This document shows positions 1 to 64,000 of a stretch of DNA of 64,000 bases, piece after piece. The translations under genes were made by a program, and so were the position numbers. The notes under the pieces were generated by a model, which was not told the DNA's origin, did no database searches, and saw only the letters and a list, made by a program, of their open reading frames with translations. Position 1 is the stretch's first letter. Every line of letters begins with the position of its first letter. This DNA comes from Heliomicrobium modesticaldum Ice1. Its GTDB lineage: Bacteria > Bacillota > Desulfitobacteriia > Heliobacteriales > Heliobacteriaceae. Where the stretch lies: positions 475,501 to 539,500 of the forward strand of contig NC_010337.2 in NCBI RefSeq assembly GCF_000019165.1, read 5' to 3'.

Positions 1-1449
1 TGCGCGGCGATAGACCCGGTTGGCCGTCATCGCCTCAAAGGCGTCCGCCACGGCGATGATCCGGGCGCCGAGGGGAATCGCCTCGCCGGCTAAACCCTCC
101 GGATAGCCCTTGCCGTTATACCACTCGTGATGAGCCGCCACGATAGGGGCCAAATCGCGAAAATCGGTGACCTGGGAGATGATCTGTTCGCCGATGGTGA
201 CATGCATCTTGATCTCGGCATACTCCTCGTCGTTCAGCGCGCCCGGTTTGCGCAGGATATTGCTGTTCACACCGATCTTCCCAATATCATGCAACAGGGC
301 GGCGGTAGCGATTCGCTCCAACTGATCATCCGGCACGTTCATTCGGGCGGCGATGCGACGGACATATCGGTGGACATACTCGGAGTGACCGCGCGTGTAG
401 GAATCTTTGGCGTCGATGGCCGCCACAAAAGCTTGCACGACGGCCAGGTAGAGATCTTTTTGTTTTTTATAAAGGGTGGCGTTTTCAATGGCATTGCCCA
501 CCTGCGTCGCCAACAGGCAGATCAGTTCGATATCATCATAGGCAAAGACATTCGGTTCGACGGCGAAGACCGTCAGGACACCCATCGTCCGGCTGCTGTT
601 GCTGAGGGGCGCTGACAGGGCGCAGGCAAACCCTTGGGCGCGAAAAAAGGGTTCACAGACGTCACCGGCCTGCTGGTCCACATAATAGAGGACAGGCGCG
701 CCCGTCCGGATCGCCTTCCCCATGAAGCACTGCTCGACAGGCAGCCGCTCCTGTTCGAGCGCCGGAAAGCCCTGGCTGGCGACGGCCTGCAAACTCCCTT
801 GCTCGTCGAGGATATGGACGGCGCAGGCGTCCACCTTCATCACCGTGGCCGACAGTTCCAGCACGGCGGGCAAGACCTGCGGTAGTTCGATCGATGAATT
901 GACCGTGCGCGTCACCTCCGTCAACGCCGTCAATTCGTCAACCTTCCGCTCCAGCTCCCGGTGGGTCTGCCGCATGCGGTCGGCCAGGCTGCCGACCACA
1001 AAAGCCGTCACCAGCAAGATGCTCCCTTGCAGGAACAGATCGCCCCAGTAGCTGTGGGAGGGGAGGGTGACAGAAAAAAAGAGAGTGATGGCGGCGATCG
1101 CCGTCATCAGCCCACCGCAAAATCCGAACTGAACACTGCGGGCGGCGACAAGCAGGATATAGGCGAGGTAAAAGAGGTTGTTCGACTCCCCACCTGTCTG
1201 ATAGATAAAGACAGTGACACCCAGGAGATCGACCACTGTAGCGCCGGCAAAGAGCCTGTTCATCTGTCGAGGCATCCGATAAAGCAGGATATACAATCCT
1301 GCGCTGTAGAAGGCGAAAAGCAAGAGCAACGGGTACAGGGTCCGGCGAATCGCCGGGTCGGGATGAAAACCAGCCCAAACCAGCGCAACAGTCACCGCGC
1401 CGACCCGAAGTAGCGCATAAAGAGAATATCCAGGATGCCCGACGTGCAT
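1..1449 (-). CDS. Membrane HD-GYP domain protein with GAF domain (3' end cut by window edge)
   Basis: The reading frame is open from an ATG at 1449 to the window edge (483 codons, no stop). The N-terminal ~150 residues hold about six hydrophobic segments, followed by a short coiled linker, a GAF-like domain (about residues 180-325) and an HD-GYP domain from about residue 330. Visible signatures are LLHDIGKIG (HD pair) and HHEWYNGKGYPEGL (the GYP motif, with Asn where Asp is more common). HD-GYP domains usually hydrolyse cyclic di-GMP; the GAF and membrane parts would sense an unknown signal. A GGGAGG Shine-Dalgarno five bases upstream fixes the start. Substrate is inferred, not shown. It follows the chemoreceptor gene on the same strand but a terminator separates them. 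Confidence 0.9.
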   Translation of the reverse strand, partial: MHVGHPGYSLYALLRVGAVTVALVWAGFHPDPAIRRTLYPLLLLFAFYSAGLYILLYRMPRQMNRLFAGATVVDLLGVTVFIYQTGGESNNLFYLAYILLVAARSVQFGFCGGLMTAIAAITLFFSVTLPSHSYWGDLFLQGSILLVTAFVVGSLADRMRQTHRELERKVDELTALTEVTRTVNSSIELPQVLPAVLELSATVMKVDACAVHILDEQGSLQAVASQGFPALEQERLPVEQCFMGKAIRTGAPVLYYVDQQAGDVCEPFFRAQGFACALSAPLSNSSRTMGVLTVFAVEPNVFAYDDIELICLLATQVGNAIENATLYKKQKDLYLAVVQAFVAAIDAKDSYTRGHSEYVHRYVRRIAARMNVPDDQLERIATAALLHDIGKIGVNSNILRKPGALNDEEYAEIKMHVTIGEQIISQVTDFRDLAPIVAAHHEWYNGKGYPEGLAGEAIPLGARIIAVADAFEAMTANRVYRRA

Positions 1450-1628
1450 ATGTACCTCCCACCCCCCCCGTACCGGGGAAGGTCTACCCTGTGCTTTCAT
1501 AGGATCTTTCGCCATCGGCTACTCGTTTCCCTTTTCTGCGGAGATGGCTTCAACCCGGAGGTCGTCGTTTTCGCCAGCTTATCATCCATTATACAACAAA
1601 GTGAACATCGTTAATCCCTTGTAAAAAA

Positions 1629-1650
1629 GCAACCGGGTACTCCCGGTTGC
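1629..1650 (-). terminator. Rho-independent terminator after the chemoreceptor gene
   Basis: A perfect 9-bp stem (GCAACCGGG / CCCGGTTGC) with a 4-base loop is followed on the minus strand by a run of six T. It lies about 20 bases after the stop of the chemoreceptor gene. Confidence 0.85.
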
Positions 1651-1671
1651 CTTCGTCATCTCCACTGCCGA

Positions 1672-3354
1672 TCAGACCTTGAACCTGCTGACTGTCTTTT
1701 TCAATTCTTCGGCCATGGCATTGGCTTTTTCGGCGCTGTTCGCGATGGTCTCCATGGCCGCCGAGGTCTCTTCTGTCGACGCTGCGACCTCCTCGGCGTT
1801 GGCGGCCGTATTCTCAATGATCTGATGCAGAGATTGAATCACCTCGACCATTCGCGTCGACTTATCCACCTCCCGGTCGGTCATGGCGGCGATGGCCTCC
1901 ACATCCTGAACGGTCTCGGTAACCGCCTTGAGGATCTCTTCTAAAACATCGCCTGCCTTGTTGACGACGCAGGCGCCCTGCTCCACCTCTGAGCGGCTCT
2001 GCTGCATCGCCTTCACGGCTGCGGCGGTGCTGTCAGCGATCTTACGAACGAGGGCGGCCACTTCTCCGGCGCCCCGATTCGACTGCTCTGCCAACTTGCG
2101 CACCTCATCGGCGACGACGGCGAAGCCCCTGCCCATCTCCCCGGCGCGGGCAGCCTCGATCGCTGCGTTCAGCGCCAGCAGGTTCGTCTGGTTCGCAAGG
2201 CTCGTGATGGTGTCGGTGATCATGCCGATCTGTTGAGAGTACTCGCTGAGGGTGCTGATGTGATCCTCCGTCTCCATCGTCTTATGCTTAATCTTCTCCA
2301 TACAGGCGACGGTTTCATTGATCGTATCCTTGCCGCTTTCCGCCGCCTGCGACGTCAACCTCGATTTTTCCGCTGCCGCCAGGGCCTGCTCTTTGGCTGC
2401 GCCGATCAGCTGCGAGAGATCGTGGAGCATTTGGACCGCGTCGGCGATCGACCCATTGCCGGTGCTGGCGTCGCGAGCCACATGCTGGATGTTGTCGGCC
2501 ACCTCGGAGGCTGCTCTGGACACATGGTCGCTCGATGTGGCGATTTTTTCGAAGGACTCGGCCAGCTCCACCGCCGTTTTACGAACGGTGCCGACCATTT
2601 TGGCCTGATTTTCGATCATCTGGTTGAACAGCGCAGTCAGTTCTCCGATCTCATCGGCGCTGCCCTTGTCTTTGACCCGCGTCGTCAGGTCACCTTCGGA
2701 CAATCCCTTGACAGTGACCACGATGTCTTCAAGGGGTTTGCCGATGAACCTCTGCACCATCATATACATGACGATCACTGTCAGCAATAAGACAACAAGG
2801 GTAACAGCGGTGTTGATCAGGGCGACCTTCTCTTTGGAAAGTCCCTCCAGCGTCGTCGCCACGCTGATGGCGCCCCGGAACTCGCCCACCTTGTAGCCTT
2901 CCTTCTCATGTCCGAAGGGGTCCTTCTGGCCTTTCGGTTCGCCGTGGCAAGCCAGACAGGCCTCCTGGATGAAAAGCGGCTTGCTGTAGCGCAAAACGCG
3001 CAGGCCGTTCGAGTCGAGCACCTCAGAGAATTCCGCCAGTTTGGGGTTTTGGACATACATCTGGAGCATCTTTTTTTCCCAAGCGTCGGGCATGTCCTTG
3101 GCGTTGCGGTACTTGTCAGAGGTGTATTTGATGGTGAAGTTGGGATCTTCAGGGCGTTCTCCCGTGATATGTTTGGCTAGGAAGGTCTGCAGATCCGCCT
3201 GTTGTTCTGCGATCGCTTTGGACTCCTGAATCTTGGTGTGTTCGGCCGCCTTCACAAACAAGTCAGGCAAGAGGGTGATCGCGACAGCCATCACCACCAG
3301 CAGAGGGACCATGCCCAAGATAAACTTTGGGGCCAACCTCAATCGTCTGTACAT
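1672..3354 (-). CDS. Methyl-accepting chemotaxis protein with extracytoplasmic CxxCH (Tll0287/DUF3365-like) sensor
   Basis: A 560-residue transmembrane chemoreceptor. A first membrane segment (about residues 11-33) and a second (about 177-201) bracket an external domain of about 140 residues carrying CLACHG at 133-138, a c-type haem attachment motif. The domain resembles the DUF3365/Tll0287-like sensors, which are thought to sense redox or ligands through haem. A HAMP region follows (about 202-255), then a canonical MCP signalling hairpin including [16 protein letters not shown]. It should talk to CheA/CheW, which are not in this window. GGGAGG lies 11 bases before the ATG. Haem binding is inferred from the motif only. 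Confidence 0.92.
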
Positions 3355-3489
3355 CGCAGCGACAGACCTCCCTCAATGATGTCCGATCAAGTTAGTTTTT
3401 TCAAATCTTTGTTAAATCTTTTATTCGCCGCAGGATCTTTTTCTCCTCCTTCTTTTTCACAAAGTCAGCTACAAGCCGGTCTATCCATA

Positions 3490-3517
3490 AAAATAGCGGG
3501 CCTGCTTATGACCCGCT
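3490..3517 (-). terminator. Terminator-like hairpin between spo0A and the chemoreceptor gene
   Basis: AGCGGG and CCCGCT arms flank an 11-base loop, and the minus strand continues with ATTTTTAT. It sits about 90 bases after spo0A and probably ends that transcript. Confidence 0.65.
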
Positions 3518-3607
3518 TCACCGTAGAAAATCTGCGATTTTAGGATATAGTTACAGAAAAATTTTAATAAAATGAAATAATGCCAAAGAAAGAAAACTGG
3601 CAACCGC

Positions 3608-4390
3608 CTAGCCGACCTTCTGCCCAAGCCGCAGCTTATCGGCCACCATGGCGATGAACTCGGAGTTTGTGGGCTTGCCCCGTTCGAGATTGATGGTGTA
3701 GCCGAAAAACTTAGACATCATCTCCACATTGCCCCGATCCCAGGCCAATTCGATGGCATGACGGATCGCCCGTTCCACCCGCGAAGGGGTCGTCGTATAC
3801 TTCTGCGCGATCATCGGGTAGAGTTCCTTGGTAACGGCGCCAAGCAGGCTGACCTCGTTGATCACCATCAGTATGGCATCGCGAAGGTACTGGTACCCTT
3901 TGATGTGGGCCGGCACACCCATCTGGTGGATGATGTTCGTCACTTCCACGTCCATATTGCGCGGACGGATGATCGGCGACGGAGAGGGCTGGGGGGTGCT
4001 GGCAGGAGCGCTTCCGTTAGTGAGCTGGCGGATCCGGTTGCCGAGGATCTCCAGATCGAAAGGTTTGAGGATGAAATAGTCGGCCCCCAGCTGGACCGCC
4101 CGTTGGGTCATCGATTCCTGACCAAAGGCGGTGAGGATGATGGTCCGCGGACGCTTGGCCAGGGCCATGCCGACCATGCCCTCGAGGACACCGATACCGT
4201 CCATATGGGGCATGATAATGTCGAGGATGATCAGATCCGGCTCTTCCTGCTGAATCAGCTTCAGCGCTTCCTGGCCGTTGTTGGCCACGCCGACCAGTTC
4301 CATGTCTTCCTGTTGAGATATGTAGTCTCGAAGGATATCACAGAATTCTTTGTTATCATCAGCGATAATCAATCGAATGTTCTTTAACAT
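3608..4390 (-). CDS. spo0A: Stage 0 sporulation protein A, master response regulator
   Basis: A 260-residue response regulator. The receiver domain has the acidic pair DD at 11-12 and the phospho-acceptor Asp57 in [12 protein letters not shown]. After a Pro/Ser-rich linker comes the Spo0A-type DNA-binding domain (about 150-260), including [18 protein letters not shown]. Phosphorylated Spo0A binds TGTCGAA boxes and commits cells to sporulation. The ATG at 4390 is chosen because GGGAGG lies about 10 bases upstream; the GTG four codons earlier overlaps that Shine-Dalgarno. A perfect 0A box lies about 40 bases upstream. spoIVB lies immediately upstream, the conserved arrangement in sporeformers. 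Confidence 0.98.
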
Positions 4391-4430
4391 TTTTTGTCCC
4401 ACCTCCCAGCTTTTTCACTGCACTTAGCTT

Positions 4431-4437
4431 TTCGACA
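4431..4437 (-). promoter_or_regulatory. Candidate Spo0A box upstream of spo0A
   Basis: The minus strand reads TGTCGAA, an exact match to the 0A-box consensus, 41 bases upstream of the spo0A ATG. Autoregulation of spo0A through such boxes is known in Bacillus. One 7-mer in 64 kb can occur by chance, so position is the main support. Confidence 0.5.
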
Positions 4438-4506
4438 AGCCAGTTGGATATCCTTCCGGCCCTGAGGGAAAATCGTTCGCAATAAAACGGTTAATTCTGA
4501 CATTTT

Positions 4507-6003
4507 TTACCATGAAGATAGGTTGTCCGGGCGATTGTTTTTCAGAAAATGAGGGAAGGCATCTGATTTTCGTTTGAATCTGAATGAAAGCCTCTGAAAA
4601 AAATCAAGAACGCAGAAGTTCGATGCGGATCTTGGCGATAACCATCTCCCCTTTTTTGAAAAAAGAATGCCCTGCCTTTTCGGCAGAGCACCTACCTGTT
4701 GATTCCCCGGTTTCCACAAGCCCGCTTCCTCCAACATCTTTTCGATCAGCACGCCGTAGCCTGTGCTTGGACTGTTGATGAAGACGTGGGTGACAGCGCC
4801 AACGATCTTGCCGTTCTGGATAATGGGGCTGCCGCTCATGCCCTGAATGATGCCGCCGGTGATGGTCAGCAACCGCGGGTCGGTGACGCGGATGATCATG
4901 CCTTTTCCGTCGGTGCGGTGGGGCATCACCCGATCGATGATGATCTGAAACCGTTCCAGGCGTTCCCCTTCGACGACAGTGATGATCTCAGCAGGACCTT
5001 CCTGCACCTGCGCCGAAAGGGCGATCGGCAACGGGTCGGGGTAGTGGGGGTTGTTCAACTTGCCCTCGAGGCGTCCAAAGATGCCCACAGTCGTATTGTG
5101 CTGGATGGTGCCCGTAAAAGGAGGATCCTCCTCCCGGAAGACGCCGACCTTCTCGCCTGGCGCGCCCCGTTTCCCCTGTTGGATCGACTTGACCAGCGCC
5201 GGGATGATCCGCCCTTCGGCCACATCGATACGCTGGTTTGTATCGGCGTCATTGATCACGTGCCCGAGGGCGCCGTAGGATTTGCTCTTCGGCTCAAAAA
5301 AGGTCAGCGTGCCGACGCCGGAAGCGCGGTCACGGACATAGAGACCAACGCGGAAGCGCTTTGTTTCGGCGCAGCGGATCGGTTCGACGGTGACCTGGTT
5401 CGTCTGACCGTTGCGCGACGTCTCGATCTCCAGCTTTTTTCCTGCCCGGCCCGCTTCATCGATGGCGCGGGCCAGTTCGGCGTCACTCTTGATGGGCTGG
5501 CCGTTCACCTTGTGGATCACGTCGCCCACCTGAAGACCGGCATCCTTTCCGGGGTAGTGCTTGGCGCCCTGTTCATCGGTGATGGGCGCCTGTCCGACGA
5601 TGATCACCCCCTGAGAGTGCAGGAGCACCCCGATGGAGTGGCCGCCGGCCAGCAGCTGCATCGGCGGCAAGACGTCGACGACGATGTGTTTGAGGGGAAT
5701 CCAGCCCAACAGTCGCAGGCTGATGTCGAGCCGGCCGGGCTGTTCGGTCGCATTGGCCGGACTGACGGGGATGGCGCCGGGAAACTCGTGAAGGGTCCAT
5801 TCCGGTGACCGCTGTAGCGCTACAGAGACATGTCGCATCATCTTTTGGGGAAACATGCTGTTGATGGGTATTTCCTCACCGACCGTCGTGCGCAAGCGCG
5901 ATGGGGTCAGCCAGAGGCTCAGCGCCTCCTCGGTGAGGCTTCCGGCAATCAATGACAGGGCCAGGAGCAGACCGATGCACCGTTTCAACCGTTCTCTTGC
6001 CAT
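4507..6003 (-). CDS. spoIVB: SpoIVB peptidase with an atypical C-terminal tail
   Basis: SpoIVB is a PDZ-containing serine peptidase secreted by the forespore; it cleaves SpoIVFA to trigger pro-sigma-K processing. An N-terminal hydrophobic segment (about 9-30) anchors or exports the protein. The PDZ domain spans about 110-205, and the S55 peptidase domain follows with His248 (GALGHVIND), Asp375 and Ser390 (GMSGSP). Family members usually end soon after the segment seen here at about 420-430. This frame continues to 498 residues with a basic, low-similarity tail, and a terminator hairpin lies inside the DNA encoding that tail. The tail therefore probably reflects a lost stop or a small indel, in nature or in the sequence. 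The start is supported by AGGAGG about seven bases upstream. Confidence 0.93.
   Translation of the reverse strand: MARERLKRCIGLLLALSLIAGSLTEEALSLWLTPSRLRTTVGEEIPINSMFPQKMMRHVSVALQRSPEWTLHEFPGAIPVSPANATEQPGRLDISLRLLGWIPLKHIVVDVLPPMQLLAGGHSIGVLLHSQGVIIVGQAPITDEQGAKHYPGKDAGLQVGDVIHKVNGQPIKSDAELARAIDEAGRAGKKLEIETSRNGQTNQVTVEPIRCAETKRFRVGLYVRDRASGVGTLTFFEPKSKSYGALGHVINDADTNQRIDVAEGRIIPALVKSIQQGKRGAPGEKVGVFREEDPPFTGTIQHNTTVGIFGRLEGKLNNPHYPDPLPIALSAQVQEGPAEIITVVEGERLERFQIIIDRVMPHRTDGKGMIIRVTDPRLLTITGGIIQGMSGSPIIQNGKIVGAVTHVFINSPSTGYGVLIEKMLEEAGLWKPGNQQVGALPKRQGILFSKKGRWLSPRSASNFCVLDFFQRLSFRFKRKSDAFPHFLKNNRPDNLSSW
4653..4690 (-). terminator. Terminator hairpin inside the 3' part of the spoIVB frame
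   Basis: On the minus strand TGCTCTGCC, a 5-base GAAAA loop and GGCAGGGCA form a 9-bp stem with one G-T pair, followed by TTC and six T. This is a strong rho-independent terminator shape, but it lies within codons ~438-450 of the annotated spoIVB frame. Confidence 0.75.
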
Positions 6004-6063
6004 CCGCCACCTCCTCAGGTCATTCTGTCAGGGCGTCGCCGCGTCGATCCGCTCCCGGTTTTT

Positions 6064-6102
6064 GGAGCGCTTTTTCGGAGCGCTTTTTCGGAGCGCTTTT
6101 TC
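6064..6102. repeat. Three tandem copies of a 13-bp unit upstream of spoIVB
   Basis: The unit GGAGCGCTTTTTC occurs three times head to tail without change, each containing the palindrome AGCGCT. It lies in the 363-bp gap between recN and spoIVB, 60-100 bases upstream of the spoIVB start. Apart from this repeat and the recN terminator I see nothing else in the gap. Confidence 0.85.
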
Positions 6103-6221
6103 ATCGGGGCGTCTCTACTTTCTCCCCGATAAGCCGACCGTATCCCGCTAAGCCGTGGATATACCGAAAACCCTTGGGTATCCCGTCATCCCTTTGCCAG
6201 GGTGTCGAGCCGACAGGCGCG

Positions 6222-6255
6222 AAAAAAGCGGCCCCGCCTTCTTCGGCGGGGCCGC
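6222..6255 (-). terminator. Rho-independent terminator after recN
   Basis: A perfect 11-bp GC stem (GCGGCCCCGCC / GGCGGGGCCGC) with a 6-base loop is followed on the minus strand by six T. It lies 110 bases past the recN stop. Confidence 0.92.
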
Positions 6256-6366
6256 CCTGTTTATAAGAAAAATATTTCCGCTATTCGATAAGCTTCTTCG
6301 CTTTCTCTGTGCTGTTGGGATTTTTATCCGCCTTTAGGCGCTTCTCTGCAAATCCGGTTCTTTATT

Positions 6367-8058
6367 CTAGGAGCTTTTCTTGGCCCGGGCGAACATCTCT
6401 CGGGCGTGGCTGTGCGTCAGCGTGCTGGCCCGATCTCCGCCGAGCATCCGCGCCAGTTCCTTCACCCGCTCCTCTTCGTTCAGCGCCTCGATCCGCGTCA
6501 TCGTCCGCTGGCCGCGCACCGTTTTCATGATCCGGAAATGGTTGTCGGCGTAGGCGGCCAGTTGAGGCGCATGGGTGACACAGATCACCTGGACGGCTTC
6601 AGCCACCTCGGCCATCTTCTGGGCCACTGCCTGCAAGGCTTGTCCGCCGATGCCGGCGTCGATCTCATCGAAGATCAGCGACGGGATGCCCTCCACGCGA
6701 GCCAGGAGCGTCTTAAAGGCCAACAGGATCCGTCCCGTCTCGCCGCCGGAGGCGATCTTGGCCAGCGGCTTGGGCGGCTCGCCCAGGTTCGGCGTGAAGA
6801 GAAACTCCACTTCTTCGGCGCCGGCGGCGGAAGGCTCGGGACGCTCGTCGAAGCGGACGGTCAGCTTGGCCCGGCTCATGCCGAGAAAAGCCAGTTCTTT
6901 GGCCATAGACGATTCCAGCTTGGCCGCCATGGTCTTGCGCAGCGCCGACAGTTTCGTCGCCGCCTCTAGGTAAGTTTTCCGCCGCCGCTCCGCTTCGGCC
7001 TGTAGTTCGGCGATCCGTTCGTCCCGATGTTCCAGCTCCTCCAATTCCCGGGCGATCTCTTCGCGGTAGGCCAGGATTTCGCCGATCGAACCGCCGTATT
7101 TGCGCTTCAGTCGCCGGATCGCGTCGAGGCGATCATCCACCCATTCCAGACGGTCCGGCTGGTACTCCAGATCCTGCCGATAGTCGCGCAACCGCTCGGC
7201 GGCGTCTTCCGCCTGATAGTAGGCCGCCTCCAGGTTCTGCACCAGCGCCGCAAGCGCCGAGTCAAAGGCGGCCGCTTCCTCGACAGCGCTCCGCGCCCGG
7301 TCGAGCAATTCCAAGGCGCCGCCGACCTGCCCGCCAAAAAGAGCGTCATAGGCGGCGTTGGTCTTATCCATCAACTTCTCCATATTCTGCAGGCGCTTAC
7401 GCTCCTGCTCCAGTTCCTCTTCCTCGCCCTCGACCAGATGGACAGCGTCAATCTCTTTCGCCTGGAAAGCGAGCATGTCCTGACGCTGGATCCGGTCGCG
7501 CTCGCCCTGCTTAAGGCGCTCCCGTTCCTTTTCAACGGCGTCGAGCGCCCGGTACGCCGCTTCCACGGCCGCCAGCGCCTTCTCGCCGTCACTCCCGGCC
7601 AGTCGGTCCAGGAGCACCCGGTGCTTGCGCGGATTCATCAGCGACTGCTGCTCATGCTGCCCTTGCAGGTCGATCAGCCGACCGCCCACCTCCCGATAGA
7701 GGGACAGCGGGGCGCTGCGACCGTTGATCCGGCAGACGCTCTTGCCGCCCCGGGCGATCTCCCGCGTCAAAAGCAGGCCGTCATCCTCCTCGACCTCGAC
7801 ACCGAGCGCCTCCAACTCCCGGCGCAATTTGCCGCCGTCTCCTTCCGGCAGCCGAAAAAACCCTTCTATGCGCGCTCTGTCGGCGCCGGCACGGACCACA
7901 TCGGCCGTGGCCCGTCCGCCGATCAGCAGCCCCACGGCGTCAATGACCAGCGACTTGCCGGCGCCGGTCTCGCCGGTTAAGATGTTCATCCCCGGCGACA
8001 ACTCCAATTCCGCTGCTTCGATCAGCGCGAAATGCTCCACACGCAGCCGTTCCAGCAC
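6367..8058 (-). CDS. recN: DNA repair protein RecN
   Basis: A 563-residue SMC-like ATPase acting early in double-strand break repair. The Walker A motif GETGAGKS lies near residue 29, the ABC signature ASGGE near 437 and Walker B LIFDEIDAGIGG near 466. A long heptad-rich coiled-coil region lies between the two ATPase halves, as in the family. The length is typical. The start is GTG, preceded by GGGGGGAAGG. It follows argR with a 29-base gap, the usual recN-argR pairing of Firmicutes. Confidence 0.97.
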   Translation of the reverse strand: MLERLRVEHFALIEAAELELSPGMNILTGETGAGKSLVIDAVGLLIGGRATADVVRAGADRARIEGFFRLPEGDGGKLRRELEALGVEVEEDDGLLLTREIARGGKSVCRINGRSAPLSLYREVGGRLIDLQGQHEQQSLMNPRKHRVLLDRLAGSDGEKALAAVEAAYRALDAVEKERERLKQGERDRIQRQDMLAFQAKEIDAVHLVEGEEEELEQERKRLQNMEKLMDKTNAAYDALFGGQVGGALELLDRARSAVEEAAAFDSALAALVQNLEAAYYQAEDAAERLRDYRQDLEYQPDRLEWVDDRLDAIRRLKRKYGGSIGEILAYREEIARELEELEHRDERIAELQAEAERRRKTYLEAATKLSALRKTMAAKLESSMAKELAFLGMSRAKLTVRFDERPEPSAAGAEEVEFLFTPNLGEPPKPLAKIASGGETGRILLAFKTLLARVEGIPSLIFDEIDAGIGGQALQAVAQKMAEVAEAVQVICVTHAPQLAAYADNHFRIMKTVRGQRTMTRIEALNEEERVKELARMLGGDRASTLTHSHAREMFARAKKSS

Positions 8059-8087
8059 TGCCTTCCCCCCCTTTGTCTGTCAACCGC

Positions 8088-8543
8088 TCACTCAACCCAT
8101 CGCCGGACCTTGTCCATCAACGCCTCCACCGCCTCGACCGGCTTGACGACGATAAAAATGGTGTCATCGCCGGCCACAGTGCCCAGCACCTCCGGCCAGT
8201 GGCTGTGGTCGATGGCACCGGCCACCGCGTGGGCATGTCCCGGGAGGGTTCGGATGACGACGATATTCAGACTGGAATCGACATGGGTCACCGTGTCCCG
8301 CAACAGGCGGCGCAACCGATCCTGCGCCTGCGGGACCTGAGCGGCTTCCGCCGGCGGCGCGTAGCGTGATTCATCCTTGCTGACGGGAACCTTGATCAAG
8401 CCCAATTCTTTGATATCCCGGGAAACGGTGGCCTGGGTAACCTCCATGCCCCGTTCGCGCAGGCGTTGGGCCAGTTCTTCCTGTGTGCGAACCACTTCAG
8501 CGCCGATGATCTCCAGTATCGCTCGTTGACGCCTGCTTTTCAC
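8088..8543 (-). CDS. argR: Arginine repressor ArgR/AhrC
   Basis: A 151-residue regulator. The N-terminal winged helix includes the conserved ATVSRDIKELGL. The C-terminal oligomerisation and arginine-binding domain includes LPGHAHAVAGAIDH and GTVAGDDTIFIV. Arginine-bound hexamers repress arginine synthesis genes. I chose the GTG at 8543 because the frame upstream has no ArgR similarity, the resulting length is normal, and this GTG overlaps the mnmM stop as GTGA. Such overlap suggests translational coupling. Confidence 0.95.
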   Translation of the reverse strand: MKSRRQRAILEIIGAEVVRTQEELAQRLRERGMEVTQATVSRDIKELGLIKVPVSKDESRYAPPAEAAQVPQAQDRLRRLLRDTVTHVDSSLNIVVIRTLPGHAHAVAGAIDHSHWPEVLGTVAGDDTIFIVVKPVEAVEALMDKVRRWVE

Positions 8544-9271
8544 GTTGTTGGCACCCGCCTTTGAACGCCTTTTTTCTCCGCCACAAGCACATAGGGCGGA
8601 CGGCCTGTCCGGTTGGGAAACTGGACGGCCACCGTGTCCCAGCGCTGCGGCGGCAACTGCCGCCACCACCTGTCCACAGCGGTCACTTCCGCCTCCGCGC
8701 CGGCATGCCCCACATAGACGACAACGACCAGCCGACCGCCCTCTGCCAGCGCCGCCGCCAAGGCGTCAAGGGCGCTGACTGTCGATTCGGCTCGGGTAAC
8801 CAGCGCGTGATCGCCGCCGGGAAGGTAACCGAGGTTGAAGACGGCAGCCTTAGGCTGTTTCGTATATCCCTGGAGCAGCGATCCCATTTGGCTGTGATCG
8901 CAGTGGATCAAGCGAATGGGACACCTGGGAGCAGCAGCCGCCTCCTCCGGCGGCGACGATTGGTCGGGAGCAGCCATCCTCGCAAGAACGTTCCGCCCCG
9001 CTGTTTTCGACGCTGCTTTTGAGGCCGAAAAGGGCTCATCGATTTCGAACCGATCTGCCAATCCAGCTTCTGTAAGCCGCCGGGCCGTGGCGTCGATGGC
9101 CGCTTCTTGAATGTCGAAGGCCCACAGGTCGCCGCCAGGCAGCACCTGCCGGGCCAAAAAGAGGGTGTCATGGCCGTTGCCGGCGGTGGCGTCGATAGCA
9201 AAATCGCCAGGTTCAAGGACTTCAGCGAGAAAACGGCGGGACCACTCCACCGCCGATGTGAGGGAGTTCAT
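8540..9271 (-). CDS. mnmM: MnmM/YtqB-type tRNA methyltransferase
   Basis: A 243-residue class I SAM-dependent methyltransferase of the YtqB (rRNA_methylase) family. Motif I DATAGNGHDT lies near 27-36 and the family motif NLGYLPGGDH near 147. Bacillus YtqB, renamed MnmM, methylates 5-aminomethyl-uridine at the tRNA wobble position. About 60 residues between the two motifs are longer than usual and rich in Ala, Ser and Arg. The start has GGGAGG upstream and lies three bases after nadK; the stop overlaps the argR start by 4 bases. Confidence 0.88.
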   Translation of the reverse strand: MNSLTSAVEWSRRFLAEVLEPGDFAIDATAGNGHDTLFLARQVLPGGDLWAFDIQEAAIDATARRLTEAGLADRFEIDEPFSASKAASKTAGRNVLARMAAPDQSSPPEEAAAAPRCPIRLIHCDHSQMGSLLQGYTKQPKAAVFNLGYLPGGDHALVTRAESTVSALDALAAALAEGGRLVVVVYVGHAGAEAEVTAVDRWWRQLPPQRWDTVAVQFPNRTGRPPYVLVAEKKGVQRRVPTT

Positions 9272-9274
9272 CCT

Positions 9275-10126
9275 TTACCTCCCCTGTTGCATTTTTTCCC
9301 GCAGGATGCGGAAAAAGGTGCGTTCGCCCAGACGGATCAATCGACAGGCGACAGAGGCCTTCCGGACAAGGACGCTGTCCCCGCAGACCATCGGTTGCCC
9401 CGGCTGTCCATCGACAGTGACCACGGCGTGGCTGTGGGAGGAGATGACGGTCAGGCGGACGGCCTGGTCTTGCGGGATGACGAGGGGCCTGGCATCAAGC
9501 GCGTGGGGGCTGATCGGGGTGAGCAGCAGTGCATGCAGTTCCGGCGAGACGATAGGTCCGCCGGCCGATAAGGAGTAGGCTGTCGAGCCGGTCGGCGACG
9601 AGACGATCAGACCGTCAGCAGAGTAGGTCCAAACGACCTCGTCGCCGACAGCCGCCTCCACCCGGATCATGCGCGGGTGATCGCCCTTGGTCACGACGAC
9701 ATCATTGAGGGCGAAATAGGACGGTTGCTCTAGGCCGTCCCGGATGAGTCGCGCCTCCAGCATCATCCGCTCCTCGATGCGGTAGTCGCCGGCGATGATC
9801 CGCTCCAAAGCGGGAAAAAGGTCTGACACCTCCACCTCAGTGAGAAAGCCGAGGCGGCCCAGGTTGACGCCGACGACAGGGATGCCGTGGGGCGCTGCAA
9901 GCCGAGCCGTATTCAACAGTGTCCCGTCTCCCCCGAGGACAACGATCAGATCGAGTTGGCGCAGGCGGTCTCGCAGTTCCGGCGACGGCGAATGAACCAA
10001 CTCGGCCACACGGGTGAGAGGGATCCCCATGGGCACTTCCCGCTGTGACAGCCAATCGGCCATCCGACGGGCCACCTCGAGGGCTTGCGGTTTGTCGTCA
10101 TTGAGCACGACGCCTACCGTTGGCAC
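9275..10126 (-). CDS. nadK: NAD kinase
   Basis: A 283-residue NAD kinase that phosphorylates NAD to NADP. The catalytic GGDGTLL motif (VVLGGDGTLLNTAR) is near residue 65, and NDVVVTKGD and SPTGSTAYSLSAGGPI are present. The GTG at 10126 is preferred: AAGGAGGGG lies four bases upstream and the family N-terminus begins there, while the extra upstream codons are basic and unlike NadK. It is part of the tlyA-nadK-argR-recN block. Confidence 0.97.
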   Translation of the reverse strand: MPTVGVVLNDDKPQALEVARRMADWLSQREVPMGIPLTRVAELVHSPSPELRDRLRQLDLIVVLGGDGTLLNTARLAAPHGIPVVGVNLGRLGFLTEVEVSDLFPALERIIAGDYRIEERMMLEARLIRDGLEQPSYFALNDVVVTKGDHPRMIRVEAAVGDEVVWTYSADGLIVSSPTGSTAYSLSAGGPIVSPELHALLLTPISPHALDARPLVIPQDQAVRLTVISSHSHAVVTVDGQPGQPMVCGDSVLVRKASVACRLIRLGERTFFRILREKMQQGR

Positions 10127-10275
10127 GAGACCCCTCCTTACTCTAATGACACCATCGCGGCGCACCCAATCCTATCGTCGACAAGGTGGCGCGCGTCGGC
10201 AGAAAACTGCTATCCGCAAAGGGCAATACAGGAAACTTCCAGCGAAAACAAAAGGGCGCCGCCCTCGACCATGGC

Positions 10276-10734
10276 TTATTGAAAAAGCTCGAACTCGACG
10301 CGGTGGATCTTCTGGGCGGCCATATCGACCAGCAACACCCCGTCAGCCCTGTAGATCAGCGAGTATTCGAGCAGTTGCCGCCGCGTGTCGCCGTTGGTCG
10401 GGCGCGGCGCCCGTCCGCCTGTTTTTACTTCCGCCACATAAGTCTTGCCGCCCCGCTGCACCAGGTAGTCGGCGCGCACATGAATGGGGACGGGCGCTCC
10501 GTCGACGCGCATCACCATGCGGGCCGGCGGCTGGGCCTTGATGACGGCATACCCTTCGCGTTTGAGCAATTTGGCCGCCTGTTGCTCGCCGATGCGCCCG
10601 GCACGCTGGCGCCACCAGGCCAACCAGCGCAGGTACGCCCGATATAAATAGGAAAAAAGGAGCGCGCCGACGATAAGGGCGACAGCGATGACGACGGCTA
10701 AGAGGGTCCAGTCGAGTGTGAAGGAATCAGGCAA
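10276..10734 (-). CDS. Small membrane protein with a PD-(D/E)xK nuclease-like domain
   Basis: A 152-residue protein. One membrane helix (about 9-30) is followed by a soluble domain containing RADYLVQRGGKTYVAEVKTG. The spacing Asp...Glu-x-Lys matches a PD-(D/E)xK nuclease core, and a Gln-rich helix (RRQLLEYSLIY) follows as in restriction-like folds. The TTG at 10734, with GGGAGG seven bases upstream, is the better start, since an earlier TTG overlaps that ribosome site. It lies between tlyA and nadK. The family is conserved but uncharacterised as far as I know; nuclease activity is an inference from motif spacing. Confidence 0.7.
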   Translation of the reverse strand: MPDSFTLDWTLLAVVIAVALIVGALLFSYLYRAYLRWLAWWRQRAGRIGEQQAAKLLKREGYAVIKAQPPARMVMRVDGAPVPIHVRADYLVQRGGKTYVAEVKTGGRAPRPTNGDTRRQLLEYSLIYRADGVLLVDMAAQKIHRVEFELFQ

Positions 10735-10811
10735 CGGCGAGCCTCCCGTCAAACCAGAGTGTTCTACATGCCGGGGAACGAGTCCTGCCTTCGCCGACAG
10801 GGAACGGAAGA

Positions 10812-10832
10812 AGAAAGGACCCCGCCGGGTCC
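10812..10832 (-). terminator. Terminator-like hairpin after tlyA
   Basis: GGACCC and GGGTCC arms form a 6-bp stem with a 4-base loop, followed on the minus strand by TTTCTTCTTCC. It lies 20 bases past the tlyA stop. The T tract is interrupted, so it may be leaky. Confidence 0.55.
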
Positions 10833-10851
10833 CTACGTCGATCAGCTATTC

Positions 10852-11676
10852 TCAGTTCAGGTTGCCCACTGTTTCGTGGGCACGACGGACCAGGGCGGCG
10901 ATGGAATCCGGCGTGACTGAGACCGCCTCCCCTTGTGTGTCCGGTTTTTGCAAAAAGAACAGGTACTCGATGTTCCCTTCCGGACCGGTGATGGGCGAGT
11001 AATCGAGGCCGCGCACCTTCCAACCCCGCTCGGTGGCCCAGCGCACCAGCCCTTCGATGACCTCGCAGTGGACCTGGGGATCGCGGACGACCCCTTTCTT
11101 GCCCACCTTTTCTCGTCCGGCCTCAAACTGAGGCTTGATCAGGGCCATCACATGGCCCGGCTCTTCCAGCAACGCCGCCACTGCCGGCAAGACCTTCTCC
11201 AGCGAGATGAAGGCAACATCGATGACGGCGGCCTGGGCTTTTTCCCCCAGCACCTCCGGTGTGAGGTGGCGGATGTTGGTCCGTTCCAGACAGCGCACCC
11301 GCGGGTCCTTGCGCAGCGACCAGGCGAACTGGCCGTAACCTACATCGACGGCGATCACCCGCGCTGCGCCGTTGCGCAGCGCCACGTCAGTGAAGCCGCC
11401 TGTCGAAGCGCCCACATCGATGACCGTCAGACCGGACAGGTTGAGGGGAAAGACCTCCAAAGCCTTGGCCAGTTTAAAACCGCCGCGGCTCACGTAGGGG
11501 CAGGCCTCTCCCGTCACGGTGACGCGAGCGCTGTCGGCGATGAGGGTCCCCGCCTTGTCCACCCGTTTGCCGTCTACCTGGACGAGCCCGGCCAGGATGG
11601 CGGCGCGCGCCTTTTCTCTTGTCGGCGAGAGTCCCTCATCGACGAGACGGACATCGAGCCGTTTTTTTGGTGTCAT
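10852..11676 (-). CDS. tlyA: TlyA/YqxC family rRNA 2'-O-methyltransferase (hemolysin A-like)
   Basis: A 274-residue protein. An N-terminal S4 RNA-binding domain (RLDVRLVDEGL near 6) is followed by an FtsJ/RrmJ-type methyltransferase domain with SAM motif VIDVGASTGGFTD near residue 85. TlyA proteins methylate 2'-hydroxyls of rRNA (C1409 and C1920 in mycobacteria); some were first named hemolysins. The dxs-tlyA-nadK-argR-recN order is typical of Clostridia and supports the call. Confidence 0.92.
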   Translation of the reverse strand: MTPKKRLDVRLVDEGLSPTREKARAAILAGLVQVDGKRVDKAGTLIADSARVTVTGEACPYVSRGGFKLAKALEVFPLNLSGLTVIDVGASTGGFTDVALRNGAARVIAVDVGYGQFAWSLRKDPRVRCLERTNIRHLTPEVLGEKAQAAVIDVAFISLEKVLPAVAALLEEPGHVMALIKPQFEAGREKVGKKGVVRDPQVHCEVIEGLVRWATERGWKVRGLDYSPITGPEGNIEYLFFLQKPDTQGEAVSVTPDSIAALVRRAHETVGNLN

Positions 11677-11726
11677 AGGTTGTGACTCTCCATTGACGAT
11701 TTACCGATTTTGTCATTATCTGCGAG

Positions 11727-13670
11727 CTACCGCGATTCCCCGCGAAAAGCGATCTTGATCGGCGCCGGCGGCGCCATGCGGATGCTGGCCCGGGAACGAT
11801 CCGCATCGGCCAGTTCACGGGCGACACGGGCTACATTGGACGCCGTCAAGCCATAATCTTCCCGCAAAACAGAAACGGAACCATGCTGCACATACTCATC
11901 AGGGATGCCGATCCGCCGAACAGCGCAGTGGACACCCTCCATCTCGAGCAATTCCAGGATCGCGCTGCCGAAGCCGCCGGCCAGCACATGCTCCTCGACA
12001 GTGACGATCCTGCCCGTTTCCCGGGCCTGCTTGATGATCAGCTCCTTGTCGAGGGGCTTGACGAAACGGGCGTTGACGACAGCGGCCCGGATGCCCTCCG
12101 CCTCCAGCAGATCAGCCGCTTCCTCAGCGATGCCGACCATGGCACCGATGGCCACGATGGTCACGTCGCTCCCCTGCCGCAGCAATTCTCCCCTGCCGAT
12201 GGGCACCGTTGTCAACTCTTCATCCAAGGTGACGCCGACGCCTGTCCCCCGGGGGTAGCGGACAGCGATAGGGCCTTCGTACTCCAGCGCCGTGCGGAGC
12301 ATATGCTGCAACTCGTTTTCATCCTTCGGCGCCATCATCACCAGCTCCGGGATGTGACGGAGGAAAGCGATGTCAAAGAGACCGTGGTGGGTCTCGCCGT
12401 CATCGCCGACGATGCCGCCGCGGTCGATGGCAAAAACGACAGGCGCCCGTTGCAGGCACACGTCATGGAAGACCTGATCATAGGCGCGCTGCAAGAAGGT
12501 GGAGTAGATGGCGACGACAGGCTTAAGCCCCTGCAAGGCCAAAGCCGCTGACATATTGACGGCATGTTGCTCGGCGATGCCCACGTCAAAGAAGCGAGAC
12601 GGGAAGGCGCGGGCGAAGGGCGTCATCCCCGTGCCGTCGGGCATGGCCGCCGTGACGCCGACAATGCGCTCGTCCTCGCGGGCCAGGCGAAGCAAGGTGT
12701 CGCTGAAGACCTGCGTATAGGTGGGCGGCCCGAGGTGCTTTTTGACCTTGCCGGTCTCTACGTCAAAGGGGCCGACACCGTGAAAGACGCTCGGGTTGGT
12801 CTCGGCGGGCCCGTAGCCCTTGCCCTTTTTCGTCAACACGTGGACGAGGATGGGGCCTTTCAGTCGGCAGGCGTTGGTCATTACCTCCCGCAGTTGGCTC
12901 AGGTTGTGGCCGTCGATGGGGCCGAGGTAGGAAAAGCCGAGTTCTTCAAAGAGGATGCCCGGCACGACCAAGTGCTTGAAGCTGTCCTTCATCTTTTCCA
13001 TGACTTTTAAGACATGGTTGCCGATGGAGGGGATGCGCCGGACGATCTCCTCCACTTCTTCTTTGTTGCGGAAGTAGCGCGGGTCTGTCCGGATGCGGGA
13101 CAGATATGTAGACATGGCGCCGACGTTGTCGGCGATCGATTTTTCATTGTCATTGAGAACGACGATCATGTCGTTCCCGGCATGGCCGGCATGGTTCAAG
13201 GCCTCGAGAGCGATCCCGCCGGTCAAGGCGCCATCGCCGATGACGGCGATGACCGCCCCGTCCTCTTTTTTCAGGTCCCGGGCAAAGGCGAAACCCAGGG
13301 CCGCCGAAATGGAGGTGGAGCTATGCCCTGTGTTGAAGACATCGTGTTCGCTTTCGGAACGTTTCGGGAAACCAGCCATCCCTTTGTAGCGCCGTAGGGT
13401 GTGGAAATGGTTGTACCGTCCCGTCAACAACTTGTGCACATAGGACTGATGACCTACATCCCAGATGATCTTGTCCTTCGGGGACTGGAAGACGAGGTGC
13501 AGTGCCAAGGTCAGCTCGACGACGCCGAGGTTCGGCGCCAGATGACCGCCGTTTTTCGATGTCGTCTGAATGATGACCTCACGAATCTCTTTCGCCAATT
13601 GGTCCAGTTCTGTTGCGCTGAGCCTTTGCAGGTCCCCGGGGTTCGAAATCCGGCTGAGAATTTGCGTCAT
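11727..13670 (-). CDS. dxs: 1-deoxy-D-xylulose-5-phosphate synthase
   Basis: A 647-residue thiamine-diphosphate enzyme joining pyruvate and glyceraldehyde 3-phosphate, the first step of the MEP isoprenoid pathway. The TPP motif GDGALTGG lies near residue 149, followed by the NDN segment. Transketolase motifs include [11 protein letters not shown] near 370 and the C-terminal swivel domain is complete. ispA, a later isoprenoid gene, lies beyond the divergent FHA gene. A good sigma-A-like promoter lies 120-150 bases upstream. Confidence 0.98.
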
Positions 13671-13790
13671 CTATCGGGCCACCTTCCCTCCACGGCGTTC
13701 CATCCAGGCGCTGTTTCCCGTCACATCTTTTTCGACGACTCCTGTCGGCAGAAGCCAAAATCGCTATGCCTCGAAAAATATCTGACCCTG

Positions 13791-13819
13791 ATTATATCAC
13801 GAAAAATCCATCCCATCAA
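13791..13819 (-). promoter_or_regulatory. Sigma-A-like promoter for dxs
   Basis: The minus strand carries TTGATG, a 17-base spacer and a perfect TATAAT (13796-13791). Transcription would begin near 13784, leaving a leader of about 114 bases before dxs. Confidence 0.7.
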
Positions 13820-13908
13820 AGATTGTGGAACCTTTTTTAAGCCGGGCGGTGGAGGATATCGGCGCTTTCGTGTCGAAACGGTTGACCGTTCAGACAGGAG
13901 GTTCGTCA

Positions 13909-15756
13909 ATGATTTTATCGAAAAAAATAAGAAAAGGGGTAGGCCTTGTCGTCGCCGCGTTGCTGCTCGGGCAGGCCGGCCTGGCGACGGCGGCTCCGGC
14001 AGCCGAACCGCTGCCGCCGGATGTCTCTGTTGTCGAACTGGCGAAACCGGCGGTGGTGCAGGTTCGCGCCGGCGCCACAGCCACCTTCCGCTTTTCCGAC
14101 CGGGCCTGGCCGGTGGCGGTAGGCGGCACGGCCTCAGGCTTTATCGTCAACGCCGACGGCGCCGTGGTCACCTCGTCGCGCATCATCGAACTGCTGCAAA
14201 AGGATGAAGGGGCCATCCGCAACGCCCTGGCGGAGCGCTTCTTCAATGAAGTGCAAAAACAGGTGGGCCACCGGCTCACCGAGACGGAGCGCCTTGGCGT
14301 GGCTGAAAACACGACGCTCATCGAAGAGGTCAAATTGTACAAGCAGGTCGTCCTGTCTGACGGGCAGGCAGTCGATTTCGATATCAAGTGGACCGGCTCA
14401 CCGCCGCCGGAAGCGCTGACGACCAGCACGCCCGTCTACTCCTCCCGCCCCGTTCCCCACATCCAGCGTCCCGTCACCGGCGAAGGCGTCGAAAACCTCG
14501 GGGAAGGCGTCTCTCCGGTGATCACGGAGCCTGTCACGGTCAAGGAGCCGCTACAGACACCTGAACCGATCATCCCCCTCAGCGCCAACAAGGAATTCGA
14601 TCCTGTTCAAGAACTGGCCGTCCTCACGATCAGCATCAACAACCTTCCCGCCCTGCCGCTGATGGCAGCGGACAAAGACGATGTGGGGCAAAGAGCCACC
14701 GTCATCGGCTACGCCGGCAACGCTGATGCGACGGCGCTCCTCGCGCCGACCAACCTGATGAACGTGACTGTCACTTCCGGCAACGTGACGGCGACCAAGT
14801 CGGGAAAAATGAAGGCCGACTACGGGCCGCTGCTCGACATAGAGTCCACCATCGGCCCCGCCGGCGCCGGCGGACCCGTCATCACCGACAAAGGCGAGAT
14901 CATCGGAATCGCTGGCCGGACGGCGCGGGCCATCGGCGTCTATCCGGTGATCAACACCCAGGCGGTGCTGGCGGCCCTGGGCAAGTCGGGCCTGAGCAAT
15001 GCCAGCGAGCCCTCGGAAGCGACGCGCATCTACGCCTCGGCTTTGGACATGTTCAGCCAGGGCTATATGACGAAGACGATAGGCATCTTGGAGGATCTGC
15101 TCAAACTCTGTCCCCATCACGGCCCGGCGAAAGCGCTGATGGCGGAAGCGCGCCAGCGCAAGGAGGCCGGCGATGACAACATCTACTGGCCCGACATGGC
15201 CCTCTACGGCGGCATCACCCTGGCGCTGATCGCCGCAGGCGGCGGGTATTTGGGTCTTCGCTACCGCAAGCTCGGCCCGGCCGCTTTCCCGGCGCTCAGC
15301 CGATCGATAGGCGCTTGGGGAGCGAAGAAGAGGAGCGACAGGGGGCCCGAAGGAGACGGAAGCGCCGCCGAGCCGGCGCCGCCGCCACCGTCGGTCGTCG
15401 GCCAGACGGCCTCGCTCAGGCAGACAGCGAAGGCAGAGAGCAGGCCGGTCATCGAATTCATCTTAGGACCGCTGACCGGTCGCCGAATGATCATCCCCCG
15501 GGAGGGGCTGCTCGTCGGCCGCGACCCTGCCACCTGCCAGGTCGTGCTCGATGACCCCTTCATCTCCAAGCAGCACCTCTTCGTCGGGCCTGACCCGCTC
15601 GATAAGACCGCCATCATCGTCACCGACAAGGGATCGACGAACGGCACCTTCCTTGAATCTCCCGATGGAGAGCGGCTGGTGGGGACGCGGACCTTGCAGA
15701 AGGGCGATCAGGTATACCTGGGGCAGCGGAACGCCTTCGTGTTGCGTTTCGAGTAA
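13909..15756 (+). CDS. Secreted degenerate trypsin-like domain, membrane segment and cytoplasmic FHA domain
   Basis: A 615-residue protein on the opposite strand to its neighbours. A signal sequence (1-30) precedes a trypsin/HtrA-like domain (about 35-365). The segment where the catalytic His should be reads VTSSRIIEL (Arg near 90-91). The GNSGGP-type segment reads PAGAGGPV, so Ala replaces Ser near 320. The fold is kept but both residues are lost, a pseudoprotease. A TPR-like stretch (about 375-420), a membrane helix (about 428-447), a low-complexity linker and an FHA domain (about 520-610, with LLVGRDP and GSTNGTF) follow. FHA domains bind phosphothreonine, so a signal could cross the membrane. 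The start has AGGAGG seven bases upstream. Function unknown. Confidence 0.88.
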   Translation: MILSKKIRKGVGLVVAALLLGQAGLATAAPAAEPLPPDVSVVELAKPAVVQVRAGATATFRFSDRAWPVAVGGTASGFIVNADGAVVTSSRIIELLQKDEGAIRNALAERFFNEVQKQVGHRLTETERLGVAENTTLIEEVKLYKQVVLSDGQAVDFDIKWTGSPPPEALTTSTPVYSSRPVPHIQRPVTGEGVENLGEGVSPVITEPVTVKEPLQTPEPIIPLSANKEFDPVQELAVLTISINNLPALPLMAADKDDVGQRATVIGYAGNADATALLAPTNLMNVTVTSGNVTATKSGKMKADYGPLLDIESTIGPAGAGGPVITDKGEIIGIAGRTARAIGVYPVINTQAVLAALGKSGLSNASEPSEATRIYASALDMFSQGYMTKTIGILEDLLKLCPHHGPAKALMAEARQRKEAGDDNIYWPDMALYGGITLALIAAGGGYLGLRYRKLGPAAFPALSRSIGAWGAKKRSDRGPEGDGSAAEPAPPPPSVVGQTASLRQTAKAESRPVIEFILGPLTGRRMIIPREGLLVGRDPATCQVVLDDPFISKQHLFVGPDPLDKTAIIVTDKGSTNGTFLESPDGERLVGTRTLQKGDQVYLGQRNAFVLRFE

Positions 15757-15813
15757 AGGCCCTCTCTCCGTTCTTAGATGTCTCTCAAAGCAGCTTCGCC
15801 GTAAACGAAAAAA

Positions 15814-15861
15814 CCGGCCCTCGCCTTCCTTTCCGGGGGGTGAGCAAGGGTCGGGGCTTTT
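15814..15861 (+). terminator. Terminator after the FHA gene
   Basis: CCGGCCCT pairs with AGGGTCGG (one G-T pair) around an imperfect inner stem, followed by GGCTTTTTC on the plus strand. It lies about 60 bases beyond the FHA stop. Confidence 0.6.
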
Positions 15862-15911
15862 TCTTCAGAAACCTCTCTTCCTAAAGAATCGGCTCCGTCT
15901 CGTTATGAAAG

Positions 15912-15956
15912 AACCGGCCTCCCCCACCCTTGTCAGGGATGGGGCGAGAGCCGGTT
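15912..15956 (-). terminator. Hairpin terminator between convergent ispA and FHA genes
   Basis: AACCGGC and GCCGGTT arms extend into an imperfect GC-rich stem with a CTTGTC loop; the minus strand continues TTCTTTC. It probably ends the ispA transcript. Confidence 0.65.
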
Positions 15957-16021
15957 TAATAATGCCCGAAAGCCATGTAAGAAACATCAGGAACACTTTC
16001 TCTGCGGTACGTCTCGTCCAA

Positions 16022-16912
16022 CTAATTTTCCCGCACCAACAGATACTGCGCCAGTTCTCTTAACAGCTCCGCCTTCTCATCGAAGCCAGCGAGGCTGTCC
16101 AAGGCCGCCTGAACGACCCGCTCCGCCTCCTGCCGCGCCTTCTCAAGACCCAAGAGCGCCGGATAGGTGGCTTTGTTGTTTTTCACATCGCTGCCGACAG
16201 GTTTGCCGATCTTCTCCGGATCGCCCTGGATGTCGAGCAGGTCGTCGGTGATCTGGAAGGCGAGACCGAGGTGGTCGCCGTAGCGGGAAAGGGCCTCGAC
16301 CTGTTCAACAGAGCCGCCGCCGAGGAGCGCCCCGATGCGCAAGGAGGCTCGGATGAGGGCACCCGTCTTGTGGGCGTGTATGTACGCCATGGTGGCGACA
16401 TCGATCTGCTTGTTTTCCGATTCCATGTCCATGACCTGGCCGCCGATCATGCCCATGCTGCCGGCGGCATCGGCCAGTTCGGCGATCACCTGGAGGACGA
16501 GGGCAGGCGATCGGCCACAACGGAGCCCCTCTTCGGCGAGGACACCAAAGGCGCGTGTCAGCAGGCCGTCACCGGCCAAGATGGCGGTGGCTTCGCCGAA
16601 GACCACATGGTTCGTCGGCATGCCCCGACGCAGGTCGTCATCGTCCATGGCCGGCAGGTCGTCATGGATCAGTGAATAGGTGTGAATCATCTCCAGTGCG
16701 CAGGCAGCGGCCATCACCGATTCTTCATCGCCGCCGACGGCGCGGCAGCCGGCCAAGACCAGCACCGGGCGCAGGCGCTTGCCGCCGGCAAAGAGGCTGT
16801 ACCGCATGGCCTTGTGAATGACCGGCGGCGCCACATCCTCCGCCGGCATATAGCGGGACAGGGCGGCATCGATTTTCATGTTCAGTTGCTTCAGTTCCGC
16901 CTTCAGGTCCAC
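16022..16912 (-). CDS. ispA: Polyprenyl (farnesyl/geranyl) diphosphate synthase
   Basis: A 296-residue trans-prenyltransferase condensing isopentenyl and allylic diphosphates. The first aspartate-rich motif is HDDLPAMDDDDLRRG near residue 89, the second FQITDDLLDIQGD near 227, and GGKRLRP is near 42. Length and motifs match IspA/FPPS of Firmicutes. It lies two bases after xseB, the standard xseA-xseB-ispA order, and feeds from the MEP pathway started by dxs nearby. Confidence 0.95.
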   Translation of the reverse strand: MDLKAELKQLNMKIDAALSRYMPAEDVAPPVIHKAMRYSLFAGGKRLRPVLVLAGCRAVGGDEESVMAAACALEMIHTYSLIHDDLPAMDDDDLRRGMPTNHVVFGEATAILAGDGLLTRAFGVLAEEGLRCGRSPALVLQVIAELADAAGSMGMIGGQVMDMESENKQIDVATMAYIHAHKTGALIRASLRIGALLGGGSVEQVEALSRYGDHLGLAFQITDDLLDIQGDPEKIGKPVGSDVKNNKATYPALLGLEKARQEAERVVQAALDSLAGFDEKAELLRELAQYLLVREN

Positions 16913-16914
16913 CG

Positions 16915-17166
16915 CTATTCCCCCTCCTCAGTTCGTCGCTCTTCGACGACAGCCGCGCCGTCGGGGGTCTCGATCAGCCGTTGCACCTTGGCCTCGTAGG
17001 CGTCCAATTGGGAATGGCAGTGACGGACCAGGCCGATGCCCTCCTGAAAGAGCTTTAACGATTCATCCAAAGAGGCTTCGCCCGTCTCCAGCGACCGCAC
17101 CACCTCTTCGAGGCGACCGATGGCCGCTTCGTAAGTCAGATTCAGGTTTGCTTTTCCCTTTGCCAC
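16915..17166 (-). CDS. xseB: Exodeoxyribonuclease VII small subunit
   Basis: An 83-residue helical protein with the family core YEAAIGRLEEVVRSLETGE and LDESLKLFQEGIGLVRHC. It binds XseA to form exonuclease VII, which degrades single-stranded DNA. Its start overlaps the end of xseA by 25 bases, implying coupled translation. Confidence 0.94.
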   Translation of the reverse strand: MAKGKANLNLTYEAAIGRLEEVVRSLETGEASLDESLKLFQEGIGLVRHCHSQLDAYEAKVQRLIETPDGAAVVEERRTEEGE

Positions 17167-18509
17167 CGCCTATTCTCCCTTCTCTCTTCCACGCGGCAGG
17201 TCAGTTCGCCGCGCTGCAATACGATATCGACCCGTTCCCCTTCCGCCACGGCGGCGCTGTCGCGAAGGACCTGGCCGGCCGAGTCCAGGCAAAGGGCAAA
17301 GCCACGGTCTAAGACGGCCAAGGGGCTGAGGGCGTCGAGCAGCCCCGCCTGCATGGCCAGTTCCCGCCGCCGGCCATGGAGCCCTTTTTCTGAAAGAGCG
17401 ATCAGCCGGTGTTTCAAGTCTTCTATCCGCTCTCGCCTCGGGCAGAGGCGCTGTGGCGACGACGCCGAGAGGAGGCGCCCCTCCAGCTCCTTGAGCCGTC
17501 GCCGCAGTTGGGCCGCCCGACTGAGCGACACAGCCCGGCGCAGCCGCTCCTCGAACTGGTCGACGCGCTGGCGCGGAGCACGGAGCCGCAATAGCGGGTT
17601 GTCGAGCGACGGCCGTCCGGCCAGGGCCGACAGCGCCCGCCGTTCCCGCGCCAAACGCACCGTCATAGCCCGCTGCAGTTGCAATGCCAAGTCATCGACG
17701 CGACCGTGCAGGGCGCTGTAGAGCGGAACGACCAGTTCCGCCGCCGCCGACGGTGTGGCGGCTCGCATATCGGCCACCAGATCGGTAAGGGACACGTCCG
17801 ATTCATGGCCTACCGCCGACACGACGGGCACAGGACAGGCGGCGATGGCGCGGCAGAGGGCTTCGTCATTGAAGGCCCACAGATCCTCTCGCGAGCCACC
17901 GCCGCGACCGATGATCACCACATCGACGCCGGGAACGCGGACGATCCGTTGCAAGGCCCGGATCAAGCTCGGCACGGCCTCTTCCCCTTGCACGACGGCT
18001 GGAGCGAAGGCGATGTTCATGGTCGGAAAGCGGCGCTGGAGCACAGAAAAAAGGTCCCGGATGGCCGCCCCGGTCGGCGCCGTCACGATGCCCACCTTGC
18101 GGGGCAACAGCGGCAGGGGACGTTTGCGTTCAGCAGCGAAGAGGCCGTCTGCTGCGAGCCGCTGTTTCACCTGCTCCAGGGCGAGAAAGATGCCGCCCAG
18201 ACCGGCCGGCTCCATCTCTTCGGCATAGATCTGATAGATGCCGTCGCGCGGGTAGACCGACACCTGCCCGCGCAGGATCACCTTCAGGCCGTTTTCGGGG
18301 CGGAAGGAAAGGCAGCGGTTTTTGCCGCGAAACATGACGGCTTTGACGACGCTCTCCCGGTCTTTTAAGGTGAAGTACATGTGGCCGGAGGTGTGGTGCT
18401 TGAAGTTGGAGATCTCCCCTTGCACCCACAGATCGGTCAAGCGGGGCGCCGCTTCGAGGAGCCCCTGAATGTAGGTATTCAACTGGGTCACAGACCAGAT
18501 CTTGTCCAT
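17142..18509 (-). CDS. xseA: Exodeoxyribonuclease VII large subunit
   Basis: A 455-residue protein. The N-terminal OB-fold (WVQGEISNFKHHTSGHMYF near 29-47) binds single-stranded DNA. The catalytic domain carries VGIVTAPTGAAIRD near 138, GRGGGSREDLWAFNDE near 201 and SAVGHESDVSLTD near 232. A C-terminal coiled region binds XseB. Length and motif order are normal. Confidence 0.97.
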   Translation of the reverse strand: MDKIWSVTQLNTYIQGLLEAAPRLTDLWVQGEISNFKHHTSGHMYFTLKDRESVVKAVMFRGKNRCLSFRPENGLKVILRGQVSVYPRDGIYQIYAEEMEPAGLGGIFLALEQVKQRLAADGLFAAERKRPLPLLPRKVGIVTAPTGAAIRDLFSVLQRRFPTMNIAFAPAVVQGEEAVPSLIRALQRIVRVPGVDVVIIGRGGGSREDLWAFNDEALCRAIAACPVPVVSAVGHESDVSLTDLVADMRAATPSAAAELVVPLYSALHGRVDDLALQLQRAMTVRLARERRALSALAGRPSLDNPLLRLRAPRQRVDQFEERLRRAVSLSRAAQLRRRLKELEGRLLSASSPQRLCPRRERIEDLKHRLIALSEKGLHGRRRELAMQAGLLDALSPLAVLDRGFALCLDSAGQVLRDSAAVAEGERVDIVLQRGELTCRVEERRENRRWQREKQT

Positions 18510-18600
18510 GGCGGCCCCCTCGGCTCAAGGCGCTGCGCCGGCGTCCGGGCTGCGCCGGAATCGATTCATCAAGACGGTTTGGCAAAAGAGGCAGCCGAAT

Positions 18601-20010
18601 CTAATTCGCCGCCTCAGCCGCCTTCGTCGTGATGTAGGCGTCGATGGCCTGGGCCGCCTTCTTGCCGGCGCCCATGGCCAAGATGACCGTGGCGGCGCCG
18701 GTGACGATATCCCCGCCGGCAAAGACGCCGGGGATGGAGGTGCGGCCCGCCTCGTCGGCGACGATGTTGCCGCGACGGTTCAATTCCAGGCCGGCCGTAG
18801 ACTTGGTGGCCAGGGGGTTTGGCCCCGTGCCGATGGCGATGATGACCGTATCGGTGTCCATGACGAACTCGGAGTTAGCGATCGCCACAGGCTTGCGGCG
18901 GCCTGAGGCGTCAGGTTCGCCCAGTTCATAGCGGAGGCACTTCATCGCCTTCACCCAGCCGTTCTCATCGCCGATGATCTCGACAGGGTTGGTGAGGAGC
19001 TGAAACTGAACGCCCTCTTCCCGGGCGTGTTCGATCTCCTCGGCCCGAGCCGGCATCTCCTTGTCGGAGCGGCGGTAGACGATGGTGACCTCTTCCGCGC
19101 CGAGGCGCACGGCGGTGCGGGCGGCGTCCATGGCTACGTTGCCGGCGCCCAAGACGGCCACCTTGCGGCCCAGTTTGACAGGCGTGCCGTATTCAGGGAA
19201 GCGGAAGCCCTTCATCAGGTTCGTCCGCGTCAAAAACTCATTGGCCGAAAAGACGCCGCAGAGGTTTTCGCCGGGGATGCCCATGAAGTTGGGCAGGCCT
19301 GCGCCGGTGCCGAGGAAGACGGCGGCATAGCCCCGTTCGTTCATCAGCTCCTCCACCGTCACAGACGACCCGATGACGACGTTGAACTGCAAATCGACGC
19401 CCAGTTGGCGCAGGTTGGCGATCTCTTTATCGACAATCGCCTTGGGCAGGCGAAACTCGGGAATGCCGTACATGAGCACGCCGCCGGCGGTGTGCAAGGC
19501 CTCGAAGACGGTCACGGCGTAGCCGAGTTTAGCCAGCTCGGCGGCGCAGGTGAGACCGGCCGGGCCGGCGCCGATGACAGCGACTTTTGCGCCTTTGGCC
19601 GGGGCGGGTTCGGTTGCGCTAGCGCCCTGGGCCATCTCCCAGTCGGCCACAAAGCGCTCCAGCCGCCCGATGGCGACCGGTTCCGACTTGATGCCCAGGA
19701 TGCACTTTTCTTCGCACTGGCTCTCCTGGGGACAGACGCGGCCGCAGATGGCAGGCAGCGCGTTTTTCTCTTTCAGCTTCACCGCCGCGCCGGCGAAATC
19801 GCGCGCGGCGACGGCTTTAATGAAATCGGGTATTAACACCTCAACGGGGCAGCCTTCTCGGCACCTGGGCTTTTTGCACTGGATACAGCGAGCCGCTTCC
19901 TTGACGGCCTGCTCTTCAGAGTAGCCGAGGGCGACTTCGTCAAAGTTGGTGCGGCGAACCTGAGGGTCCTGGCAGGGCATCGGTTGCCGGATCGTCTCCT
20001 TTAATGACAT
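18601..20010 (-). CDS. nfnB: NfnB/GltD-like glutamate synthase small-subunit family flavoprotein
   Basis: A 469-residue protein. Two N-terminal cysteine groups (CIQCKKPRCREGCP near 42 and CGRVCPQESQCEEKC near 89) bind [4Fe-4S] clusters. A GxGxxG FAD fold (VIGAGPAGLTCA near 146) and an NADPH fold (VLGAGNVAMDAA near 289) follow. It overlaps by 10 bases the end of a FAD/[2Fe-2S] subunit gene. That pairing matches NfnAB, the bifurcating NADH-dependent ferredoxin:NADP oxidoreductase of Clostridia. The same family includes GltD and SudA; no GltB large subunit is present, so NfnB is preferred. Confidence 0.85.
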   Translation of the reverse strand: MSLKETIRQPMPCQDPQVRRTNFDEVALGYSEEQAVKEAARCIQCKKPRCREGCPVEVLIPDFIKAVAARDFAGAAVKLKEKNALPAICGRVCPQESQCEEKCILGIKSEPVAIGRLERFVADWEMAQGASATEPAPAKGAKVAVIGAGPAGLTCAAELAKLGYAVTVFEALHTAGGVLMYGIPEFRLPKAIVDKEIANLRQLGVDLQFNVVIGSSVTVEELMNERGYAAVFLGTGAGLPNFMGIPGENLCGVFSANEFLTRTNLMKGFRFPEYGTPVKLGRKVAVLGAGNVAMDAARTAVRLGAEEVTIVYRRSDKEMPARAEEIEHAREEGVQFQLLTNPVEIIGDENGWVKAMKCLRYELGEPDASGRRKPVAIANSEFVMDTDTVIIAIGTGPNPLATKSTAGLELNRRGNIVADEAGRTSIPGVFAGGDIVTGAATVILAMGAGKKAAQAIDAYITTKAAEAAN

Positions 20011-20855
20011 CCGCAGCGCCCCCCTTCACGGTGATGCTCCAGCGCCGCCAGGGCGCGCTTCTCCTCGTCGCGATAGATGGCAAGCCGCTTGAGGGCCAGG
20101 TCGAAATCGACCAGGTGGCCGTCAAACTCGGGGCCGTCGACACAGGCGAACTTGGTCTCGCCGCCGACGAGGACGCGACAAGCGCCGCACATGCCCGTGC
20201 CGTCCAGCATCAGCGGGTTCATGCTGACGATGGTGGGCACACCCATGGGGCGGGTCGTGTTGGCGATGGCGCGCATCATCGGCATGGGGCCGATGGCCCA
20301 GACGCGCTGCAGATCCTTGTTCGCTTCATAGAGGTCTTTCAAGGCGTCGGTGACAAAGCCCTTGCGCCCATAAGATCCGTCGTCGGTGCAGACGATCAAG
20401 GCGTCGCTGACGGCGGCCATCTTTTCTTCCCAGAAGAGCAGTTCCTTGTTGCGGGCGCCGATGATGGCGATGACGCGGTTGCCAGCCTCCTTCAGGGCGC
20501 GGGCGATGGGGTAGATGGGGGCGATGCCGACGCCGCCGCCGACGACCGCGACAGGGCCGTCAAAGCGCTCAATCTCGGAAGGCACGCCGAGGGGACCGAC
20601 CACATCGAGGACGGCGTCCCCTGCTTCCAACCGGCCGAGCAGGCGGGTGCCCGCGCCGATCTCCTGAAAGATGGCCGTGATCGTCCCCTGCTCCCGGTCA
20701 AAATCGGCGATGGTCAGCGGGATGCGCTCGCCTTTTTCATCGGCGCGAAGAATAAAAAACTGTCCGGCCTTCGCTTTGGCCGCCACCAGCGGAGCTTTCA
20801 GATCGAAAAGCTTGACACTGGCGGAAAGGATCTCTTTCCGCACAATCGGGTACAT
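20001..20855 (-). CDS. nfnA: NfnA/SudB-like FAD and [2Fe-2S] oxidoreductase subunit
   Basis: A 284-residue ferredoxin-NADP reductase-type protein. A FAD-binding barrel (AGQFFILRAD, then RIPLTIAD), an NAD domain (VGGGVGIAPIYPIARAL) and a C-terminal cysteine cluster (GMCGACRV, then FACVDGPEF) fit the [2Fe-2S] site of NfnA. The ATG at 20855 has GAGGAGG about 10 bases upstream; the 65 codons ahead of it have no family similarity. It precedes and overlaps nfnB by 10 bases. Together they would link NADH, NADPH and ferredoxin pools. Confidence 0.86.
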   Translation of the reverse strand: MYPIVRKEILSASVKLFDLKAPLVAAKAKAGQFFILRADEKGERIPLTIADFDREQGTITAIFQEIGAGTRLLGRLEAGDAVLDVVGPLGVPSEIERFDGPVAVVGGGVGIAPIYPIARALKEAGNRVIAIIGARNKELLFWEEKMAAVSDALIVCTDDGSYGRKGFVTDALKDLYEANKDLQRVWAIGPMPMMRAIANTTRPMGVPTIVSMNPLMLDGTGMCGACRVLVGGETKFACVDGPEFDGHLVDFDLALKRLAIYRDEEKRALAALEHHREGGRCGCH

Positions 20856-21091
20856 TCGCCTGCTGCCTCCTCTATGCCATACTGCCGCACTTCGCAAAGG
20901 AAAACGCCTTACAAAGGCCGAACGGCGACCCTTGGCTCGCTTTTCATGATTCGCGAACCCCTGCCTATCTCCTGCAAACCGGGGGAGGGCATGTTTTAAA
21001 AAATACGGACAAAGCCCGGCGCTTATGCTGCCGCCAGCCTGTCCGCACACTTATGACACAATATCCAGTGTACACCGTGCAACCGCTGCGG

Positions 21092-22249
21092 TCAACGGCA
21101 AGCCATGGAAGCGGAGAGAAACTTGGCACCTAACAGCGCGACGCCGGCAGCGTTGTCGCCCGACAGAGCCGTTGTGGCAAAGGCGAGGCGACCGCCGACG
21201 GCGCGGTGTTCCAAGCGCTCCCGCAGGCGCCGCCGCAGAAAGCCGTTGGCCGCCACGCCGCCGACGATGAGCACGTCGCGGCAACCGGTCTCTGCGATGG
21301 CCCGGCGCAGGATCTTCTCCAGCGTCGAGGCGAGACAGCCTTCGATGCCGCGGGCGATGGCCGGCAGTGCAGGGATGCCTGGATGCGCCGGATCGCCCGG
21401 AAGTGTGGCAATGGCCGCAGGCGAGGCGGCTTCATTTGCCTTACGCCACTTTTCGATGAGCCGCAGCGCTTGGGCCTCCGCGCCGGAAAAACTGACATTG
21501 TAGCCTTTCACCGAGGCAGGAAAGGGGATCGCCTCGATCGCTTCGGTGGAACCTTCCGCCGCTCCTTCGGCAGCGCACCTGCCGCCGTCACACTGAGCGG
21601 CCAGCGCCTCCAGGTGCGGTCCCGCCGGGAAGGGCAGCCCTAAGGCCACGCCGACGCGGTCAACCAGTTGCCCGGCGTGCAGGTCTGTTGTGGCGCCCAA
21701 CTTTTCTATGGAAAAAACGGCGCTGGCCCCGTCGAAGCGCACCCGCAACAGTTCCGTCGTCCCGCCGGAGAGGTGGACCGAGAGAAAGCCCTTTTTCAGC
21801 AGCGCCTCCGCCTGTTCACGGTCTTCCAAGGAGGCGATCCCCGCCATGATGTGCCCCTCCTGGTGGGTCGTCGCGAAAAAGGGGACGCCCTGCGCCGCCG
21901 CCACCGACCGCCCGACCGCCTCGCCGGCCAAAAAGACAGGCAGATAAGCGCCTTCCTCCGGCCTGGGCCGGGTGGAGGCGGCGACAGCCTCGACGCGGAG
22001 ACCTTCTCTACCGGCTTTCGCCTCCCCAGAGCAGCGCAAGTCAGCAAACAACGCCTCCATGACATGCGGCAGTTGGCGGCCATGCAAAAAAAAGGCGTCT
22101 CCCTGGCGGAGACCCCTTTCTCCCGGCTTCACAGGCAACAATTGCCGTTTCTGGGCCAGCAGCCTGCCATCGAGGCTGGCAAAGGCGACAGAGGTCGTAT
22201 AGCAACTCGTGTCGATGCCCAAGACCCCGCGAATGATATCCGCCCCCAT
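21092..22249 (-). CDS. TsaD/Kae1-like glycoprotease-family protein
   Basis: A 385-residue member of the TsaD/Kae1/Qri7 ASKHA-fold family. The N-terminal phosphate motif is GIDTSCYTTS (residues 10-19). The metal motif HxxGH appears as TTHQEGHIMAG near 126, and VGGVAANGFLRRRL is near the C-terminus. True TsaD makes threonylcarbamoyl-adenosine in tRNA. This one is longer and divergent, with Ala-rich inserts, and sits in a nusB cluster rather than with tsaB/tsaE, so it may be the second, uncharacterised clostridial paralogue. It lies three bases after nusB. Confidence 0.72.
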   Translation of the reverse strand: MGADIIRGVLGIDTSCYTTSVAFASLDGRLLAQKRQLLPVKPGERGLRQGDAFFLHGRQLPHVMEALFADLRCSGEAKAGREGLRVEAVAASTRPRPEEGAYLPVFLAGEAVGRSVAAAQGVPFFATTHQEGHIMAGIASLEDREQAEALLKKGFLSVHLSGGTTELLRVRFDGASAVFSIEKLGATTDLHAGQLVDRVGVALGLPFPAGPHLEALAAQCDGGRCAAEGAAEGSTEAIEAIPFPASVKGYNVSFSGAEAQALRLIEKWRKANEAASPAAIATLPGDPAHPGIPALPAIARGIEGCLASTLEKILRRAIAETGCRDVLIVGGVAANGFLRRRLRERLEHRAVGGRLAFATTALSGDNAAGVALLGAKFLSASMACR

Positions 22250-22252
22250 CGG

Positions 22253-22873
22253 CTACACCTCGTTGACACCGGGCGGCTGCGTTTCCTCTTCGGCCATGGA
22301 ACGCGTCTCCCGATTCGCCGCTGTTTCCGAAATCACCGTGGTAGTCACCGGGGTTGTCGCTGGGGTTGCGTCTGGGTCCGGCACTGGGGTTGACTCTGGC
22401 GCCGGGGTCGTCACCCGGTTCGTCACTGCGGCAGGCGCCCCTTCCTGCGCCGAAGTCTTCTCGCCGCGCGCCTCGCGGAGCTCCCGGGCCAGTTGGCCAA
22501 GGATGCCGTTCACAAACTTGGCCGATTCCTCGTTGGCGTAGATCTTGGCCAACTCGATGGCCTCGTTGATGGCGGCGTTCAAAGGGATGTCCTCCCGAAA
22601 AAGCATCTCAAAGATGGCCACGCGCAGCAGGTTGCGGTCCACATGGGGCATCCGCTCCAGGTTCCACTCCTTGGCCAGGCGGCGGATGTTCCCGTCGATC
22701 GTCTCTCGGTTCGCCACCGCGCCTTCGACCAGTTCCCGGGCAAAGGCGGCGGCCGCCTCGCTGATCCCGAATTCTTCACTGGCGTACTGCAAGGCATAGG
22801 CCGGTTCCATCCGGCCCACATCAGCCATAAACAACGTCTGCAAGGCAGTCTCCCGCCCTTGTCGCCTGCTCAA
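22253..22873 (-). CDS. nusB: Transcription antitermination factor NusB with a long C-terminal tail
   Basis: Residues 1-140 are a complete NusB domain (SRRQGRETALQTLFMADVG and ESAKFVNGILGQLARELRE). NusB binds boxA RNA with NusE/S10 during rRNA transcription. Family members usually stop there; this one adds about 65 residues rich in Thr, Pro, Ala and Glu, likely disordered. The tail shares no similarity with known NusB extensions that I can recognise. Asp23/AmaP lie upstream as in many Clostridia. Confidence 0.94.
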   Translation of the reverse strand: MSRRQGRETALQTLFMADVGRMEPAYALQYASEEFGISEAAAAFARELVEGAVANRETIDGNIRRLAKEWNLERMPHVDRNLLRVAIFEMLFREDIPLNAAINEAIELAKIYANEESAKFVNGILGQLARELREARGEKTSAQEGAPAAVTNRVTTPAPESTPVPDPDATPATTPVTTTVISETAANRETRSMAEEETQPPGVNEV

Positions 22874-22906
22874 ATGTCTCGCCCCTCCCCGTATTTATGA
22901 TTATTC

Positions 22907-23452
22907 TTACCGCAAAGGGCTTTTTCTCTCTACTTCAACCGGCTCAAAGGTGATCTGGATCTCCTTCGGCTCCATGCCGGTCGCCGATTCGAGCACATGG
23001 CGCGTCGCCTGCTGGATCTTTTCGCCGAGGGCAGGCAGCCCTACCTTCAGATCAGAGGCCACATGCAGCCCGATGGCGATGCCGTCAGAGACGGTGCGGA
23101 TGCGCACCCTGAGGCCCCGGATGCCGACAAAACCGGCCACGGCGCCGCGGATCAGCCCCTCGACAGCCAACCGGGAGATCTGCACCTTCCCGTGAGGCGT
23201 GCGCGCCAATAGCGTCATGCCCTTCATCGGCCGAGACCAGGCCCGGAACAAAAACCACCCGACCAGGAGCAGATAGAAGATCGCCCCGACGGCCCAGGCC
23301 GCGCGCACTCCCCCTTGCCGCCAGGCGGTCAAGTACCGTTCGACAACACCGGCGCCGCCGCCGCCCGAAAAAGCAGCCACCACGATCATGATGGCAAGCG
23401 CCGCCGGCGGCAGCGCCACTAAAAAAGCCAGCAGACGGCTCAGCCCTTCCAT
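22907..23452 (-). CDS. amaP: AmaP-like alkaline shock membrane anchor protein
   Basis: A 181-residue protein. Two membrane segments (about 7-30 and 46-66) are followed by an Asp23-like domain (MTLLARTPHGKVQISRLAVEGLI and onward). AmaP tethers Asp23-type proteins to the membrane in Gram-positive bacteria. The ATG at 23452 has GGGGAGGGG about six bases upstream, whereas the longer frame would run back into the terminator. It follows an Asp23 gene, the expected partner. Confidence 0.85.
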   Translation of the reverse strand: MEGLSRLLAFLVALPPAALAIMIVVAAFSGGGGAGVVERYLTAWRQGGVRAAWAVGAIFYLLLVGWFLFRAWSRPMKGMTLLARTPHGKVQISRLAVEGLIRGAVAGFVGIRGLRVRIRTVSDGIAIGLHVASDLKVGLPALGEKIQQATRHVLESATGMEPKEIQITFEPVEVERKSPLR

Positions 23453-23500
23453 GTCTGACCCCTCCCCGCTCGTTCGCCCGGCAACCGGTCGGACGGGCAA

Positions 23501-23528
23501 AAACCCCCCTGACGGTCTCAGGGGGGCC
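23501..23528 (-). terminator. Strong terminator between asp23 and amaP
   Basis: Six C and six G form a stem around the TGACGGTCTCA loop (extended by CCTGA/TCAGG pairing), followed by five T on the minus strand. It begins five bases after the asp23 stop, so amaP expression probably needs readthrough or its own promoter. Confidence 0.85.
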
Positions 23529-23532
23529 TCGA

Positions 23533-23919
23533 TCATCTCACCCGGTCATCCTCTTTTGTTTCCGGCGTGGGGAAGTTCACCCCTTGAATATGGACGTTGA
23601 CCTCGACGACGGTCAACCCGGTCATGCTTTCGATGGAGCGCTTCACATTTTCCTGGACGCGCTTAGCCACCTCGGGGATGCGGCTGCCGAAATTGACGAT
23701 GATGTTCATGTCAATGGCCGCTTCCCGTTCGCCGACCTCGACCTTGACGCCGCGGGTCAGGTTCTTGCGGCCGAGCATCTCAGCGATGCCGCCGCCCAAA
23801 CCGCCGCTCATCGCGGCGACGCCTTCCACTTCGGTCGCCGCCAAGCCAGCGATGGTCGCAACGACCTCTTGGGCGATACGGACGTGGCCGATATCCTGCT
23901 TGGTTGTAATAGAATCCAT
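23533..23919 (-). CDS. Asp23/Gls24 family envelope stress protein
   Basis: A 128-residue Asp23 family protein with the hallmark GHVRIAQEVVATIAGLAATEVEGV at the N-terminus and a Val-rich second half ending in EVNVHIQGVNF. These proteins sit under the membrane, bound by AmaP, and influence envelope stress responses. The ATG at 23919 gives a typical N-terminus; a GTG four codons earlier is possible, since a GGGGGTG ribosome site could serve either. Confidence 0.92.
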   Translation of the reverse strand: MDSITTKQDIGHVRIAQEVVATIAGLAATEVEGVAAMSGGLGGGIAEMLGRKNLTRGVKVEVGEREAAIDMNIIVNFGSRIPEVAKRVQENVKRSIESMTGLTVVEVNVHIQGVNFPTPETKEDDRVR

Positions 23920-24034
23920 GTGTACGGGCACCCCCTGGTGAGGATTTCCGATGGAGAGTGTCCATCATGTAGTATTGTACCAAAGAGAGGGAGGGTATAC
24001 CAGTCATAGTGCGTCCTTTCATCGCTTTAAGCAA

Positions 24035-24071
24035 AAAGGAACCCGGCCTCAGAAAACGGACCGGGTCCTTT
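24035..24071 (-). terminator. Terminator after accC
   Basis: AAAGGAACCCGG and CCGGGTCCTTT form an 11-bp stem with one mismatch around an A-rich loop, followed by TTTTTGC on the minus strand. It lies 45 bases past the accC stop. Confidence 0.88.
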
Positions 24072-24115
24072 GCTGTTCTTCTCTTGTTGTCCCTGTCAGC
24101 GCAGCTTATGTCGCT

Positions 24116-25480
24116 CTACTCCCCCGTCATCCTCGCCTGGATGAAGTTCGTGTAGACTTCGCCCTTCTGGAAGAAGGCGTTGCCCAGCACTTTTTGCTGG
24201 AAGGGGATGGTGGTCTTGACGCCTTCGATGACGAACTCGTCGAGGGCGCGCTGCATGCGGGCGATGGCCTCGTTGCGGTCGCGGCCCCAGACGATCAGCT
24301 TGCCGATCATGGAGTCGTAGGTGGGCGGGATGGTGTAACCGGCGTAGGCGGCGCTGTCGAGGCGGACGCCCAGGCCGCCGGGAGGGTGGTAGGCGGTGAT
24401 CTTGCCGGGGCTCGGCATGAAGTTGCGGGCCGGGTCTTCGGCGTTGATCCGACATTCGATGGCGTGGCCCTTGATGACGATGTCATCTTGGGTGTAGCCC
24501 AGGGGCTCGCCGGCGGCGATGCGGATCTGCTCTTTGATCAGGTCGATGCCGGTGATCATCTCCGTCACCGGGTGCTCGACCTGGATGCGGGTGTTCATCT
24601 CGATGAAATAATAATGACCGTGCTTATCCAGCAAGAACTCGACGGTACCGGCGTTGACGTAGTTGACGGACTTGGCGGCCAGCACGGCCTGTTCGCCCAT
24701 CTCCTTGCGCAGTTCCGGCGAGAGAGCCGGCGACGGGGCTTCTTCCAGCAGCTTCTGATTGCGCCGCTGGATGGAGCAGTCGCGCTCGCCCAGGTAGACC
24801 GTGTTGCCAAACTGGTCGGCCATGATCTGAAACTCGATGTGGCGCGGCTCTTCGATGAATTTTTCGATGTAGACGGCTTTGTTGCCGAAGGCGGCTTCCG
24901 CCTCGGCCTGAGCCGTCTGAAGGGCGTTGAAGAGGTCTTTTTCCGAATGGGCGATGCGCATGCCACGACCGCCGCCGCCGGCCGAGGCCTTGATCATGAC
25001 CGGGTAGCCGATCTCCTCGGCGATCTTTTCGGCCTCTTCCTCAGAGGTGACGATGGACTCGGAACCGGGGACGACGCGGACACCCGCCTTGATCATCGTC
25101 TCCCGCGCTACGGCCTTGGAGCCCATGGACTCGATGGCCTTGGAGCCGGGCCCGATGAACTTGATCTTGCAGGTTTCGCAGATCTCGGCAAAGTAGGCGT
25201 TTTCCGAGAGAAAGCCGAAGCCTGGGTGGATCGCTTCCGCGCCGGAAACGGTGGCGGCGCTGATGATGTTAGGGATGTTCAGATAGCTGCGGTTTGAGGG
25301 CGCCGGTCCGACACAGTAGGCTTCGTCGGCCAGTTTCACATGGAGGGCGTCCTTGTCGGCCTCGGAGTAGACGGCGACAGTCCCGATACCCATCTCCTTG
25401 CAGGCGCGGATGATGCGGACGGCGATCTCACCGCGGTTGGCGATCAGGATCTTGTTAAAGAGGCTGTGATGGTGTCCCAT
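24116..25480 (-). CDS. accC: Biotin carboxylase (AccC/PycA type)
   Basis: A 454-residue ATP-grasp biotin carboxylase. The N-terminus is [18 protein letters not shown], the ATP-binding loop is [12 protein letters not shown] near 157, and the catalytic segment [14 protein letters not shown] is near 289. It carboxylates biotin on a carrier protein using ATP and bicarbonate. The carrier is encoded just upstream, at the end of the OadA-BCCP fusion (12-base gap). It may therefore serve acetyl-CoA carboxylase, a two-subunit pyruvate carboxylase, or both; AccA/AccD are not in the window. Confidence 0.95.
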
Positions 25481-25492
25481 TCAGGCGCCCCC

Positions 25493-27424
25493 TTAGGCTT
25501 TTTCAACGAGGAAAAGGGTTTGGCCGTATTCGACAGGCGCGCCGTTTTCCACGAGGATGTCGACGATGGTTCCCTTGATCTCGGCTTCGATCTCGTTCAT
25601 CAGCTTCATGGCCTCAATGATGCAGACCGTCGTGCCCTTGTCCACCTTGCTGCCCTTTTCCACATAAGGGCGGGCGTCGGGAGCCGGGGCGCGGTAGAAG
25701 GTGCCCACCATGGGCGAGGTGATGGCGACGACGTTCGGGTTTTTGGACAGGTCGGCGGCCGGTTGGGGCGCAGGCGCGGCGGCTTCCGCAGCAGGCGCGG
25801 GCGCGGCGGACGCAGGGGCGGCGACCATGACAGGGGCAGCGGCGGCGGGAGCATGGATGGCCGATCCCTTGCGGATCGAGAGTTTGACGCCATCGCTCTC
25901 CACCTGCAGTTCAGCAATGTCCGTACCGTTCAGAACCTGGATGAGTTCTTTGATTTCCTGGACGTTCACCTTTGCATCCTCCTTCTGCGTGTTCCCTCTG
26001 ACGGGAGCGGACTGGCTCGCCCCAGGCTGAGGGGCGGGTGGGCCTTCCTGGTTCTGAACGACCGGGGCGACCACGTGGGCTTGCGGGTTTTTCCGATATT
26101 CGAAGAATTTTAAGGCCACTTGCGGGAACAGGGCGTAGGACAGGACATCCTCCTCGCTCTTGGCCAGGGGACCTAGTTCGCGGCGAGCGCGGTCCATGGC
26201 CGGCTCCAGCAGGTCGGCGGGACGGCAGTCGATCTGTTTGTCATCTTTGAGGATCTTGGTCACGATATCCTGACGGATCGGCGCAGGCGGTTTGCCGTAA
26301 AGGCCTTTCACATAGCCCTTCACTTCGCCGGGGACCAGTTTGTAGCGCTCGCCTGTGAGGACGTTCAAGACAGCCTGGGTGCCGACGATCTGGCTGGTGG
26401 GGGTGACAAGGGGCGGGTAGCCGAAGTCGGCCCGCACCTTGGGCATCTCATGTAAGACATCGTTCAGACGGTGGCGCGCCTTCTGCTCTTCTAACTGGGT
26501 GATCAGGTTGGTGATCATGCCGCCGGGTACCTGGTGGTCGAAGACGAGCATGTCGTTAAGGCCCGTGATCCCCCGTTTGTAGCCGAGGCGCTTGCGCAGA
26601 TCCTCGAAGTACTGGGTGATCTCAAAAATCCGGTGGATGTCGAGGCCCGGGTCATAGGGGGTGTCGCTGAAAGCCCGCACCAGCGTCTCGACGGGCGGCT
26701 GGGAGGGACCGAAGGCCAGCGGCAAAGAGGCGCAATCGATGATGTCGGCGCCGGCTTCGACGCCTTTTAAGAGGGCGCCGACGGCCATGCCGCCGATGTA
26801 GTGGGTGTGCAGTTGCAGGGGCAGGTTGACCTTCTCCTTGATCAAGGTGACCAGTTCCCGCGATTTAAAGGGCAGGAGCAGGCCGGCCATATCCTTGATG
26901 CAGAGGGAGTCGGCGCCCATCTCGGCCAGTTGAAGGGCCGTCTCGACGTAGTGCTCCATCGTGTGAACAGGGCTGATCGTATAGACGATGGCCGCCTGCA
27001 CATGGGCGCCGGCTTTTTTGGCGTGGCGCATGGGCGCTTCCATGTTGCGGATATCGTTGAGGGCGTCAAAGATACGGATGATGTCGATGCCGTTTTCGAC
27101 GGCTTTATGAACAAAAGCCTCGACGACGTCATCAGGATAATGGGTGTAGCCGACAAGGGACTGGCCCCGCAGGAGCATCTGCAAGGGGGTGCGGCGAAAA
27201 TATTTTTTCAGGATGCGCAGCCGTTCCCAGGGATCTTCGTTCAGGTAACGCATGCAGACATCGAAAGTGGCACCGCCCCATACCTCTACGGAGTGGTAAC
27301 CCACCTTGTCCATCTTTTCGACGATGGGAAGCATGTCTTCCAGGCGCATACGGGTGGCCCACAGGCTCTGGTGGCCGTCCCGCAGTGTCGTCTCGGTGAT
27401 CTTTACTCTGCGTTCATGTTGCAC
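25493..27424 (-). CDS. Fusion of carboxyltransferase (OadA/PycB type) and biotin carboxyl carrier protein (AccB type)
   Basis: One frame of 643 residues. Residues 1-~475 are the 5S/OadA carboxyltransferase ([31 protein letters not shown]), acting on pyruvate/oxaloacetate. After a Pro/Gln-rich linker, residues 486-643 look like a complete AccB: an AccB-type N-terminus ([18 protein letters not shown]), an Ala/Pro linker and a biotinyl domain with EAMKLMNEI, where Lys carries biotin. An in-frame GTG at 25969 with AAGGAGG eight bases upstream could start BCCP alone. The main start, GTG at 27424, has GGAGGG six bases upstream. No Na+-pump subunits are nearby, favouring a pyruvate carboxylase role. 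A strong promoter lies upstream. Confidence 0.92.
25967..25984 (-). promoter_or_regulatory. Internal ribosome binding site and GTG start for a free BCCP
   Basis: AAGGAGG (25984-25978), eight bases and an in-frame GTG (25969-25967) sit exactly at the N-terminus of the AccB-like part of the fusion. Use would give a 158-residue BCCP, the normal family size. Confidence 0.6.
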
Positions 27425-27494
27425 TCGATTCCCTCCGTCTCTCCGAGCGGCACGACGTCCCGTTCCTGGTTCCGCCGCCTTCTGACAAAATAGA

Positions 27495-27530
27495 AACTCA
27501 GGCCGTTGTTGGAGTGACAACTCCTGAGTT
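27495..27530 (-). promoter_or_regulatory. Hairpin in the 5' leader of the OadA-BCCP gene, attenuator-like
   Basis: Perfect 8-bp arms AACTCAGG / CCTGAGTT enclose a second small hairpin (GGAGT / ACTCC). On the minus strand the stem is followed by TTCTATTTTG. Within the predicted leader it could act as an attenuator or mRNA stabiliser. No matching anti-terminator was found by eye. Confidence 0.45.
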
Positions 27531-27535
27531 ATACG

Positions 27536-27551
27536 CTAGCGACAGTGCTAG
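27536..27551. promoter_or_regulatory. Operator-like inverted repeat just downstream of the OadA-BCCP promoter
   Basis: CTAGC and GCTAG arms with a 6-base spacer fall at about +7 to +22 of the predicted transcript, a place where a repressor would block elongation. A fatty-acid regulator such as FapR would fit the gene content, but the sequence is not a clear FapR site. Confidence 0.4.
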
Positions 27552-27564
27552 ACACTTACCATAC

Positions 27565-27593
27565 ATTATAGAGTTCGGACGATTCAGACGCAA
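27565..27593 (-). promoter_or_regulatory. Strong sigma-A-like promoter for the OadA-BCCP/accC operon
   Basis: The minus strand carries TTGCGT (27593-27588), exactly 17 bases, then a perfect TATAAT (27570-27565). Predicted start near 27558 gives a leader of about 134 bases. It lies between the spoIIIAH stop and the fusion gene, so this operon is independent of spoIIIA. Confidence 0.75.
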
Positions 27594-27713
27594 GGCGTGA
27601 TTCTCTTTGTATACAGAATAACCGCTTTTCCCCATCATATAAACACTTCTGTCGAAAAGGCGCGCGAACAGGATTGCTGCAAAAAGGTCTCCCGGCTCTT
27701 TTGCGGCCTCCGG

Positions 27714-28517
27714 CTAGCGGTTCATCACCGATACGACGTTCGTCTTGACACCTGTCGAACGAGCCACCAGTTCGGCGATTTTGCCCTTCTCGGCTTGCGT
27801 CAACTCCCTGGCGGCGACGATCACCGATACGGTGTTATTCTGGATCAGGACGACGGCGTCGCGGTAGCTGTTGGCGATGAGCAGCCGTTCCGTCTCCATC
27901 TCCTTTTTGATCTGCTCGCTGATCTCAAGCAGTTTCCTCTGGGCCTCCTTGCGCGTCTCGCCGGAGGACTGGTCGTTGCGGACGATCTCCTGAAGGATCT
28001 CGATCTGCTGGCTGCGGACGCGCTCCCGCTCCATCCGATACTCGGAGAAGAAGTCCTGCCCTTTGTTTTGGAAATGGCCGGGGTTGGGCAGCGCCGGGCC
28101 AGCCCTCTGGCTGAAGTCAGAGGTGGAGACTGCGTTGGAGGCGGAGGCTGCGTCGGAGGCGGAGGCTGCGTCGGAGGTGGAGGCTGCGTTGGAGGCGGAG
28201 GCTGCGTCGGAGGCAGCAGTCGCAGAGGGATTGGGGCCAGTCCTTTTTCCGAGAGGGACTGCCGCAGCAGGGGGCGTCTTTGCGGCGGAAGGAGACGGCG
28301 GCGCAGAAGAGACCGTCGAACCGGATGGCGCAGGTTCCCCGAAGATCCGGTCGCTCTCTCGCAACGCCACCGAAAAGACGAGATCGCTCACGGAATAGAC
28401 GCCGAAGAATCCGGCAGCTGTGACGAGGAGGCCCGCCAGCAGGGCGAGGACCTTGCGGTTCGGCCACTGGGGCAGGCCGGGCATCCAGGATGGTTTTCGG
28501 ATGATCCGGATCTTCAT
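27714..28517 (-). CDS. spoIIIAH: Stage III sporulation protein AH with a repetitive Ala/Ser/Asp linker
   Basis: A 267-residue protein. An N-terminal membrane helix (about 22-45) leads to an Ala/Ser/Asp/Asn-rich linker (about 100-135) made by five 18-bp DNA repeats, then the YscJ/FliF-like ring-building domain ending in GVKTNVVSVMNR. SpoIIIAH is in the mother cell and binds forespore SpoIIQ across the intermembrane space. Bacillus SpoIIIAH is 218 residues; the repeat linker explains much of the extra length. Its ATG overlaps the spoIIIAG stop by 4 bases. Confidence 0.93.
   Translation of the reverse strand: MKIRIIRKPSWMPGLPQWPNRKVLALLAGLLVTAAGFFGVYSVSDLVFSVALRESDRIFGEPAPSGSTVSSAPPSPSAAKTPPAAAVPLGKRTGPNPSATAASDAASASNAASTSDAASASDAASASNAVSTSDFSQRAGPALPNPGHFQNKGQDFFSEYRMERERVRSQQIEILQEIVRNDQSSGETRKEAQRKLLEISEQIKKEMETERLLIANSYRDAVVLIQNNTVSVIVAARELTQAEKGKIAELVARSTGVKTNVVSVMNR
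28120..28209 (-). repeat. Five tandem 18-bp repeats inside spoIIIAH
   Basis: Units of GAGGCGGAGGCTGCGTCG, with one to three changes in two of them, run without gaps and stay in frame. They encode hexapeptides of the type ASDAAS/ASNAAS in the extracellular linker. Copy number is likely to vary between strains by replication slippage. Confidence 0.9.
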
Positions 28518-29113
28518 CGTTTTTCCTCCCGTGGAAAGACGCTGACCTTATGGGCCGGGATATCGAGGAGCGTGCAGACGGCGCGGCTGATATTCTGGCG
28601 CACGTTAGCGTCTCTCGCCCCCTCGGCGACGACGAGGACGCCGGCCACCTGGTAGCGCAGTTCCCGCACGACGACCGGCTGCTCTTTGGCGGCAGTGCTT
28701 TCCTTCACCACCACGACGGTGCGGCTGTCCGTGTTGTCCGAGGTCACCCGCGTGCCGCCGGACTTGTCCTTTTCTTCGATCTTCTTGTTGTTGGCGTTGC
28801 TGTTGGTGGCGTATTCCGACTGGGTGCCCTGGGCGAGGCTGACGACCACCTCGGTGGCGCCGACCCCCTCGATCTTGGAAACAGCGCTGGCTACGCGTTC
28901 GCTCAGCAGGCGCTCTTGGGCCGCCAACTCCGAACCCCGGCCCGTCTTCGCGCTTTCCGCCGCCGCTGTTGCCGACGTGGGCGCCGCCTCTTGTCCCGGC
29001 CAGATCCCGGAACCTTGTCGTCGCTCCTCGGCCGTCATCAAGGCGACACCTAGGAAGATCACGGCAGCCAGTACAGCCAACAGTTTATCTTTCGGCTGCT
29101 TGAGCCAGTTCAT
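28514..29113 (-). CDS. spoIIIAG: Stage III sporulation protein AG
   Basis: A 199-residue protein with one membrane helix near the N-terminus (LLAVLAAVIFLGVALM, 11-26), a flexible Ala/Gly/Glu linker and the ring-building domain (LSERVASAVSKIEGVGATEVVVSL and VAGVLVVAEGARD). SpoIIIAG forms a large ring in the outer forespore membrane as part of the mother cell-forespore channel. It overlaps spoIIIAH by 4 bases. Confidence 0.94.
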   Translation of the reverse strand: MNWLKQPKDKLLAVLAAVIFLGVALMTAEERRQGSGIWPGQEAAPTSATAAAESAKTGRGSELAAQERLLSERVASAVSKIEGVGATEVVVSLAQGTQSEYATNSNANNKKIEEKDKSGGTRVTSDNTDSRTVVVVKESTAAKEQPVVVRELRYQVAGVLVVAEGARDANVRQNISRAVCTLLDIPAHKVSVFPREEKR

Positions 29114-29167
29114 CTTTCACCCTCCCCCATCTTCGCCGATTTTTGCGTTCTCATGTCGGGTCTTTCC

Positions 29168-29821
29168 TTATTCCCAGAAAACCCGGATCCGCTCCGGCGG
29201 GATCCCGTAGAAGCCGGACAAGGTCTGGACGATCGATTGGGCAGTCGCCTCTCTATCGATTTCGCCCTTCTGCGCGGGGGCGGCCTTGGGATCGTTCGCA
29301 AGGTCGCCGGCGCCCTTTTGCAGATCCCGGTCGTCGACCATCACCGGTGCAACCGCTTCTGTCGCCTCCTTCGACCCTTTCGCCGGTTCGTCCGGTCGCA
29401 AGGTGACGGTGATCTGCCCGATGGCCGAAGGGTTCTCCTCCCTTTTGCCCAGTTCCACCTGTGCTGCCGCCGCTTTTACGCCCGGCTTCAGCCCGACGAG
29501 GGCCTCCACCTGACGCTGCAAACGGTTTTTTGCCTCTTCGCGAGCCTGATGGAGCCCCTCTTCCCGCAAGGCCTCTCCCTTGCGGCGGATCTCATCGTAA
29601 CCGGCGACCTCGCGGGCGGGCATGTCTCCGCCCAGCGTGGCGGCCCAGTCGTTCCGGTTGAGCCAGCTCATGATCGGATTGAGGACAGCCACCATGATAA
29701 ACAGCCCCGCCACCAGCCGGACCAGAGACTGCAACCTTCCGTTGGGCAGGAGCATGTCCAGCAGGGTGCCCACAAGGATGATCAATACCACCTGTTCGAT
29801 GATCTGACGAAGGATATCCAG
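29168..29821 (-). CDS. spoIIIAF: Stage III sporulation protein AF, probable CTG start
   Basis: A 217-residue protein with two membrane helices in the first 60 residues (VVLIILVGTLLDMLLP and VAGLFIMVAVLNPIMSWL) and a soluble C-terminal domain. The first GTG (29791) would remove ten residues that line up with the start of known SpoIIIAF proteins. The CTG at 29821 restores them and has AAGGAGGGG six bases upstream, overlapping the spoIIIAE stop. I therefore place the start at CTG. SpoIIIAF is part of the SpoIIIA complex, but its exact role is unclear. Confidence 0.85.
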   Translation of the reverse strand: MDILRQIIEQVVLIILVGTLLDMLLPNGRLQSLVRLVAGLFIMVAVLNPIMSWLNRNDWAATLGGDMPAREVAGYDEIRRKGEALREEGLHQAREEAKNRLQRQVEALVGLKPGVKAAAAQVELGKREENPSAIGQITVTLRPDEPAKGSKEATEAVAPVMVDDRDLQKGAGDLANDPKAAPAQKGEIDREATAQSIVQTLSGFYGIPPERIRVFWE

Positions 29822-29834
29822 GCGGCTCCCCTCC

Positions 29835-31151
29835 TTACCGCAACATGACGGTCAGATTGCCGGCCCCGACGACGATGGTAAGCGCCAGAAAAAACATGAG
29901 CCCCACGGCAGCGACGGCGCCGAAGACCAAGGTCAGGCTGCCGCCGATCGTCTCCAGGCTGTCGGCCACCGGGCTGTCGCCGATGGGCTGGAGCAGCGCG
30001 CCGGCCAACCGATAGATCAGCACGAGCGCCAAAATCTTCAAGGACGGCAGGACGCAGAGGATGGCGATGATGACCAGGCCGATGAGCCCGATGCCGTTTT
30101 TGAGCAGCAACGACGAGTTGACGATGAGCTCGAAGCTGTCGGCCACAAGGCCGCCCACGACCGGCAACAGGGCGTCGGTGGCGTACTTGGCCGTCCGCAG
30201 TGTCAAGCCGTCAGCGACAGCGCCGACAGCGCCGTAGATGCTGATCACCCCCAAAAAGACGGTGATAAACAGCCCCATGGCCAGCTTGTAGCCGTCTTTG
30301 ATCAGGTTTTGCAGGTTTTTCACCTTGAACTGGGAGGAGACATGATTGAGGATCCCCAGCACAGCCGAGAAAAGGATGAGGGGAAAGATCCAGTCCTTGA
30401 TCAGGGTGCTGATCAGGGTGATGGCGCCGAAGATGACGGGATGGAAGAGCGCCCCTGAGGCGAAGCCGCCCATGGCCGTCAGCAGGGTGAGCAGGACCGG
30501 CAGGATGGCCTGCATGAACCGAACCATGTCGTCGATCGCCCCTCGGCCGGTCTGAACGGCCGCATAAAAGCTATGGATAGCGATGGTGATCAGCACCATG
30601 TAGCCGACGGCGAAGGCCGTCTTGGAGACAGCCCCCGATTCAAAGGATGACTGAAAGTGGTTAAGGACGGCGACGACGACCGCCAGGATGATCAGTTCCC
30701 CCAACAGCGCCGTGTTGGCCAGCACCTCCTGAAAGAGGTAGCCCATGACGCCCCGGAAGACTTCTCCGATCGAGAGGCTCACCCTGCCGTTGCGGATGTC
30801 CTCCATGATCGTGCGCGGATTCAGAGAGGGCAGGTACTTCCCCTTGTCCCGCTCCAGTTCCTCGAGGACCCGTTGGAATTCGGAGAGATCCACCGTCGGC
30901 GCCGGGGCGGGGCTGCCCCCTCCGGAGGGATCGCCGGAAGACCCCTGGGAGGGGGTGACCGAGGCGCCCGGTGCGGCGGCTGCGGGAGGAACCGCCAGTG
31001 AAAGCTGACTGACTGACAGAAGAAGCACCAGGAACAGACAGAGCATATGGCGCCACATTGGCGAGACAATCCCGGCCTTCACGGCAGCTTCAGCGTTTGC
31101 AAAAAGACCTGCTCGTCCAAACCGACCGGCAAACCATTCCCGCCGCCTCAT
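29835..31151 (-). CDS. spoIIIAE: Stage III sporulation protein AE
   Basis: A 438-residue polytopic membrane protein. An N-terminal hydrophobic signal (HMLCLFLVLLLSVSQLSLA, near 34-52) precedes a Ser/Gly/Pro linker and about eight membrane helices with family segments such as NHFQSSFESGAVSKTAFAVG and VVGGLVADSFELIVNSS. The ATG at 31151 overlaps the spoIIIAD stop as ATGA; a longer upstream frame is only the shadow of spoIIIAD. It is thought to form the transport-like core of the SpoIIIA channel. Confidence 0.94.
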   Translation of the reverse strand: MRRREWFAGRFGRAGLFANAEAAVKAGIVSPMWRHMLCLFLVLLLSVSQLSLAVPPAAAAPGASVTPSQGSSGDPSGGGSPAPAPTVDLSEFQRVLEELERDKGKYLPSLNPRTIMEDIRNGRVSLSIGEVFRGVMGYLFQEVLANTALLGELIILAVVVAVLNHFQSSFESGAVSKTAFAVGYMVLITIAIHSFYAAVQTGRGAIDDMVRFMQAILPVLLTLLTAMGGFASGALFHPVIFGAITLISTLIKDWIFPLILFSAVLGILNHVSSQFKVKNLQNLIKDGYKLAMGLFITVFLGVISIYGAVGAVADGLTLRTAKYATDALLPVVGGLVADSFELIVNSSLLLKNGIGLIGLVIIAILCVLPSLKILALVLIYRLAGALLQPIGDSPVADSLETIGGSLTLVFGAVAAVGLMFFLALTIVVGAGNLTVMLR

Positions 31152-31549
31152 GAGGGGCCACCCCGCGGCAGCAGACTCATCAGGGAGTCCATCAAGGCCA
31201 GCAGGATCGGCAGCGCCAAGACCATCACGACGATCTTGGCGGCCATCTCCACTTTCGTGGCGATCGTCGATTCGCCGGCATCGCGGCAGATCTGCGCGCC
31301 AAACTCGGCGATATAGGCGATGCCGACAATCTTCAACAGCGTCGTCAGATAGTAGCGGTTGATCTGCGCCTTGTTGGCCAGGTCCTCGAGGACCTGCATG
31401 ACGGCGGAAATCTTGCTCAACACAAACAAAAACAGGATCACACCGGCGGCAATGCTCAGTTGGACAGCCAGTTCGGGCCGCTGCTTGCGCACGATGACCA
31501 GAAAGATGGTCGCGATGATGCCCACCCCGACAACCTGAAGAATCTCCAC
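31148..31549 (-). CDS. spoIIIAD: Stage III sporulation protein AD
   Basis: A 133-residue protein with about four membrane helices (EILQVVGVGIIATIFLVIVR, then LAVQLSIAAGVILFLFVL). Length and the motif GIAYIAEFGAQICRDAGE match SpoIIIAD. It overlaps spoIIIAE by 4 bases. Confidence 0.95.
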   Translation of the reverse strand: MEILQVVGVGIIATIFLVIVRKQRPELAVQLSIAAGVILFLFVLSKISAVMQVLEDLANKAQINRYYLTTLLKIVGIAYIAEFGAQICRDAGESTIATKVEMAAKIVVMVLALPILLALMDSLMSLLPRGGPS

Positions 31550-31612
31550 GGCACACCTCCTCTCCCGGCTTTCAGTCCATCGAAGCTGCGGCGGCGCTCA
31601 GAACGCTCCTGA

Positions 31613-31810
31613 TCAATAGAGGGAAAAGACTGACCGGACCTGATCGAAAAGGTCGCTGATCAGGCGAAGGACCATGAGCGTCACCAGCGCCACACCGCTG
31701 ATGGCCAACAGTTGCGCCAGTTCTTCCCGTTTCGCTTCTTTCAGTATGGAATAAAAAATCGCCACGACGATGCCGATGCCGGCGATCTGAAAGATCTGCA
31801 ACATGTTCAT
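31613..31810 (-). CDS. spoIIIAC: Stage III sporulation protein AC
   Basis: A 65-residue protein with two membrane helices (LQIFQIAGIGIVVAIFYSIL and LLAISGVALVTLMVLRLI). It resembles the first half of SpoIIIAD, as in other sporeformers. It lies 16 bases after spoIIIAB. Confidence 0.94.
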   Translation of the reverse strand: MNMLQIFQIAGIGIVVAIFYSILKEAKREELAQLLAISGVALVTLMVLRLISDLFDQVRSVFSLY

Positions 31811-31826
31811 TCCCTTGTCCTCCCCC

Positions 31827-32345
31827 TCACCAAATGGTCAGGACAACGGCAGCCCCGAGCAGGACGCCCCCATAAGACCAGACTTTAGCCATCCTGGTTT
31901 CCCTCTCCCGCGCCTCCTGCTCCAGATAAGCCAGCCGGTTTTTCACCTCTTCGATGCGGTGCAATTGATCCTCCCGCGGCGCTGCGCCGAGACCGAGGGC
32001 GAGGCGCGCCAGTTCTTCCCCGTCAGAAGGATGCAACGGCGTCCGGGGCAGCCAGTCGCCGACCGACTGCAACCAGATCGCTGACGCCGCCTGTCCCTCC
32101 GCCCGGCGCAACCGATTGCCCGCTTCGGCAAAGAGGGCATTGACGGGCGGACCGGCGGTCCGGCTCACCTGAACAAGCGCTTCCGGCAGGTGGGTCGCTC
32201 GGAAGGCGACCTCTGTCGCCAACATCGCCAGCGCCGATTGCAGCGACGCCAGGATCTGCCTGCGCCGGCGGAGATCCCTCGCCGTCATGAACCCCCCAGC
32301 CGAAAAAGCGCCGACGATCAGCGCTGCGCCGACCAGCTTCCCCAT
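31827..32345 (-). CDS. spoIIIAB: Stage III sporulation protein AB
   Basis: A 172-residue protein with an N-terminal membrane helix (LVGAALIVGAFSAGGFMTA), a helical cytoplasmic domain including SLQSALAMLATEVAF and LPEALVQVSRTAG, and a C-terminal hydrophobic helix. The structure of this family resembles GspF-type proteins. Its ATG lies inside the last codons of spoIIIAA (28-base overlap), with GGAGGG upstream. Confidence 0.93.
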   Translation of the reverse strand: MGKLVGAALIVGAFSAGGFMTARDLRRRRQILASLQSALAMLATEVAFRATHLPEALVQVSRTAGPPVNALFAEAGNRLRRAEGQAASAIWLQSVGDWLPRTPLHPSDGEELARLALGLGAAPREDQLHRIEEVKNRLAYLEQEARERETRMAKVWSYGGVLLGAAVVLTIW

Positions 32346-33458
32346 ACCCTTCCCTCCTTCAGGCGGTTTCCACCGGCGTCGAAGATGCCTTCCACCGTAC
32401 CCGGCCCCTCCCGGCGGCTGAGAACGACCAGCCGCTGAAACACTTTCCGCTTCAACATCCGCTCCAGACCCGGCCTCGTCAGCAGCTCTTCCCGGTTCCG
32501 TCCATGGGCAGTGGCCAACAGGGTGACACCGCTGTGGACCGCCTCCTCGATAGCGAGCACATCCTCCTCGCGGCCGATCTCATCTGTGGCCAGCACCTGG
32601 GGACCCATCGAACGAAGCAGACGCAACAAGCCTTCCGCTTTTGGGCAGCCGTCGAGCACATCGGTGCGGGGGCCTACGTCGTTTTGCGGGACACCCCGAT
32701 AACAGGCGGCGATCTCAGAACGCTCGTCCACCAACCCTACCGTCTTGCCCGCCAGTCCGCACTCCGGTCGCCCTGTGCTGATCTGCCGGATGATATCCCG
32801 CAGCAGTGTCGTCTTCCCCCCACCGGGAGGGGAGACGATCAGGGTGGAAAAAAAAAATCCCCTCATCAACAGCAAGGAGTTGGGGCAGCAGAGGGTCGGC
32901 GACGCCGAGAAACTGGCGGGCGATGCGGATATTTAAGGAAGAAACAGGATGGATCGTCTTCACCCGCCCCCCGTCGAGGACCACTCGGCCGGCCAGCCCC
33001 ACCCGGTGTCCTCCGGGCAGCGTCAGAAATCCTTGCCGGAACTCCTGTTCCAGCGCATAGACCGAACAATGGGCGATCAGGTGCATCGTTTGCATGATTT
33101 CTTCCTCAGTCACGGCGCGCAACAGTAGGTCATCTAACCTGCCGCAGAGGGCGAGCGGTCGACCGGCACGGAGGCGAATCTCCGTTATCTCATGGCGCAG
33201 CCCCGGTCGGGCTGCCAGCACATCCGTCAGGAGAGAACGGAGCGTAGGGGCCAGGTAAGGCAAGAGCCGCCCCGTCCAGTGTCCATCAGCCTCTTCTTTT
33301 TCGGCGGCCTGTTGCGCAGAGGCTTTGTCCCTTGACGAGCATTCCTTGACTCCACGGACACTGTCTCGGTTTTCCTTCAGAGCATCTGCCCGCTTATCGG
33401 CGGCGCCGTCATCGAGCACCGTCAGGCCATCGGCGCCACCGGAAAAAAGCCACCGCAA
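32318..33458 (-). CDS. spoIIIAA: Stage III sporulation protein AA, split by a frameshift at a 10-T run
   Basis: Two overlapping frames together make one SpoIIIAA ATPase. The first (TTG start at 33458, AAGGGGGG seven bases upstream) encodes the N-terminal part including LPGGHRVGLAGRVV and SSLNIRIARQFLG. The second carries the Walker A motif SPPGGGKTTLLRDI, VDERSEIAACY and the C-terminus. They join at ten T on the minus strand (32857-32848). Removing one T gives an uninterrupted 379-residue protein reading GIFFSTLIVSPPGGGKTT. SpoIIIAA probably energises the SpoIIIA channel. The change may be a sequencing error, a real mutation, or bypassed by polymerase slippage. The first ~70 residues are an unusual N-terminal extension. 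Confidence 0.88.
32848..32857 (-). other. Homopolymer of ten T at the spoIIIAA frameshift
   Basis: Ten consecutive A on the plus strand (T on the coding strand) lie exactly where the two spoIIIAA frames must join. Runs of nine or more T are known slippage sites for bacterial RNA polymerase. Confidence 0.9.
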
Positions 33459-33483
33459 TCCTTGTCCCCCCTTCCCCTACAAA

Positions 33484-33511
33484 AACATATGCCCTCCTGC
33501 CAGGATTATGC
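33484..33511 (-). promoter_or_regulatory. Candidate sigma-E promoter of the spoIIIA operon
   Basis: The minus strand carries GCATAAT, a 13-base spacer and CATATGTT, close to the sigma-E consensus (-35 GNATANT, -10 CATACANT). The predicted start lies about 20 bases before the spoIIIAA TTG. Sigma-E control of spoIIIA is established in Bacillus. Confidence 0.6.
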
Positions 33512-33552
33512 AAAAAGAGAAGCCCTGCGCCGTGACGGGCGAGACCTTCTCT
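33511..33552 (-). terminator. Terminator between the zinc-ribbon protein gene and spoIIIA
   Basis: AGAGAAG and CTTCTCT arms flank an imperfect inner stem, and five T follow on the minus strand. It separates housekeeping transcription from the sporulation operon. Confidence 0.75.
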
Positions 33553-33557
33553 TCTAA

Positions 33558-33586
33558 GATAATCATCGATAATCATCGATAATCGG
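33558..33586. repeat. Short direct repeat upstream of spoIIIA
   Basis: GATAATCATC occurs twice in tandem and a third partial copy (GATAATCGG) follows. The tract is AT-rich and lies between the upstream gene and the terminator. Role unknown. Confidence 0.7.
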
Positions 33587-33638
33587 CGCCTATGACAGGC
33601 TTCCCCCGGAACATTCGTCCCAGGATCAAGCATTGCCC

Positions 33639-34103
33639 TCAGTGGGTATGGCGATGACAGGCGGCATCGCCGCAGTCACCGTCGCGTTCCGCTTCCTCAC
33701 CCATCACGATCTGTTCCTCCCCGTCTTCGTCGCCTTCCCGGATGAAGACCCCTTGCCGACAGGAGGGGCAGGTGACCTCCAGGTAGTCATCGTCGTCGAG
33801 CAGCTTAGCATCAAAAGAGACGTTTTCCTGGCACGATGGACAGGCGATCTCGACGATATCATCGTCATCTTCATCGTCGTCTTCATAAATGTCCTGTTCC
33901 AACTGGAAGAGGTCGTCATCCATGCTCTCGACGATCTCGTCAAGGCGTTCCTGCTCTGCTTTCACCGTGTCAATCGAGTCGGCCATGTCGCCGAGGACCT
34001 GCAGCATTTCCGTGAGCAGGCGCCCTTCCCGGGAACTGGTCCCCACGTTCATACCCTCAGCCAGTCCTTGCAGGTAGGAGATGCGCTGGCGTAGCTTCTG
34101 CAA
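33639..34103 (-). CDS. Acidic two-zinc-ribbon protein, CD1247 N-terminal domain-like
   Basis: A 154-residue protein. The helical N-terminus (KLRQRISYLQGLAEGMN) matches the conserved clostridial CD1247 N-terminal domain. A highly acidic stretch (about 72-82, mostly Asp/Glu) leads to two CPSC motifs (ACPSCQENV and TCPSCRQGV), likely one zinc ribbon built from both. The C-terminus ends with a Cys/His-rich DCGDAACHRHTH. The start is TTG with GGGAGGG eight bases upstream, and that ribosome site lies in the 3' arm of the efp terminator. Conserved beside efp in Clostridia; function unknown. Confidence 0.85.
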   Translation of the reverse strand: MQKLRQRISYLQGLAEGMNVGTSSREGRLLTEMLQVLGDMADSIDTVKAEQERLDEIVESMDDDLFQLEQDIYEDDDEDDDDIVEIACPSCQENVSFDAKLLDDDDYLEVTCPSCRQGVFIREGDEDGEEQIVMGEEAERDGDCGDAACHRHTH

Positions 34104-34108
34104 AACAA

Positions 34109-34167
34109 AATCCCTCCCGGTTTCTATGGATTGCCATCGGCTATCCGTAGTATCTCCGGGAGGGATT
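34109..34167 (-). terminator. Hairpin after efp whose 3' arm contains the next gene's ribosome site
   Basis: Perfect 12-bp arms AATCCCTCCCGG / CCGGGAGGGATT enclose a 35-base loop, followed on the minus strand by TTGTTTTG. It lies 20 bases past the efp stop. The GGGAGGG of the downstream gene is paired in the stem, so structure could limit its translation. Confidence 0.75.
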
Positions 34168-34186
34168 CTTCTTAGGCAATGACGAC

Positions 34187-34744
34187 TTAAGCGCGGGAAA
34201 CGTAGGCGCCGGTCCGGGTGTCGATGATCAGCATCTCGCCTTCGTTGATGAAGAAGGGGACTTGGACGATGGCGCCGGTCTCCAAGGTGGCCGGCTTGCT
34301 GCCGCCGGTGGCGGTATCGCCGCGGATGCCCGGTTCAGTGGCGACCACTTTCAGTTCCACCGTGTTGGGCAGTTCGACGCCCATCAGGTTGCCGTTCCAG
34401 GTGAGGACGTGAACGTTCATGTTCTCCTTCAGGAAACGGAGCTGCTCTTCGATCTGGTCGCGCTGCAGCGTGATCTGTTCAAAGTTCTCCACATCCATAA
34501 AGGTGTAATCGTCGCCGTCACTGTAGAGGTACTGCATCTGGCGGCGCTCCAGGCGGGCCTTGGGCACTTTTTCACCGGCCCGGAAGGTGCGCTCCACCAC
34601 GGAACCGGTCTTGATGTTTTTCAGCTTCGTCCGCACGAAGGCGGCGCCTTTGCCGGGCTTGACGTGCTGGAATTCGATGACGACATAAGCGTCGCCATCC
34701 AGTTCAATCGTCGAACCCGTCCGAAAATCGTTCGATGAGATCAT
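34187..34744 (-). CDS. efp: Translation elongation factor P
   Basis: A 185-residue three-domain protein. It begins [17 protein letters not shown], and the domain I tip [14 protein letters not shown] carries Lys in the usual modification position (PGKG). EF-P relieves ribosome stalling at polyproline. Length and the C-terminal signature ([10 protein letters not shown] region) are typical. It is preceded by the aminopeptidase fusion, reflecting the common pepQ-efp pairing. Confidence 0.98.
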
Positions 34745-34858
34745 GGACGAAAAATGCTCCTTCCCCTTGTGAGATGCCCAGTCAGGTTGATGGATGATCT
34801 GAAAGCTTGCGCGCGGGATAAAAGCCCTTCGGCGACACCCGCTGCAGGCAACTTTCCT

Positions 34859-36421
34859 TTACAGGACGAGCAGTTCCTTCGGCGATGTGGTCAGGTTGCG
34901 GCAACCGTCGGCTGTGACGATGACCAGGTCTTCGATGCGGACGCCGCCCCAGCCGGGAATGTAGATCCCCGGTTCGACGGTGACCACGTGGCCAGGCTCC
35001 AAGACATCCTCAGACAGGGCAGATAGACGCGGGTTTTCATGGACGAGCAACCCGACGCCATGGCCGAGACCATGACCGAAGTGCTCGCCGTAACCGGCCG
35101 CCTCGATCACATCCCGGGCGATCCGATCGATGGCACGCCCGCTTTTTCCGGGAGCGATAGCGTCCAAGGCCCGTTTCTGGGCATCGAGGACCGTGTCATA
35201 GACCTTGCGCTGCTCCGCTGTCGGCGGACCGAAGATCACTGTCCGGGTCATGTCGGAACAGTACCCTTCAAGGATACAGCCGAAGTCGAGGGTGATCAGT
35301 TCCCCTGTCCCGATCTTTTTGTCCGAGGCGACCCCGTGAGGCAAGGCGGACCGTTCGCCGGAGGCGACGATGAAGGCGAAAGAGACGCCCTGGGCGCCCT
35401 CCCGCCGGAGAAAAAACTCCAACTCAAGGGCCACGTCCCGCTCGGTCATCCCCGGTCGCATATAACCAAGTATATGTTGAAAGCCCCGATCAGCCAGCGC
35501 GGCGGCGCGGCTCAGCGCCAACTGTTCCCCTTCGTCTTTGACCATCCGGAGCGACTCTACAACCCCCTGGCGCGGGACCCAGTGCACATCGGGCAGAGCC
35601 GTCCTCAGCTTTTGCTGCTGTTCGAGGGTGACCACATCGCTCTCCACGGCGATGTTCCGCCAACCCCGGTCGGCGACCGCCTCCCGGAGCGCCTCCGTCC
35701 AGGCGCCTTTTTGCCGGAGCAGCGTCCAGTCGGGCGCTTGTTCCCTCGCCTGTTCCCAGTAGCGAAAATCGGTAGCCAGCCATTGGCCTTCCCGATCGAC
35801 GAGCAAAAAGCCGGCCGAACCGGTGAAACCGGAGAGATAGCGGCGGTTTTCCGGGGACAGGATCAGGAAGGCGTCGATGCCGTCACCCCAGCGCTGGCGC
35901 AGCCGCGCAACCCGAGACTGGGCAGCCTGGGCCAGCGGAACAGGGCTTTGTTCCGGCCGGTGCTGCCCCTCGCCGCCCTTCCGGACTGTCAGGTAATGGC
36001 GGGCCCCTTCCATGGCCAGCCGATACCCATCAGCGCCGAAACCGGCGATCTGCCCGACAGCGATGGGCGCAATGAAGGAATGGTGACGAAATTCTTCCCG
36101 AGCGTGAATATTGCTGAGGTGCACCTCGATCACCGGGATGGCGACGCCGGCCAGGGCGTCCCGCAACGCGACGGAGGTATGGGTGTAGGCGCCAGGGTTG
36201 ATGATGATCAGATCGACACGGCCGAAGGCGTTGTGGATGCAGTCGATCAGCGCGCCTTCATGGTTCGACTGAAAGCAGACAACCTCCCAGCCCCAACTGC
36301 GGCCGAGTTCACTGACGGCCTTCTCGATCTCCGCCAGCGTCGTCGTCCCGTACCGGGCCGGTTCGCGGCGGCCCAACAGATTCAGGTTGGGACCGTTGAG
36401 CAGCAAAATGCGCGCATTCAG
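34859..36421 (-). CDS. Fusion of type II 3-dehydroquinate dehydratase (AroQ) and Xaa-Pro aminopeptidase
   Basis: A single 520-residue frame. Residues 1-~150 are a complete Aro[46 protein letters not shown] and [12 protein letters not shown] cover the active-site Tyr, Asn, His and Arg. A short polar linker (about 150-165) leads to an M24B peptidase with the creatinase-like N-domain and metal ligands in [25 protein letters not shown] and RIEDLV. The two genes are usually adjacent but separate. The best start is CTG at 36421 (GGGGGA six bases upstream), which restores the AroQ N-terminus; the first TTG would remove five residues. No good internal start was found at the junction. Confidence 0.9.
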
Positions 36422-36479
36422 GCGAGATCCCCCATTTCCCTCAGCATTTTACCACAAAAGCCCCGGCGGCAACAACGAC

Positions 36480-37826
36480 TTAAGGGCCGCTGATGGCCAT
36501 TTCTTTGACGCGCAGCGTCGGCGCACCCTTGCCGATGAAGAAGGTCAGGTCGCTGCCGACGCCGTCGATCCCTTGCAGCCAGTCGAGAAGGTTGCCGGCG
36601 AGGGCGACGCCCCGGACCGGACGTGTCAGCCGCCCCTGCTCGATCAGGAGCCCGGCGGCGCCGACGGAAAAATCGCCCGAGATGGGGTTCGCCGTGTGCA
36701 TGCCCATCACCTCGGTCACATAAAAACCGGATTCGATCTGGCCGATCAGCTCGCCGGGCGCGCAGTTTCCGGCTTGCAGATAAAAGTTGGTCGTCCCCAC
36801 CTCCGGCGTCCCCCGGAAGGAGCCTCGTGAGCCGTTGCCTGTTGACACCGCCCCTGCTTTGGCGGCCGTATAGGTGTTGTGCAGATAGCCCGCCAGGGTC
36901 CCCTTGTCGATCAGCACCGTCCGCGACGTGGGCACGCCTTCGCCGTCAAAGGGGGCCGAGAGGATCCGCCCTTCCATGCGGCCGTCGTCGATGACGGTCA
37001 CCTCCGGGGCGGCGATGGGCTGTCCCTCTTTCCCGGCGAAGAGCGACTTGCCTTTTTGGACGGCCTCCGCCGTCAGCGACGGCGCCAGGATGGCGAGGAA
37101 CTGAGTGGCCACGTAAGGGTCAAAGACGACAGGAGCGCGCCGAGACGATACGGGCTTCGCGCCGAGCATGCGCAAGGCCTTTTCTGCCGCCTCGCGTCCG
37201 ATCTGCTCCGGATCGATGCCGTCAAAGCTTAAGCCGTAAGAGAGGGAAAAGCCGGTCTGGCTCTCACCGTTCTCCTCGGCCACCAGGTAGGCATAGCCGC
37301 CGCAGTAGGCCCCCCGGCAGGCCACATCGACGCCCTGAGAATTGATGATCGTCACCGTATACTCGGTATCGGTGTAGCTGGAACGCTCGATGATTTTTAT
37401 CCGTCCATCGACAGCCTTTGCCGCCGCCTCGATCGCTTTGGCCAGTTCGATCTTCTGTTCCACCGAGACCACGGCCAGAGAGGGGTCATAGGTCTTCACG
37501 TCGGGATACCGATCCGCTTTGCCCGGCAGGCCCCGGAAGCGATCCTCGGCGTTCCAGCGGGCGTTGGCCAGCGCCCTGTCCACAGTCTCCTCTAGCGCCT
37601 TTTCCGAAAGGTCGGACGTATAGGAATAACCCATTTTGCCGCCCTGAAAAAGGCGGATGCCGATGCCGCGATCCTCGGCCAGCTTCATCGTTTCCACGAT
37701 GCCTTTGGAGACATCGATGGAAAGCTCCTTAGCGTCAAGGCCGTAGGCCTCGGACAGGTTCGCGCCCTTCGCCTGCGCCCGTTCGACCATCCGGCGGGCC
37801 AGTTCCCGCATCGCAAGGTGGCTCAC
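36480..37826 (-). CDS. pmbA: PmbA/TldE family protein (TldD partner)
   Basis: A 448-residue protein of the TldD/PmbA fold with family segments such as YGLDAKELSIDVSKG, GIGIRLFQGGKMGYSYTSDLS and NGSRGSFRGTPEVGTTNFY. Unlike TldD it lacks a HExxxH zinc motif, as expected for TldE/PmbA. The pair forms a metalloprotease heterodimer that trims peptides in E. coli. The GTG at 37826, with AGGAGG about seven bases upstream, is preferred over the longer frame. Adjacent to tldD. Confidence 0.93.
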   Translation of the reverse strand: MSHLAMRELARRMVERAQAKGANLSEAYGLDAKELSIDVSKGIVETMKLAEDRGIGIRLFQGGKMGYSYTSDLSEKALEETVDRALANARWNAEDRFRGLPGKADRYPDVKTYDPSLAVVSVEQKIELAKAIEAAAKAVDGRIKIIERSSYTDTEYTVTIINSQGVDVACRGAYCGGYAYLVAEENGESQTGFSLSYGLSFDGIDPEQIGREAAEKALRMLGAKPVSSRRAPVVFDPYVATQFLAILAPSLTAEAVQKGKSLFAGKEGQPIAAPEVTVIDDGRMEGRILSAPFDGEGVPTSRTVLIDKGTLAGYLHNTYTAAKAGAVSTGNGSRGSFRGTPEVGTTNFYLQAGNCAPGELIGQIESGFYVTEVMGMHTANPISGDFSVGAAGLLIEQGRLTRPVRGVALAGNLLDWLQGIDGVGSDLTFFIGKGAPTLRVKEMAISGP

Positions 37827-38024
37827 CGCCACACCTCCTGTTGTCAGTTTGCCCGCGCCGGCAAATCCGCTTGCTATCCCGGCGAAATTACCGGCCCTAC
37901 ACTGTTCATCCTGCAACCGTCCGGCACTATCGGGGTTTTATGGACCTGCGATCCGATAAACCTTGCCGGTTGAGGGCAAAAAAGCCACACCCGCAGAACG
38001 GGCATGGCCCAATGTCTATGGGTG

Positions 38025-39569
38025 TCACAGACGCCGGATCCGGCCGGCGTGGTTGTTCAGCAGGTCAAAGGCAGACAGGCGGCGCAGTCCGCCGCCGACG
38101 CCGCCGCCCGCGCCTGTGCCGGCGCCGCCTCTACCGCCTGGCGCCGCCTGCCCGTCCTCTTCATCGCCGCGCTCCGCCGCGCCGGTTCCTCCCACGATCA
38201 GGGAGGTGATGCGCAGCGTCGGCTGGGCGTCTGACACCGGCGCACCCTGACCGTCTTTGCCACAGGTGCCGATGGCGTAGCCGAGGTCGTTGCCGACGCG
38301 GTCGATCTGCCGCAGCACCTCAGGGCCGTTGCCGGTCAAAGTGGCGCCGCGCACCGCCGCGCCGATCTCGCCGTTTTCGATCAGATAGCCTTCGGCCACA
38401 TCGAAGACGAAGTCGCCGTTGGTCGTATTCACCTGGCCGCCACCCATCTTCTTGACAAAAAGACCCCGCTTCGTGTCCCTGATGATCTTTTCCGGGATCT
38501 CGTCGCCTGAGGCGATGAGGGTATTCGTCATGCGCGGAAGAGGCTTATGCTGGTAAGACTCGCGCCGACCGTTGCCGGTGGAGGGTCGCTTCTCCTTTCC
38601 GGCGGTGAAGCGGTCGTGCATAAATCCCTTGAGGATGCCCTTTTCGATCAGGACGTTCTTCTGCCCCGGCGTCCCTTCGTCGTCAAAGCGGAGGGTGCCG
38701 TACTTGCCGGCGATGGTGCCGTCATCGACGACCGTCACCAGCGGTGACGCTACCTGCTGTCCTTCCTTGCCGGCGTAGACGGAGAGGCCTTTCTGGGCTA
38801 AGTCGGCCTCCAAGCCGTGGCCGCAGGCCTCATGGACCATAGTGCCGCCGGCGGCGCTGGACATGACGACAGGCATCTTGCCCGATGGCGCCGGCTTGGC
38901 CGTCAGCATCAAAAGCGCCCGATCGACGGCTGCTTGGGCCAGTGACTCCGGATCGCGCTCCTGAAAGATCTCAAAGCCCTTCGTCCCACCCAGGGCCTCA
39001 TAGCCTGTCTGGATGACGGCGCCGTCCGCCGCCACAGCGTGGACGACGAAGCGCGTGCGGATCCGCTCATCTTCGATATAATCGCCCTCCGAGTTGGCGA
39101 TGGTCACCTCCTGGACCACATCGCCGTACCCGACGGTCACCTGTTTGATCCGGTCGTCGATGTTGCGGGCATGGCGATTGGCCCGCAGCACCTGTTCCAC
39201 CTTGTCCTCAAGGGCCACCTCGTCGGGACGCGATTCAATGACCATCTGCACCGGCGACGACCGCTTCGTCAGGTCGATGGGACGAGAGGCTGCGCCGCCG
39301 CGAGCGGCGTGGCTGGCCACCTGGGCCGCATGGCCCAGTCCCTCTAGACTGAGGTCGTTCGTGTAGGCATAGGCCGTCGACTCCCCGGCGATGACGCGGA
39401 TGCCGGCACCGATATCGATCCCCGAGTGGATCCGCTCGATCTTGTTGTCATCACAGCCGATCCCGTTGACCGACTTCTTCTCGATGAAGATATCAGCAAA
39501 ATCAGCGCCCTGGCGCAGCGCGATCTGAAGCACATCCCGCAGATCGTCGACAGCAGGTCGATGCAGCAA
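38025..39569 (-). CDS. tldD: TldD zinc metalloprotease with a Gly-rich C-terminal tail
   Basis: A 514-residue protein. The catalytic HEACGHGLEAD lies near residue 248 and the family segments YAGKEGQQVASPLVTVVDDGT and FDDEGTPGQKNVLI follow. TldD normally ends near the LIVGGTG motif; here about 51 more residues follow, half Gly/Ala, then a basic end. The TTG at 39569, with GGAGGGGG upstream, gives the usual N-terminus; earlier codons are Arg-rich and overlap comFB. Substrate is unknown; no microcin-like gene is obvious. Confidence 0.92.
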   Translation of the reverse strand: MLHRPAVDDLRDVLQIALRQGADFADIFIEKKSVNGIGCDDNKIERIHSGIDIGAGIRVIAGESTAYAYTNDLSLEGLGHAAQVASHAARGGAASRPIDLTKRSSPVQMVIESRPDEVALEDKVEQVLRANRHARNIDDRIKQVTVGYGDVVQEVTIANSEGDYIEDERIRTRFVVHAVAADGAVIQTGYEALGGTKGFEIFQERDPESLAQAAVDRALLMLTAKPAPSGKMPVVMSSAAGGTMVHEACGHGLEADLAQKGLSVYAGKEGQQVASPLVTVVDDGTIAGKYGTLRFDDEGTPGQKNVLIEKGILKGFMHDRFTAGKEKRPSTGNGRRESYQHKPLPRMTNTLIASGDEIPEKIIRDTKRGLFVKKMGGGQVNTTNGDFVFDVAEGYLIENGEIGAAVRGATLTGNGPEVLRQIDRVGNDLGYAIGTCGKDGQGAPVSDAQPTLRITSLIVGGTGAAERGDEEDGQAAPGGRGGAGTGAGGGVGGGLRRLSAFDLLNNHAGRIRRL

Positions 39570-39588
39570 CGGGCTCCCCCTCCAGTCC

Positions 39589-39897
39589 TTATTTGTCGCT
39601 ATCTGCCTTAGCAGGTTCCGCCGCCTCCTCCGGTCTCGCATGGCGGGGGTTTTTGGCGACGAGCATCATGCCATGGGCGATGGCGCCGATGATATCGACA
39701 TGAAACTGGTTGGCCAGCAGATTGATCTTCGAATAGACTTCCCCTTTGTCGGTGACCACATACCGCGGCGGGAGACGGTTCAGCGCTGCGGCCATGATAT
39801 CCATGCGACATTGGCTGCAACGGCAGACTTCCGGGTGCTGTGTCAACAGATCGTCTAAAAAGTTTGCGACGACGCCCTCCATGAGATTGTGGATCAT
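39589..39897 (-). CDS. ComFB family protein, possible cyclic-dinucleotide receptor
   Basis: A 102-residue protein matching ComFB: MEGVVANFLDDLL, the CRCSQCRMDIMAAALNRLPPRYV cysteine-rich core and SKINLLANQF. Bacillus comFB lies in a competence operon. Cyanobacterial ComFB/CdgR proteins have been reported to bind cyclic di-GMP or cyclic di-AMP. It follows a pseudopilus operon by 86 bases and precedes tldD by 19. The location suggests a link to the filament system, but ligand and partner are inferred. Confidence 0.85.
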   Translation of the reverse strand: MIHNLMEGVVANFLDDLLTQHPEVCRCSQCRMDIMAAALNRLPPRYVVTDKGEVYSKINLLANQFHVDIIGAIAHGMMLVAKNPRHARPEEAAEPAKADSDK

Positions 39898-39983
39898 CCT
39901 GAACCCTCCTCCGGTCGCGCCGGAAATGTATGGCCTTTCAGCGCGAAGACGCCTCCCAATGCCCGCCGGCGCGTCCTCGACTG

Positions 39984-40580
39984 CTACGGAACAACGCCGC
40001 GAGGTACAACTATGGTAGAGAGTTCGACGAAGGAATGAGAGTTCCTCCTGTGACCAGCCTGCTTTACCATAACTTGAATGGGTGACTCGCCCGAACCGGC
40101 AGGCGCCGCCAGCCTTGTGACATGCAGACCTTCGATGCCGGAAGCGAGCGGTTTCGTGTCAGCCCCTTCCCGCCGCTGGACGGTGCCCGCCTCCAGGGTG
40201 TACCGAACATCGACCCAGGTCAAGAGGCCGCTGTTTTCGACCAGTACCTGACAGTCGACGCGGGTGCCGCCGTTGTAAATGCGGATATCACGCCCATACC
40301 GCAGATCCTTGGCCATCCAGGCTAAGACCCAGCGGACGCCGCTGTTCCCCTCCATACGGTGACTTTCCACATCGACGATGGCCATGCCCGTATTGAGCAA
40401 CCGCAAGCCCATCAGGAGCAGGATGCCTGCGATGGTCATGGCCAGCAAGACCTCGATGAGGGTCATGCCGGATGAGCCCTCCCCTTTGCGCCGACGCTTC
40501 ACTGCCGCCTCCGGGCAAAGCGGCTTTTTCATTGTCAGCATCGCAATCTTCCTTAACAAAACGCCCCTATCTTGATTCAT
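39984..40580 (-). CDS. Minor pilin-like protein (PilW/GspJ type), cluster 2
   Basis: A 198-residue protein. The prepilin site is SSG/MTLIEVLLAMTIAGILLL, with Gly before the cut and Glu at +5. A long, basic leader (up to 38 residues) precedes it, unless one of two in-frame ATGs 13-16 codons later is used. The first ATG overlaps the previous stop as TGATG. The C-terminal domain is beta-rich, like PilW/GspJ. Last gene of the second pilus operon. Confidence 0.82.
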   Translation of the reverse strand: MNQDRGVLLRKIAMLTMKKPLCPEAAVKRRRKGEGSSGMTLIEVLLAMTIAGILLLMGLRLLNTGMAIVDVESHRMEGNSGVRWVLAWMAKDLRYGRDIRIYNGGTRVDCQVLVENSGLLTWVDVRYTLEAGTVQRREGADTKPLASGIEGLHVTRLAAPAGSGESPIQVMVKQAGHRRNSHSFVELSTIVVPRGVVP

Positions 40581-41104
40581 CAGGAGACTTCGCCGCTCGG
40601 CGGCGGCATTGAATCGATGCGCACACGCCCGTTCCGGGACACGATCACATAGCGGTTGCGTCCATTGCTCCCCTGCAACATGACCGTCCCTCCCATGCCG
40701 GGCATGCCGGCCCTCCCATCGGTGGCGAAAATAAAGGTGTTCCGATACATGTTCGAAGTCACGTTAAAGCTGGTTGTTTTGACAACGACCCCTCCCGGCA
40801 GTGTCCGGCTTTCGCTTTTCCGTTCATCGTCACTATAGGTGATGCGGTAGTTGGGACTTTCAATGACGAAGACCAGCGCTACATTCCGTTGTTCCAGCAC
40901 CGCCTTGTCCCTGGCAGACAGGAGGTCCGTCTGCACCTGACGCGCTGCCGCTTCCAGCGATAACTGCCCGTACCAGCGGCTCAAAAAGGGGCCGCTCGCC
41001 AGCAAAAGGCTGCCGAGCAAGACGAGGACAAGGCAGACCTCAACGAGCGTATATCCGCGCATCGTCCCGACGGCGGCCATCCCGCGCTGAATCGGCACTC
41101 CCAT
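40580..41104 (-). CDS. Minor pilin-like protein (GspH/FimT type), cluster 2
   Basis: A 174-residue protein with the prepilin site RG/YTLVEVCLVLVLLGSLLLA and a GspH-like helix (ARQVQTDLLSARDKAVLEQRNVAL, split over the domain start). The second half contains a Gly/Met-rich turn (GRAGMPGMGG). It is translationally coupled to the downstream PilW-like gene. Confidence 0.84.
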   Translation of the reverse strand: MGVPIQRGMAAVGTMRGYTLVEVCLVLVLLGSLLLASGPFLSRWYGQLSLEAAARQVQTDLLSARDKAVLEQRNVALVFVIESPNYRITYSDDERKSESRTLPGGVVVKTTSFNVTSNMYRNTFIFATDGRAGMPGMGGTVMLQGSNGRNRYVIVSRNGRVRIDSMPPPSGEVS

Positions 41105-41152
41105 CGGCCCCCCTTATCTCATCCCACTTATGTACAAAGCGCTCCCCTACGG

Positions 41153-41656
41153 TCAGCGGGCAGAGACGCTTCTCAACAGGGATCGCTCCACCGAGGATAC
41201 CTGCCATAGGCCGGCCTCCCTTTTCTCCATCCCCAAGCGGGCCAACATGGCGAAACGACCGCCGTCTCCCTCAGCAGATGCGATCACATCGAGAGAGAAC
41301 GGCTTGCCTGTCACCGTCCGGTACGTCAACCGCACCTTGCTCTCACCCAGGGAAAAGCCGGGGAGCCTGGCGGCAAGGTGGCTTGCCAGCGACGCCGCCT
41401 CCGGCGGGCTTTCCCAATCGGGTCGGCGCTTTAGCCAGTCCTCTGCCGCGGCCAGGGCTGCTTCGATGCCCGACTCAGCGCTGTAGAGAAGCTGTTCAGC
41501 CCGCGCCTGCGTGCGGACTGATGACCAGGTGTAATTTCCCATGGCCGTGACCGTCGCCGCCATCGTCGCCAATGCGGCGATGATGAAAAACAGGTAGAGC
41601 AACCCAGCGCCTACCTCGCCTCGTCCGGCAGAGCGACCAGCATGGCCAGGGCGCAC
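41153..41656 (-). CDS. PilX/GspK-like membrane-anchored protein, cluster 2
   Basis: A protein of up to 167 residues with one N-terminal membrane helix (LLYLFFIIAALATMAATV) followed by YSAESGIEAALAAAEDWL, the helix pattern of PilX/GspK-type minor pilins. There is no Glu at +5, as in GspK. The start is uncertain: GTG at 41656 overlaps the upstream gene by 46 bases, and TTG at 41602 (GAGGT upstream) would begin right at the helix. Confidence 0.7.
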   Translation of the reverse strand: MRPGHAGRSAGRGEVGAGLLYLFFIIAALATMAATVTAMGNYTWSSVRTQARAEQLLYSAESGIEAALAAAEDWLKRRPDWESPPEAASLASHLAARLPGFSLGESKVRLTYRTVTGKPFSLDVIASAEGDGGRFAMLARLGMEKREAGLWQVSSVERSLLRSVSAR

Positions 41657-42090
41657 TTCGACCCTGCCGCCGAGGGCGTCTCCGCTGCAGATATCTCCGA
41701 TGGCGCCGTCTCGGCGCCGCCGCCGGCCTCGACCGGTCGGGCATTCGCCTGGTCCCATACGATCACTGACACCTCCTTCAAGGGCAACCCCGCCGGATCT
41801 GCGGCGTCTTGCACCGTCACTTGGCAGCGAAAACCATCCGGTATGGCGACTCCCGCAGGGAGGCGGCTGTCCGCCTGACCGGGATCAGCTTTCATCGCAG
41901 TGCCTTTCAATTCCATTACCTGCCGAGCCAGCGTCAGCATCTGGGCAAAGCGTTCGCTCCGGCGCTCCAATCGTTCCGCCACAACCATCACGCTGTAGAG
42001 GGGAAGGGCTGTCAAAGCCAACAGCAGCAAGGCGATCAGCACCTCCGTCAAGATGCTGCCCTGTTCCCCCCTGCTCAACCGATTGCTCAC
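41611..42090 (-). CDS. Minor pilin-like protein (PilV/GspI type), cluster 2
   Basis: A 159-residue protein with prepilin site EQG/SILTEVLIALLLLALTAL, Glu at +5, then a helix (FAQMLTLARQVMELKGTAM) and a small beta domain. The tail is Ala/Glu-rich. It overlaps the PilO-like gene by 4 bases. Confidence 0.84.
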   Translation of the reverse strand: MSNRLSRGEQGSILTEVLIALLLLALTALPLYSVMVVAERLERRSERFAQMLTLARQVMELKGTAMKADPGQADSRLPAGVAIPDGFRCQVTVQDAADPAGLPLKEVSVIVWDQANARPVEAGGGAETAPSEISAAETPSAAGSKCALAMLVALPDEAR

Positions 42091-42839
42091 GGTTCATCTT
42101 CTCCCCTCTTTGCCGGTTGGATCGCCTCTTGCCAGGGGACGTTGGCCCCAGCCCCTTCACGCTGACCGTCCACCGAGAAAAAGACCAGCCTCAGTCCCGC
42201 CAGCATCGCCGATGTCGACCTTTCTGCCGCAACCGTCTTATCACCGGCAGAGCCGGCGCTGTCTGTTCTGATCGTCTCCCTCAACCGCTGCAACAAGGCC
42301 GACGCCTCTGTCCAGCGGAGGTTGGTCAACAACCCGTCCCGATCGGCCGTAGCTTGCCCATCCTGTCGGAGCCAAACAAAGGCCTGCACATAAAAGGCGG
42401 ATGCTCTTTTTCCCAATTGGTCTAAAAACTCTCGCAGATCCCCCTCATCTCCTTCGAGAACAATCGTGAACACGCCCTTGCGCAGCCGGCCCTCTGCGGC
42501 GGGATGATCGCCGATGACACGCCGAAGTTTCACCCCTGTTGCCTCGGCCGCCTCGGCGATGGCCGTCACCTGTTTTGCGCCATCAGAACAGGCGGACAGC
42601 GCTCGGAGAGACTCGGCCTCAGGCGCATCGGCTTGGCCTGGCTCCGCCTGATGCCTTCGAAGCTGTTCCGTCATCGCCTGAGCCGAACGAAGGCGCTCTG
42701 CATGCAGACGGTATTGCTGCCAAAGGGGCTCAAAAAAGAGCCTGTACGCGAAGGCAGCAAACAGCGTCAGCGCCGCTATAAGGAAGAGCGCCTGCTCACG
42801 CCGGGTTCTTCGTTCCAACCAGTCAAGGAGCCCCTCCAT
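42087..42839 (-). CDS. PilO/GspM-like assembly protein, cluster 2
   Basis: A 250-residue protein with a short cytoplasmic start, one membrane helix (ALFLIAALTLFAAFAYRLFF, 16-35), a coiled coil and a ferredoxin-like C-terminal half with GVFTIVLEGDEGDLREFLDQL. This is the PilO/GspM plan. It overlaps the PilN-like gene by 17 bases. Confidence 0.78.
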   Translation of the reverse strand: MEGLLDWLERRTRREQALFLIAALTLFAAFAYRLFFEPLWQQYRLHAERLRSAQAMTEQLRRHQAEPGQADAPEAESLRALSACSDGAKQVTAIAEAAEATGVKLRRVIGDHPAAEGRLRKGVFTIVLEGDEGDLREFLDQLGKRASAFYVQAFVWLRQDGQATADRDGLLTNLRWTEASALLQRLRETIRTDSAGSAGDKTVAAERSTSAMLAGLRLVFFSVDGQREGAGANVPWQEAIQPAKRGEDEP

Positions 42840-43422
42840 CGTTCAGGCCTCCTTTTCCCGCCTTGCCCGCTTCAGATAAGCGCTCCCATTGGGAGGGCGA
42901 GATTTTCCCGGGCAACCGGCAGTACAATCGGAACGTAACGGCACCATCCTCCTCATACGTCCCGTCCAGCAAGGAGACTTCCGAAAAACCGGCTGTTCCC
43001 TTGAGCTTATCCATGAAATCGCCGACTGCACACAGCCTGCTGCCGCTCCCCTCCAAAAGCAAGGCGTCGCCTTCCATCATGATCGCAGTCAGGCGCAGCG
43101 GCCCTTCCGACAATGCGTCGTCGAGATCTCGCAGGCGTTCCGACCAACGGGGAGACTCCCTCAGCAAGGCTGTCAAAAATGACTCTTCTTGCCTGTTGCG
43201 CTTTTTTTCCTGTTCCTGTGCCTGCCGGCTTGCCAGCTGGCCGGCCTCTGTTTCAACAATCTCCGCTCGCTCAACCAGGCGACTCATCTGCCTTTCCGCG
43301 CCGGCATAGAGGAGCACAGCCGCAAGCGAACATAGGACCAGCGAAAGGGCCAGTCGCCGGAGCACCCCTCTTCCTTTTGCCCGCAGCGGACTCGGCAGCA
43401 GGTTGATCTCGGCCACTGCCAA
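42823..43422 (-). CDS. PilN/GspL-like assembly protein, cluster 2
   Basis: A 199-residue protein beginning with the PilN hallmark EINLLPSPLRAK, then a membrane helix (LALSLVLCSLAAVLLYAG), a coiled coil and a small globular domain (LLEGSGSRLCAVGDFMDKLK). In type IV pili INLLP binds PilM, yet no PilM gene is in this operon, so it may borrow the PilM of cluster 1 or work without it. Confidence 0.82.
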   Translation of the reverse strand: MAVAEINLLPSPLRAKGRGVLRRLALSLVLCSLAAVLLYAGAERQMSRLVERAEIVETEAGQLASRQAQEQEKKRNRQEESFLTALLRESPRWSERLRDLDDALSEGPLRLTAIMMEGDALLLEGSGSRLCAVGDFMDKLKGTAGFSEVSLLDGTYEEDGAVTFRLYCRLPGKISPSQWERLSEAGKAGKGGLNDGGAP

Positions 43423-43437
43423 CCCCTCCCCTGCCCG

Positions 43438-43893
43438 CTAAAACCCGGATTGTGTGACGACCAGCTTGCCATCGGCAATCGCGAAAGTCACCGACAAATC
43501 GTCGCCTCCGGGAAGACGGTTCGGCCCGTAGGATACCATCCGCGCCGTCGCAGGCATTGCCCCGACGTTCTTCGGTTCATACTGGTAAGCGCTCCCCCAA
43601 GGATCCTTCCAGATATTCAGGCCGGTCGGCGCGACTGCAGCCAAGTCTTTGTCGAGCAGGTTGGCGTACTGCAAGTCCGCCGCCGACGGAAGTTTCCCCT
43701 GATCGATGAAATAGTGGCGAACTGCCATTTCGAGGGCGCGAAAGTCATTATGGACTGACGACAGCTTGGCTTTTTCGGGCGCTGCCGACAACCTGGGCGC
43801 GAACAAAAAGAGCATCAGACCGATGAGCGTCACCACAAGCATCACCTCCACCAGCGTAAATCCCATTTCCCCCCGTCGAAACTGCCGGCCCAT
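43438..43893 (-). CDS. Major pseudopilin-like protein (GspG type), cluster 2
   Basis: A 151-residue protein with prepilin site EMG/FTLVEVMLVVTLIGLMLFLF and the GspG-type motif WKDPWGSAYQYEP. The latter resembles the calcium-binding loop region of major pseudopilins. The leader is only 10 residues. It lies between pilC- and pilN-like genes. Confidence 0.88.
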   Translation of the reverse strand: MGRQFRRGEMGFTLVEVMLVVTLIGLMLFLFAPRLSAAPEKAKLSSVHNDFRALEMAVRHYFIDQGKLPSAADLQYANLLDKDLAAVAPTGLNIWKDPWGSAYQYEPKNVGAMPATARMVSYGPNRLPGGDDLSVTFAIADGKLVVTQSGF

Positions 43894-43917
43894 CTCCGCT
43901 CCCCCTTTCCCGGTCTG

Positions 43918-45144
43918 TTACGGCGTTCCGTTGATCATCTCGAACAGCGGCATGAGCAGGGAAAGGGCCAAGAACCCGACGACCCCTGCCATCAGAAAGA
44001 GCAGCATCGGTTCCAACAGGATCATCAACCGATGGACAGCGCCGTCCACCTCCGCCTCGAAATATTCCGCCGTTTTCTCTAAAAGAACATCCAGCGCTCC
44101 GCTTTCCTCGCCGATGTAGACGAGATGGACGAACTCCGGCGGGAACAAGGGTGAGCGCTCCATCATTTGGTGCAGGGGATGTCCTTTGCCGACGCCGCTG
44201 CGCACCCCCCGCACCGCTTCCGCCAGACTGCGGTAAAGAGCCACCTTTTCCACGATCGCCAGCGCTTGGATAATGGGAACGCCGCTTCCGACCAGAATGC
44301 TCAGGCTTCTGCTGACCCGGGCGATGGCGGCACGGTGGAGCAAGCCGCCAAGGACAGGTGCTCGCAAGAGCGCCTTCTCCAGTAAAATTCGATAGCCACC
44401 CTTTTGCATCAGACGCCGTAACCCAAAGAAGCCCAGCGCCGCCGACAGCATCATCCAGAGGCCATAGTCACCGATCCACTTCGCCAGCGCCAACACAAAG
44501 CGGGTGATCTCGGGCAACCCCATCCCCAGGCTCGTCAGCAAGGCCGAATAAGCGGGAATGACATAGAGGAAAAAAAAGACCGTCGATCCGCCTGCCGTTG
44601 CCAGGACCAGCGCGGGGTAGAGCAAGGCCGCTCGGATCTTTCGCGTTATGGCAGATTCCTTATCATAGTGATCGGCCAGCCGATGGAGGCTTTGGTCCAG
44701 AACCCCGCCCGCCTCTCCCGTTTCCACGAGGCGGACAAAGAGCTCAGGAAAGACATGGCGCTGTTGCTCCAAGGCGCTGATCAGCGTTTCCCCCTGCGAC
44801 AGAGCCAAGGCCACCTGTTGCGCCGCCCTTTGGAGCGCCGGCGGCCTCAGTCGCCGCGCCACCATAGACAAGCTCGTGCACATAGGGATGCCGGCGTCCA
44901 CTAAAGCCGCCAGTTGCCGACAAAAGCCCGACAACTGGCGGGCATCCACCGGCCGCCGCCAAGGCAGCGAACCGTGCAAGCGGATATCGGGCAGTCGCCG
45001 AGGCTGGTCCTTCCTCCGGAGGTCGACAACGTAGCGGCCGAGCTGCTGCAACGTCCGGGCTGCCGCTTTTTCGGACGAGGCTTGCAACAGTCCTTCCTCG
45101 GCCTTGCCGCTGCGATCGCGCGCTTTATAGGCGAAGACAGGCAT
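43918..45144 (-). CDS. PilC/GspF-like platform protein, cluster 2
   Basis: A 408-residue inner-membrane platform protein with two repeated GspF domains, each with FCRQLAALVDAGIPM-like and LVGSGVPIIQALAIVE-like signatures, and three membrane helices. It begins MPVFAYKARDRSGK, as usual for the family. It is three bases after the ATPase gene. Confidence 0.94.
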   Translation of the reverse strand: MPVFAYKARDRSGKAEEGLLQASSEKAAARTLQQLGRYVVDLRRKDQPRRLPDIRLHGSLPWRRPVDARQLSGFCRQLAALVDAGIPMCTSLSMVARRLRPPALQRAAQQVALALSQGETLISALEQQRHVFPELFVRLVETGEAGGVLDQSLHRLADHYDKESAITRKIRAALLYPALVLATAGGSTVFFFLYVIPAYSALLTSLGMGLPEITRFVLALAKWIGDYGLWMMLSAALGFFGLRRLMQKGGYRILLEKALLRAPVLGGLLHRAAIARVSRSLSILVGSGVPIIQALAIVEKVALYRSLAEAVRGVRSGVGKGHPLHQMMERSPLFPPEFVHLVYIGEESGALDVLLEKTAEYFEAEVDGAVHRLMILLEPMLLFLMAGVVGFLALSLLMPLFEMINGTP

Positions 45145-45147
45145 GGC

Positions 45148-46458
45148 TTAGCCGTCCATCCGAAAGGCGACCCGCATGACTTCCTGCACCGTCGTCTCCC
45201 CTAAGATCGCTTTTGCCAGCCCATCAGCGACCAGTCCGATCATGCCTGCTTCGACCGCCTTCGCCCGGATGGCTTCGGTGCTGGCTTTCGCGATGATCAG
45301 TTCTCGCAAGCTCGAACGGACGACCATCACCTCATGGATGGCCAGTCGCCCGTCAAAACCTGTCTGGTTGCACCGGTTGCAGCCGGCGCCTCTGTAAAGG
45401 ATGTCTGTTTGCATCCCCGCCTTCTCCAGGAAGATCCGCTCCGGCGAGGACCGAGGCGGATGGTAGCTCGTCTTGCAAGAGCGGCAGATCCGCCGAACCA
45501 GCCGTTGGGCCACGATGCCGGAGACGGCGGAAGCCACGAGAAAGGGCTCCACCCCCATATCGATGAGCCGACCTGCCGCCTCGGCGGCATCGCCTGTATG
45601 CAACGTCGAAAAAACGAGATGGCCTGTCGTCGCCGCCTTGACGGCGATGTCGGCTGTTTCTTTGTCCCGAATCTCCCCGATCAGGATCACGTCAGGATCA
45701 TGGCGCAAAATCGCCCGCAACCCTTCCGTGAAATCGATGCCCGATTTGGCATTGACCTGCACCTGGTTGATGCCGCTCAGGATGTACTCCACCGGGTCTT
45801 CGATGGTGATGATGTTTTTTTCGGGGCTCTTGACGGCGTTCACCGCCGCGTACAAGGTCGTCGTCTTGCCGGCCCCCGTGGGTCCCGTCACCAGGATCAT
45901 GCCGTAGGCGTTGCCCATCAAGGCCTGAAAGGCTGCCAGGGCGTCCGGCAGAAATCCCAGTTGATCAAGGTTCAGCGGCGCCTGTTTCTTATCTAACATC
46001 CGGAGGGCGCATCTTTCGCCGAAAAGCGTCGGAAGCGTCGATACACGCAGGTCGATCTGCTTGTCCGGCATGGTGACCTGAATCCGGCCATCCTGTGCGA
46101 TCCGCCGCCGGGCGATGTCCATGCCGGCCAGGACCTTGATCCGAGAGACCACCTGCCCGTGCAGCCCTTTCGGCAACAGCTGCTCATCGCGAAGCAACCC
46201 GTCGACGCGAAAGCGCACCCGACTTTTCGTCTCCATCGGATCAATATGGATGTCTGTGGCCCGCTCCCGGGCCGCCCGCAGGATCATCTCCTCGACCAGT
46301 TCAACGACAGAAAGCTGACTCCATCCCTCGGTTGCATCATCCCGGTCGCCGAAGGCGCTATCAGGCCTTCGAGACGGTACGATGATGCCTTTTTCGCTCC
46401 CTGCCATAACCTGCCAGGGCTCACCATCACTCGGCTGGTTGCTGGGATTAAATGACAC
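45148..46458 (-). CDS. PilB/GspE-like assembly ATPase, short form, cluster 2
   Basis: A 436-residue secretion ATPase lacking the long N-terminal GspE-N/MshEN domain of the cluster 1 PilB. It has Walker A GPTGAGKTTTLYAAVN near 213, the Asp box, Walker B (DPDVILIGEIRD) and a zinc-binding pair of CxxC motifs (CRSCK, CNRCN). The short plan resembles ComGA of competence pili. The start is GTG with GAGGGGGAG upstream. It is the first gene of the second pilus operon. Confidence 0.93.
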   Translation of the reverse strand: MSFNPSNQPSDGEPWQVMAGSEKGIIVPSRRPDSAFGDRDDATEGWSQLSVVELVEEMILRAARERATDIHIDPMETKSRVRFRVDGLLRDEQLLPKGLHGQVVSRIKVLAGMDIARRRIAQDGRIQVTMPDKQIDLRVSTLPTLFGERCALRMLDKKQAPLNLDQLGFLPDALAAFQALMGNAYGMILVTGPTGAGKTTTLYAAVNAVKSPEKNIITIEDPVEYILSGINQVQVNAKSGIDFTEGLRAILRHDPDVILIGEIRDKETADIAVKAATTGHLVFSTLHTGDAAEAAGRLIDMGVEPFLVASAVSGIVAQRLVRRICRSCKTSYHPPRSSPERIFLEKAGMQTDILYRGAGCNRCNQTGFDGRLAIHEVMVVRSSLRELIIAKASTEAIRAKAVEAGMIGLVADGLAKAILGETTVQEVMRVAFRMDG

Positions 46459-46560
46459 TTTTTCTCCCCCTCGTCCGGTCCTTCCAAAGTCGCCTGTTTT
46501 CTCACCCCATTGTTTTCATTTCTATCTAAATTTGAAAAATCCTGTAATTTGTTTGAACGA

Positions 46561-46598
46561 AAAATAAAAGAATGCCTCGCTGAGACAGCAAAGCATTC
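46561..46598 (-). terminator. Terminator after pilM, separating the two pilus operons
   Basis: GAATGC and GCATTC arms (extended imperfectly) are followed on the minus strand by TTTTATTTTTC. It lies 54 bases beyond the pilM stop. Confidence 0.82.
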
Positions 46599-46651
46599 CC
46601 GATAAGAACATCTGTCGGCGAAGGTCGACTGCTTTCGCCAATTTTTAAAAC

Positions 46652-47776
46652 CTAATCCTCCTCGGCACTGCGCAAGGCCAGCCCGGTGACGACGGCCATG
46701 TCGGGCGTGAGCTGTTCGAGGCAAGCGGGCTTGATCTGAGCCACCAGGCTCGTCTGCATATCTACGACAGAGACAGGCAGCTTGAACTCCTGCGTGAAAT
46801 AGGCGTCGATCCCTCGCAACCGGGAGAGACCCCCGCAGAGCACGAGGTGGGAGAAGTTGTCGTCCCGGTATTGCAGGTTGTAAAAATCCAGGGAGCGACG
46901 GACTTCCACGATCAGATCGGCAAAGAAGGACTGCAGCAAAAACTGCATCTGGGCGGCCGCTCCGTAGGCCTCCGGGGCTTCCGCCACCGCCGTCTCTGTT
47001 ACGGCCGCCTCTTCTGCCGCCGGCGCCCCTTCGTAAGTCGCCGTCGCTTCGGTCGTGACAGCCGCCTCCGCCAGCCGCAGCCGGATCGTCTCGACAGGGA
47101 AGGTCTGCGCCAGGCTTTCCTCCAGCCGGGCCGCGCCCATCTGGATAAAGCGGATGAACTGCACCTTGCCTTCCCGAAACACAGTCAGCGTAGAACGATC
47201 ATAGCCCATATCCAGACAACCGTAGGTCCGGAGATCCTTTTCGCGCATCACATTGAGAAGCCGGCTGAGGGCGAAGGAGGATATCTCGACGGCGGTGACC
47301 GTCAATCCCACCCTTTTCAGACATGCATGATGCCGGAGGACCTCTTCCTTGGGCAGAGCCACCAAGAGCAGCTGGGCCATCCGGTCGCCTTCCACGTCGA
47401 TGACGCCCTGGTGGAGATAATCATAGACGTAATCATCGGCTGAAAGGGGGACATACTTCTCTAACTCCCAGCGCAGAGACGCTCGCATCTCATCATCCGG
47501 CATATGAGGCATGCGGATCTGGCGCGAGATCAGATGGCGCGACGGAAAGGCGAGCACTGCCCGCTTCGCTTTTTTTCGCAGACCGGCCAGGCATTTCTCG
47601 ATAGCGGCCTCCAGCGCCTGATAATAGGCGTCACTGTTGATTTCCCCTGCCGGTGGCGAAAAGGGTTGCTTCAAGGCAGCCACGATCGCAAAGCGCTGAT
47701 TGCGCCGAGATACCTCGACCATGCGCACCGCCGTGCTTGCGATCTCGACGCCCAGGGTGATGGTCGGTCCGAACAT
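46652..47776 (-). CDS. pilM: PilM-like actin-fold assembly protein, cluster 1
   Basis: A 374-residue ASKHA-fold protein. GVEIASTAVRMVEVSR is the N-terminal phosphate region, PHMPDDEMRASLRWELEKYVP a PilM hallmark, and CGGLSRLRGIDAYF the C-terminal segment. An Ala/Glu/Thr-rich insert (about 235-275) is unusual. It binds the INLLP tail of PilN at the membrane. The ATG at 47776 gives the family N-terminus. It comes after pilN-pilO rather than before, and a 207-bp gap precedes it in which I see no gene. Confidence 0.92.
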   Translation of the reverse strand: MFGPTITLGVEIASTAVRMVEVSRRNQRFAIVAALKQPFSPPAGEINSDAYYQALEAAIEKCLAGLRKKAKRAVLAFPSRHLISRQIRMPHMPDDEMRASLRWELEKYVPLSADDYVYDYLHQGVIDVEGDRMAQLLLVALPKEEVLRHHACLKRVGLTVTAVEISSFALSRLLNVMREKDLRTYGCLDMGYDRSTLTVFREGKVQFIRFIQMGAARLEESLAQTFPVETIRLRLAEAAVTTEATATYEGAPAAEEAAVTETAVAEAPEAYGAAAQMQFLLQSFFADLIVEVRRSLDFYNLQYRDDNFSHLVLCGGLSRLRGIDAYFTQEFKLPVSVVDMQTSLVAQIKPACLEQLTPDMAVVTGLALRSAEED

Positions 47777-47983
47777 CTTCCTCACCTGCTCTATTTCAAA
47801 GGGTGGATCATTCTCATTCCGCTGATGGTGCCCTGCCGGCGGCACGGGGATCTATCCGGTGGGATCGGCGGAAGGTCAGGTGCCGGCGCTGTGCGCCGCT
47901 TTCGGCTAGATGGTTGGCGCCGCGCGAGGAGGCTTTGGCAACAACGGCAGCCAGGGGGTCACCGGGATGGCACGGCGGGGACT

Positions 47984-49003
47984 TCAGGGCGTCCCACCCG
48001 GGTTGAGGCCGGGCGGCTCCGTGACAGGCGGCGACAGTTCAGGAAGCTCGCCCAGCCAGGGATTGGCCTGATCCCAGACATGGGGCTCAAAGGGATTGGG
48101 CCGGCCGACCCGGTACTGGCTCAGATCGACCACATCGGGGCCTCCGCCGGCTCCCACTTCAAAAAAGCAGACCCTATAGGCCGCATTTATCGTGGTCGTC
48201 GGCGGTTTTTCCTTGTTGCCCGGTCGGTACTCGGCGCGGGGCAGCCGCGCCGTCATGTTGTTCACACTTTTTTGCTGCCCCGCCGCATCGCCGTTGGGCG
48301 ACTTGGACAGGGTGTTGACGACGCTATCGATCAATTCGCTGAGGACATTGCCCGATTCCTTCTTCCCGTCACTGCCTTTGCCCTTGTTGTCCTTGTCGCG
48401 GGTCTCCCAGGTGATGGCAAAATTGCGAACCAGGGCGCCGCCGCGCAGCGTCTCCAACCGCGACGAGAAGTCGACGAGGGCGTCGAAGGTCCCCTCGGCG
48501 ACGATATCTACGGGAATCTCCGCGATCAGCTTTCCCTTGCTGTCCGGGAGATCCAGCTTGGGCTGGGGGACGAAGTACTTGATGGTCACCTTCGACGCCT
48601 TTGCCGCTTCCCCGATCAGCACCGCCATCGATCCGCTGGACAGCGCAGCAGGATAGGCGCTGATGACATCGCGGTATTTGTTCCGGCTGGCTTCCAGCTC
48701 CTGTTCCAGGCCTTGTCTGTTCTGAATGCGTCTTTTTGCCGATTCCAACTGCTGCTTCGATACGGGAAGCTCGGTCGACAGGGTGGAGAACTGATCGAGC
48801 TGCCCCTCCAGCACGAGGAGGTATAGACCGGCGCCGGCGACGGCGGCACCGAAGAGCGACAGGAGCACCCGTTCCCGCTTCGTCCGCGCCATCCACCAGT
48901 TGTCACCGCCCGTCTCCGCAGGCGAGGAAAGGGAAAAGAAGGCGGGAATAGAGAGAATCCGGCGAAAGGAGAAGGACAGCCCGGGAAACTTCGGCAGCCT
49001 CAT
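47984..49003 (-). CDS. pilO: PilO-like assembly protein, cluster 1
   Basis: A 339-residue protein with one membrane helix (VLLSLFGAAVAGAGLYLLVL, near 46-65), coiled coil and a PilO domain (EIPVDIVAEGTFDALVDFSSRLETL). A long Pro-rich C-terminal region (about 290-339) is not usual in PilO. It overlaps pilN by 4 bases. Confidence 0.85.
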   Translation of the reverse strand: MRLPKFPGLSFSFRRILSIPAFFSLSSPAETGGDNWWMARTKRERVLLSLFGAAVAGAGLYLLVLEGQLDQFSTLSTELPVSKQQLESAKRRIQNRQGLEQELEASRNKYRDVISAYPAALSSGSMAVLIGEAAKASKVTIKYFVPQPKLDLPDSKGKLIAEIPVDIVAEGTFDALVDFSSRLETLRGGALVRNFAITWETRDKDNKGKGSDGKKESGNVLSELIDSVVNTLSKSPNGDAAGQQKSVNNMTARLPRAEYRPGNKEKPPTTTINAAYRVCFFEVGAGGGPDVVDLSQYRVGRPNPFEPHVWDQANPWLGELPELSPPVTEPPGLNPGGTP

Positions 49004-49623
49004 CGCCGCTCACCCCCTTGGGCGGCGCCGCTTGTTTTGGCTGGATTTGGATTCGACGGCAGCAGCTCCTTAGGCATCGGGGCCAGTTGGGCCTCGACCT
49101 GGAAGCGGGTCACCCACCTCCGATCGACGGCCTTGTCTCGGGCGTCGACCAACTCTACGTCTGAAAAATAAGGGAGCTGGCGAAGCTGCAAGATAAACAG
49201 TCCGACCTGCTCGAAGGCGGTCGTCTCCCCTTCGATCCGCAAGGTCGCCTTCTCGGCGTTGTTCTCATTCAATGTGACCGTAGCCAGCCACAGCCCGTCA
49301 GGGGTCATCGCCGCTACATCGGTGAAGACCTTGGACCAGGGCACACGGGCGATGCGCAGCTTGTCCAGGATCTCCGCCTTCTGCCGGATCTCTCGGATCT
49401 CTTTTTCCACAGCCTCGACCCGCCGCAACTCCGGTTGCAGTTCCGCCATTTCCACTGCAATGCCTTCGCTTTCCTGCCGAGACAGATAGAGCTTTCCAAG
49501 GAATGCGCCATACGCCGCTACACAGGCCAACAGCCCGACGGCAAGGCCGCTGCGGATGAAGAGGGCGCGCTTGTCCAGTTTTTTCGGTCGCAACTCAAGG
49601 GGGAGCAAATTGATCGACTGCAC
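49000..49623 (-). CDS. pilN: PilN-like assembly protein, cluster 1
   Basis: A 207-residue protein starting MQSINLLPLELRPKK, the PilM-binding motif, then a membrane helix (SGLAVGLLACVAAYGAFLG), a coiled coil and the PilN domain (FTDVAAMTPDGLWLATVTLN). Typical size. Confidence 0.92.
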   Translation of the reverse strand: MQSINLLPLELRPKKLDKRALFIRSGLAVGLLACVAAYGAFLGKLYLSRQESEGIAVEMAELQPELRRVEAVEKEIREIRQKAEILDKLRIARVPWSKVFTDVAAMTPDGLWLATVTLNENNAEKATLRIEGETTAFEQVGLFILQLRQLPYFSDVELVDARDKAVDRRWVTRFQVEAQLAPMPKELLPSNPNPAKTSGAAQGGERR

Positions 49624-49694
49624 AAAGGCGACGCTCCTTAACGGCTCTGAATCTATCGAGCATGTTCCATGCCGTCGGCTCGGAACGAATCTTC

Positions 49695-50462
49695 CTAGCC
49701 TAGAAAATCACGGATCGCAGCAGCAGCGCTGCTTTCCAAGAGAAGATAGACGGTGAAATACCCGAAGGCCAGAAAAGGCCCGAAGGGTATCTGGCTCTTG
49801 CCCGTCCACCTGCCGGAGGCGATACCCGCCAGTCCGACCACACTGCCGCATAGGGCGGAGAGGGTGATGGCCCAGAGGGCGCCGGGCCAGCCGAGGAGCA
49901 GGCCGAAGACAAAGGCAAACTTGACGTCGCCCAGGCCGAGGCCGCCCTTGCTGAACCAGAAGACCGCGAATAAGAGGGCTGCGCCGAAGACGCCGCCGGC
50001 CAAACTATCCAGCAACAGGGCGAGACCGCCGTCCTGACCGGTCCAGACCTTCCCGGCCTGCCTGAGGGCGATGGCGACGAAGGCAGCGCCGAGCACCCTG
50101 TTGGGGATGATCTTGTGCTGCAGGTCGATGACGGCGATGACGATAAAAAAAGCGGCCATAAGGGCCGCTGCCGCCCAGGCGGCGGTAAGGCCGCCGTAAA
50201 GGGCGGCGAGCGCCGCAAAGGTCAGGGCGGTCCACCCTTCGACAAGGGGGTACTGAAGGGAGATCCCTTCCCCACATCCGCGGCATCGCCCCCGCTGGAG
50301 CAAAAAACTGAGCAGGGGGATCAGTTCGGCGGGCGACAAGGGCCGCCCGCAGGACACACAGCGGGAGCGTTTGTAGACGACAGACATCTGCCGCGGGATG
50401 CGGTAGATGCAGACGTTTAGGAAAGAGCCGATCAGTAAACCTAGAGATAAGGCGAAAAACAT
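49695..50462 (-). CDS. pilD: Prepilin leader peptidase/N-methyltransferase
   Basis: A 255-residue polytopic enzyme. It starts near FFALSLGLLIGSFLNVCIYRIP, has a four-Cys zinc site (CVSCG, CRGCG) and the two catalytic aspartates in AVIDLQHKIIPNR and GLGDVKFAF. It cuts prepilin leaders after Gly and methylates the new N-terminus. It is the only prepilin peptidase in the window and could serve all three pilin loci. The ATG at 50462 lies 10 bases past the pilin stop; its ribosome site is weak. Confidence 0.94.
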   Translation of the reverse strand: MFFALSLGLLIGSFLNVCIYRIPRQMSVVYKRSRCVSCGRPLSPAELIPLLSFLLQRGRCRGCGEGISLQYPLVEGWTALTFAALAALYGGLTAAWAAAALMAAFFIVIAVIDLQHKIIPNRVLGAAFVAIALRQAGKVWTGQDGGLALLLDSLAGGVFGAALLFAVFWFSKGGLGLGDVKFAFVFGLLLGWPGALWAITLSALCGSVVGLAGIASGRWTGKSQIPFGPFLAFGYFTVYLLLESSAAAAIRDFLG

Positions 50463-50472
50463 ATTCGATGCA

Positions 50473-50949
50473 TTAATCCAATCCTTTAGGAGTAACCACA
50501 GGAGAACCGGAGGAGAAGTCAATTTCTATGCCCATATCATCGTTTGCAATAGTGGTACCGTCTTCGGTATCATCTGCTTTATTTATCCCTGTAGAATAAA
50601 TTAATATAGTCTTATTGTTATTGACAGGCTTATATTTATATTTCCCTTTCCAAGGGTCATATACACTTGTCGGATCCGCATCAAGATATTTTGGGCCAGA
50701 CGACGGAGCCAACTTATCAGCTGTCGGAAGCTCACTCTTCTCAATATAATACTGCCGAACTGCCGTCTCAAAGGAGCGCATGTCGCTCTTGACACCGGCG
50801 ATCTTTGCCTTGTCGACCGAGTTCCCCAGACGGGGCACCAGGACGGCAAAAAGGATGCCGATGATGGATACGACGATCATCAGTTCGATCAGGGAAAAGC
50901 CCTTCTGTTCTTTCATCTTCTTGAATTTTTTCTGAAAATACCTAAGCAA
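50473..50949 (-). CDS. pilA: Major type IV pilin-like protein, cluster 1
   Basis: A 158-residue prepilin. The site is QKG/FSLIELMIVVSIIGILFAVL, with Glu at +5 and a 17-residue basic leader. The C-terminal half contains YDPWKGKYKYKP, similar to the GspG-type calcium-loop region. The TTG at 50949 (AAGGGGG eight bases upstream) is preferred to an ATG six codons earlier that has no ribosome site. The DNA for the C-terminal half is much richer in A and T than its surroundings, suggesting recombination or diversifying change of the exposed part. Confidence 0.88.
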   Translation of the reverse strand: MLRYFQKKFKKMKEQKGFSLIELMIVVSIIGILFAVLVPRLGNSVDKAKIAGVKSDMRSFETAVRQYYIEKSELPTADKLAPSSGPKYLDADPTSVYDPWKGKYKYKPVNNNKTILIYSTGINKADDTEDGTTIANDDMGIEIDFSSGSPVVTPKGLD

Positions 50950-50984
50950 TGTGAAAACCCCCTTCATTCATTCTCGAATTCCGG

Positions 50985-52232
50985 TTACCTTCCGCCGACG
51001 CTGCCGATGACATCAAAGATCGGCAGGAGCATGGCCAAGACCATCAAAGCCACCAGGCCGCCCAAAAAGACGAGCATCATCGGCTCGATGATAGTCGAAA
51101 GGCGCGTCACAACCCCGTCGACTTCCATCTCATAGTAGTCGGAGACCTTCTCCAGCATGGTATCCAGTGCCCCTGTCTCTTCGCCGACAGCCACCATCTG
51201 TACGACCATCGGCGGAAAGATGCCCGTCTTCTGCAATGGTTCTGCCAGCCCCTGGCCCTTGCGAATGCTCTCCCGGGTACCCATCACCCCCTTGGATACG
51301 GCCATATTGCCGGCTGTTTTCTCGACGACCTCCAATGCCTGCAGCATGGGGACGCCGCTGCGGATCAAGGTACCTAAGGTGCGGCTGAAGCGGGCTACAG
51401 ACACCTTGAGCAGCATGTCACCGAAGACAGGAACCTTGAGCACATAAGTATCGACAAGCAAGCGGATTTCCGGCGTCTTCAGCAGTTGGCGAAAACCATA
51501 AAAGCCCAAAAAGGCGGCAATAAAAGACGTCCACCAGTAGGCTTTTACCAGTTCGGCCAGTTCGAGCATCTGCTTAGTCAAAGCAGGCAGTTCAGCGCCC
51601 AGTTCCCCGAGCACACCGGCAAAACGGGGGATCACAAAGCCCAGCAAAAAGGCGACGGCGGCCATGCCGATCAGCAAGACAACTGCTGGGTAGGTCAAGG
51701 CTGCTTTGACTTTGTTTCTCGTCTCATTGTCTTTTTCAAAGTGACCGGCCAGGCGCTGCAAGACCTCTTCAAGAACGCCGCCCAATTCGCCTGCTTCGAT
51801 CATGTGGACGAATACCTCAGGGAAAACCTTAGGATGCCGCCCGACCGCCTGGGAAAGGGTAAAGCCGCGTTGCAGGTCGCCGGACAGGTCGATCAACGCT
51901 TGGCGCAAGGCGGCATTCCGGGACTGCTGGATGAGGATCGACAGGGCGCTGTGGATGGCCACACCGGCATTGACCAGTGTCGACAACTGGCGGCAGAAGA
52001 CAGCCAGATCTTTGGCAGGCACTGATCTTCGGAAGAGGGCGAAGGATCCCCCGACAGCACCGGCGGCTGACGACTGCCCTTTTGCCGAAAGGCCTCTTTC
52101 AGGCCTCACCTCGATGACAAACCATCCCTGCTCCCGCAAGGTCATGGCGACCGCTTTTTCCGATTCCTCCTGTAGCACTCCCTCCCGCAGCGCCCCCTGC
52201 TTGTTGCGGGCTCTAAACCGATATGAGGCCAT
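50985..52232 (-). CDS. pilC: PilC/GspF-like platform protein, cluster 1
   Basis: A 415-residue platform protein with two GspF repeats (FCRQLSTLVNAGVAIHSAL and LIRSGVPMLQALEVVE) and three membrane helices. The insert after residue 45 is Ser/Gly-rich. GAGGTGA lies upstream of the ATG. A 235-bp gap separates it from pilT; I see only short hairpins there. Confidence 0.95.
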   Translation of the reverse strand: MASYRFRARNKQGALREGVLQEESEKAVAMTLREQGWFVIEVRPERGLSAKGQSSAAGAVGGSFALFRRSVPAKDLAVFCRQLSTLVNAGVAIHSALSILIQQSRNAALRQALIDLSGDLQRGFTLSQAVGRHPKVFPEVFVHMIEAGELGGVLEEVLQRLAGHFEKDNETRNKVKAALTYPAVVLLIGMAAVAFLLGFVIPRFAGVLGELGAELPALTKQMLELAELVKAYWWTSFIAAFLGFYGFRQLLKTPEIRLLVDTYVLKVPVFGDMLLKVSVARFSRTLGTLIRSGVPMLQALEVVEKTAGNMAVSKGVMGTRESIRKGQGLAEPLQKTGIFPPMVVQMVAVGEETGALDTMLEKVSDYYEMEVDGVVTRLSTIIEPMMLVFLGGLVALMVLAMLLPIFDVIGSVGGR

Positions 52233-52467
52233 CTTGCTTCACCTCGACGCGAGGGAATGAACGGAGGGCACGTCAGCCAAAAACAGGCCTTTGCTCCTAT
52301 TGACATCCATGACTTATAGTAACTCCATTTTACCCCCATGCGCAGGCTTTGCAAAGAGATTTTTTCTCCCATTAATCTTTCTTAAACGAAACATTAAACC
52401 CGTTTAACAGGCCGATCGAAAAAACAGGGCCTCTTGTCTAGAAAAGCCTCGTCCAATCGCCCTTTTC

Positions 52468-53559
52468 TCAGTACATATCCATCATATACCGCATCAGCGC
52501 ATCGGGATCGGCGACCTTCTTCACCGCCTCCTCCCGCGACACGATCCCTTTGGTGACCAGGGTTTTGATAGCTGCGAACATGGTCTGCATGCCCAGCTTG
52601 CCGCCGGTCTGGATCGCCGTGGCGATCTGGTGGGTCTTTCCCTCCCGGATCAGGTTGCGGATGGCAGTCGTACAGACCATGATCTCCTGCGCGACGACGC
52701 GCCCTTTGCCGTCGGCGCGCGGCAACAGTTGCTGGCAGACGACCCCTTGCAGGACCGTAGCGAGCTGAATGCGGATCTGGGCCTGCTGTCCCACATCGAA
52801 GACATCGATGATCCGGTCGATGGTCTGGGCCACATCGTTCGTGTGCAAGGTGGCCATGACCAGATGGCCCGTCTCCGCTGCCGTGATGGCTGTGGCGATC
52901 GTCTCCAAGTCGCGCATCTCGCCGACAAGGATGACGTCAGGGTCTTCCCGCATGGCCGCCCGCAGCGCGCCGGCAAAGGAATGCGAGTCAATGCCGATCT
53001 CCCGCTGGTTGACGATGCTCTTGTTGTGGCGGTGTAGAAACTCGATGGGATCCTCCAGGGTGATGATATGCTCGGCCCGTTCTGTGTTGATCAGGTCGAT
53101 CATAGCGGCCAGGGTCGTCGACTTGCCGCTGCCGGTGGGTCCGGTGACCAGCACCAGGCCGTTGGGGCGGCGCGCCAAGGTGGCCAACACCTCAGGCAAG
53201 CCAAGTTCGTGAAAGGAAGGCGGCTTCAGCGGGATGATCCGCAGCACCATGGCGGAACTGCCTCGCTGGCGAAAGGCGTTGACACGAAAGCGCCCGATCG
53301 CAGGCACCGCATAGGAGAGGTCGACCTCTCCCTTCTGTTCAAAGCTGGCCAATTGCTTCTCGTTGAGCACCTGCCGCACCAAGGCGTCCGTATCGGGCGG
53401 CATGAGCGGACGCAGCCACGGGCTGTCGATGGGGACGCCCAATTCCTGCATCGGCATCAACTTGCCGTTGATCCGGAACAAGGGCGGTCGGCCGACTGTG
53501 ATATGCACGTCAGAGGCTCTTTTCTCCGTGGCGAGCATCAGGATATCATGGATCTGCAT
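52468..53559 (-). CDS. pilT: PilT-like retraction ATPase
   Basis: A 363-residue ATPase. Walker A GPTGSGKSTTLAAMID lies near 133, LEDPIEF is present, the Asp box and AIRNLIREGKTHQI (the AIRNLIRE motif of PilT) near 290. PilT powers pilus retraction and twitching. It sits between pilB and pilC. Confidence 0.96.
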   Translation of the reverse strand: MQIHDILMLATEKRASDVHITVGRPPLFRINGKLMPMQELGVPIDSPWLRPLMPPDTDALVRQVLNEKQLASFEQKGEVDLSYAVPAIGRFRVNAFRQRGSSAMVLRIIPLKPPSFHELGLPEVLATLARRPNGLVLVTGPTGSGKSTTLAAMIDLINTERAEHIITLEDPIEFLHRHNKSIVNQREIGIDSHSFAGALRAAMREDPDVILVGEMRDLETIATAITAAETGHLVMATLHTNDVAQTIDRIIDVFDVGQQAQIRIQLATVLQGVVCQQLLPRADGKGRVVAQEIMVCTTAIRNLIREGKTHQIATAIQTGGKLGMQTMFAAIKTLVTKGIVSREEAVKKVADPDALMRYMMDMY

Positions 53560-53576
53560 CGAGCAAGCGCCTCCCT

Positions 53577-55289
53577 TTATTCGTTGACATCAGCCACGCG
53601 CAGGATCTCCTGTACGGTCGTCAGTCCCTGCAAGACCTTGCTCATGCCATCCTGACGGATGGGGATCATGCCATCGCAGATGGCCTGGGCGGTGATGGCG
53701 TCAGCAGAAGCCCGCTCCAGGATCAGCTTGCGCTGGGCCGCCGTGACCGTCAGCACCTCGTGAATGGCCAACCGTCCTTTGTAGCCTGTATGGTTGCAGG
53801 CGACACAGCCGCGCCCCCGAAAGAGGGTCAAGGGCGCATCATCGGCAACCCCCAGGTAGATCCGTTCCGGCGAGCCCCGTTCCGGCGTGTACGGCCGCTT
53901 GCAGTTGGCACAGACACGCCGCACCAGACGCTGCGCCACGACCCCGACGAGGGAAGAGGCCACCAAAAAGGGTTCGACCCCCATGTCGACGAGTCGGTTG
54001 ACAGAGCCGGCCGCATCATTGGTATGTAACGTAGAAAAGACGAGGTGACCGGTCGTCGCCGCCCGGACACCGATCTCGGCTGTTTCCCGGTCACGGATTT
54101 CCCCGACCAGGATGACGTCAGGATCCTGACGGAGGATCGAGCGAAGGCCGCTGGCGAAGTCAAGGCCGGCCCGCATGTTCACCTGCACCTGGTTGACGCC
54201 GTCCAGCACATACTCGACAGGGTCCTCGACGGTCACAATGTTTTTTTCCGGCGTGTTGAGCTCATGGATCGAGGCGTAGAGGGTGGTCGTTTTGCCCGAT
54301 CCGGTCGGTCCCGTGATGAGGATCATGCCATAGGGATTGCGGACAATCTTTTCATAAGCCCTGAGCACCTCATCTCGGAAACCGAGCTGGCGCAGATCGA
54401 AGCGCACGTTGCTCTTGTCCAAGAGACGGATGACGCATTTTTCGCCGTGGATGGCCGGCAGGGTGGATACGCGCATATCGATCATCTTGTCGCCCAGCTT
54501 CGTCTGGATTCGCCCGTCCTGGGGGAGCCGCTTTTCGGCGATGTTCATCTTCGCCAACAGCTTGATCCGGGACAGCAGTGCCGGATGAGCAGCCTTGGGC
54601 AGTGTGAGCACATGGCGGAGGATGCCGTCAGCGCGGTAACGGACCCGGACCCCTCCCTCCTGAGGTTCCAGGTGAATATCGCTGGCGCCTTCCTTGGCAG
54701 CCTGCTGCAGGATCGTGTTGACCACCCGGATGATGGGCGCGTCGCCGACAGCGGTCATCCGTTCCAGTTCTCCTAGGTCGATGATCGACCTTTCCTCCTC
54801 CGCACGGTTGGCCTCCACTTCCAACCGCTTGATGTCCGCCTCCTGTTCCTCATTCAATCCGTAGATCTTTTCGAAGACCTGTTCAAGCTCGTCTTCTGCT
54901 ACGATCGCCGCGTCGATCTCCAGGTTCGTCGTCATCTTGATGTCGTCCAAGGCGGGCAGGTTCAAAGGATCGACCATGGCCACCGTCAGTCGGTTGCCCG
55001 ATCGCTTCACCGGGAGGCACTTGTGCCGGCGGCAGAGGCTTTCCGGAAGCAGCTTGAACACCTCAGGGTGGAGCGGGTACTGAAGCAGTGATATCGTGGG
55101 AATCCCCAGCTGGAATTCCAACACCTCGTTGATCATCTGCCGGGTCACAAAGCCAAGACGGACAAGCGTCTGCCCCAGCCGTTCCCCCCTTTTTTTCTGC
55201 TCCGCTAACGCCTGCTGGAGTTGCTCGTCCGTAATGAGGTTGTACTCCAGTAAAAGATCTCCTAACTTCCGCCGATTGGTCGACGCCAT
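53577..55289 (-). CDS. pilB: PilB-like extension ATPase, long form, cluster 1
   Basis: A 570-residue ATPase. The N-terminal MshEN/GspE-N domain (KLGDLLLEYNLITDEQLQQAL onward, 1-~150) can bind cyclic di-GMP in some PilB/MshE proteins. Walker A GPTGSGKTTTLYASIH is near 327, with zinc motifs CANCK and CVACN near the C-terminus. The ATG at 55289 begins the family N-terminus; a GTG one codon earlier is possible. First gene of pilus operon 1. Confidence 0.95.
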   Translation of the reverse strand: MASTNRRKLGDLLLEYNLITDEQLQQALAEQKKRGERLGQTLVRLGFVTRQMINEVLEFQLGIPTISLLQYPLHPEVFKLLPESLCRRHKCLPVKRSGNRLTVAMVDPLNLPALDDIKMTTNLEIDAAIVAEDELEQVFEKIYGLNEEQEADIKRLEVEANRAEEERSIIDLGELERMTAVGDAPIIRVVNTILQQAAKEGASDIHLEPQEGGVRVRYRADGILRHVLTLPKAAHPALLSRIKLLAKMNIAEKRLPQDGRIQTKLGDKMIDMRVSTLPAIHGEKCVIRLLDKSNVRFDLRQLGFRDEVLRAYEKIVRNPYGMILITGPTGSGKTTTLYASIHELNTPEKNIVTVEDPVEYVLDGVNQVQVNMRAGLDFASGLRSILRQDPDVILVGEIRDRETAEIGVRAATTGHLVFSTLHTNDAAGSVNRLVDMGVEPFLVASSLVGVVAQRLVRRVCANCKRPYTPERGSPERIYLGVADDAPLTLFRGRGCVACNHTGYKGRLAIHEVLTVTAAQRKLILERASADAITAQAICDGMIPIRQDGMSKVLQGLTTVQEILRVADVNE

Positions 55290-55385
55290 CACTACCGCCC
55301 CCGCTTCCTCTGATGAGAACTTGGCTCTCCTCTGTAGAGAGACCCCCATGCCCGGAGGGCTCCGGACCATCGGAAGACCATGAAA

Positions 55386-55411
55386 AGGGGCAGGATCATT
55401 TCGTCCTGCCC
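55386..55411 (-). terminator. Terminator overlapping the aroB stop codon
   Basis: GGGCAGGA and TCCTGCCC form a perfect 8-bp stem and the minus strand continues with CTTTTC. The aroB stop codon lies in the loop. It isolates the aro block from the pil operon. Confidence 0.8.
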
Positions 55412-56529
55412 TTGGTCATCGCTTCGATCACCGCGAGCGCCTCTGTAAGGGGTACATCAGCGAGCACACGGCACTGTCCGATCCCTTCGGGCAAGACAAA
55501 GGTGACCGCATCGTCACGATTTTTCTTGTCTAGCGCCAAGGCTTTGCGCCAAGCATCGGCCGGAAAGGGGGGGAACCACGTGGGCAGACCGGCCGCCTCG
55601 ACGAGGCGGGCGACGCGTGCCGTCACTTTATCGGGCAGCCCGAGGACCGACGCAGCCAATCGGCAGGCGGCGATCAGGCCGACTGCTACGGCTTCGCCGT
55701 GGCGATAGGTTTGGTAAGACGTGAGGGTCTCCAAGGCATGGCCGAAGGTATGGCCGAGGTTTAAGATGGCACGAAGGCCTGCTTCCCTCTCGTCCTGCTC
55801 GACAACGGCTGCCTTCGTCCGGCAGCAGGCGGCGACAACATGGCGGAGTGCGCCTGCATCGAGGCGCAATACGTCCGATCCGGAAGTTTCGAGAAAAGCG
55901 AACAGATCCCCATCCCCCAGCAGGGCCGTCTTGATCACCTCGCCGTAACCGGCGCGGACCTCTCGGTCCGGGAGGGTGGAGAGGGTGTCTGTGTCGATGA
56001 TCACCCGCTTCGGTTGATAAAAGGCGCCGATCAGGTTTTTGCCTTCCCGGTGGTTGACGCCCACCTTGCCTCCAACGCTCGAATCGACCTGGGAGAGCAG
56101 CGTCGTCGGAACCTGGATGAAGTCGATGCCCCGCATGTAGGTAGCTGCCAAAAACCCCGCCACATCGCCCACGATGCCGCCGCCAAGGGCGACGACAGCC
56201 GACGTGCGGTGTAAGCGAGCCTCGACGCAGGCGTCATAGAGGGCAGCGACCGTCTCGATGCGCTTGTGGGCCTCCCCGTCGGGGATCTCCTTTGTGGTGA
56301 CAGAGAAGCCGGCCTCGGCGAGGGAGCAGCGCAGCGGCTCCCCCCAAAGCGCGTTGACAGCCGCATTGGTGACGATCAGGATCTGCTTCCCCTGCAGGCG
56401 TTCGGCGAGCAAGGCACCTGCCTGCCTCAGCAACCCGGCGCCGATGTCGATGGGATAAGCGCGATCGCCCAGCCCCACCTCCAGGCGGGTGACCGGCGTC
56501 GCATCCTTTGCAGTCCTTGCTCCCATCAT
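55396..56529 (-). CDS. aroB: 3-dehydroquinate synthase
   Basis: A 377-residue NAD- and metal-dependent enzyme making 3-dehydroquinate from DAHP. It has VVALGGGIVGDVAGFLAATYMRG near 113, the QVPTTLLSQVDSSVGGKVGVNH segment in two parts, and the metal ligand region NLGHTFGHALE near 252. Its ATG overlaps the aroK stop by 4 bases. Confidence 0.97.
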   Translation of the reverse strand: MMGARTAKDATPVTRLEVGLGDRAYPIDIGAGLLRQAGALLAERLQGKQILIVTNAAVNALWGEPLRCSLAEAGFSVTTKEIPDGEAHKRIETVAALYDACVEARLHRTSAVVALGGGIVGDVAGFLAATYMRGIDFIQVPTTLLSQVDSSVGGKVGVNHREGKNLIGAFYQPKRVIIDTDTLSTLPDREVRAGYGEVIKTALLGDGDLFAFLETSGSDVLRLDAGALRHVVAACCRTKAAVVEQDEREAGLRAILNLGHTFGHALETLTSYQTYRHGEAVAVGLIAACRLAASVLGLPDKVTARVARLVEAAGLPTWFPPFPADAWRKALALDKKNRDDAVTFVLPEGIGQCRVLADVPLTEALAVIEAMTKGRTK

Positions 56530-57128
56530 CGCGCCTCTCCTCCCAGGTCTCCCGCCGCCCGGGAATCCTGCCGTTCCTCACTGCAGCCGCGCAGATAGGT
56601 GAGGATAACCTCGACTATCTCGTTGACACTCAGGGATGACGTGTCCACCGTCATATCGGCGCAGGCGTAATAGGGCCTGCGCTTCGCCATCATCTCGCGG
56701 AGATGGTCGACGCTGCTATCCTTCTGTAACAGGGGCCGGTGGTTGCGGCGGGTCACGCGCGACCAGATCACCTCTGCTGTTGCCTCCAGTCCGATAAGGA
56801 CGCCGCTGGATCGCAAGGCGGCCACATTTTCAGGGTTGAGCACGATCCCACCGCCCGTCGCCACGACGACCCCCTCCAGGGCAGCCACTTTGCGGGCCAT
56901 CTGCCTTTCCTCGGAACGGAAGCGGGCCTCCCCGTACCGGTCAAAGATCTGGGCGATGGTCATCCCGGTCACCTTTTCCACCTCCCCATCGGTGTCGACG
57001 AAAGGGCAGCCCAGCCGGGCGGCCAGGCGACGGCCTACGGTGGACTTGCCCGTTCCCATAAAACCGATGAGGACCACATTCTTTTTGTGGCTGCAGCTTT
57101 CTTCCTTGCCGCTCTGATGCTGGTCCAT
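56526..57128 (-). CDS. aroK: Shikimate kinase
   Basis: A 200-residue P-loop kinase. Walker A GFMGTGKSTVGRRLA is near 22, DTDGEVEK near 46 and the GGG segment VVATGGGIV near 90. It phosphorylates shikimate. Coupled to aroB by overlap. Confidence 0.95.
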   Translation of the reverse strand: MDQHQSGKEESCSHKKNVVLIGFMGTGKSTVGRRLAARLGCPFVDTDGEVEKVTGMTIAQIFDRYGEARFRSEERQMARKVAALEGVVVATGGGIVLNPENVAALRSSGVLIGLEATAEVIWSRVTRRNHRPLLQKDSSVDHLREMMAKRRPYYACADMTVDTSSLSVNEIVEVILTYLRGCSEERQDSRAAGDLGGEAR

Positions 57129-57152
57129 TACTCTTACCTCATCTCGCCGTTT

Positions 57153-58334
57153 TCAAAAACGCAGCGCCTGTTCCCGCATGGCGGCGACGCGCTCCCTTAC
57201 TTGCGCCAGCGTATCGCCGCCTGTCGTTTCCAGCAGGCTGTCGGCAACCACGAGGGCCAGCACGGCCTCGGCGACGACAGCGGCCGCCGGAACGGCGCAA
57301 GTGTCGGAACGCTCCACCGACGCCGCCACCGGTTGGCGGCTGTCGATATCGACCGTCATCAAGGGTTGATAAAGGGTTGGGATCGGCTTCATGGCGATGC
57401 GGACGACGACAGGGGCGCCATTGCTGATCCCGCCCTCGATCCCGCCGGCGCGGTTCGTGCGGCGGCCGTAGCCGCTCTCCCGATCATAGCCGATCTCGTC
57501 ATGGACCTGTGAACCCGGACGGAGGGCTGCGGCAAAGCCAAGTCCGATTTCGACGCCCTTGATGGCCGGAATGGCCATCATCGCGCCGGCGATGCGCCCG
57601 TCGAGACGGCGGTCGCTCTGCACATGGCTGCCCACGCCTACCGGCAGGCCAAGCACCGCCAGTTCAATCACACCGCCCAGGCTGTCGCCGGCTGATTTCG
57701 CCCGGTCGATGGCGCTGATCATCGCCTGTTCCAGGGCGCTATCGGCGCAGCGGACCGTTGACTGCTCAGCCTGAGCGGCCAGGCGGACCCAGTCGCTCTC
57801 CGTCCGATCGATGATCCCGCCGACAGCCGCCGCATCTCCGATGGCTGTCACGTGGGAACAGACCCCGATCCCCAGTTCAGCCAAGAACCGACGCGCTACG
57901 GCGCCGGCGGCGACGCGGGCCGCCGTTTCGCGGGCGCTTGAACGTTCGAGTATATTGCGGATGTCCCGTTGCGCATATTTGATCGCGCCGGCCAGGTCGG
58001 CATGGCCGGGCCGCGGCTGGGTCACGCGCCGTCCCATCAGGTCTGCCTCCGCCCCGGCGGCCATGATCGTAGACCAGTTCTTCCAGTCCCGGTTTTCGAT
58101 CTGCAGGCAGATCGGGCTTCCCAAGGTCTTGCCGCCCCGAATCCCCGAGAGGATCGCCGCTCGATCCTTTTCAATGGCCATGCGGCCGCCCCGGCCGTGG
58201 CCTTTCTGTCGGCGGGCCAACTGCTCATCAAGGTCTTCCGCTTTGAGCGGAAGCCCGGCCACCATGCCTTCCACAATCACCGTCAACGCCGGCCCGTGCG
58301 ATTCGCCAGCCGTCAAATACCGTAACGCCGCCAT
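57153..58334 (-). CDS. aroC: Chorismate synthase
   Basis: A 393-residue FMN-dependent enzyme. The signature GESHGPALTVIVEGMVAG is near 11, RVTQPRPGHADLAGAIKY near 102 and RETAARVAAGA near 134. It makes chorismate. GAAGGGA precedes the ATG. Confidence 0.97.
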   Translation of the reverse strand: MAALRYLTAGESHGPALTVIVEGMVAGLPLKAEDLDEQLARRQKGHGRGGRMAIEKDRAAILSGIRGGKTLGSPICLQIENRDWKNWSTIMAAGAEADLMGRRVTQPRPGHADLAGAIKYAQRDIRNILERSSARETAARVAAGAVARRFLAELGIGVCSHVTAIGDAAAVGGIIDRTESDWVRLAAQAEQSTVRCADSALEQAMISAIDRAKSAGDSLGGVIELAVLGLPVGVGSHVQSDRRLDGRIAGAMMAIPAIKGVEIGLGFAAALRPGSQVHDEIGYDRESGYGRRTNRAGGIEGGISNGAPVVVRIAMKPIPTLYQPLMTVDIDSRQPVAASVERSDTCAVPAAAVVAEAVLALVVADSLLETTGGDTLAQVRERVAAMREQALRF

Positions 58335-58454
58335 TTTCGCAAAATCCCTTCTTCATTCGAATCTGCCCGGGTGTGTTACACCGGTTCGGAAGATTCCACG
58401 TTTCTCTGTTCTTTTCCTGCTCTTTCGACCCCGGGCTAGCTAGCAGATCCTTCC

Positions 58455-59354
58455 TCATCCCCCATTCGCCTGCCTTAGCGCTTCCGCCATCACAGTCAGC
58501 GGCGGCTCCTGACCGGTCCAGAGGGCGAAGGCGGCCGCCCCCTGGTGGAGCAGCATAGGCAGACCGTTCTGGCAGCGGCAGCCTAAGGAGCGGGCGACCG
58601 ACAGCAGTTCCGTCTCCGGCGGGTGATAGACGAGATCACAGACAAAGGGACCGGGAGAGAGCCACCGTTTCGGCGATAGGGGATAGGCGATGCTGCCCTC
58701 TCCCTTTCCCATCCCCGATGCGGTGGCGTTAACGACGAGGTCAACCTCTTTGGCGCACTCGCGAAGGAACGCCTCTTCCCATCGGCCGGCGCGCAGGGCT
58801 GCCCCTTCGGCGGCTCCCGACCGGCGCAAGGCGTCTAATAAGGCTTCCGCCTTTTCCGGTGTTCGATTCACCACGACGAGGGAGCGCACACCCCCGTCGA
58901 GCAAGGCAAAGGCCACGGCCCGGGCCGCGCCGCCGGAACCCAGCAGCAAGGCCGCTGCCCCGGCAACGGCGAAGCCATCCTGCCGCAACCCGTGCAGAAA
59001 GCCGATACCGTCTGTATTGTACCCGACCGTCTTGCCATCGCCAGCCATGACGATGGTGTTGACGGCTCCCAACCGTTTCGCTGAGGGATCGACACGATCG
59101 AGCAGGCTCACCACCTGCTCCTTATGGGGAACGGTCACATTGGCGCCCCGATAGCCGAGCGCCGCCAGCCCCGCCACGGCTTTTCCCAGATCTTCCGGTT
59201 TGACTGCATGGGCACTGTATCGCCAGTTGAGCCCCAGTCGTTCGAAGGCGGCGTTGTGCATCGCCGGTGAAAAGGAGTGTTTCACCGGGTACCCCAGCAG
59301 CGCCACCCACTGTGTATGACCGTCGATGGCAGTTCCAAAGACGAGACGATTCAT
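58455..59354 (-). CDS. aroE: Shikimate dehydrogenase
   Basis: A 299-residue NADPH enzyme. The substrate motif HSFSPAMHNAAF is near 26, GANVTVPHKE near 74, and the nucleotide fold motif LLGSGGAARAVAFAL near 136. First gene of the aro block. Confidence 0.97.
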   Translation of the reverse strand: MNRLVFGTAIDGHTQWVALLGYPVKHSFSPAMHNAAFERLGLNWRYSAHAVKPEDLGKAVAGLAALGYRGANVTVPHKEQVVSLLDRVDPSAKRLGAVNTIVMAGDGKTVGYNTDGIGFLHGLRQDGFAVAGAAALLLGSGGAARAVAFALLDGGVRSLVVVNRTPEKAEALLDALRRSGAAEGAALRAGRWEEAFLRECAKEVDLVVNATASGMGKGEGSIAYPLSPKRWLSPGPFVCDLVYHPPETELLSVARSLGCRCQNGLPMLLHQGAAAFALWTGQEPPLTVMAEALRQANGG

Positions 59355-59564
59355 CGCCAGCCCCCCTTATCTCTCCTATCTCATCTGCGCAGGCGGCGCA
59401 AGGCCGGGCCGAGCCCGGCTGACTCGAAAAGGCCAAGCCATAAACAAACTGCGAGCTTCACCACCATCCCCATCGACGAAGGGACTGCTCAGGTATGAGA
59501 CCCATCGGCAATGGTTATCGTTATATTAGGCGCAAAATCCCGAAATGGAATAGGAGGATCCCCG

Positions 59565-59705
59565 ATGGATAAGCAAATGCCCTTCGCCGACTTGAATGAA
59601 GACCAGTTGCAGGCGCTATACAAGGTCGAACAGCAGCTCAATGCCCAGAGGAACGGAGATGACGAGGTCATCCTCTTGGCCTACAAAAAGGAAAATCATC
59701 GCTAA
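59565..59705 (+). CDS. Small protein of unknown function
   Basis: A 46-residue protein beginning MDKQMPFADLNEDQLQALYK, largely helical and charged, ending KKENHR. AGGAGG lies seven bases before the ATG and a terminator follows six bases after the stop, so it looks like a real small gene. It is convergent with the YqeG-like gene. I do not recognise the family. Confidence 0.65.
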   Translation: MDKQMPFADLNEDQLQALYKVEQQLNAQRNGDDEVILLAYKKENHR

Positions 59706-59709
59706 CGAC

Positions 59710-59750
59710 AAGGAGGGTCGCCCGTCACGGCTGACCCTCCTTTGTTTTTG
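59710..59750. terminator. Bidirectional terminator between the small gene and the YqeG-like gene
   Basis: Perfect 10-bp arms AAGGAGGGTC / GACCCTCCTT with a 13-base loop are followed by TTGTTTTTG on the plus strand. The YqeG-like stop codon lies in the loop region. Confidence 0.88.
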
Positions 59751-60264
59751 AACGAAAAAGCTGCTTGTGCCCGCGGCGAGGCGACCGCTCGCGCAACACC
59801 CAACGTTCCAACTGCCGGACAAGCCGTGTGCCGAGAAACTCTCGGCGGCTGATCGGGTTGACCAGGATCGTGTAAAGACCGGACCGGTTTCCGCCGAGGA
59901 CATCGGTGAAGATCTGATCGCCAATGACGACCGTCTGTTCCGGCCTTGTCCCCAAAAGGTTCATGGCGCGGCGGAATCCCCGACGCCACGGTTTGCGGGC
60001 ATTGGAGATATAAGGCACCCCGCAGGCCTCGGCAAAGGATTGGACGCGATGTTTCTTGTTGTTCGACAAAATGCAGAGCTTGATCCCATATCGTTCGAGT
60101 TCTTCCAACCAACGGGCGATCTCCGGACAGAGATGGTTCTGGTTCCACTCTGTCAAGGTGTTATCCAGGTCGATGATCACGCCTTGGACGCCTTGAGCGG
60201 CCAAGTCAGCCACATTCACCTGAGGAACGGCATCGACCCGCCGGGCTGGTTTCAGTATTTTCAC
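59725..60264 (-). CDS. YqeG family HAD IIIA-type phosphatase
   Basis: A 179-residue HAD phosphatase. The nucleophile motif is IIDLDNTLTEWN (near 31), motif II CILSNNKKHRV near 65 and motif IV VIGDQIFTDVLGGNRSG near 112. YqeG proteins are conserved next to aroE in Firmicutes; related enzymes are phosphatidylglycerophosphate phosphatases, but the substrate here is unproven. The basic C-terminal ~25 residues extend into the terminator. Confidence 0.9.
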   Translation of the reverse strand: MKILKPARRVDAVPQVNVADLAAQGVQGVIIDLDNTLTEWNQNHLCPEIARWLEELERYGIKLCILSNNKKHRVQSFAEACGVPYISNARKPWRRGFRRAMNLLGTRPEQTVVIGDQIFTDVLGGNRSGLYTILVNPISRREFLGTRLVRQLERWVLRERSPRRGHKQLFRSKTKEGQP

Positions 60265-60332
60265 GCGATTTCCCCTTCCCGGTTCGACAGCTGCCGCTCG
60301 ATTATCGCCGATCCTTCTGTCCGAAAATGCAG

Positions 60333-60944
60333 TCAGGTCCGGCTTCCCGGTTTAATGGCCGGTGTGCCTTCCTTGCACAATGGACACTCCTCAGGCGGCC
60401 AAGAAAGCACCTCCATCGAGAGGGCGGCAAAGAAGGGAACGCCAAAGTCCACCTGCCCGTTGGACCGGTCCACCAGCGCGGCCACAGCCGCCACACGCCC
60501 ACCGGCCGCCGTCGCCACGTCGATGACCTCGCGAACAGATCCGCCCGTTGTCACCACATCCTCACAGACAACGACTGTCTCGCCCGGCCGGACGACGAAG
60601 TTCCGCCGCAAGGTCATGAGCCCCTTCTCGCGCTCCGTGAAGATGGCGCGAACTCCCAGCGCTCGTCCGACCTCATAAGCGACCAAGATCCCGCCCATGG
60701 CCGGTCCGATCACCACGTCGGGAAGGCCGACACCTTTGCGGAGCAAGGCAGCCAGGTGGCGCGACAGCCGTTCTGTATATGGGGGATGTTGCAGAACTTG
60801 GGCACATTGGACATAACGGTTGCTGTGGCGGCCGGAGGTGAGACGGAAATGGCCTTCCAGCAGCGCCTCGCTGTTGCGAAAGATATCCAGAACCTGATCT
60901 TGGCTCAATACGACACATTCATTCAAACCGTCTTGTCCTACCAT
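60333..60944 (-). CDS. pyrE: Orotate phosphoribosyltransferase
   Basis: A 203-residue PRTase. The PRPP motif VVVCEDVVTTGGSVREVI is near 117, with FRLTSGRHSNRYVQCA near 36 and IGPAMGGILVA near 72. It makes OMP from orotate. The ATG at 60944 has AAGGGAG eight bases upstream. The C-terminal CPLCKEG, a small Cys pair, is characteristic of the clostridial/archaeal PyrE subgroup. Confidence 0.95.
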   Translation of the reverse strand: MVGQDGLNECVVLSQDQVLDIFRNSEALLEGHFRLTSGRHSNRYVQCAQVLQHPPYTERLSRHLAALLRKGVGLPDVVIGPAMGGILVAYEVGRALGVRAIFTEREKGLMTLRRNFVVRPGETVVVCEDVVTTGGSVREVIDVATAAGGRVAAVAALVDRSNGQVDFGVPFFAALSMEVLSWPPEECPLCKEGTPAIKPGSRT

Positions 60945-61001
60945 ACAGCAAACTCCCTTATGAAAATCTTCATCATTCCTACATACACTCCTCATCTATG
61001 A

Positions 61002-61035
61002 TCTTCTCTTCTCATCTTCTCTTCTCATCTTCTCA
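61002..61035. repeat. CT-rich tandem repeat between pyrF and pyrE
   Basis: TCTTCTCTTCTCA occurs twice in tandem and TCTTCTCA follows. On the transcribed minus strand it is a purine-rich leader ahead of pyrE. Function unknown. Confidence 0.8.
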
Positions 61036-61048
61036 CCTTATCTTGTTA

Positions 61049-61780
61049 CTATCGCCTAGCCAGCCCCTCGGCCATTTCTTCGACGATCCGCTTGGCCGCC
61101 TCAGCACGACTTGGCGCGGCCGTGATCGGGCGACCCACAACAAGATAGGTTGCCCCGGCTTCCATGGCTTTCGCCGGCGTCATGATCCGCGCCTGATCGT
61201 CCGTTCCCGCCCACAAAGGACGAACGCCCGGTGTGACGATGACGAAATCATCGCCGCAAGCCGCGCGGATCGGCCTGATTTCCTGCGGCGACGCGACGAC
61301 ACCCTGCACCCCTGCCGCCTGGGCAAGGCGGGCAAAACGCACCACATTTTCCTCTACACTTCCCGGAAGACCCACCTCATCGTGCAACACCGCCTGAGAC
61401 ACGGACGTGAGGACAGTGATGGCCAGAACGAGCGGTCCCCCACTCCTCCGCTCCCCCTGGCCTTCTCGCGCTCCCTTGACGGCCTGCCTCAACATCTCCC
61501 GGCCGCCTGCGGCATGAACGGTGAACATCTTGACACCTCGCCGGCTGACGACCGTTGCCGCCTTGCCGACGGTGTTAGGGATATCGTGAAACTTCAAGTC
61601 TAGAAAAACAGGAAAGCCCATAGACAGGATCTCTTCCGTAACGGCAAAACCAGCGCTGTTATGCAACTGCATGCCCACCTTGAAAAGACCGCAGTGCTCC
61701 CCGACAGCATTGACAATAGAAATTGCCTCATCACGGGTATCTACATCTAACGCCACGATCAGCCTGTCTTTTGCTTCCAA
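61049..61780 (-). CDS. pyrF: Orotidine 5'-phosphate decarboxylase
   Basis: A 243-residue TIM-barrel enzyme converting OMP to UMP. It has LIVALDVDTRDEA near 7, catalytic FLDLKFHDIPNTV near 59 and the phosphate-binding GRPITAAPSRAEAAKRI near 216. Upstream of pyrE in the same direction. Confidence 0.97.
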   Translation of the reverse strand: MEAKDRLIVALDVDTRDEAISIVNAVGEHCGLFKVGMQLHNSAGFAVTEEILSMGFPVFLDLKFHDIPNTVGKAATVVSRRGVKMFTVHAAGGREMLRQAVKGAREGQGERRSGGPLVLAITVLTSVSQAVLHDEVGLPGSVEENVVRFARLAQAAGVQGVVASPQEIRPIRAACGDDFVIVTPGVRPLWAGTDDQARIMTPAKAMEAGATYLVVGRPITAAPSRAEAAKRIVEEMAEGLARR

Positions 61781-62109
61781 CTTCCGCTCCCCTTTTCCCT
61801 TTGCTTAAAGCCCGTCTTTATCCGTCTACCCTTCGTCCGTCTATCGTTACCTTACTATTATTGCTTCTTTTTCGCCTTTTGCAACACCATTTCCTCCTAT
61901 TTTCCCGTACTGCAAGAGAAAAGCGCGACAAGGCCAACTATTTGTATTTGAGCTGATGTCCCCTTGTAGACTACAATAGGGATAGACGGACAAAACAGGA
62001 ATATAGGATACTAGGAAACAAAAGCGGAACTGTCTGAATCGATGGAGCCTCAGACGGAACCGGTGCGCGTAACAGAGGCGGTATAAGTAAAATTAAGGAT
62101 GCGATTGCA
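61781..62109. other. Gene-free AT-rich gap between pyrF and the plus-strand pilin locus
   Basis: No coding region is supported here. It holds pyrimidine-rich sequence near pyrF, a possible plus-strand promoter, a small stem-loop (GTCTGA / TCAGAC at about 62031-62056), and an ATGC / GCAT hairpin overlapping the next start. Base composition shifts from GC-rich to AT-rich across the gap. Confidence 0.6.
61948..61977 (+). promoter_or_regulatory. Possible sigma-A-like promoter for the plus-strand pilin locus
   Basis: TTGAGC, an 18-base spacer and TACAAT match the sigma-A consensus partly. The predicted leader is about 125 bases. Confidence 0.4.
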
Positions 62110-62499
62110 TTGAAAGATCAGAGCGGACAATCCGGATTGACTGTTATAGAAATAATCATCGCCATGACGATAATACTTCTGGGGATGTTGCCTGTGTTCA
62201 AGCTGTACGACGTTCTTATGACACAGGGAGCGCTGCAGAAACAACGTGGAATCGCCATTCAGATAGCTTCGGAGATAATGGAACAAGAGAAAAAAAGCTA
62301 TCTCGTAAAACACACATACGGAGGTCCGTTCCCCAAATCTATTCGCACCACCCAAGATCGAGACGGCATTTCCTATTCCATAGATCTAACGTACGATTCT
62401 ATCGAAGACAGTACTAAAACCCAGTTGCTTCACGTTACCGTAGTGGTAACCTGGCCCCGAGGGGAGTACGATTTAACAACCTATTTTACGTCAAGGTGA
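62110..62499 (+). CDS. Minor pilin-like protein (PilV/GspI type), locus 3
   Basis: A 129-residue prepilin with site QSG/LTVIEIIIAMTIILLGMLPV, Glu at +5, and an eight-residue leader. The start is TTG with AAGGA about 12 bases upstream. The mature part is beta-rich (RDGISYSIDLTYDS, LLHVTVVVTWPRG). Codon use is more AT-rich than the minus-strand pilins. Confidence 0.85.
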   Translation: MKDQSGQSGLTVIEIIIAMTIILLGMLPVFKLYDVLMTQGALQKQRGIAIQIASEIMEQEKKSYLVKHTYGGPFPKSIRTTQDRDGISYSIDLTYDSIEDSTKTQLLHVTVVVTWPRGEYDLTTYFTSR

Positions 62500-62711
62500 C
62501 GTTGAGAAATCCCGTCAATCATCCCTTGAAAAACAGTCGTTTTGCTTCTTGACCACTACATATAGCGTTTCTTCGATTGTTTATTGTCTGGCATTGGTGG
62601 TCCTGGCCGAATGCAGGGGAACCACATTTCTGCGATCAGTGGGGTTTTTAGCTAAAAGGGCTATCTGCAGGGGCATCATTGCTGTCAAATCCGTTTTTTG
62701 AGGTGTATGAG

Positions 62712-63341
62712 ATGAATGAGCCAAGCTATTGGGAAAAAGGCTCTGTCCCCTTGGCCTTGATTGTCCTTATCGTGCTGATTACAACGTCGACTTCACTGGC
62801 CGGTTACATTTTTCGAGAGATTACCTTAGCTAAAGCCAATGCGGAAACGATCCAAATGCGCTATGTTGCAGAAGCGGGTGCAGAGCACTTCATACACCGT
62901 ATTAAGGAATTGCTTCGTCAAAGGGAGCCTTTGCAGGTACCTCATCATCATTATAGCGTTGAAGAAAACCAAGTTTTTTGGATTCCGGCTACTCAAGAAT
63001 ATTTAAGTTTTAAAGACATAAATCAAATAATTGACGACTGGAATCGCGAACCACCTGAAATCAGCACATCTCAATTCAGGGCGAAGTATAACATTTCAGA
63101 TGTATCCTGGGAGCCGTCATCATCGTTTCAATCTTTAGAATCGCCTAGTCTGACCGATGTCTTTACAGTAAACTTTACTGTTACTGCAGAATGTCTTACC
63201 GGTGAAAAGAGGACTCAATCTTTACAAGTTACTGCAGAGTTCCGCGTCTCTTTCGAACCAAGCGATGATACCCTTGTGATGAAAATGAATCCGGCCGATC
63301 CGGAACCTGTGATTTCCATCAAAACCTGGCGCTGGATCTGA
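62712..63341 (+). CDS. PilX-like minor pilin, locus 3
   Basis: A 209-residue protein with the PilX-type start KGSVPLALIVLIVLITT, then YVAEAGAEHFIHRIKELL, the helix pattern also seen in the cluster 2 PilX-like protein. GAGGTG lies six bases before the ATG at 62712; the earlier in-frame start is less likely. The C-terminal half is beta-rich. About 210 bases upstream, a weak hairpin followed by GGTTTTT is the only structure seen. Confidence 0.82.
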   Translation: MNEPSYWEKGSVPLALIVLIVLITTSTSLAGYIFREITLAKANAETIQMRYVAEAGAEHFIHRIKELLRQREPLQVPHHHYSVEENQVFWIPATQEYLSFKDINQIIDDWNREPPEISTSQFRAKYNISDVSWEPSSSFQSLESPSLTDVFTVNFTVTAECLTGEKRTQSLQVTAEFRVSFEPSDDTLVMKMNPADPEPVISIKTWRWI

Positions 63342-63506
63342 TTAAAAATATCGCATTATAGGTAGAGGTGTATGTAAACGGTGCCTGTAAAGTTAAGGTT
63401 GCCGAAGGGGAGACCAGAGAGAGGGCTCTGCTAAAGGTCGTTTATTTGACGCAAAGGTATCGCTGAACGATGTCTCCGGAAGAAACCGGAAAGGCAGGTA
63501 TCGCCT

Positions 63507-64000
63507 ATGAAACTGTTTCCGAATTGGAGGAACTCGTCGGGCATGACATTGCTCGAGGTCCTGATATCGCTCGCGCTCTTCAGTATCGTAACAGCAGGGA
63601 TCTTCTCCCTGCTCAATGGAAACAACAACGTTTTTTTCAGAGAGACGTTGAATGCTCACTTACGGCAAGAAAGCCGTACTTCTGTGAATCAAATCCTTAA
63701 AACAATCCAAGAGGCGCACGACGAAGATATAGAGGTTGATCCAAGGGGACTATGGATGAGGATTGACAGTCCCGGAAAACCAGAAACTTTATATGAATTA
63801 ACTGCATCTGCAGATGATCCCTCGTACTATGATCTATATATCAATAAGACACGTCTCCCCGTAAAAGTGTTGTCTTCGGGAAATAAGTTTTTTATTAAAG
63901 ACGACCTTACCAAAATGGTTACTGTAAATTTGACATATCTCGACGACGCTACCCAAACAGCAGACACCGGGCCGACTCTTGCCTTAAAAGCGAGTGTTTT
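63507..64000 (+). CDS. Minor pilin-like protein (PilW/GspJ type), locus 3, cut by window edge
   Basis: A frame open to the window end (164 codons and two bases). It starts ATG AAA CTG with AAGGCAGGT seven bases upstream. The prepilin site is SSG/MTLLEVLISLALFSIVTAG, with Glu at +5, and a helical-plus-beta mature domain follows. It is the third member of a PilV-PilX-PilW set paralleling cluster 2. Confidence 0.86.
   Translation, partial: MKLFPNWRNSSGMTLLEVLISLALFSIVTAGIFSLLNGNNNVFFRETLNAHLRQESRTSVNQILKTIQEAHDEDIEVDPRGLWMRIDSPGKPETLYELTASADDPSYYDLYINKTRLPVKVLSSGNKFFIKDDLTKMVTVNLTYLDDATQTADTGPTLALKASV

Follow-up and report, generated by a model that had tools for sequence, protein, structure and literature searches.

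The analysed window of 64,000 nt carries a second pilus operon that adjoins the ordinary type IV pilus genes (set 1) of the organism, and the question raised by this locus is what kind of filament the second set builds and whether the genes that follow it, comFB and the TldD/PmbA pair, belong to the same machine.

Gene content and the neighbouring set 1

On the minus strand, from 46458 to 39589, the gene order was pilB2-pilC2-gspG2-pilN2-pilO2-(I, X, H, J)-comFB, followed by TldD/PmbA. The operon starts with the short assembly ATPase PilB2 (45148–46458; T2SSE, 1e-130), followed by the platform protein PilC2 (43918–45144; T2SSF, 1e-56), the GspG/ComGC-like major pilin GspG2 (43438–43893; T2SSG, 6e-8), PilN2 (42823–43422; 22.0 bits for PilN, slightly below the cut-off of 22.8) and the GspM-like PilO2 (42087–42839; T2SSM, 9e-10). 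The minor subunits comprise the GspI/ComGE-like mI (41611–42090; weak model matches and a prepilin motif, with orthologues in relatives), mX (41153–41758), the GspH/ComGD-like mH (40580–41104; GspH, 6e-9) and the GspJ-like mJ (39984–40580; family models and a prepilin motif). The mX frame overlaps mI, has an uncertain start codon and falls into no Pfam or curated family; it is read as K/X-like because of its hydrophobic stretch and its place only, and orthologues occupy the equivalent position in G004, G001, G002, G007 and G008. ComFB (39589–39897; PF10719, 2e-26) has a structure model resembling 4wai and 8hja. TldD (38025–39641; start uncertain, the ORF overlapping comFB) and PmbA (36480–37916), both identified by family matches, are neighbours of doubtful membership. 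ORFs and family matches of the operon were far above chance expectation, and the inventory given by the sequence-only reading, from the short ATPase to TldD/PmbA, was borne out by them. A riboswitch search of the window returned 0 Rfam matches at gathering scores.

The same reading had stated that PilM, PilT and PilD are absent. This holds within 39589–46458 but not immediately upstream, where all three occur on the same strand, and the statement misleads because the second machine can share the neighbouring copies. PilM (46652–47845) is probably common to both pilus sets, no prepilin peptidase other than PilD of set 1 (49695–50522) was seen in the pilus region, and PilT (52468–53559) was found in set 1 only. 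PilB1 of set 1 (53577–55370, minus strand) has a MshEN c-di-GMP-type domain as judged by the family model only. PilM directly precedes the orthologous PilB2 in both genomes of genus g2, and the PilM proteins of these clusters formed one clade (support 100/98). Furthermore, PilN2 retains an INLLP start (residues 6–10), the part of PilN that is expected to contact PilM; PMC6325625 describes contacts of PilM with PilN residues 1–15. Treating INLLP as a named motif is our own reading, and a literature check on it found no paper.

In trees built from family genomes and Negativicutes only, PilC2 of genera g1 and g2 grouped together (100/98), as did PilB2 (84/75), with long branches meeting. An origin of set 2 by recent tandem duplication of set 1 was considered and not adopted, as the tree did not resolve the placement relative to set 1 and long branches meet there.

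Terminator and SigH-like promoter before pilB2

Between pilM and pilB2 lies an intrinsic-terminator-like hairpin of 15 pairs with a T-rich tail (46568–46600, minus strand). A hairpin with a T run could be found in the equivalent gap of G003, G004, G001 and G002, which places a terminator hairpin before pilB2 in 5/5 genomes of two genera, and the stem letters differ between the two genera. Downstream of it, 60 nt before the pilB2 start, a SigH-like promoter, ACAGGATTT-N11-ATAGAAA (46519–46545, minus strand), matches 15/16 of the consensus printed in PMC4754846 and could be aligned before pilB2 in five genomes of the two genera.

An element of the same form, AGG-N11/12-GAA, was present 19–21 nt before the comEC ORF start in all nine family genomes, each of which also encodes ComEC and a SigH above cut-off. 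When a matrix was trained on the comEC elements, the pilB2 starts ranked 1, 2, 3, 4 and 8 of 146 gene starts; the reverse matrix, made from the pilB2 sites, placed the comEC starts at ranks 1–7, 10 and 18 of 150. The comEC-trained matrix ranked the com-type motor start of G007 at 62/146 and set 1 of G005, a full-length PilB operon, at 6/146. SigH-like elements also precede several other full-length PilB operons and are therefore not a mark of competence pili alone. Single-sequence shuffles were weak in g1, where 1.7–6% reached the promoter score; in g2 the published consensus (PMC4754846) did not single out the pilB2 site, and a simple sigma-70 scan before pilB2 gave nothing useful. At the level of sequence, the pilB2 operon and comEC are shown to have a common SigH-like promoter form, and pilB2 has its own predicted terminator-bounded start.

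These signals bear on whether PilB2 and its partners could be a duplicate set providing a second extension motor inside one type IV pilus. The tandem position fits such an arrangement, as does a pilus region with one PilM, one PilD and one PilT, and a single system with a pair of extension motors has been reported in Acinetobacter baylyi (PMC8213720). It is nevertheless very unlikely here, as set 2 encodes a platform, a major pilin, PilN, PilO and minor pilins of its own and has a separate terminator and promoter, and in G001 and G002 it stands beside PilM with none of the other set 1 genes.

Competence pilus or secretion system

The operon had been likened to a competence pseudopilus or a secretion system. 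The competence half of this proposal gained from the promoter common to comEC, the conserved terminator and the occurrence of ComEC throughout the family. The secretion half lost ground, since the secretin family PF00263 had 0 matches in the genome (6/14 control genomes were positive), which means that the machine is not a classical type II secretion system. The operon resembles type II secretion in its good scores for GspE/F/G/M and GspH-like models, but family searches saw no GspC or GspL among its genes.

Comparison with the ComM system (comGA-GG of Bacillus and Listeria) revealed one operon that combines a short ATPase, a platform and four minor subunits with a ComGC-like major pilin, the ComM arrangement of motor, platform and pilins together without a secretin. 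The SigH-type promoter is a further likeness, as comG and comE of Listeria are under the control of SigH (PMC4754846). Unlike ComM, the operon has PilN and PilO, adjoins and probably borrows PilM, and ends in comFB; ComM genes are reported to be accompanied by PilMNOP very rarely or not at all (PMC6668835). Curated Com models also differed, with 0/5 passing their cut-offs (ComGA 264/300, ComGB 117/240, ComGC 37/75, ComGD 43/70, ComGE 15/49); the set 1 ATPase was likewise below the ComGA cut-off (272/300). PilN, PilO and a GspG-like pilin are shared with the type IVa pilus operons of Bacillota, of which set 1 is one, whereas set 2 has no PilT or PilD of its own, a motor without MshEN and a separate SigH-like promoter.

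Since the second operon and comEC have a predicted control signal in common, the operon most likely encodes a DNA-uptake pilus. We consider it probable that this is the competence pilus operon of the lineage, unusual in containing PilNO; its probable cyclic-dinucleotide regulator is ComFB. An alternative is another type IV pilus, or a pseudopilus, that serves adhesion or protein release across the monoderm envelope in the manner of type II secretion. In its favour, GspE, GspF and GspG were the best curated models, PilN and PilO are present as in type IVa pili and type II secretion systems, and ordinary type IV pilus operons are also preceded by SigH-like elements. Such a role is unlikely, given the promoter common to comEC and pilB2 in the same genomes, the genome without secretin, and, in g3 and g4, a com-type cluster that is reduced to the ComG gene set B-C-G-I-X-H-J. 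A literature search found no transformation test for this organism.

As a DNA-uptake machine, the system may operate as follows. SigH activity, in transition or stationary phase, would lead to joint production of the ComEC channel and the short pilus. The prepilins would be cut by the PilD encoded in the adjacent type IV pilus operon, the single PilM would be recruited by PilN2 via its INLLP start, and assembly on PilC2 would be powered by PilB2, so that the pilus could pull or guide DNA to ComEC. ComFB, a zinc-site protein, would be produced together with the machine and would probably signal the cyclic-dinucleotide level to it, at PilM/PilN or through transcription.

ComFB and its neighbours

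The name ComFB derives from competence. The protein scored 92 bits against a cut-off of 25 (PF10719), and its predicted fold was closest to 4wai (E 3e-4) and the c-di-GMP complex 8hja, with which it has the run ALNRLPP.Y in common. It thereby resembles the cyanobacterial ComFB/CdgR receptors and differs from them as a short protein encoded in a pilus operon. B. subtilis ComFB has a zinc site of four cysteines, of which three are kept here (C25, C27, C30). There was no fourth cysteine after residue 75, either here or in 5/5 further sequences of the family; elsewhere, too, a late cysteine is rare (7/106 sequences), thus its absence does not define the ComFB family. The genome has 2 DAC and 8 GGDEF matches as cyclic-dinucleotide makers. 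In cyanobacteria, ComFB binds c-di-AMP and c-di-GMP, and normal piliation, pilMNO expression and transformation need ComFB/c-di-AMP (PMC12313861). ComFB here is probably a cyclic-dinucleotide regulator or sensor.

ComFB matches were present in 230/398 genomes of a phylum search, and 80 loci, one per genus, were hand-picked among the best Pfam-scoring matches listed, with a few visible genera omitted. Survey genes were called by greedy ORF choices and our own HMMs, which can miss single small genes (comFB of G003 was dropped by the greedy rule and found by a separate search), and opposite-strand matches (L133) were excluded from the counts. Among these best-scoring matches, comFB lay in a pilus operon in 27/80 genera, a count that includes L161 and L172, which retain only PilT and PilD. 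It occupied several different places, with pilM directly downstream in 16 of the 80 and, among those 16, a gap of at most 37 bp or an overlap in 13. In Negativicutes, pilM followed comFB in 4/4 loci. The proposed tie between ComFB and the pilus, drawn from position in one genome, is thereby strengthened. The tie to TldD/PmbA proved weak, as TldD was on the strand of ComFB in 5/80 of the loci sampled from the best-scoring matches listed, and the unrelated aroQ/pepP/efp stand beside the operon at least as regularly. TldD/PmbA are most likely bystanders, old neighbours like aroQ, pepP and efp.

ComFB itself could be a passenger of this old neighbourhood (aroB/aroK ... aroQ-pepP-efp) without a functional pilus tie, which we hold to be unlikely. 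The persistence of aroQ/pepP/efp without a known tie fits this account, as does a class sample of 20 loci, drawn from 63 non-family genomes with a ComFB match, in which ComFB was beside pilus genes in 0/20; comFB is also dispensable in B. subtilis, where its deletion left transformation unaffected (PMC4381287). Against it stand the differing places and tight pilM spacing of comFB within pilus operons, the identical comFB-pilM adjacency in Negativicutes, and the cyanobacterial phenotype, which falls on pilMNO and piliation (PMC12313861). Within the family, two genomes have no ComFB and a third has it away from any pilB.

The N-terminal MshEN-type domain was missing in 8/8 com-type ATPases, including PilB2, and present in 13/13 others. 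ComFB as a general stand-in for the lost domain was rejected as a rule, as most pilus-ComFB operons with a motor in view keep it (18 phylum loci and three Negativicutes). In the wider sample ComFB was paired with a short motor only in L128, L141 and L170, which belong to a single family, and within this lineage a stand-in role is possible. A broader proposal, rather unlikely at present, is that pilus machines under SigH control could, across Bacillota, have ComFB as a permanent cyclic-dinucleotide subunit, encoded in their operons, that gates motor firing via PilM. Here the MshEN-less competence motor would be under ComFB and the set 1 motor would read c-di-GMP directly; adjacent pili with one PilM could therefore be switched differently.

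The recurrence of comFB before pilM, together with the SigH-like promoter common to comEC and the pilus operon, provides a concrete locus for testing whether cyclic dinucleotides control the uptake of DNA in monoderms. Furthermore, a competence operon containing PilN and PilO would question the idea that the competence pili of monoderms dispense with a PilMNO platform.

Gene content and motors of the two pilus operons

The 64-kb window belongs to the single-contig genome of Heliomicrobium modesticaldum Ice1 (G000; 3,075,407 bases) and carries two pilus operons on the minus strand. Set 1, an ordinary type IV pilus operon running from 55370 down to 46652, was ordered as PilB1, PilT, PilC1, GspG1, PilD, PilN1, PilO1, and PilM. 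After PilM follows set 2, which consisted of PilB2, PilC2, GspG2, PilN2, PilO2, four minor-pilin-type proteins, and ComFB, ending with ComFB at 39589. TldD, PmbA, AroQ-PepP, and Efp come next on the same strand; the names AroQ, PepP, and Efp, as well as those of the aro/pyr genes, were assigned by reading translations. The gene list of the sequence-only reading could be confirmed from the window ORFs and family matches. Its claim that PilM, PilT, and PilD are absent holds inside set 2 only, as all three are located upstream in set 1. A further small pilin cluster was observed at 62110–63341 on the plus strand, opposite to the pilus operons and upstream of pyrF, encoding two proteins, one of 129 aa with a prepilin motif and the other PilX-like, of 220 aa and without a Pfam family.

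An N-terminal domain model built from full-length PilBs matched 13/13 set-1-type, other-operon, and Negativicutes motors, several of which were in its own seed, and 0/8 com-type short motors, the PilB2 form. The extra part of PilB1 is predicted to be a c-di-GMP-binding MshE-type domain (curated model 72 bits against a cut-off of 38; MshEN in Pfam), and the curated models list no MshE-type domain for PilB2. At L128, L141, and L170, loci from three genera within a single family, ComFB was found within a short-motor operon, with a full-length PilB-PilT-PilC operon a few kb beyond it.

Gene order in the family and the single PilM

The order set 1, PilM, set 2, ComFB, TldD, and PmbA was shared by G000, G003, and G004 (genus g1). 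In G001 and G002 (genus g2), most of set 1 was missing at this locus, and the order was GspG, PilM, set 2, ComFB, TldD, and PmbA. The remaining family genomes were arranged differently. G008 has a single motor, in the order PilB1-PilT-PilC1-GspG1-PilD-minor pilins-PilN1-PilO1, the minor-pilin-type genes I, X, H, and J, then ComFB-PilM-TldD. G005 carries PilB-PilC-GspG-I-x-H-J-TldD-PmbA without PilN, PilO, or ComFB, and a complete set 1 at another place. The same comG-like gene set lies elsewhere in the genomes of G006 and G007; G006 keeps ComFB-TldD-PmbA with no adjoining pilB, and the family genome survey found ComFB absent from G007. Pilus genes adjoin TldD in 7/9 and ComFB in 6/9 family genomes. 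These varied orders make every neighbour pair separable, and TldD/PmbA are probably bystanders.

Sequence comparison suggests that one PilM is probably common to both pilus sets. A single pilM was present in the pilus region of each of the g1 genomes, and in both g2 genomes a PilM lies approximately 180 bases ahead of the orthologous PilB2. The cluster PilMs formed one clade (100/98), separate from the PilMs that belong to a different pilus operon found in the family. PilN2 begins with an INLLP run that was found in 16/16 PilN proteins checked; in Thermus, PilN residues 1–15 are described as bound by PilM, which couples to the motor (PMC6325625).

Terminator-like hairpin and SigH-like element ahead of pilB2

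In all five g1 and g2 genomes, the pilM-pilB2 gap contained an intrinsic-terminator-like hairpin with a T run behind it (46600–46568 in the window). The aligned element 3' of the hairpin was ACAGGATTT-N11-(A/G)TAGAAA in g1 and AGAGGA(TTT/ATC)-N11-GTAGAAG in g2, which fits the SigH consensus of PMC4754846, where comG, comEABC, and coiA of Listeria are reported to be driven by SigH. SigH itself scored above the curated cut-off in 9/9 family genomes. Scanning 3.5 kb upstream of comEC, the DNA-uptake channel gene, in the nine genomes revealed five matches of at least 15/16, all 47–48 bases ahead of the ORF; at a lower bar, the element was present 19–21 nt from the comEC start in 9/9 genomes. The matrix from the nine comEC sites ranked the pilB2 starts 1, 2, 3, 4, and 8 among 146 gene starts preceded by a gap of 60 nt or more, and the reverse matrix from the five pilB2 sites ranked comEC 1–7, 10, and 18 of 150; as orthologues are not independent, these ranks are taken as agreement between two genera and not as five separate trials. 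This shared form points to possible SigH use and co-expression, and set 2 is, as judged from these elements, a separate transcription unit with a putative competence-type promoter.

Several results, however, count against the promoter reading. Shuffled single gaps reach the score in 1.7–6% of cases in g1; for g2, the pilB2 site does not stand out by the published consensus alone. With the comEC matrix, the com-type motor starts of G005, G006, and G007 rank 9, 17, and 62 of 146, and rank 6 goes to the full-length motor start of G005. In the wider set, comEC-matrix scores of at least 12 occurred at 11/22 PilB starts against 66/674 other starts (Mann-Whitney p 5e-5); given this enrichment, SigH-like control may be general to the surveyed pilus operons rather than specific to competence.

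SigH-like sites were also seen at other places. One at window 4456 (minus strand) scores 18.3, as high as the pilB2 site, and another, ranking 5 of 146, belongs to a G006 gene (L050:6425-7258) for a 277-aa protein without a Pfam family, divergent from a PilT gene. The best of the wider set, AAAGGATTT-N11-GTAGAAT, was found at L175, where comFB has no nearby pilus genes.

ComFB and the identity of set 2

PF10719 (ComFB) was present in 70/82 genomes of the class and 230/398 of the phylum. A phylum survey covered 80 loci, each from a different genus. In 27 of them (17/52 families), comFB had two or more kinds of pilus genes within 8 kb on its own strand, and in 5 TldD lay on that strand. In 16/80 loci (10 families) comFB was directly followed by pilM, and in 13 of these the two genes overlapped or lay no more than 37 bases apart. 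Of six related loci, four, from Negativicutes, had ComFB inside the pilus operon, directly ahead of pilM, and the other two had no pilus genes around it. L161 and L172 carry reduced operons (PilT-PilD-ComFB-TldD-PmbA-AroQ) with no PilB or PilC in view, the L172 PilT start having a strong SigH-like site (19.9). In G072–G075, from the class search, open frames of approximately 284–319 aa each had two ComFB-domain matches.

None of the 20 class loci examined outside the family had pilus genes near comFB. A CRP-family regulator was located 3' of comFB on the same strand in 10 of them (L060, L062–L068, L073, and L074; Pfam of one), which recalls the Anabaena homologue CdgR, reported to work via the CRP-family regulator DevH (PMC13075795). 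Cyanobacterial ComFB is described as binding c-di-AMP and c-di-GMP, and its loss as causing hyperpiliation, reduced levels of pilM transcript and of PilN, and impaired transformation (PMC12313861). In B. subtilis the protein is reported to be a zinc-binding dimer whose deletion leaves transformation unaffected (PMC4381287); the dimer residues N4, E7, D33, N40, and Y46 are conserved here together with the CxCxxC run, but the fourth cysteine is not. The AlphaFold model of ComFB (mean pLDDT 79.6) gave 4wai and 8hja as its only confident matches. Two DAC and eight GGDEF matches in G000 make both c-di-AMP and c-di-GMP plausible. ComFB is a probable nucleotide sensor of set 2.

Among the open papers searched, comFB and pilM occurred together only in the cyanobacterial PMC12313861. 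The papers matched to Heliobacterium modesticaldum and type IV pili all dealt with other subjects, and adding pilB and Gram-positive to the species name returned nothing. Heliobacteria were unmentioned among the matches listed for heliobacteria and competence, as was sigH among those listed for sigH, type IV pili, comEC, and pilM. As coverage was of open papers, "not reported" is provisional. Imam 2011 describes com operons as confined to Bacillales and Lactobacillales, and Clostridia as having pil operons (PMC3244431), and Denise 2019 reports that PilMNOP are absent or very rare in the neighbourhood of ComM genes (PMC6668835).

Set 2 is most likely a SigH-controlled competence pilus in which PilN and PilO have been kept and ComFB is the last gene; the parts of this reading established from sequence are the gene content, the terminator, the promoter form common to pilB2 and comEC, and the conservation of neighbouring genes. 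SigH would direct expression of this pilus, which would borrow the PilM and PilD of set 1 and may serve DNA uptake.
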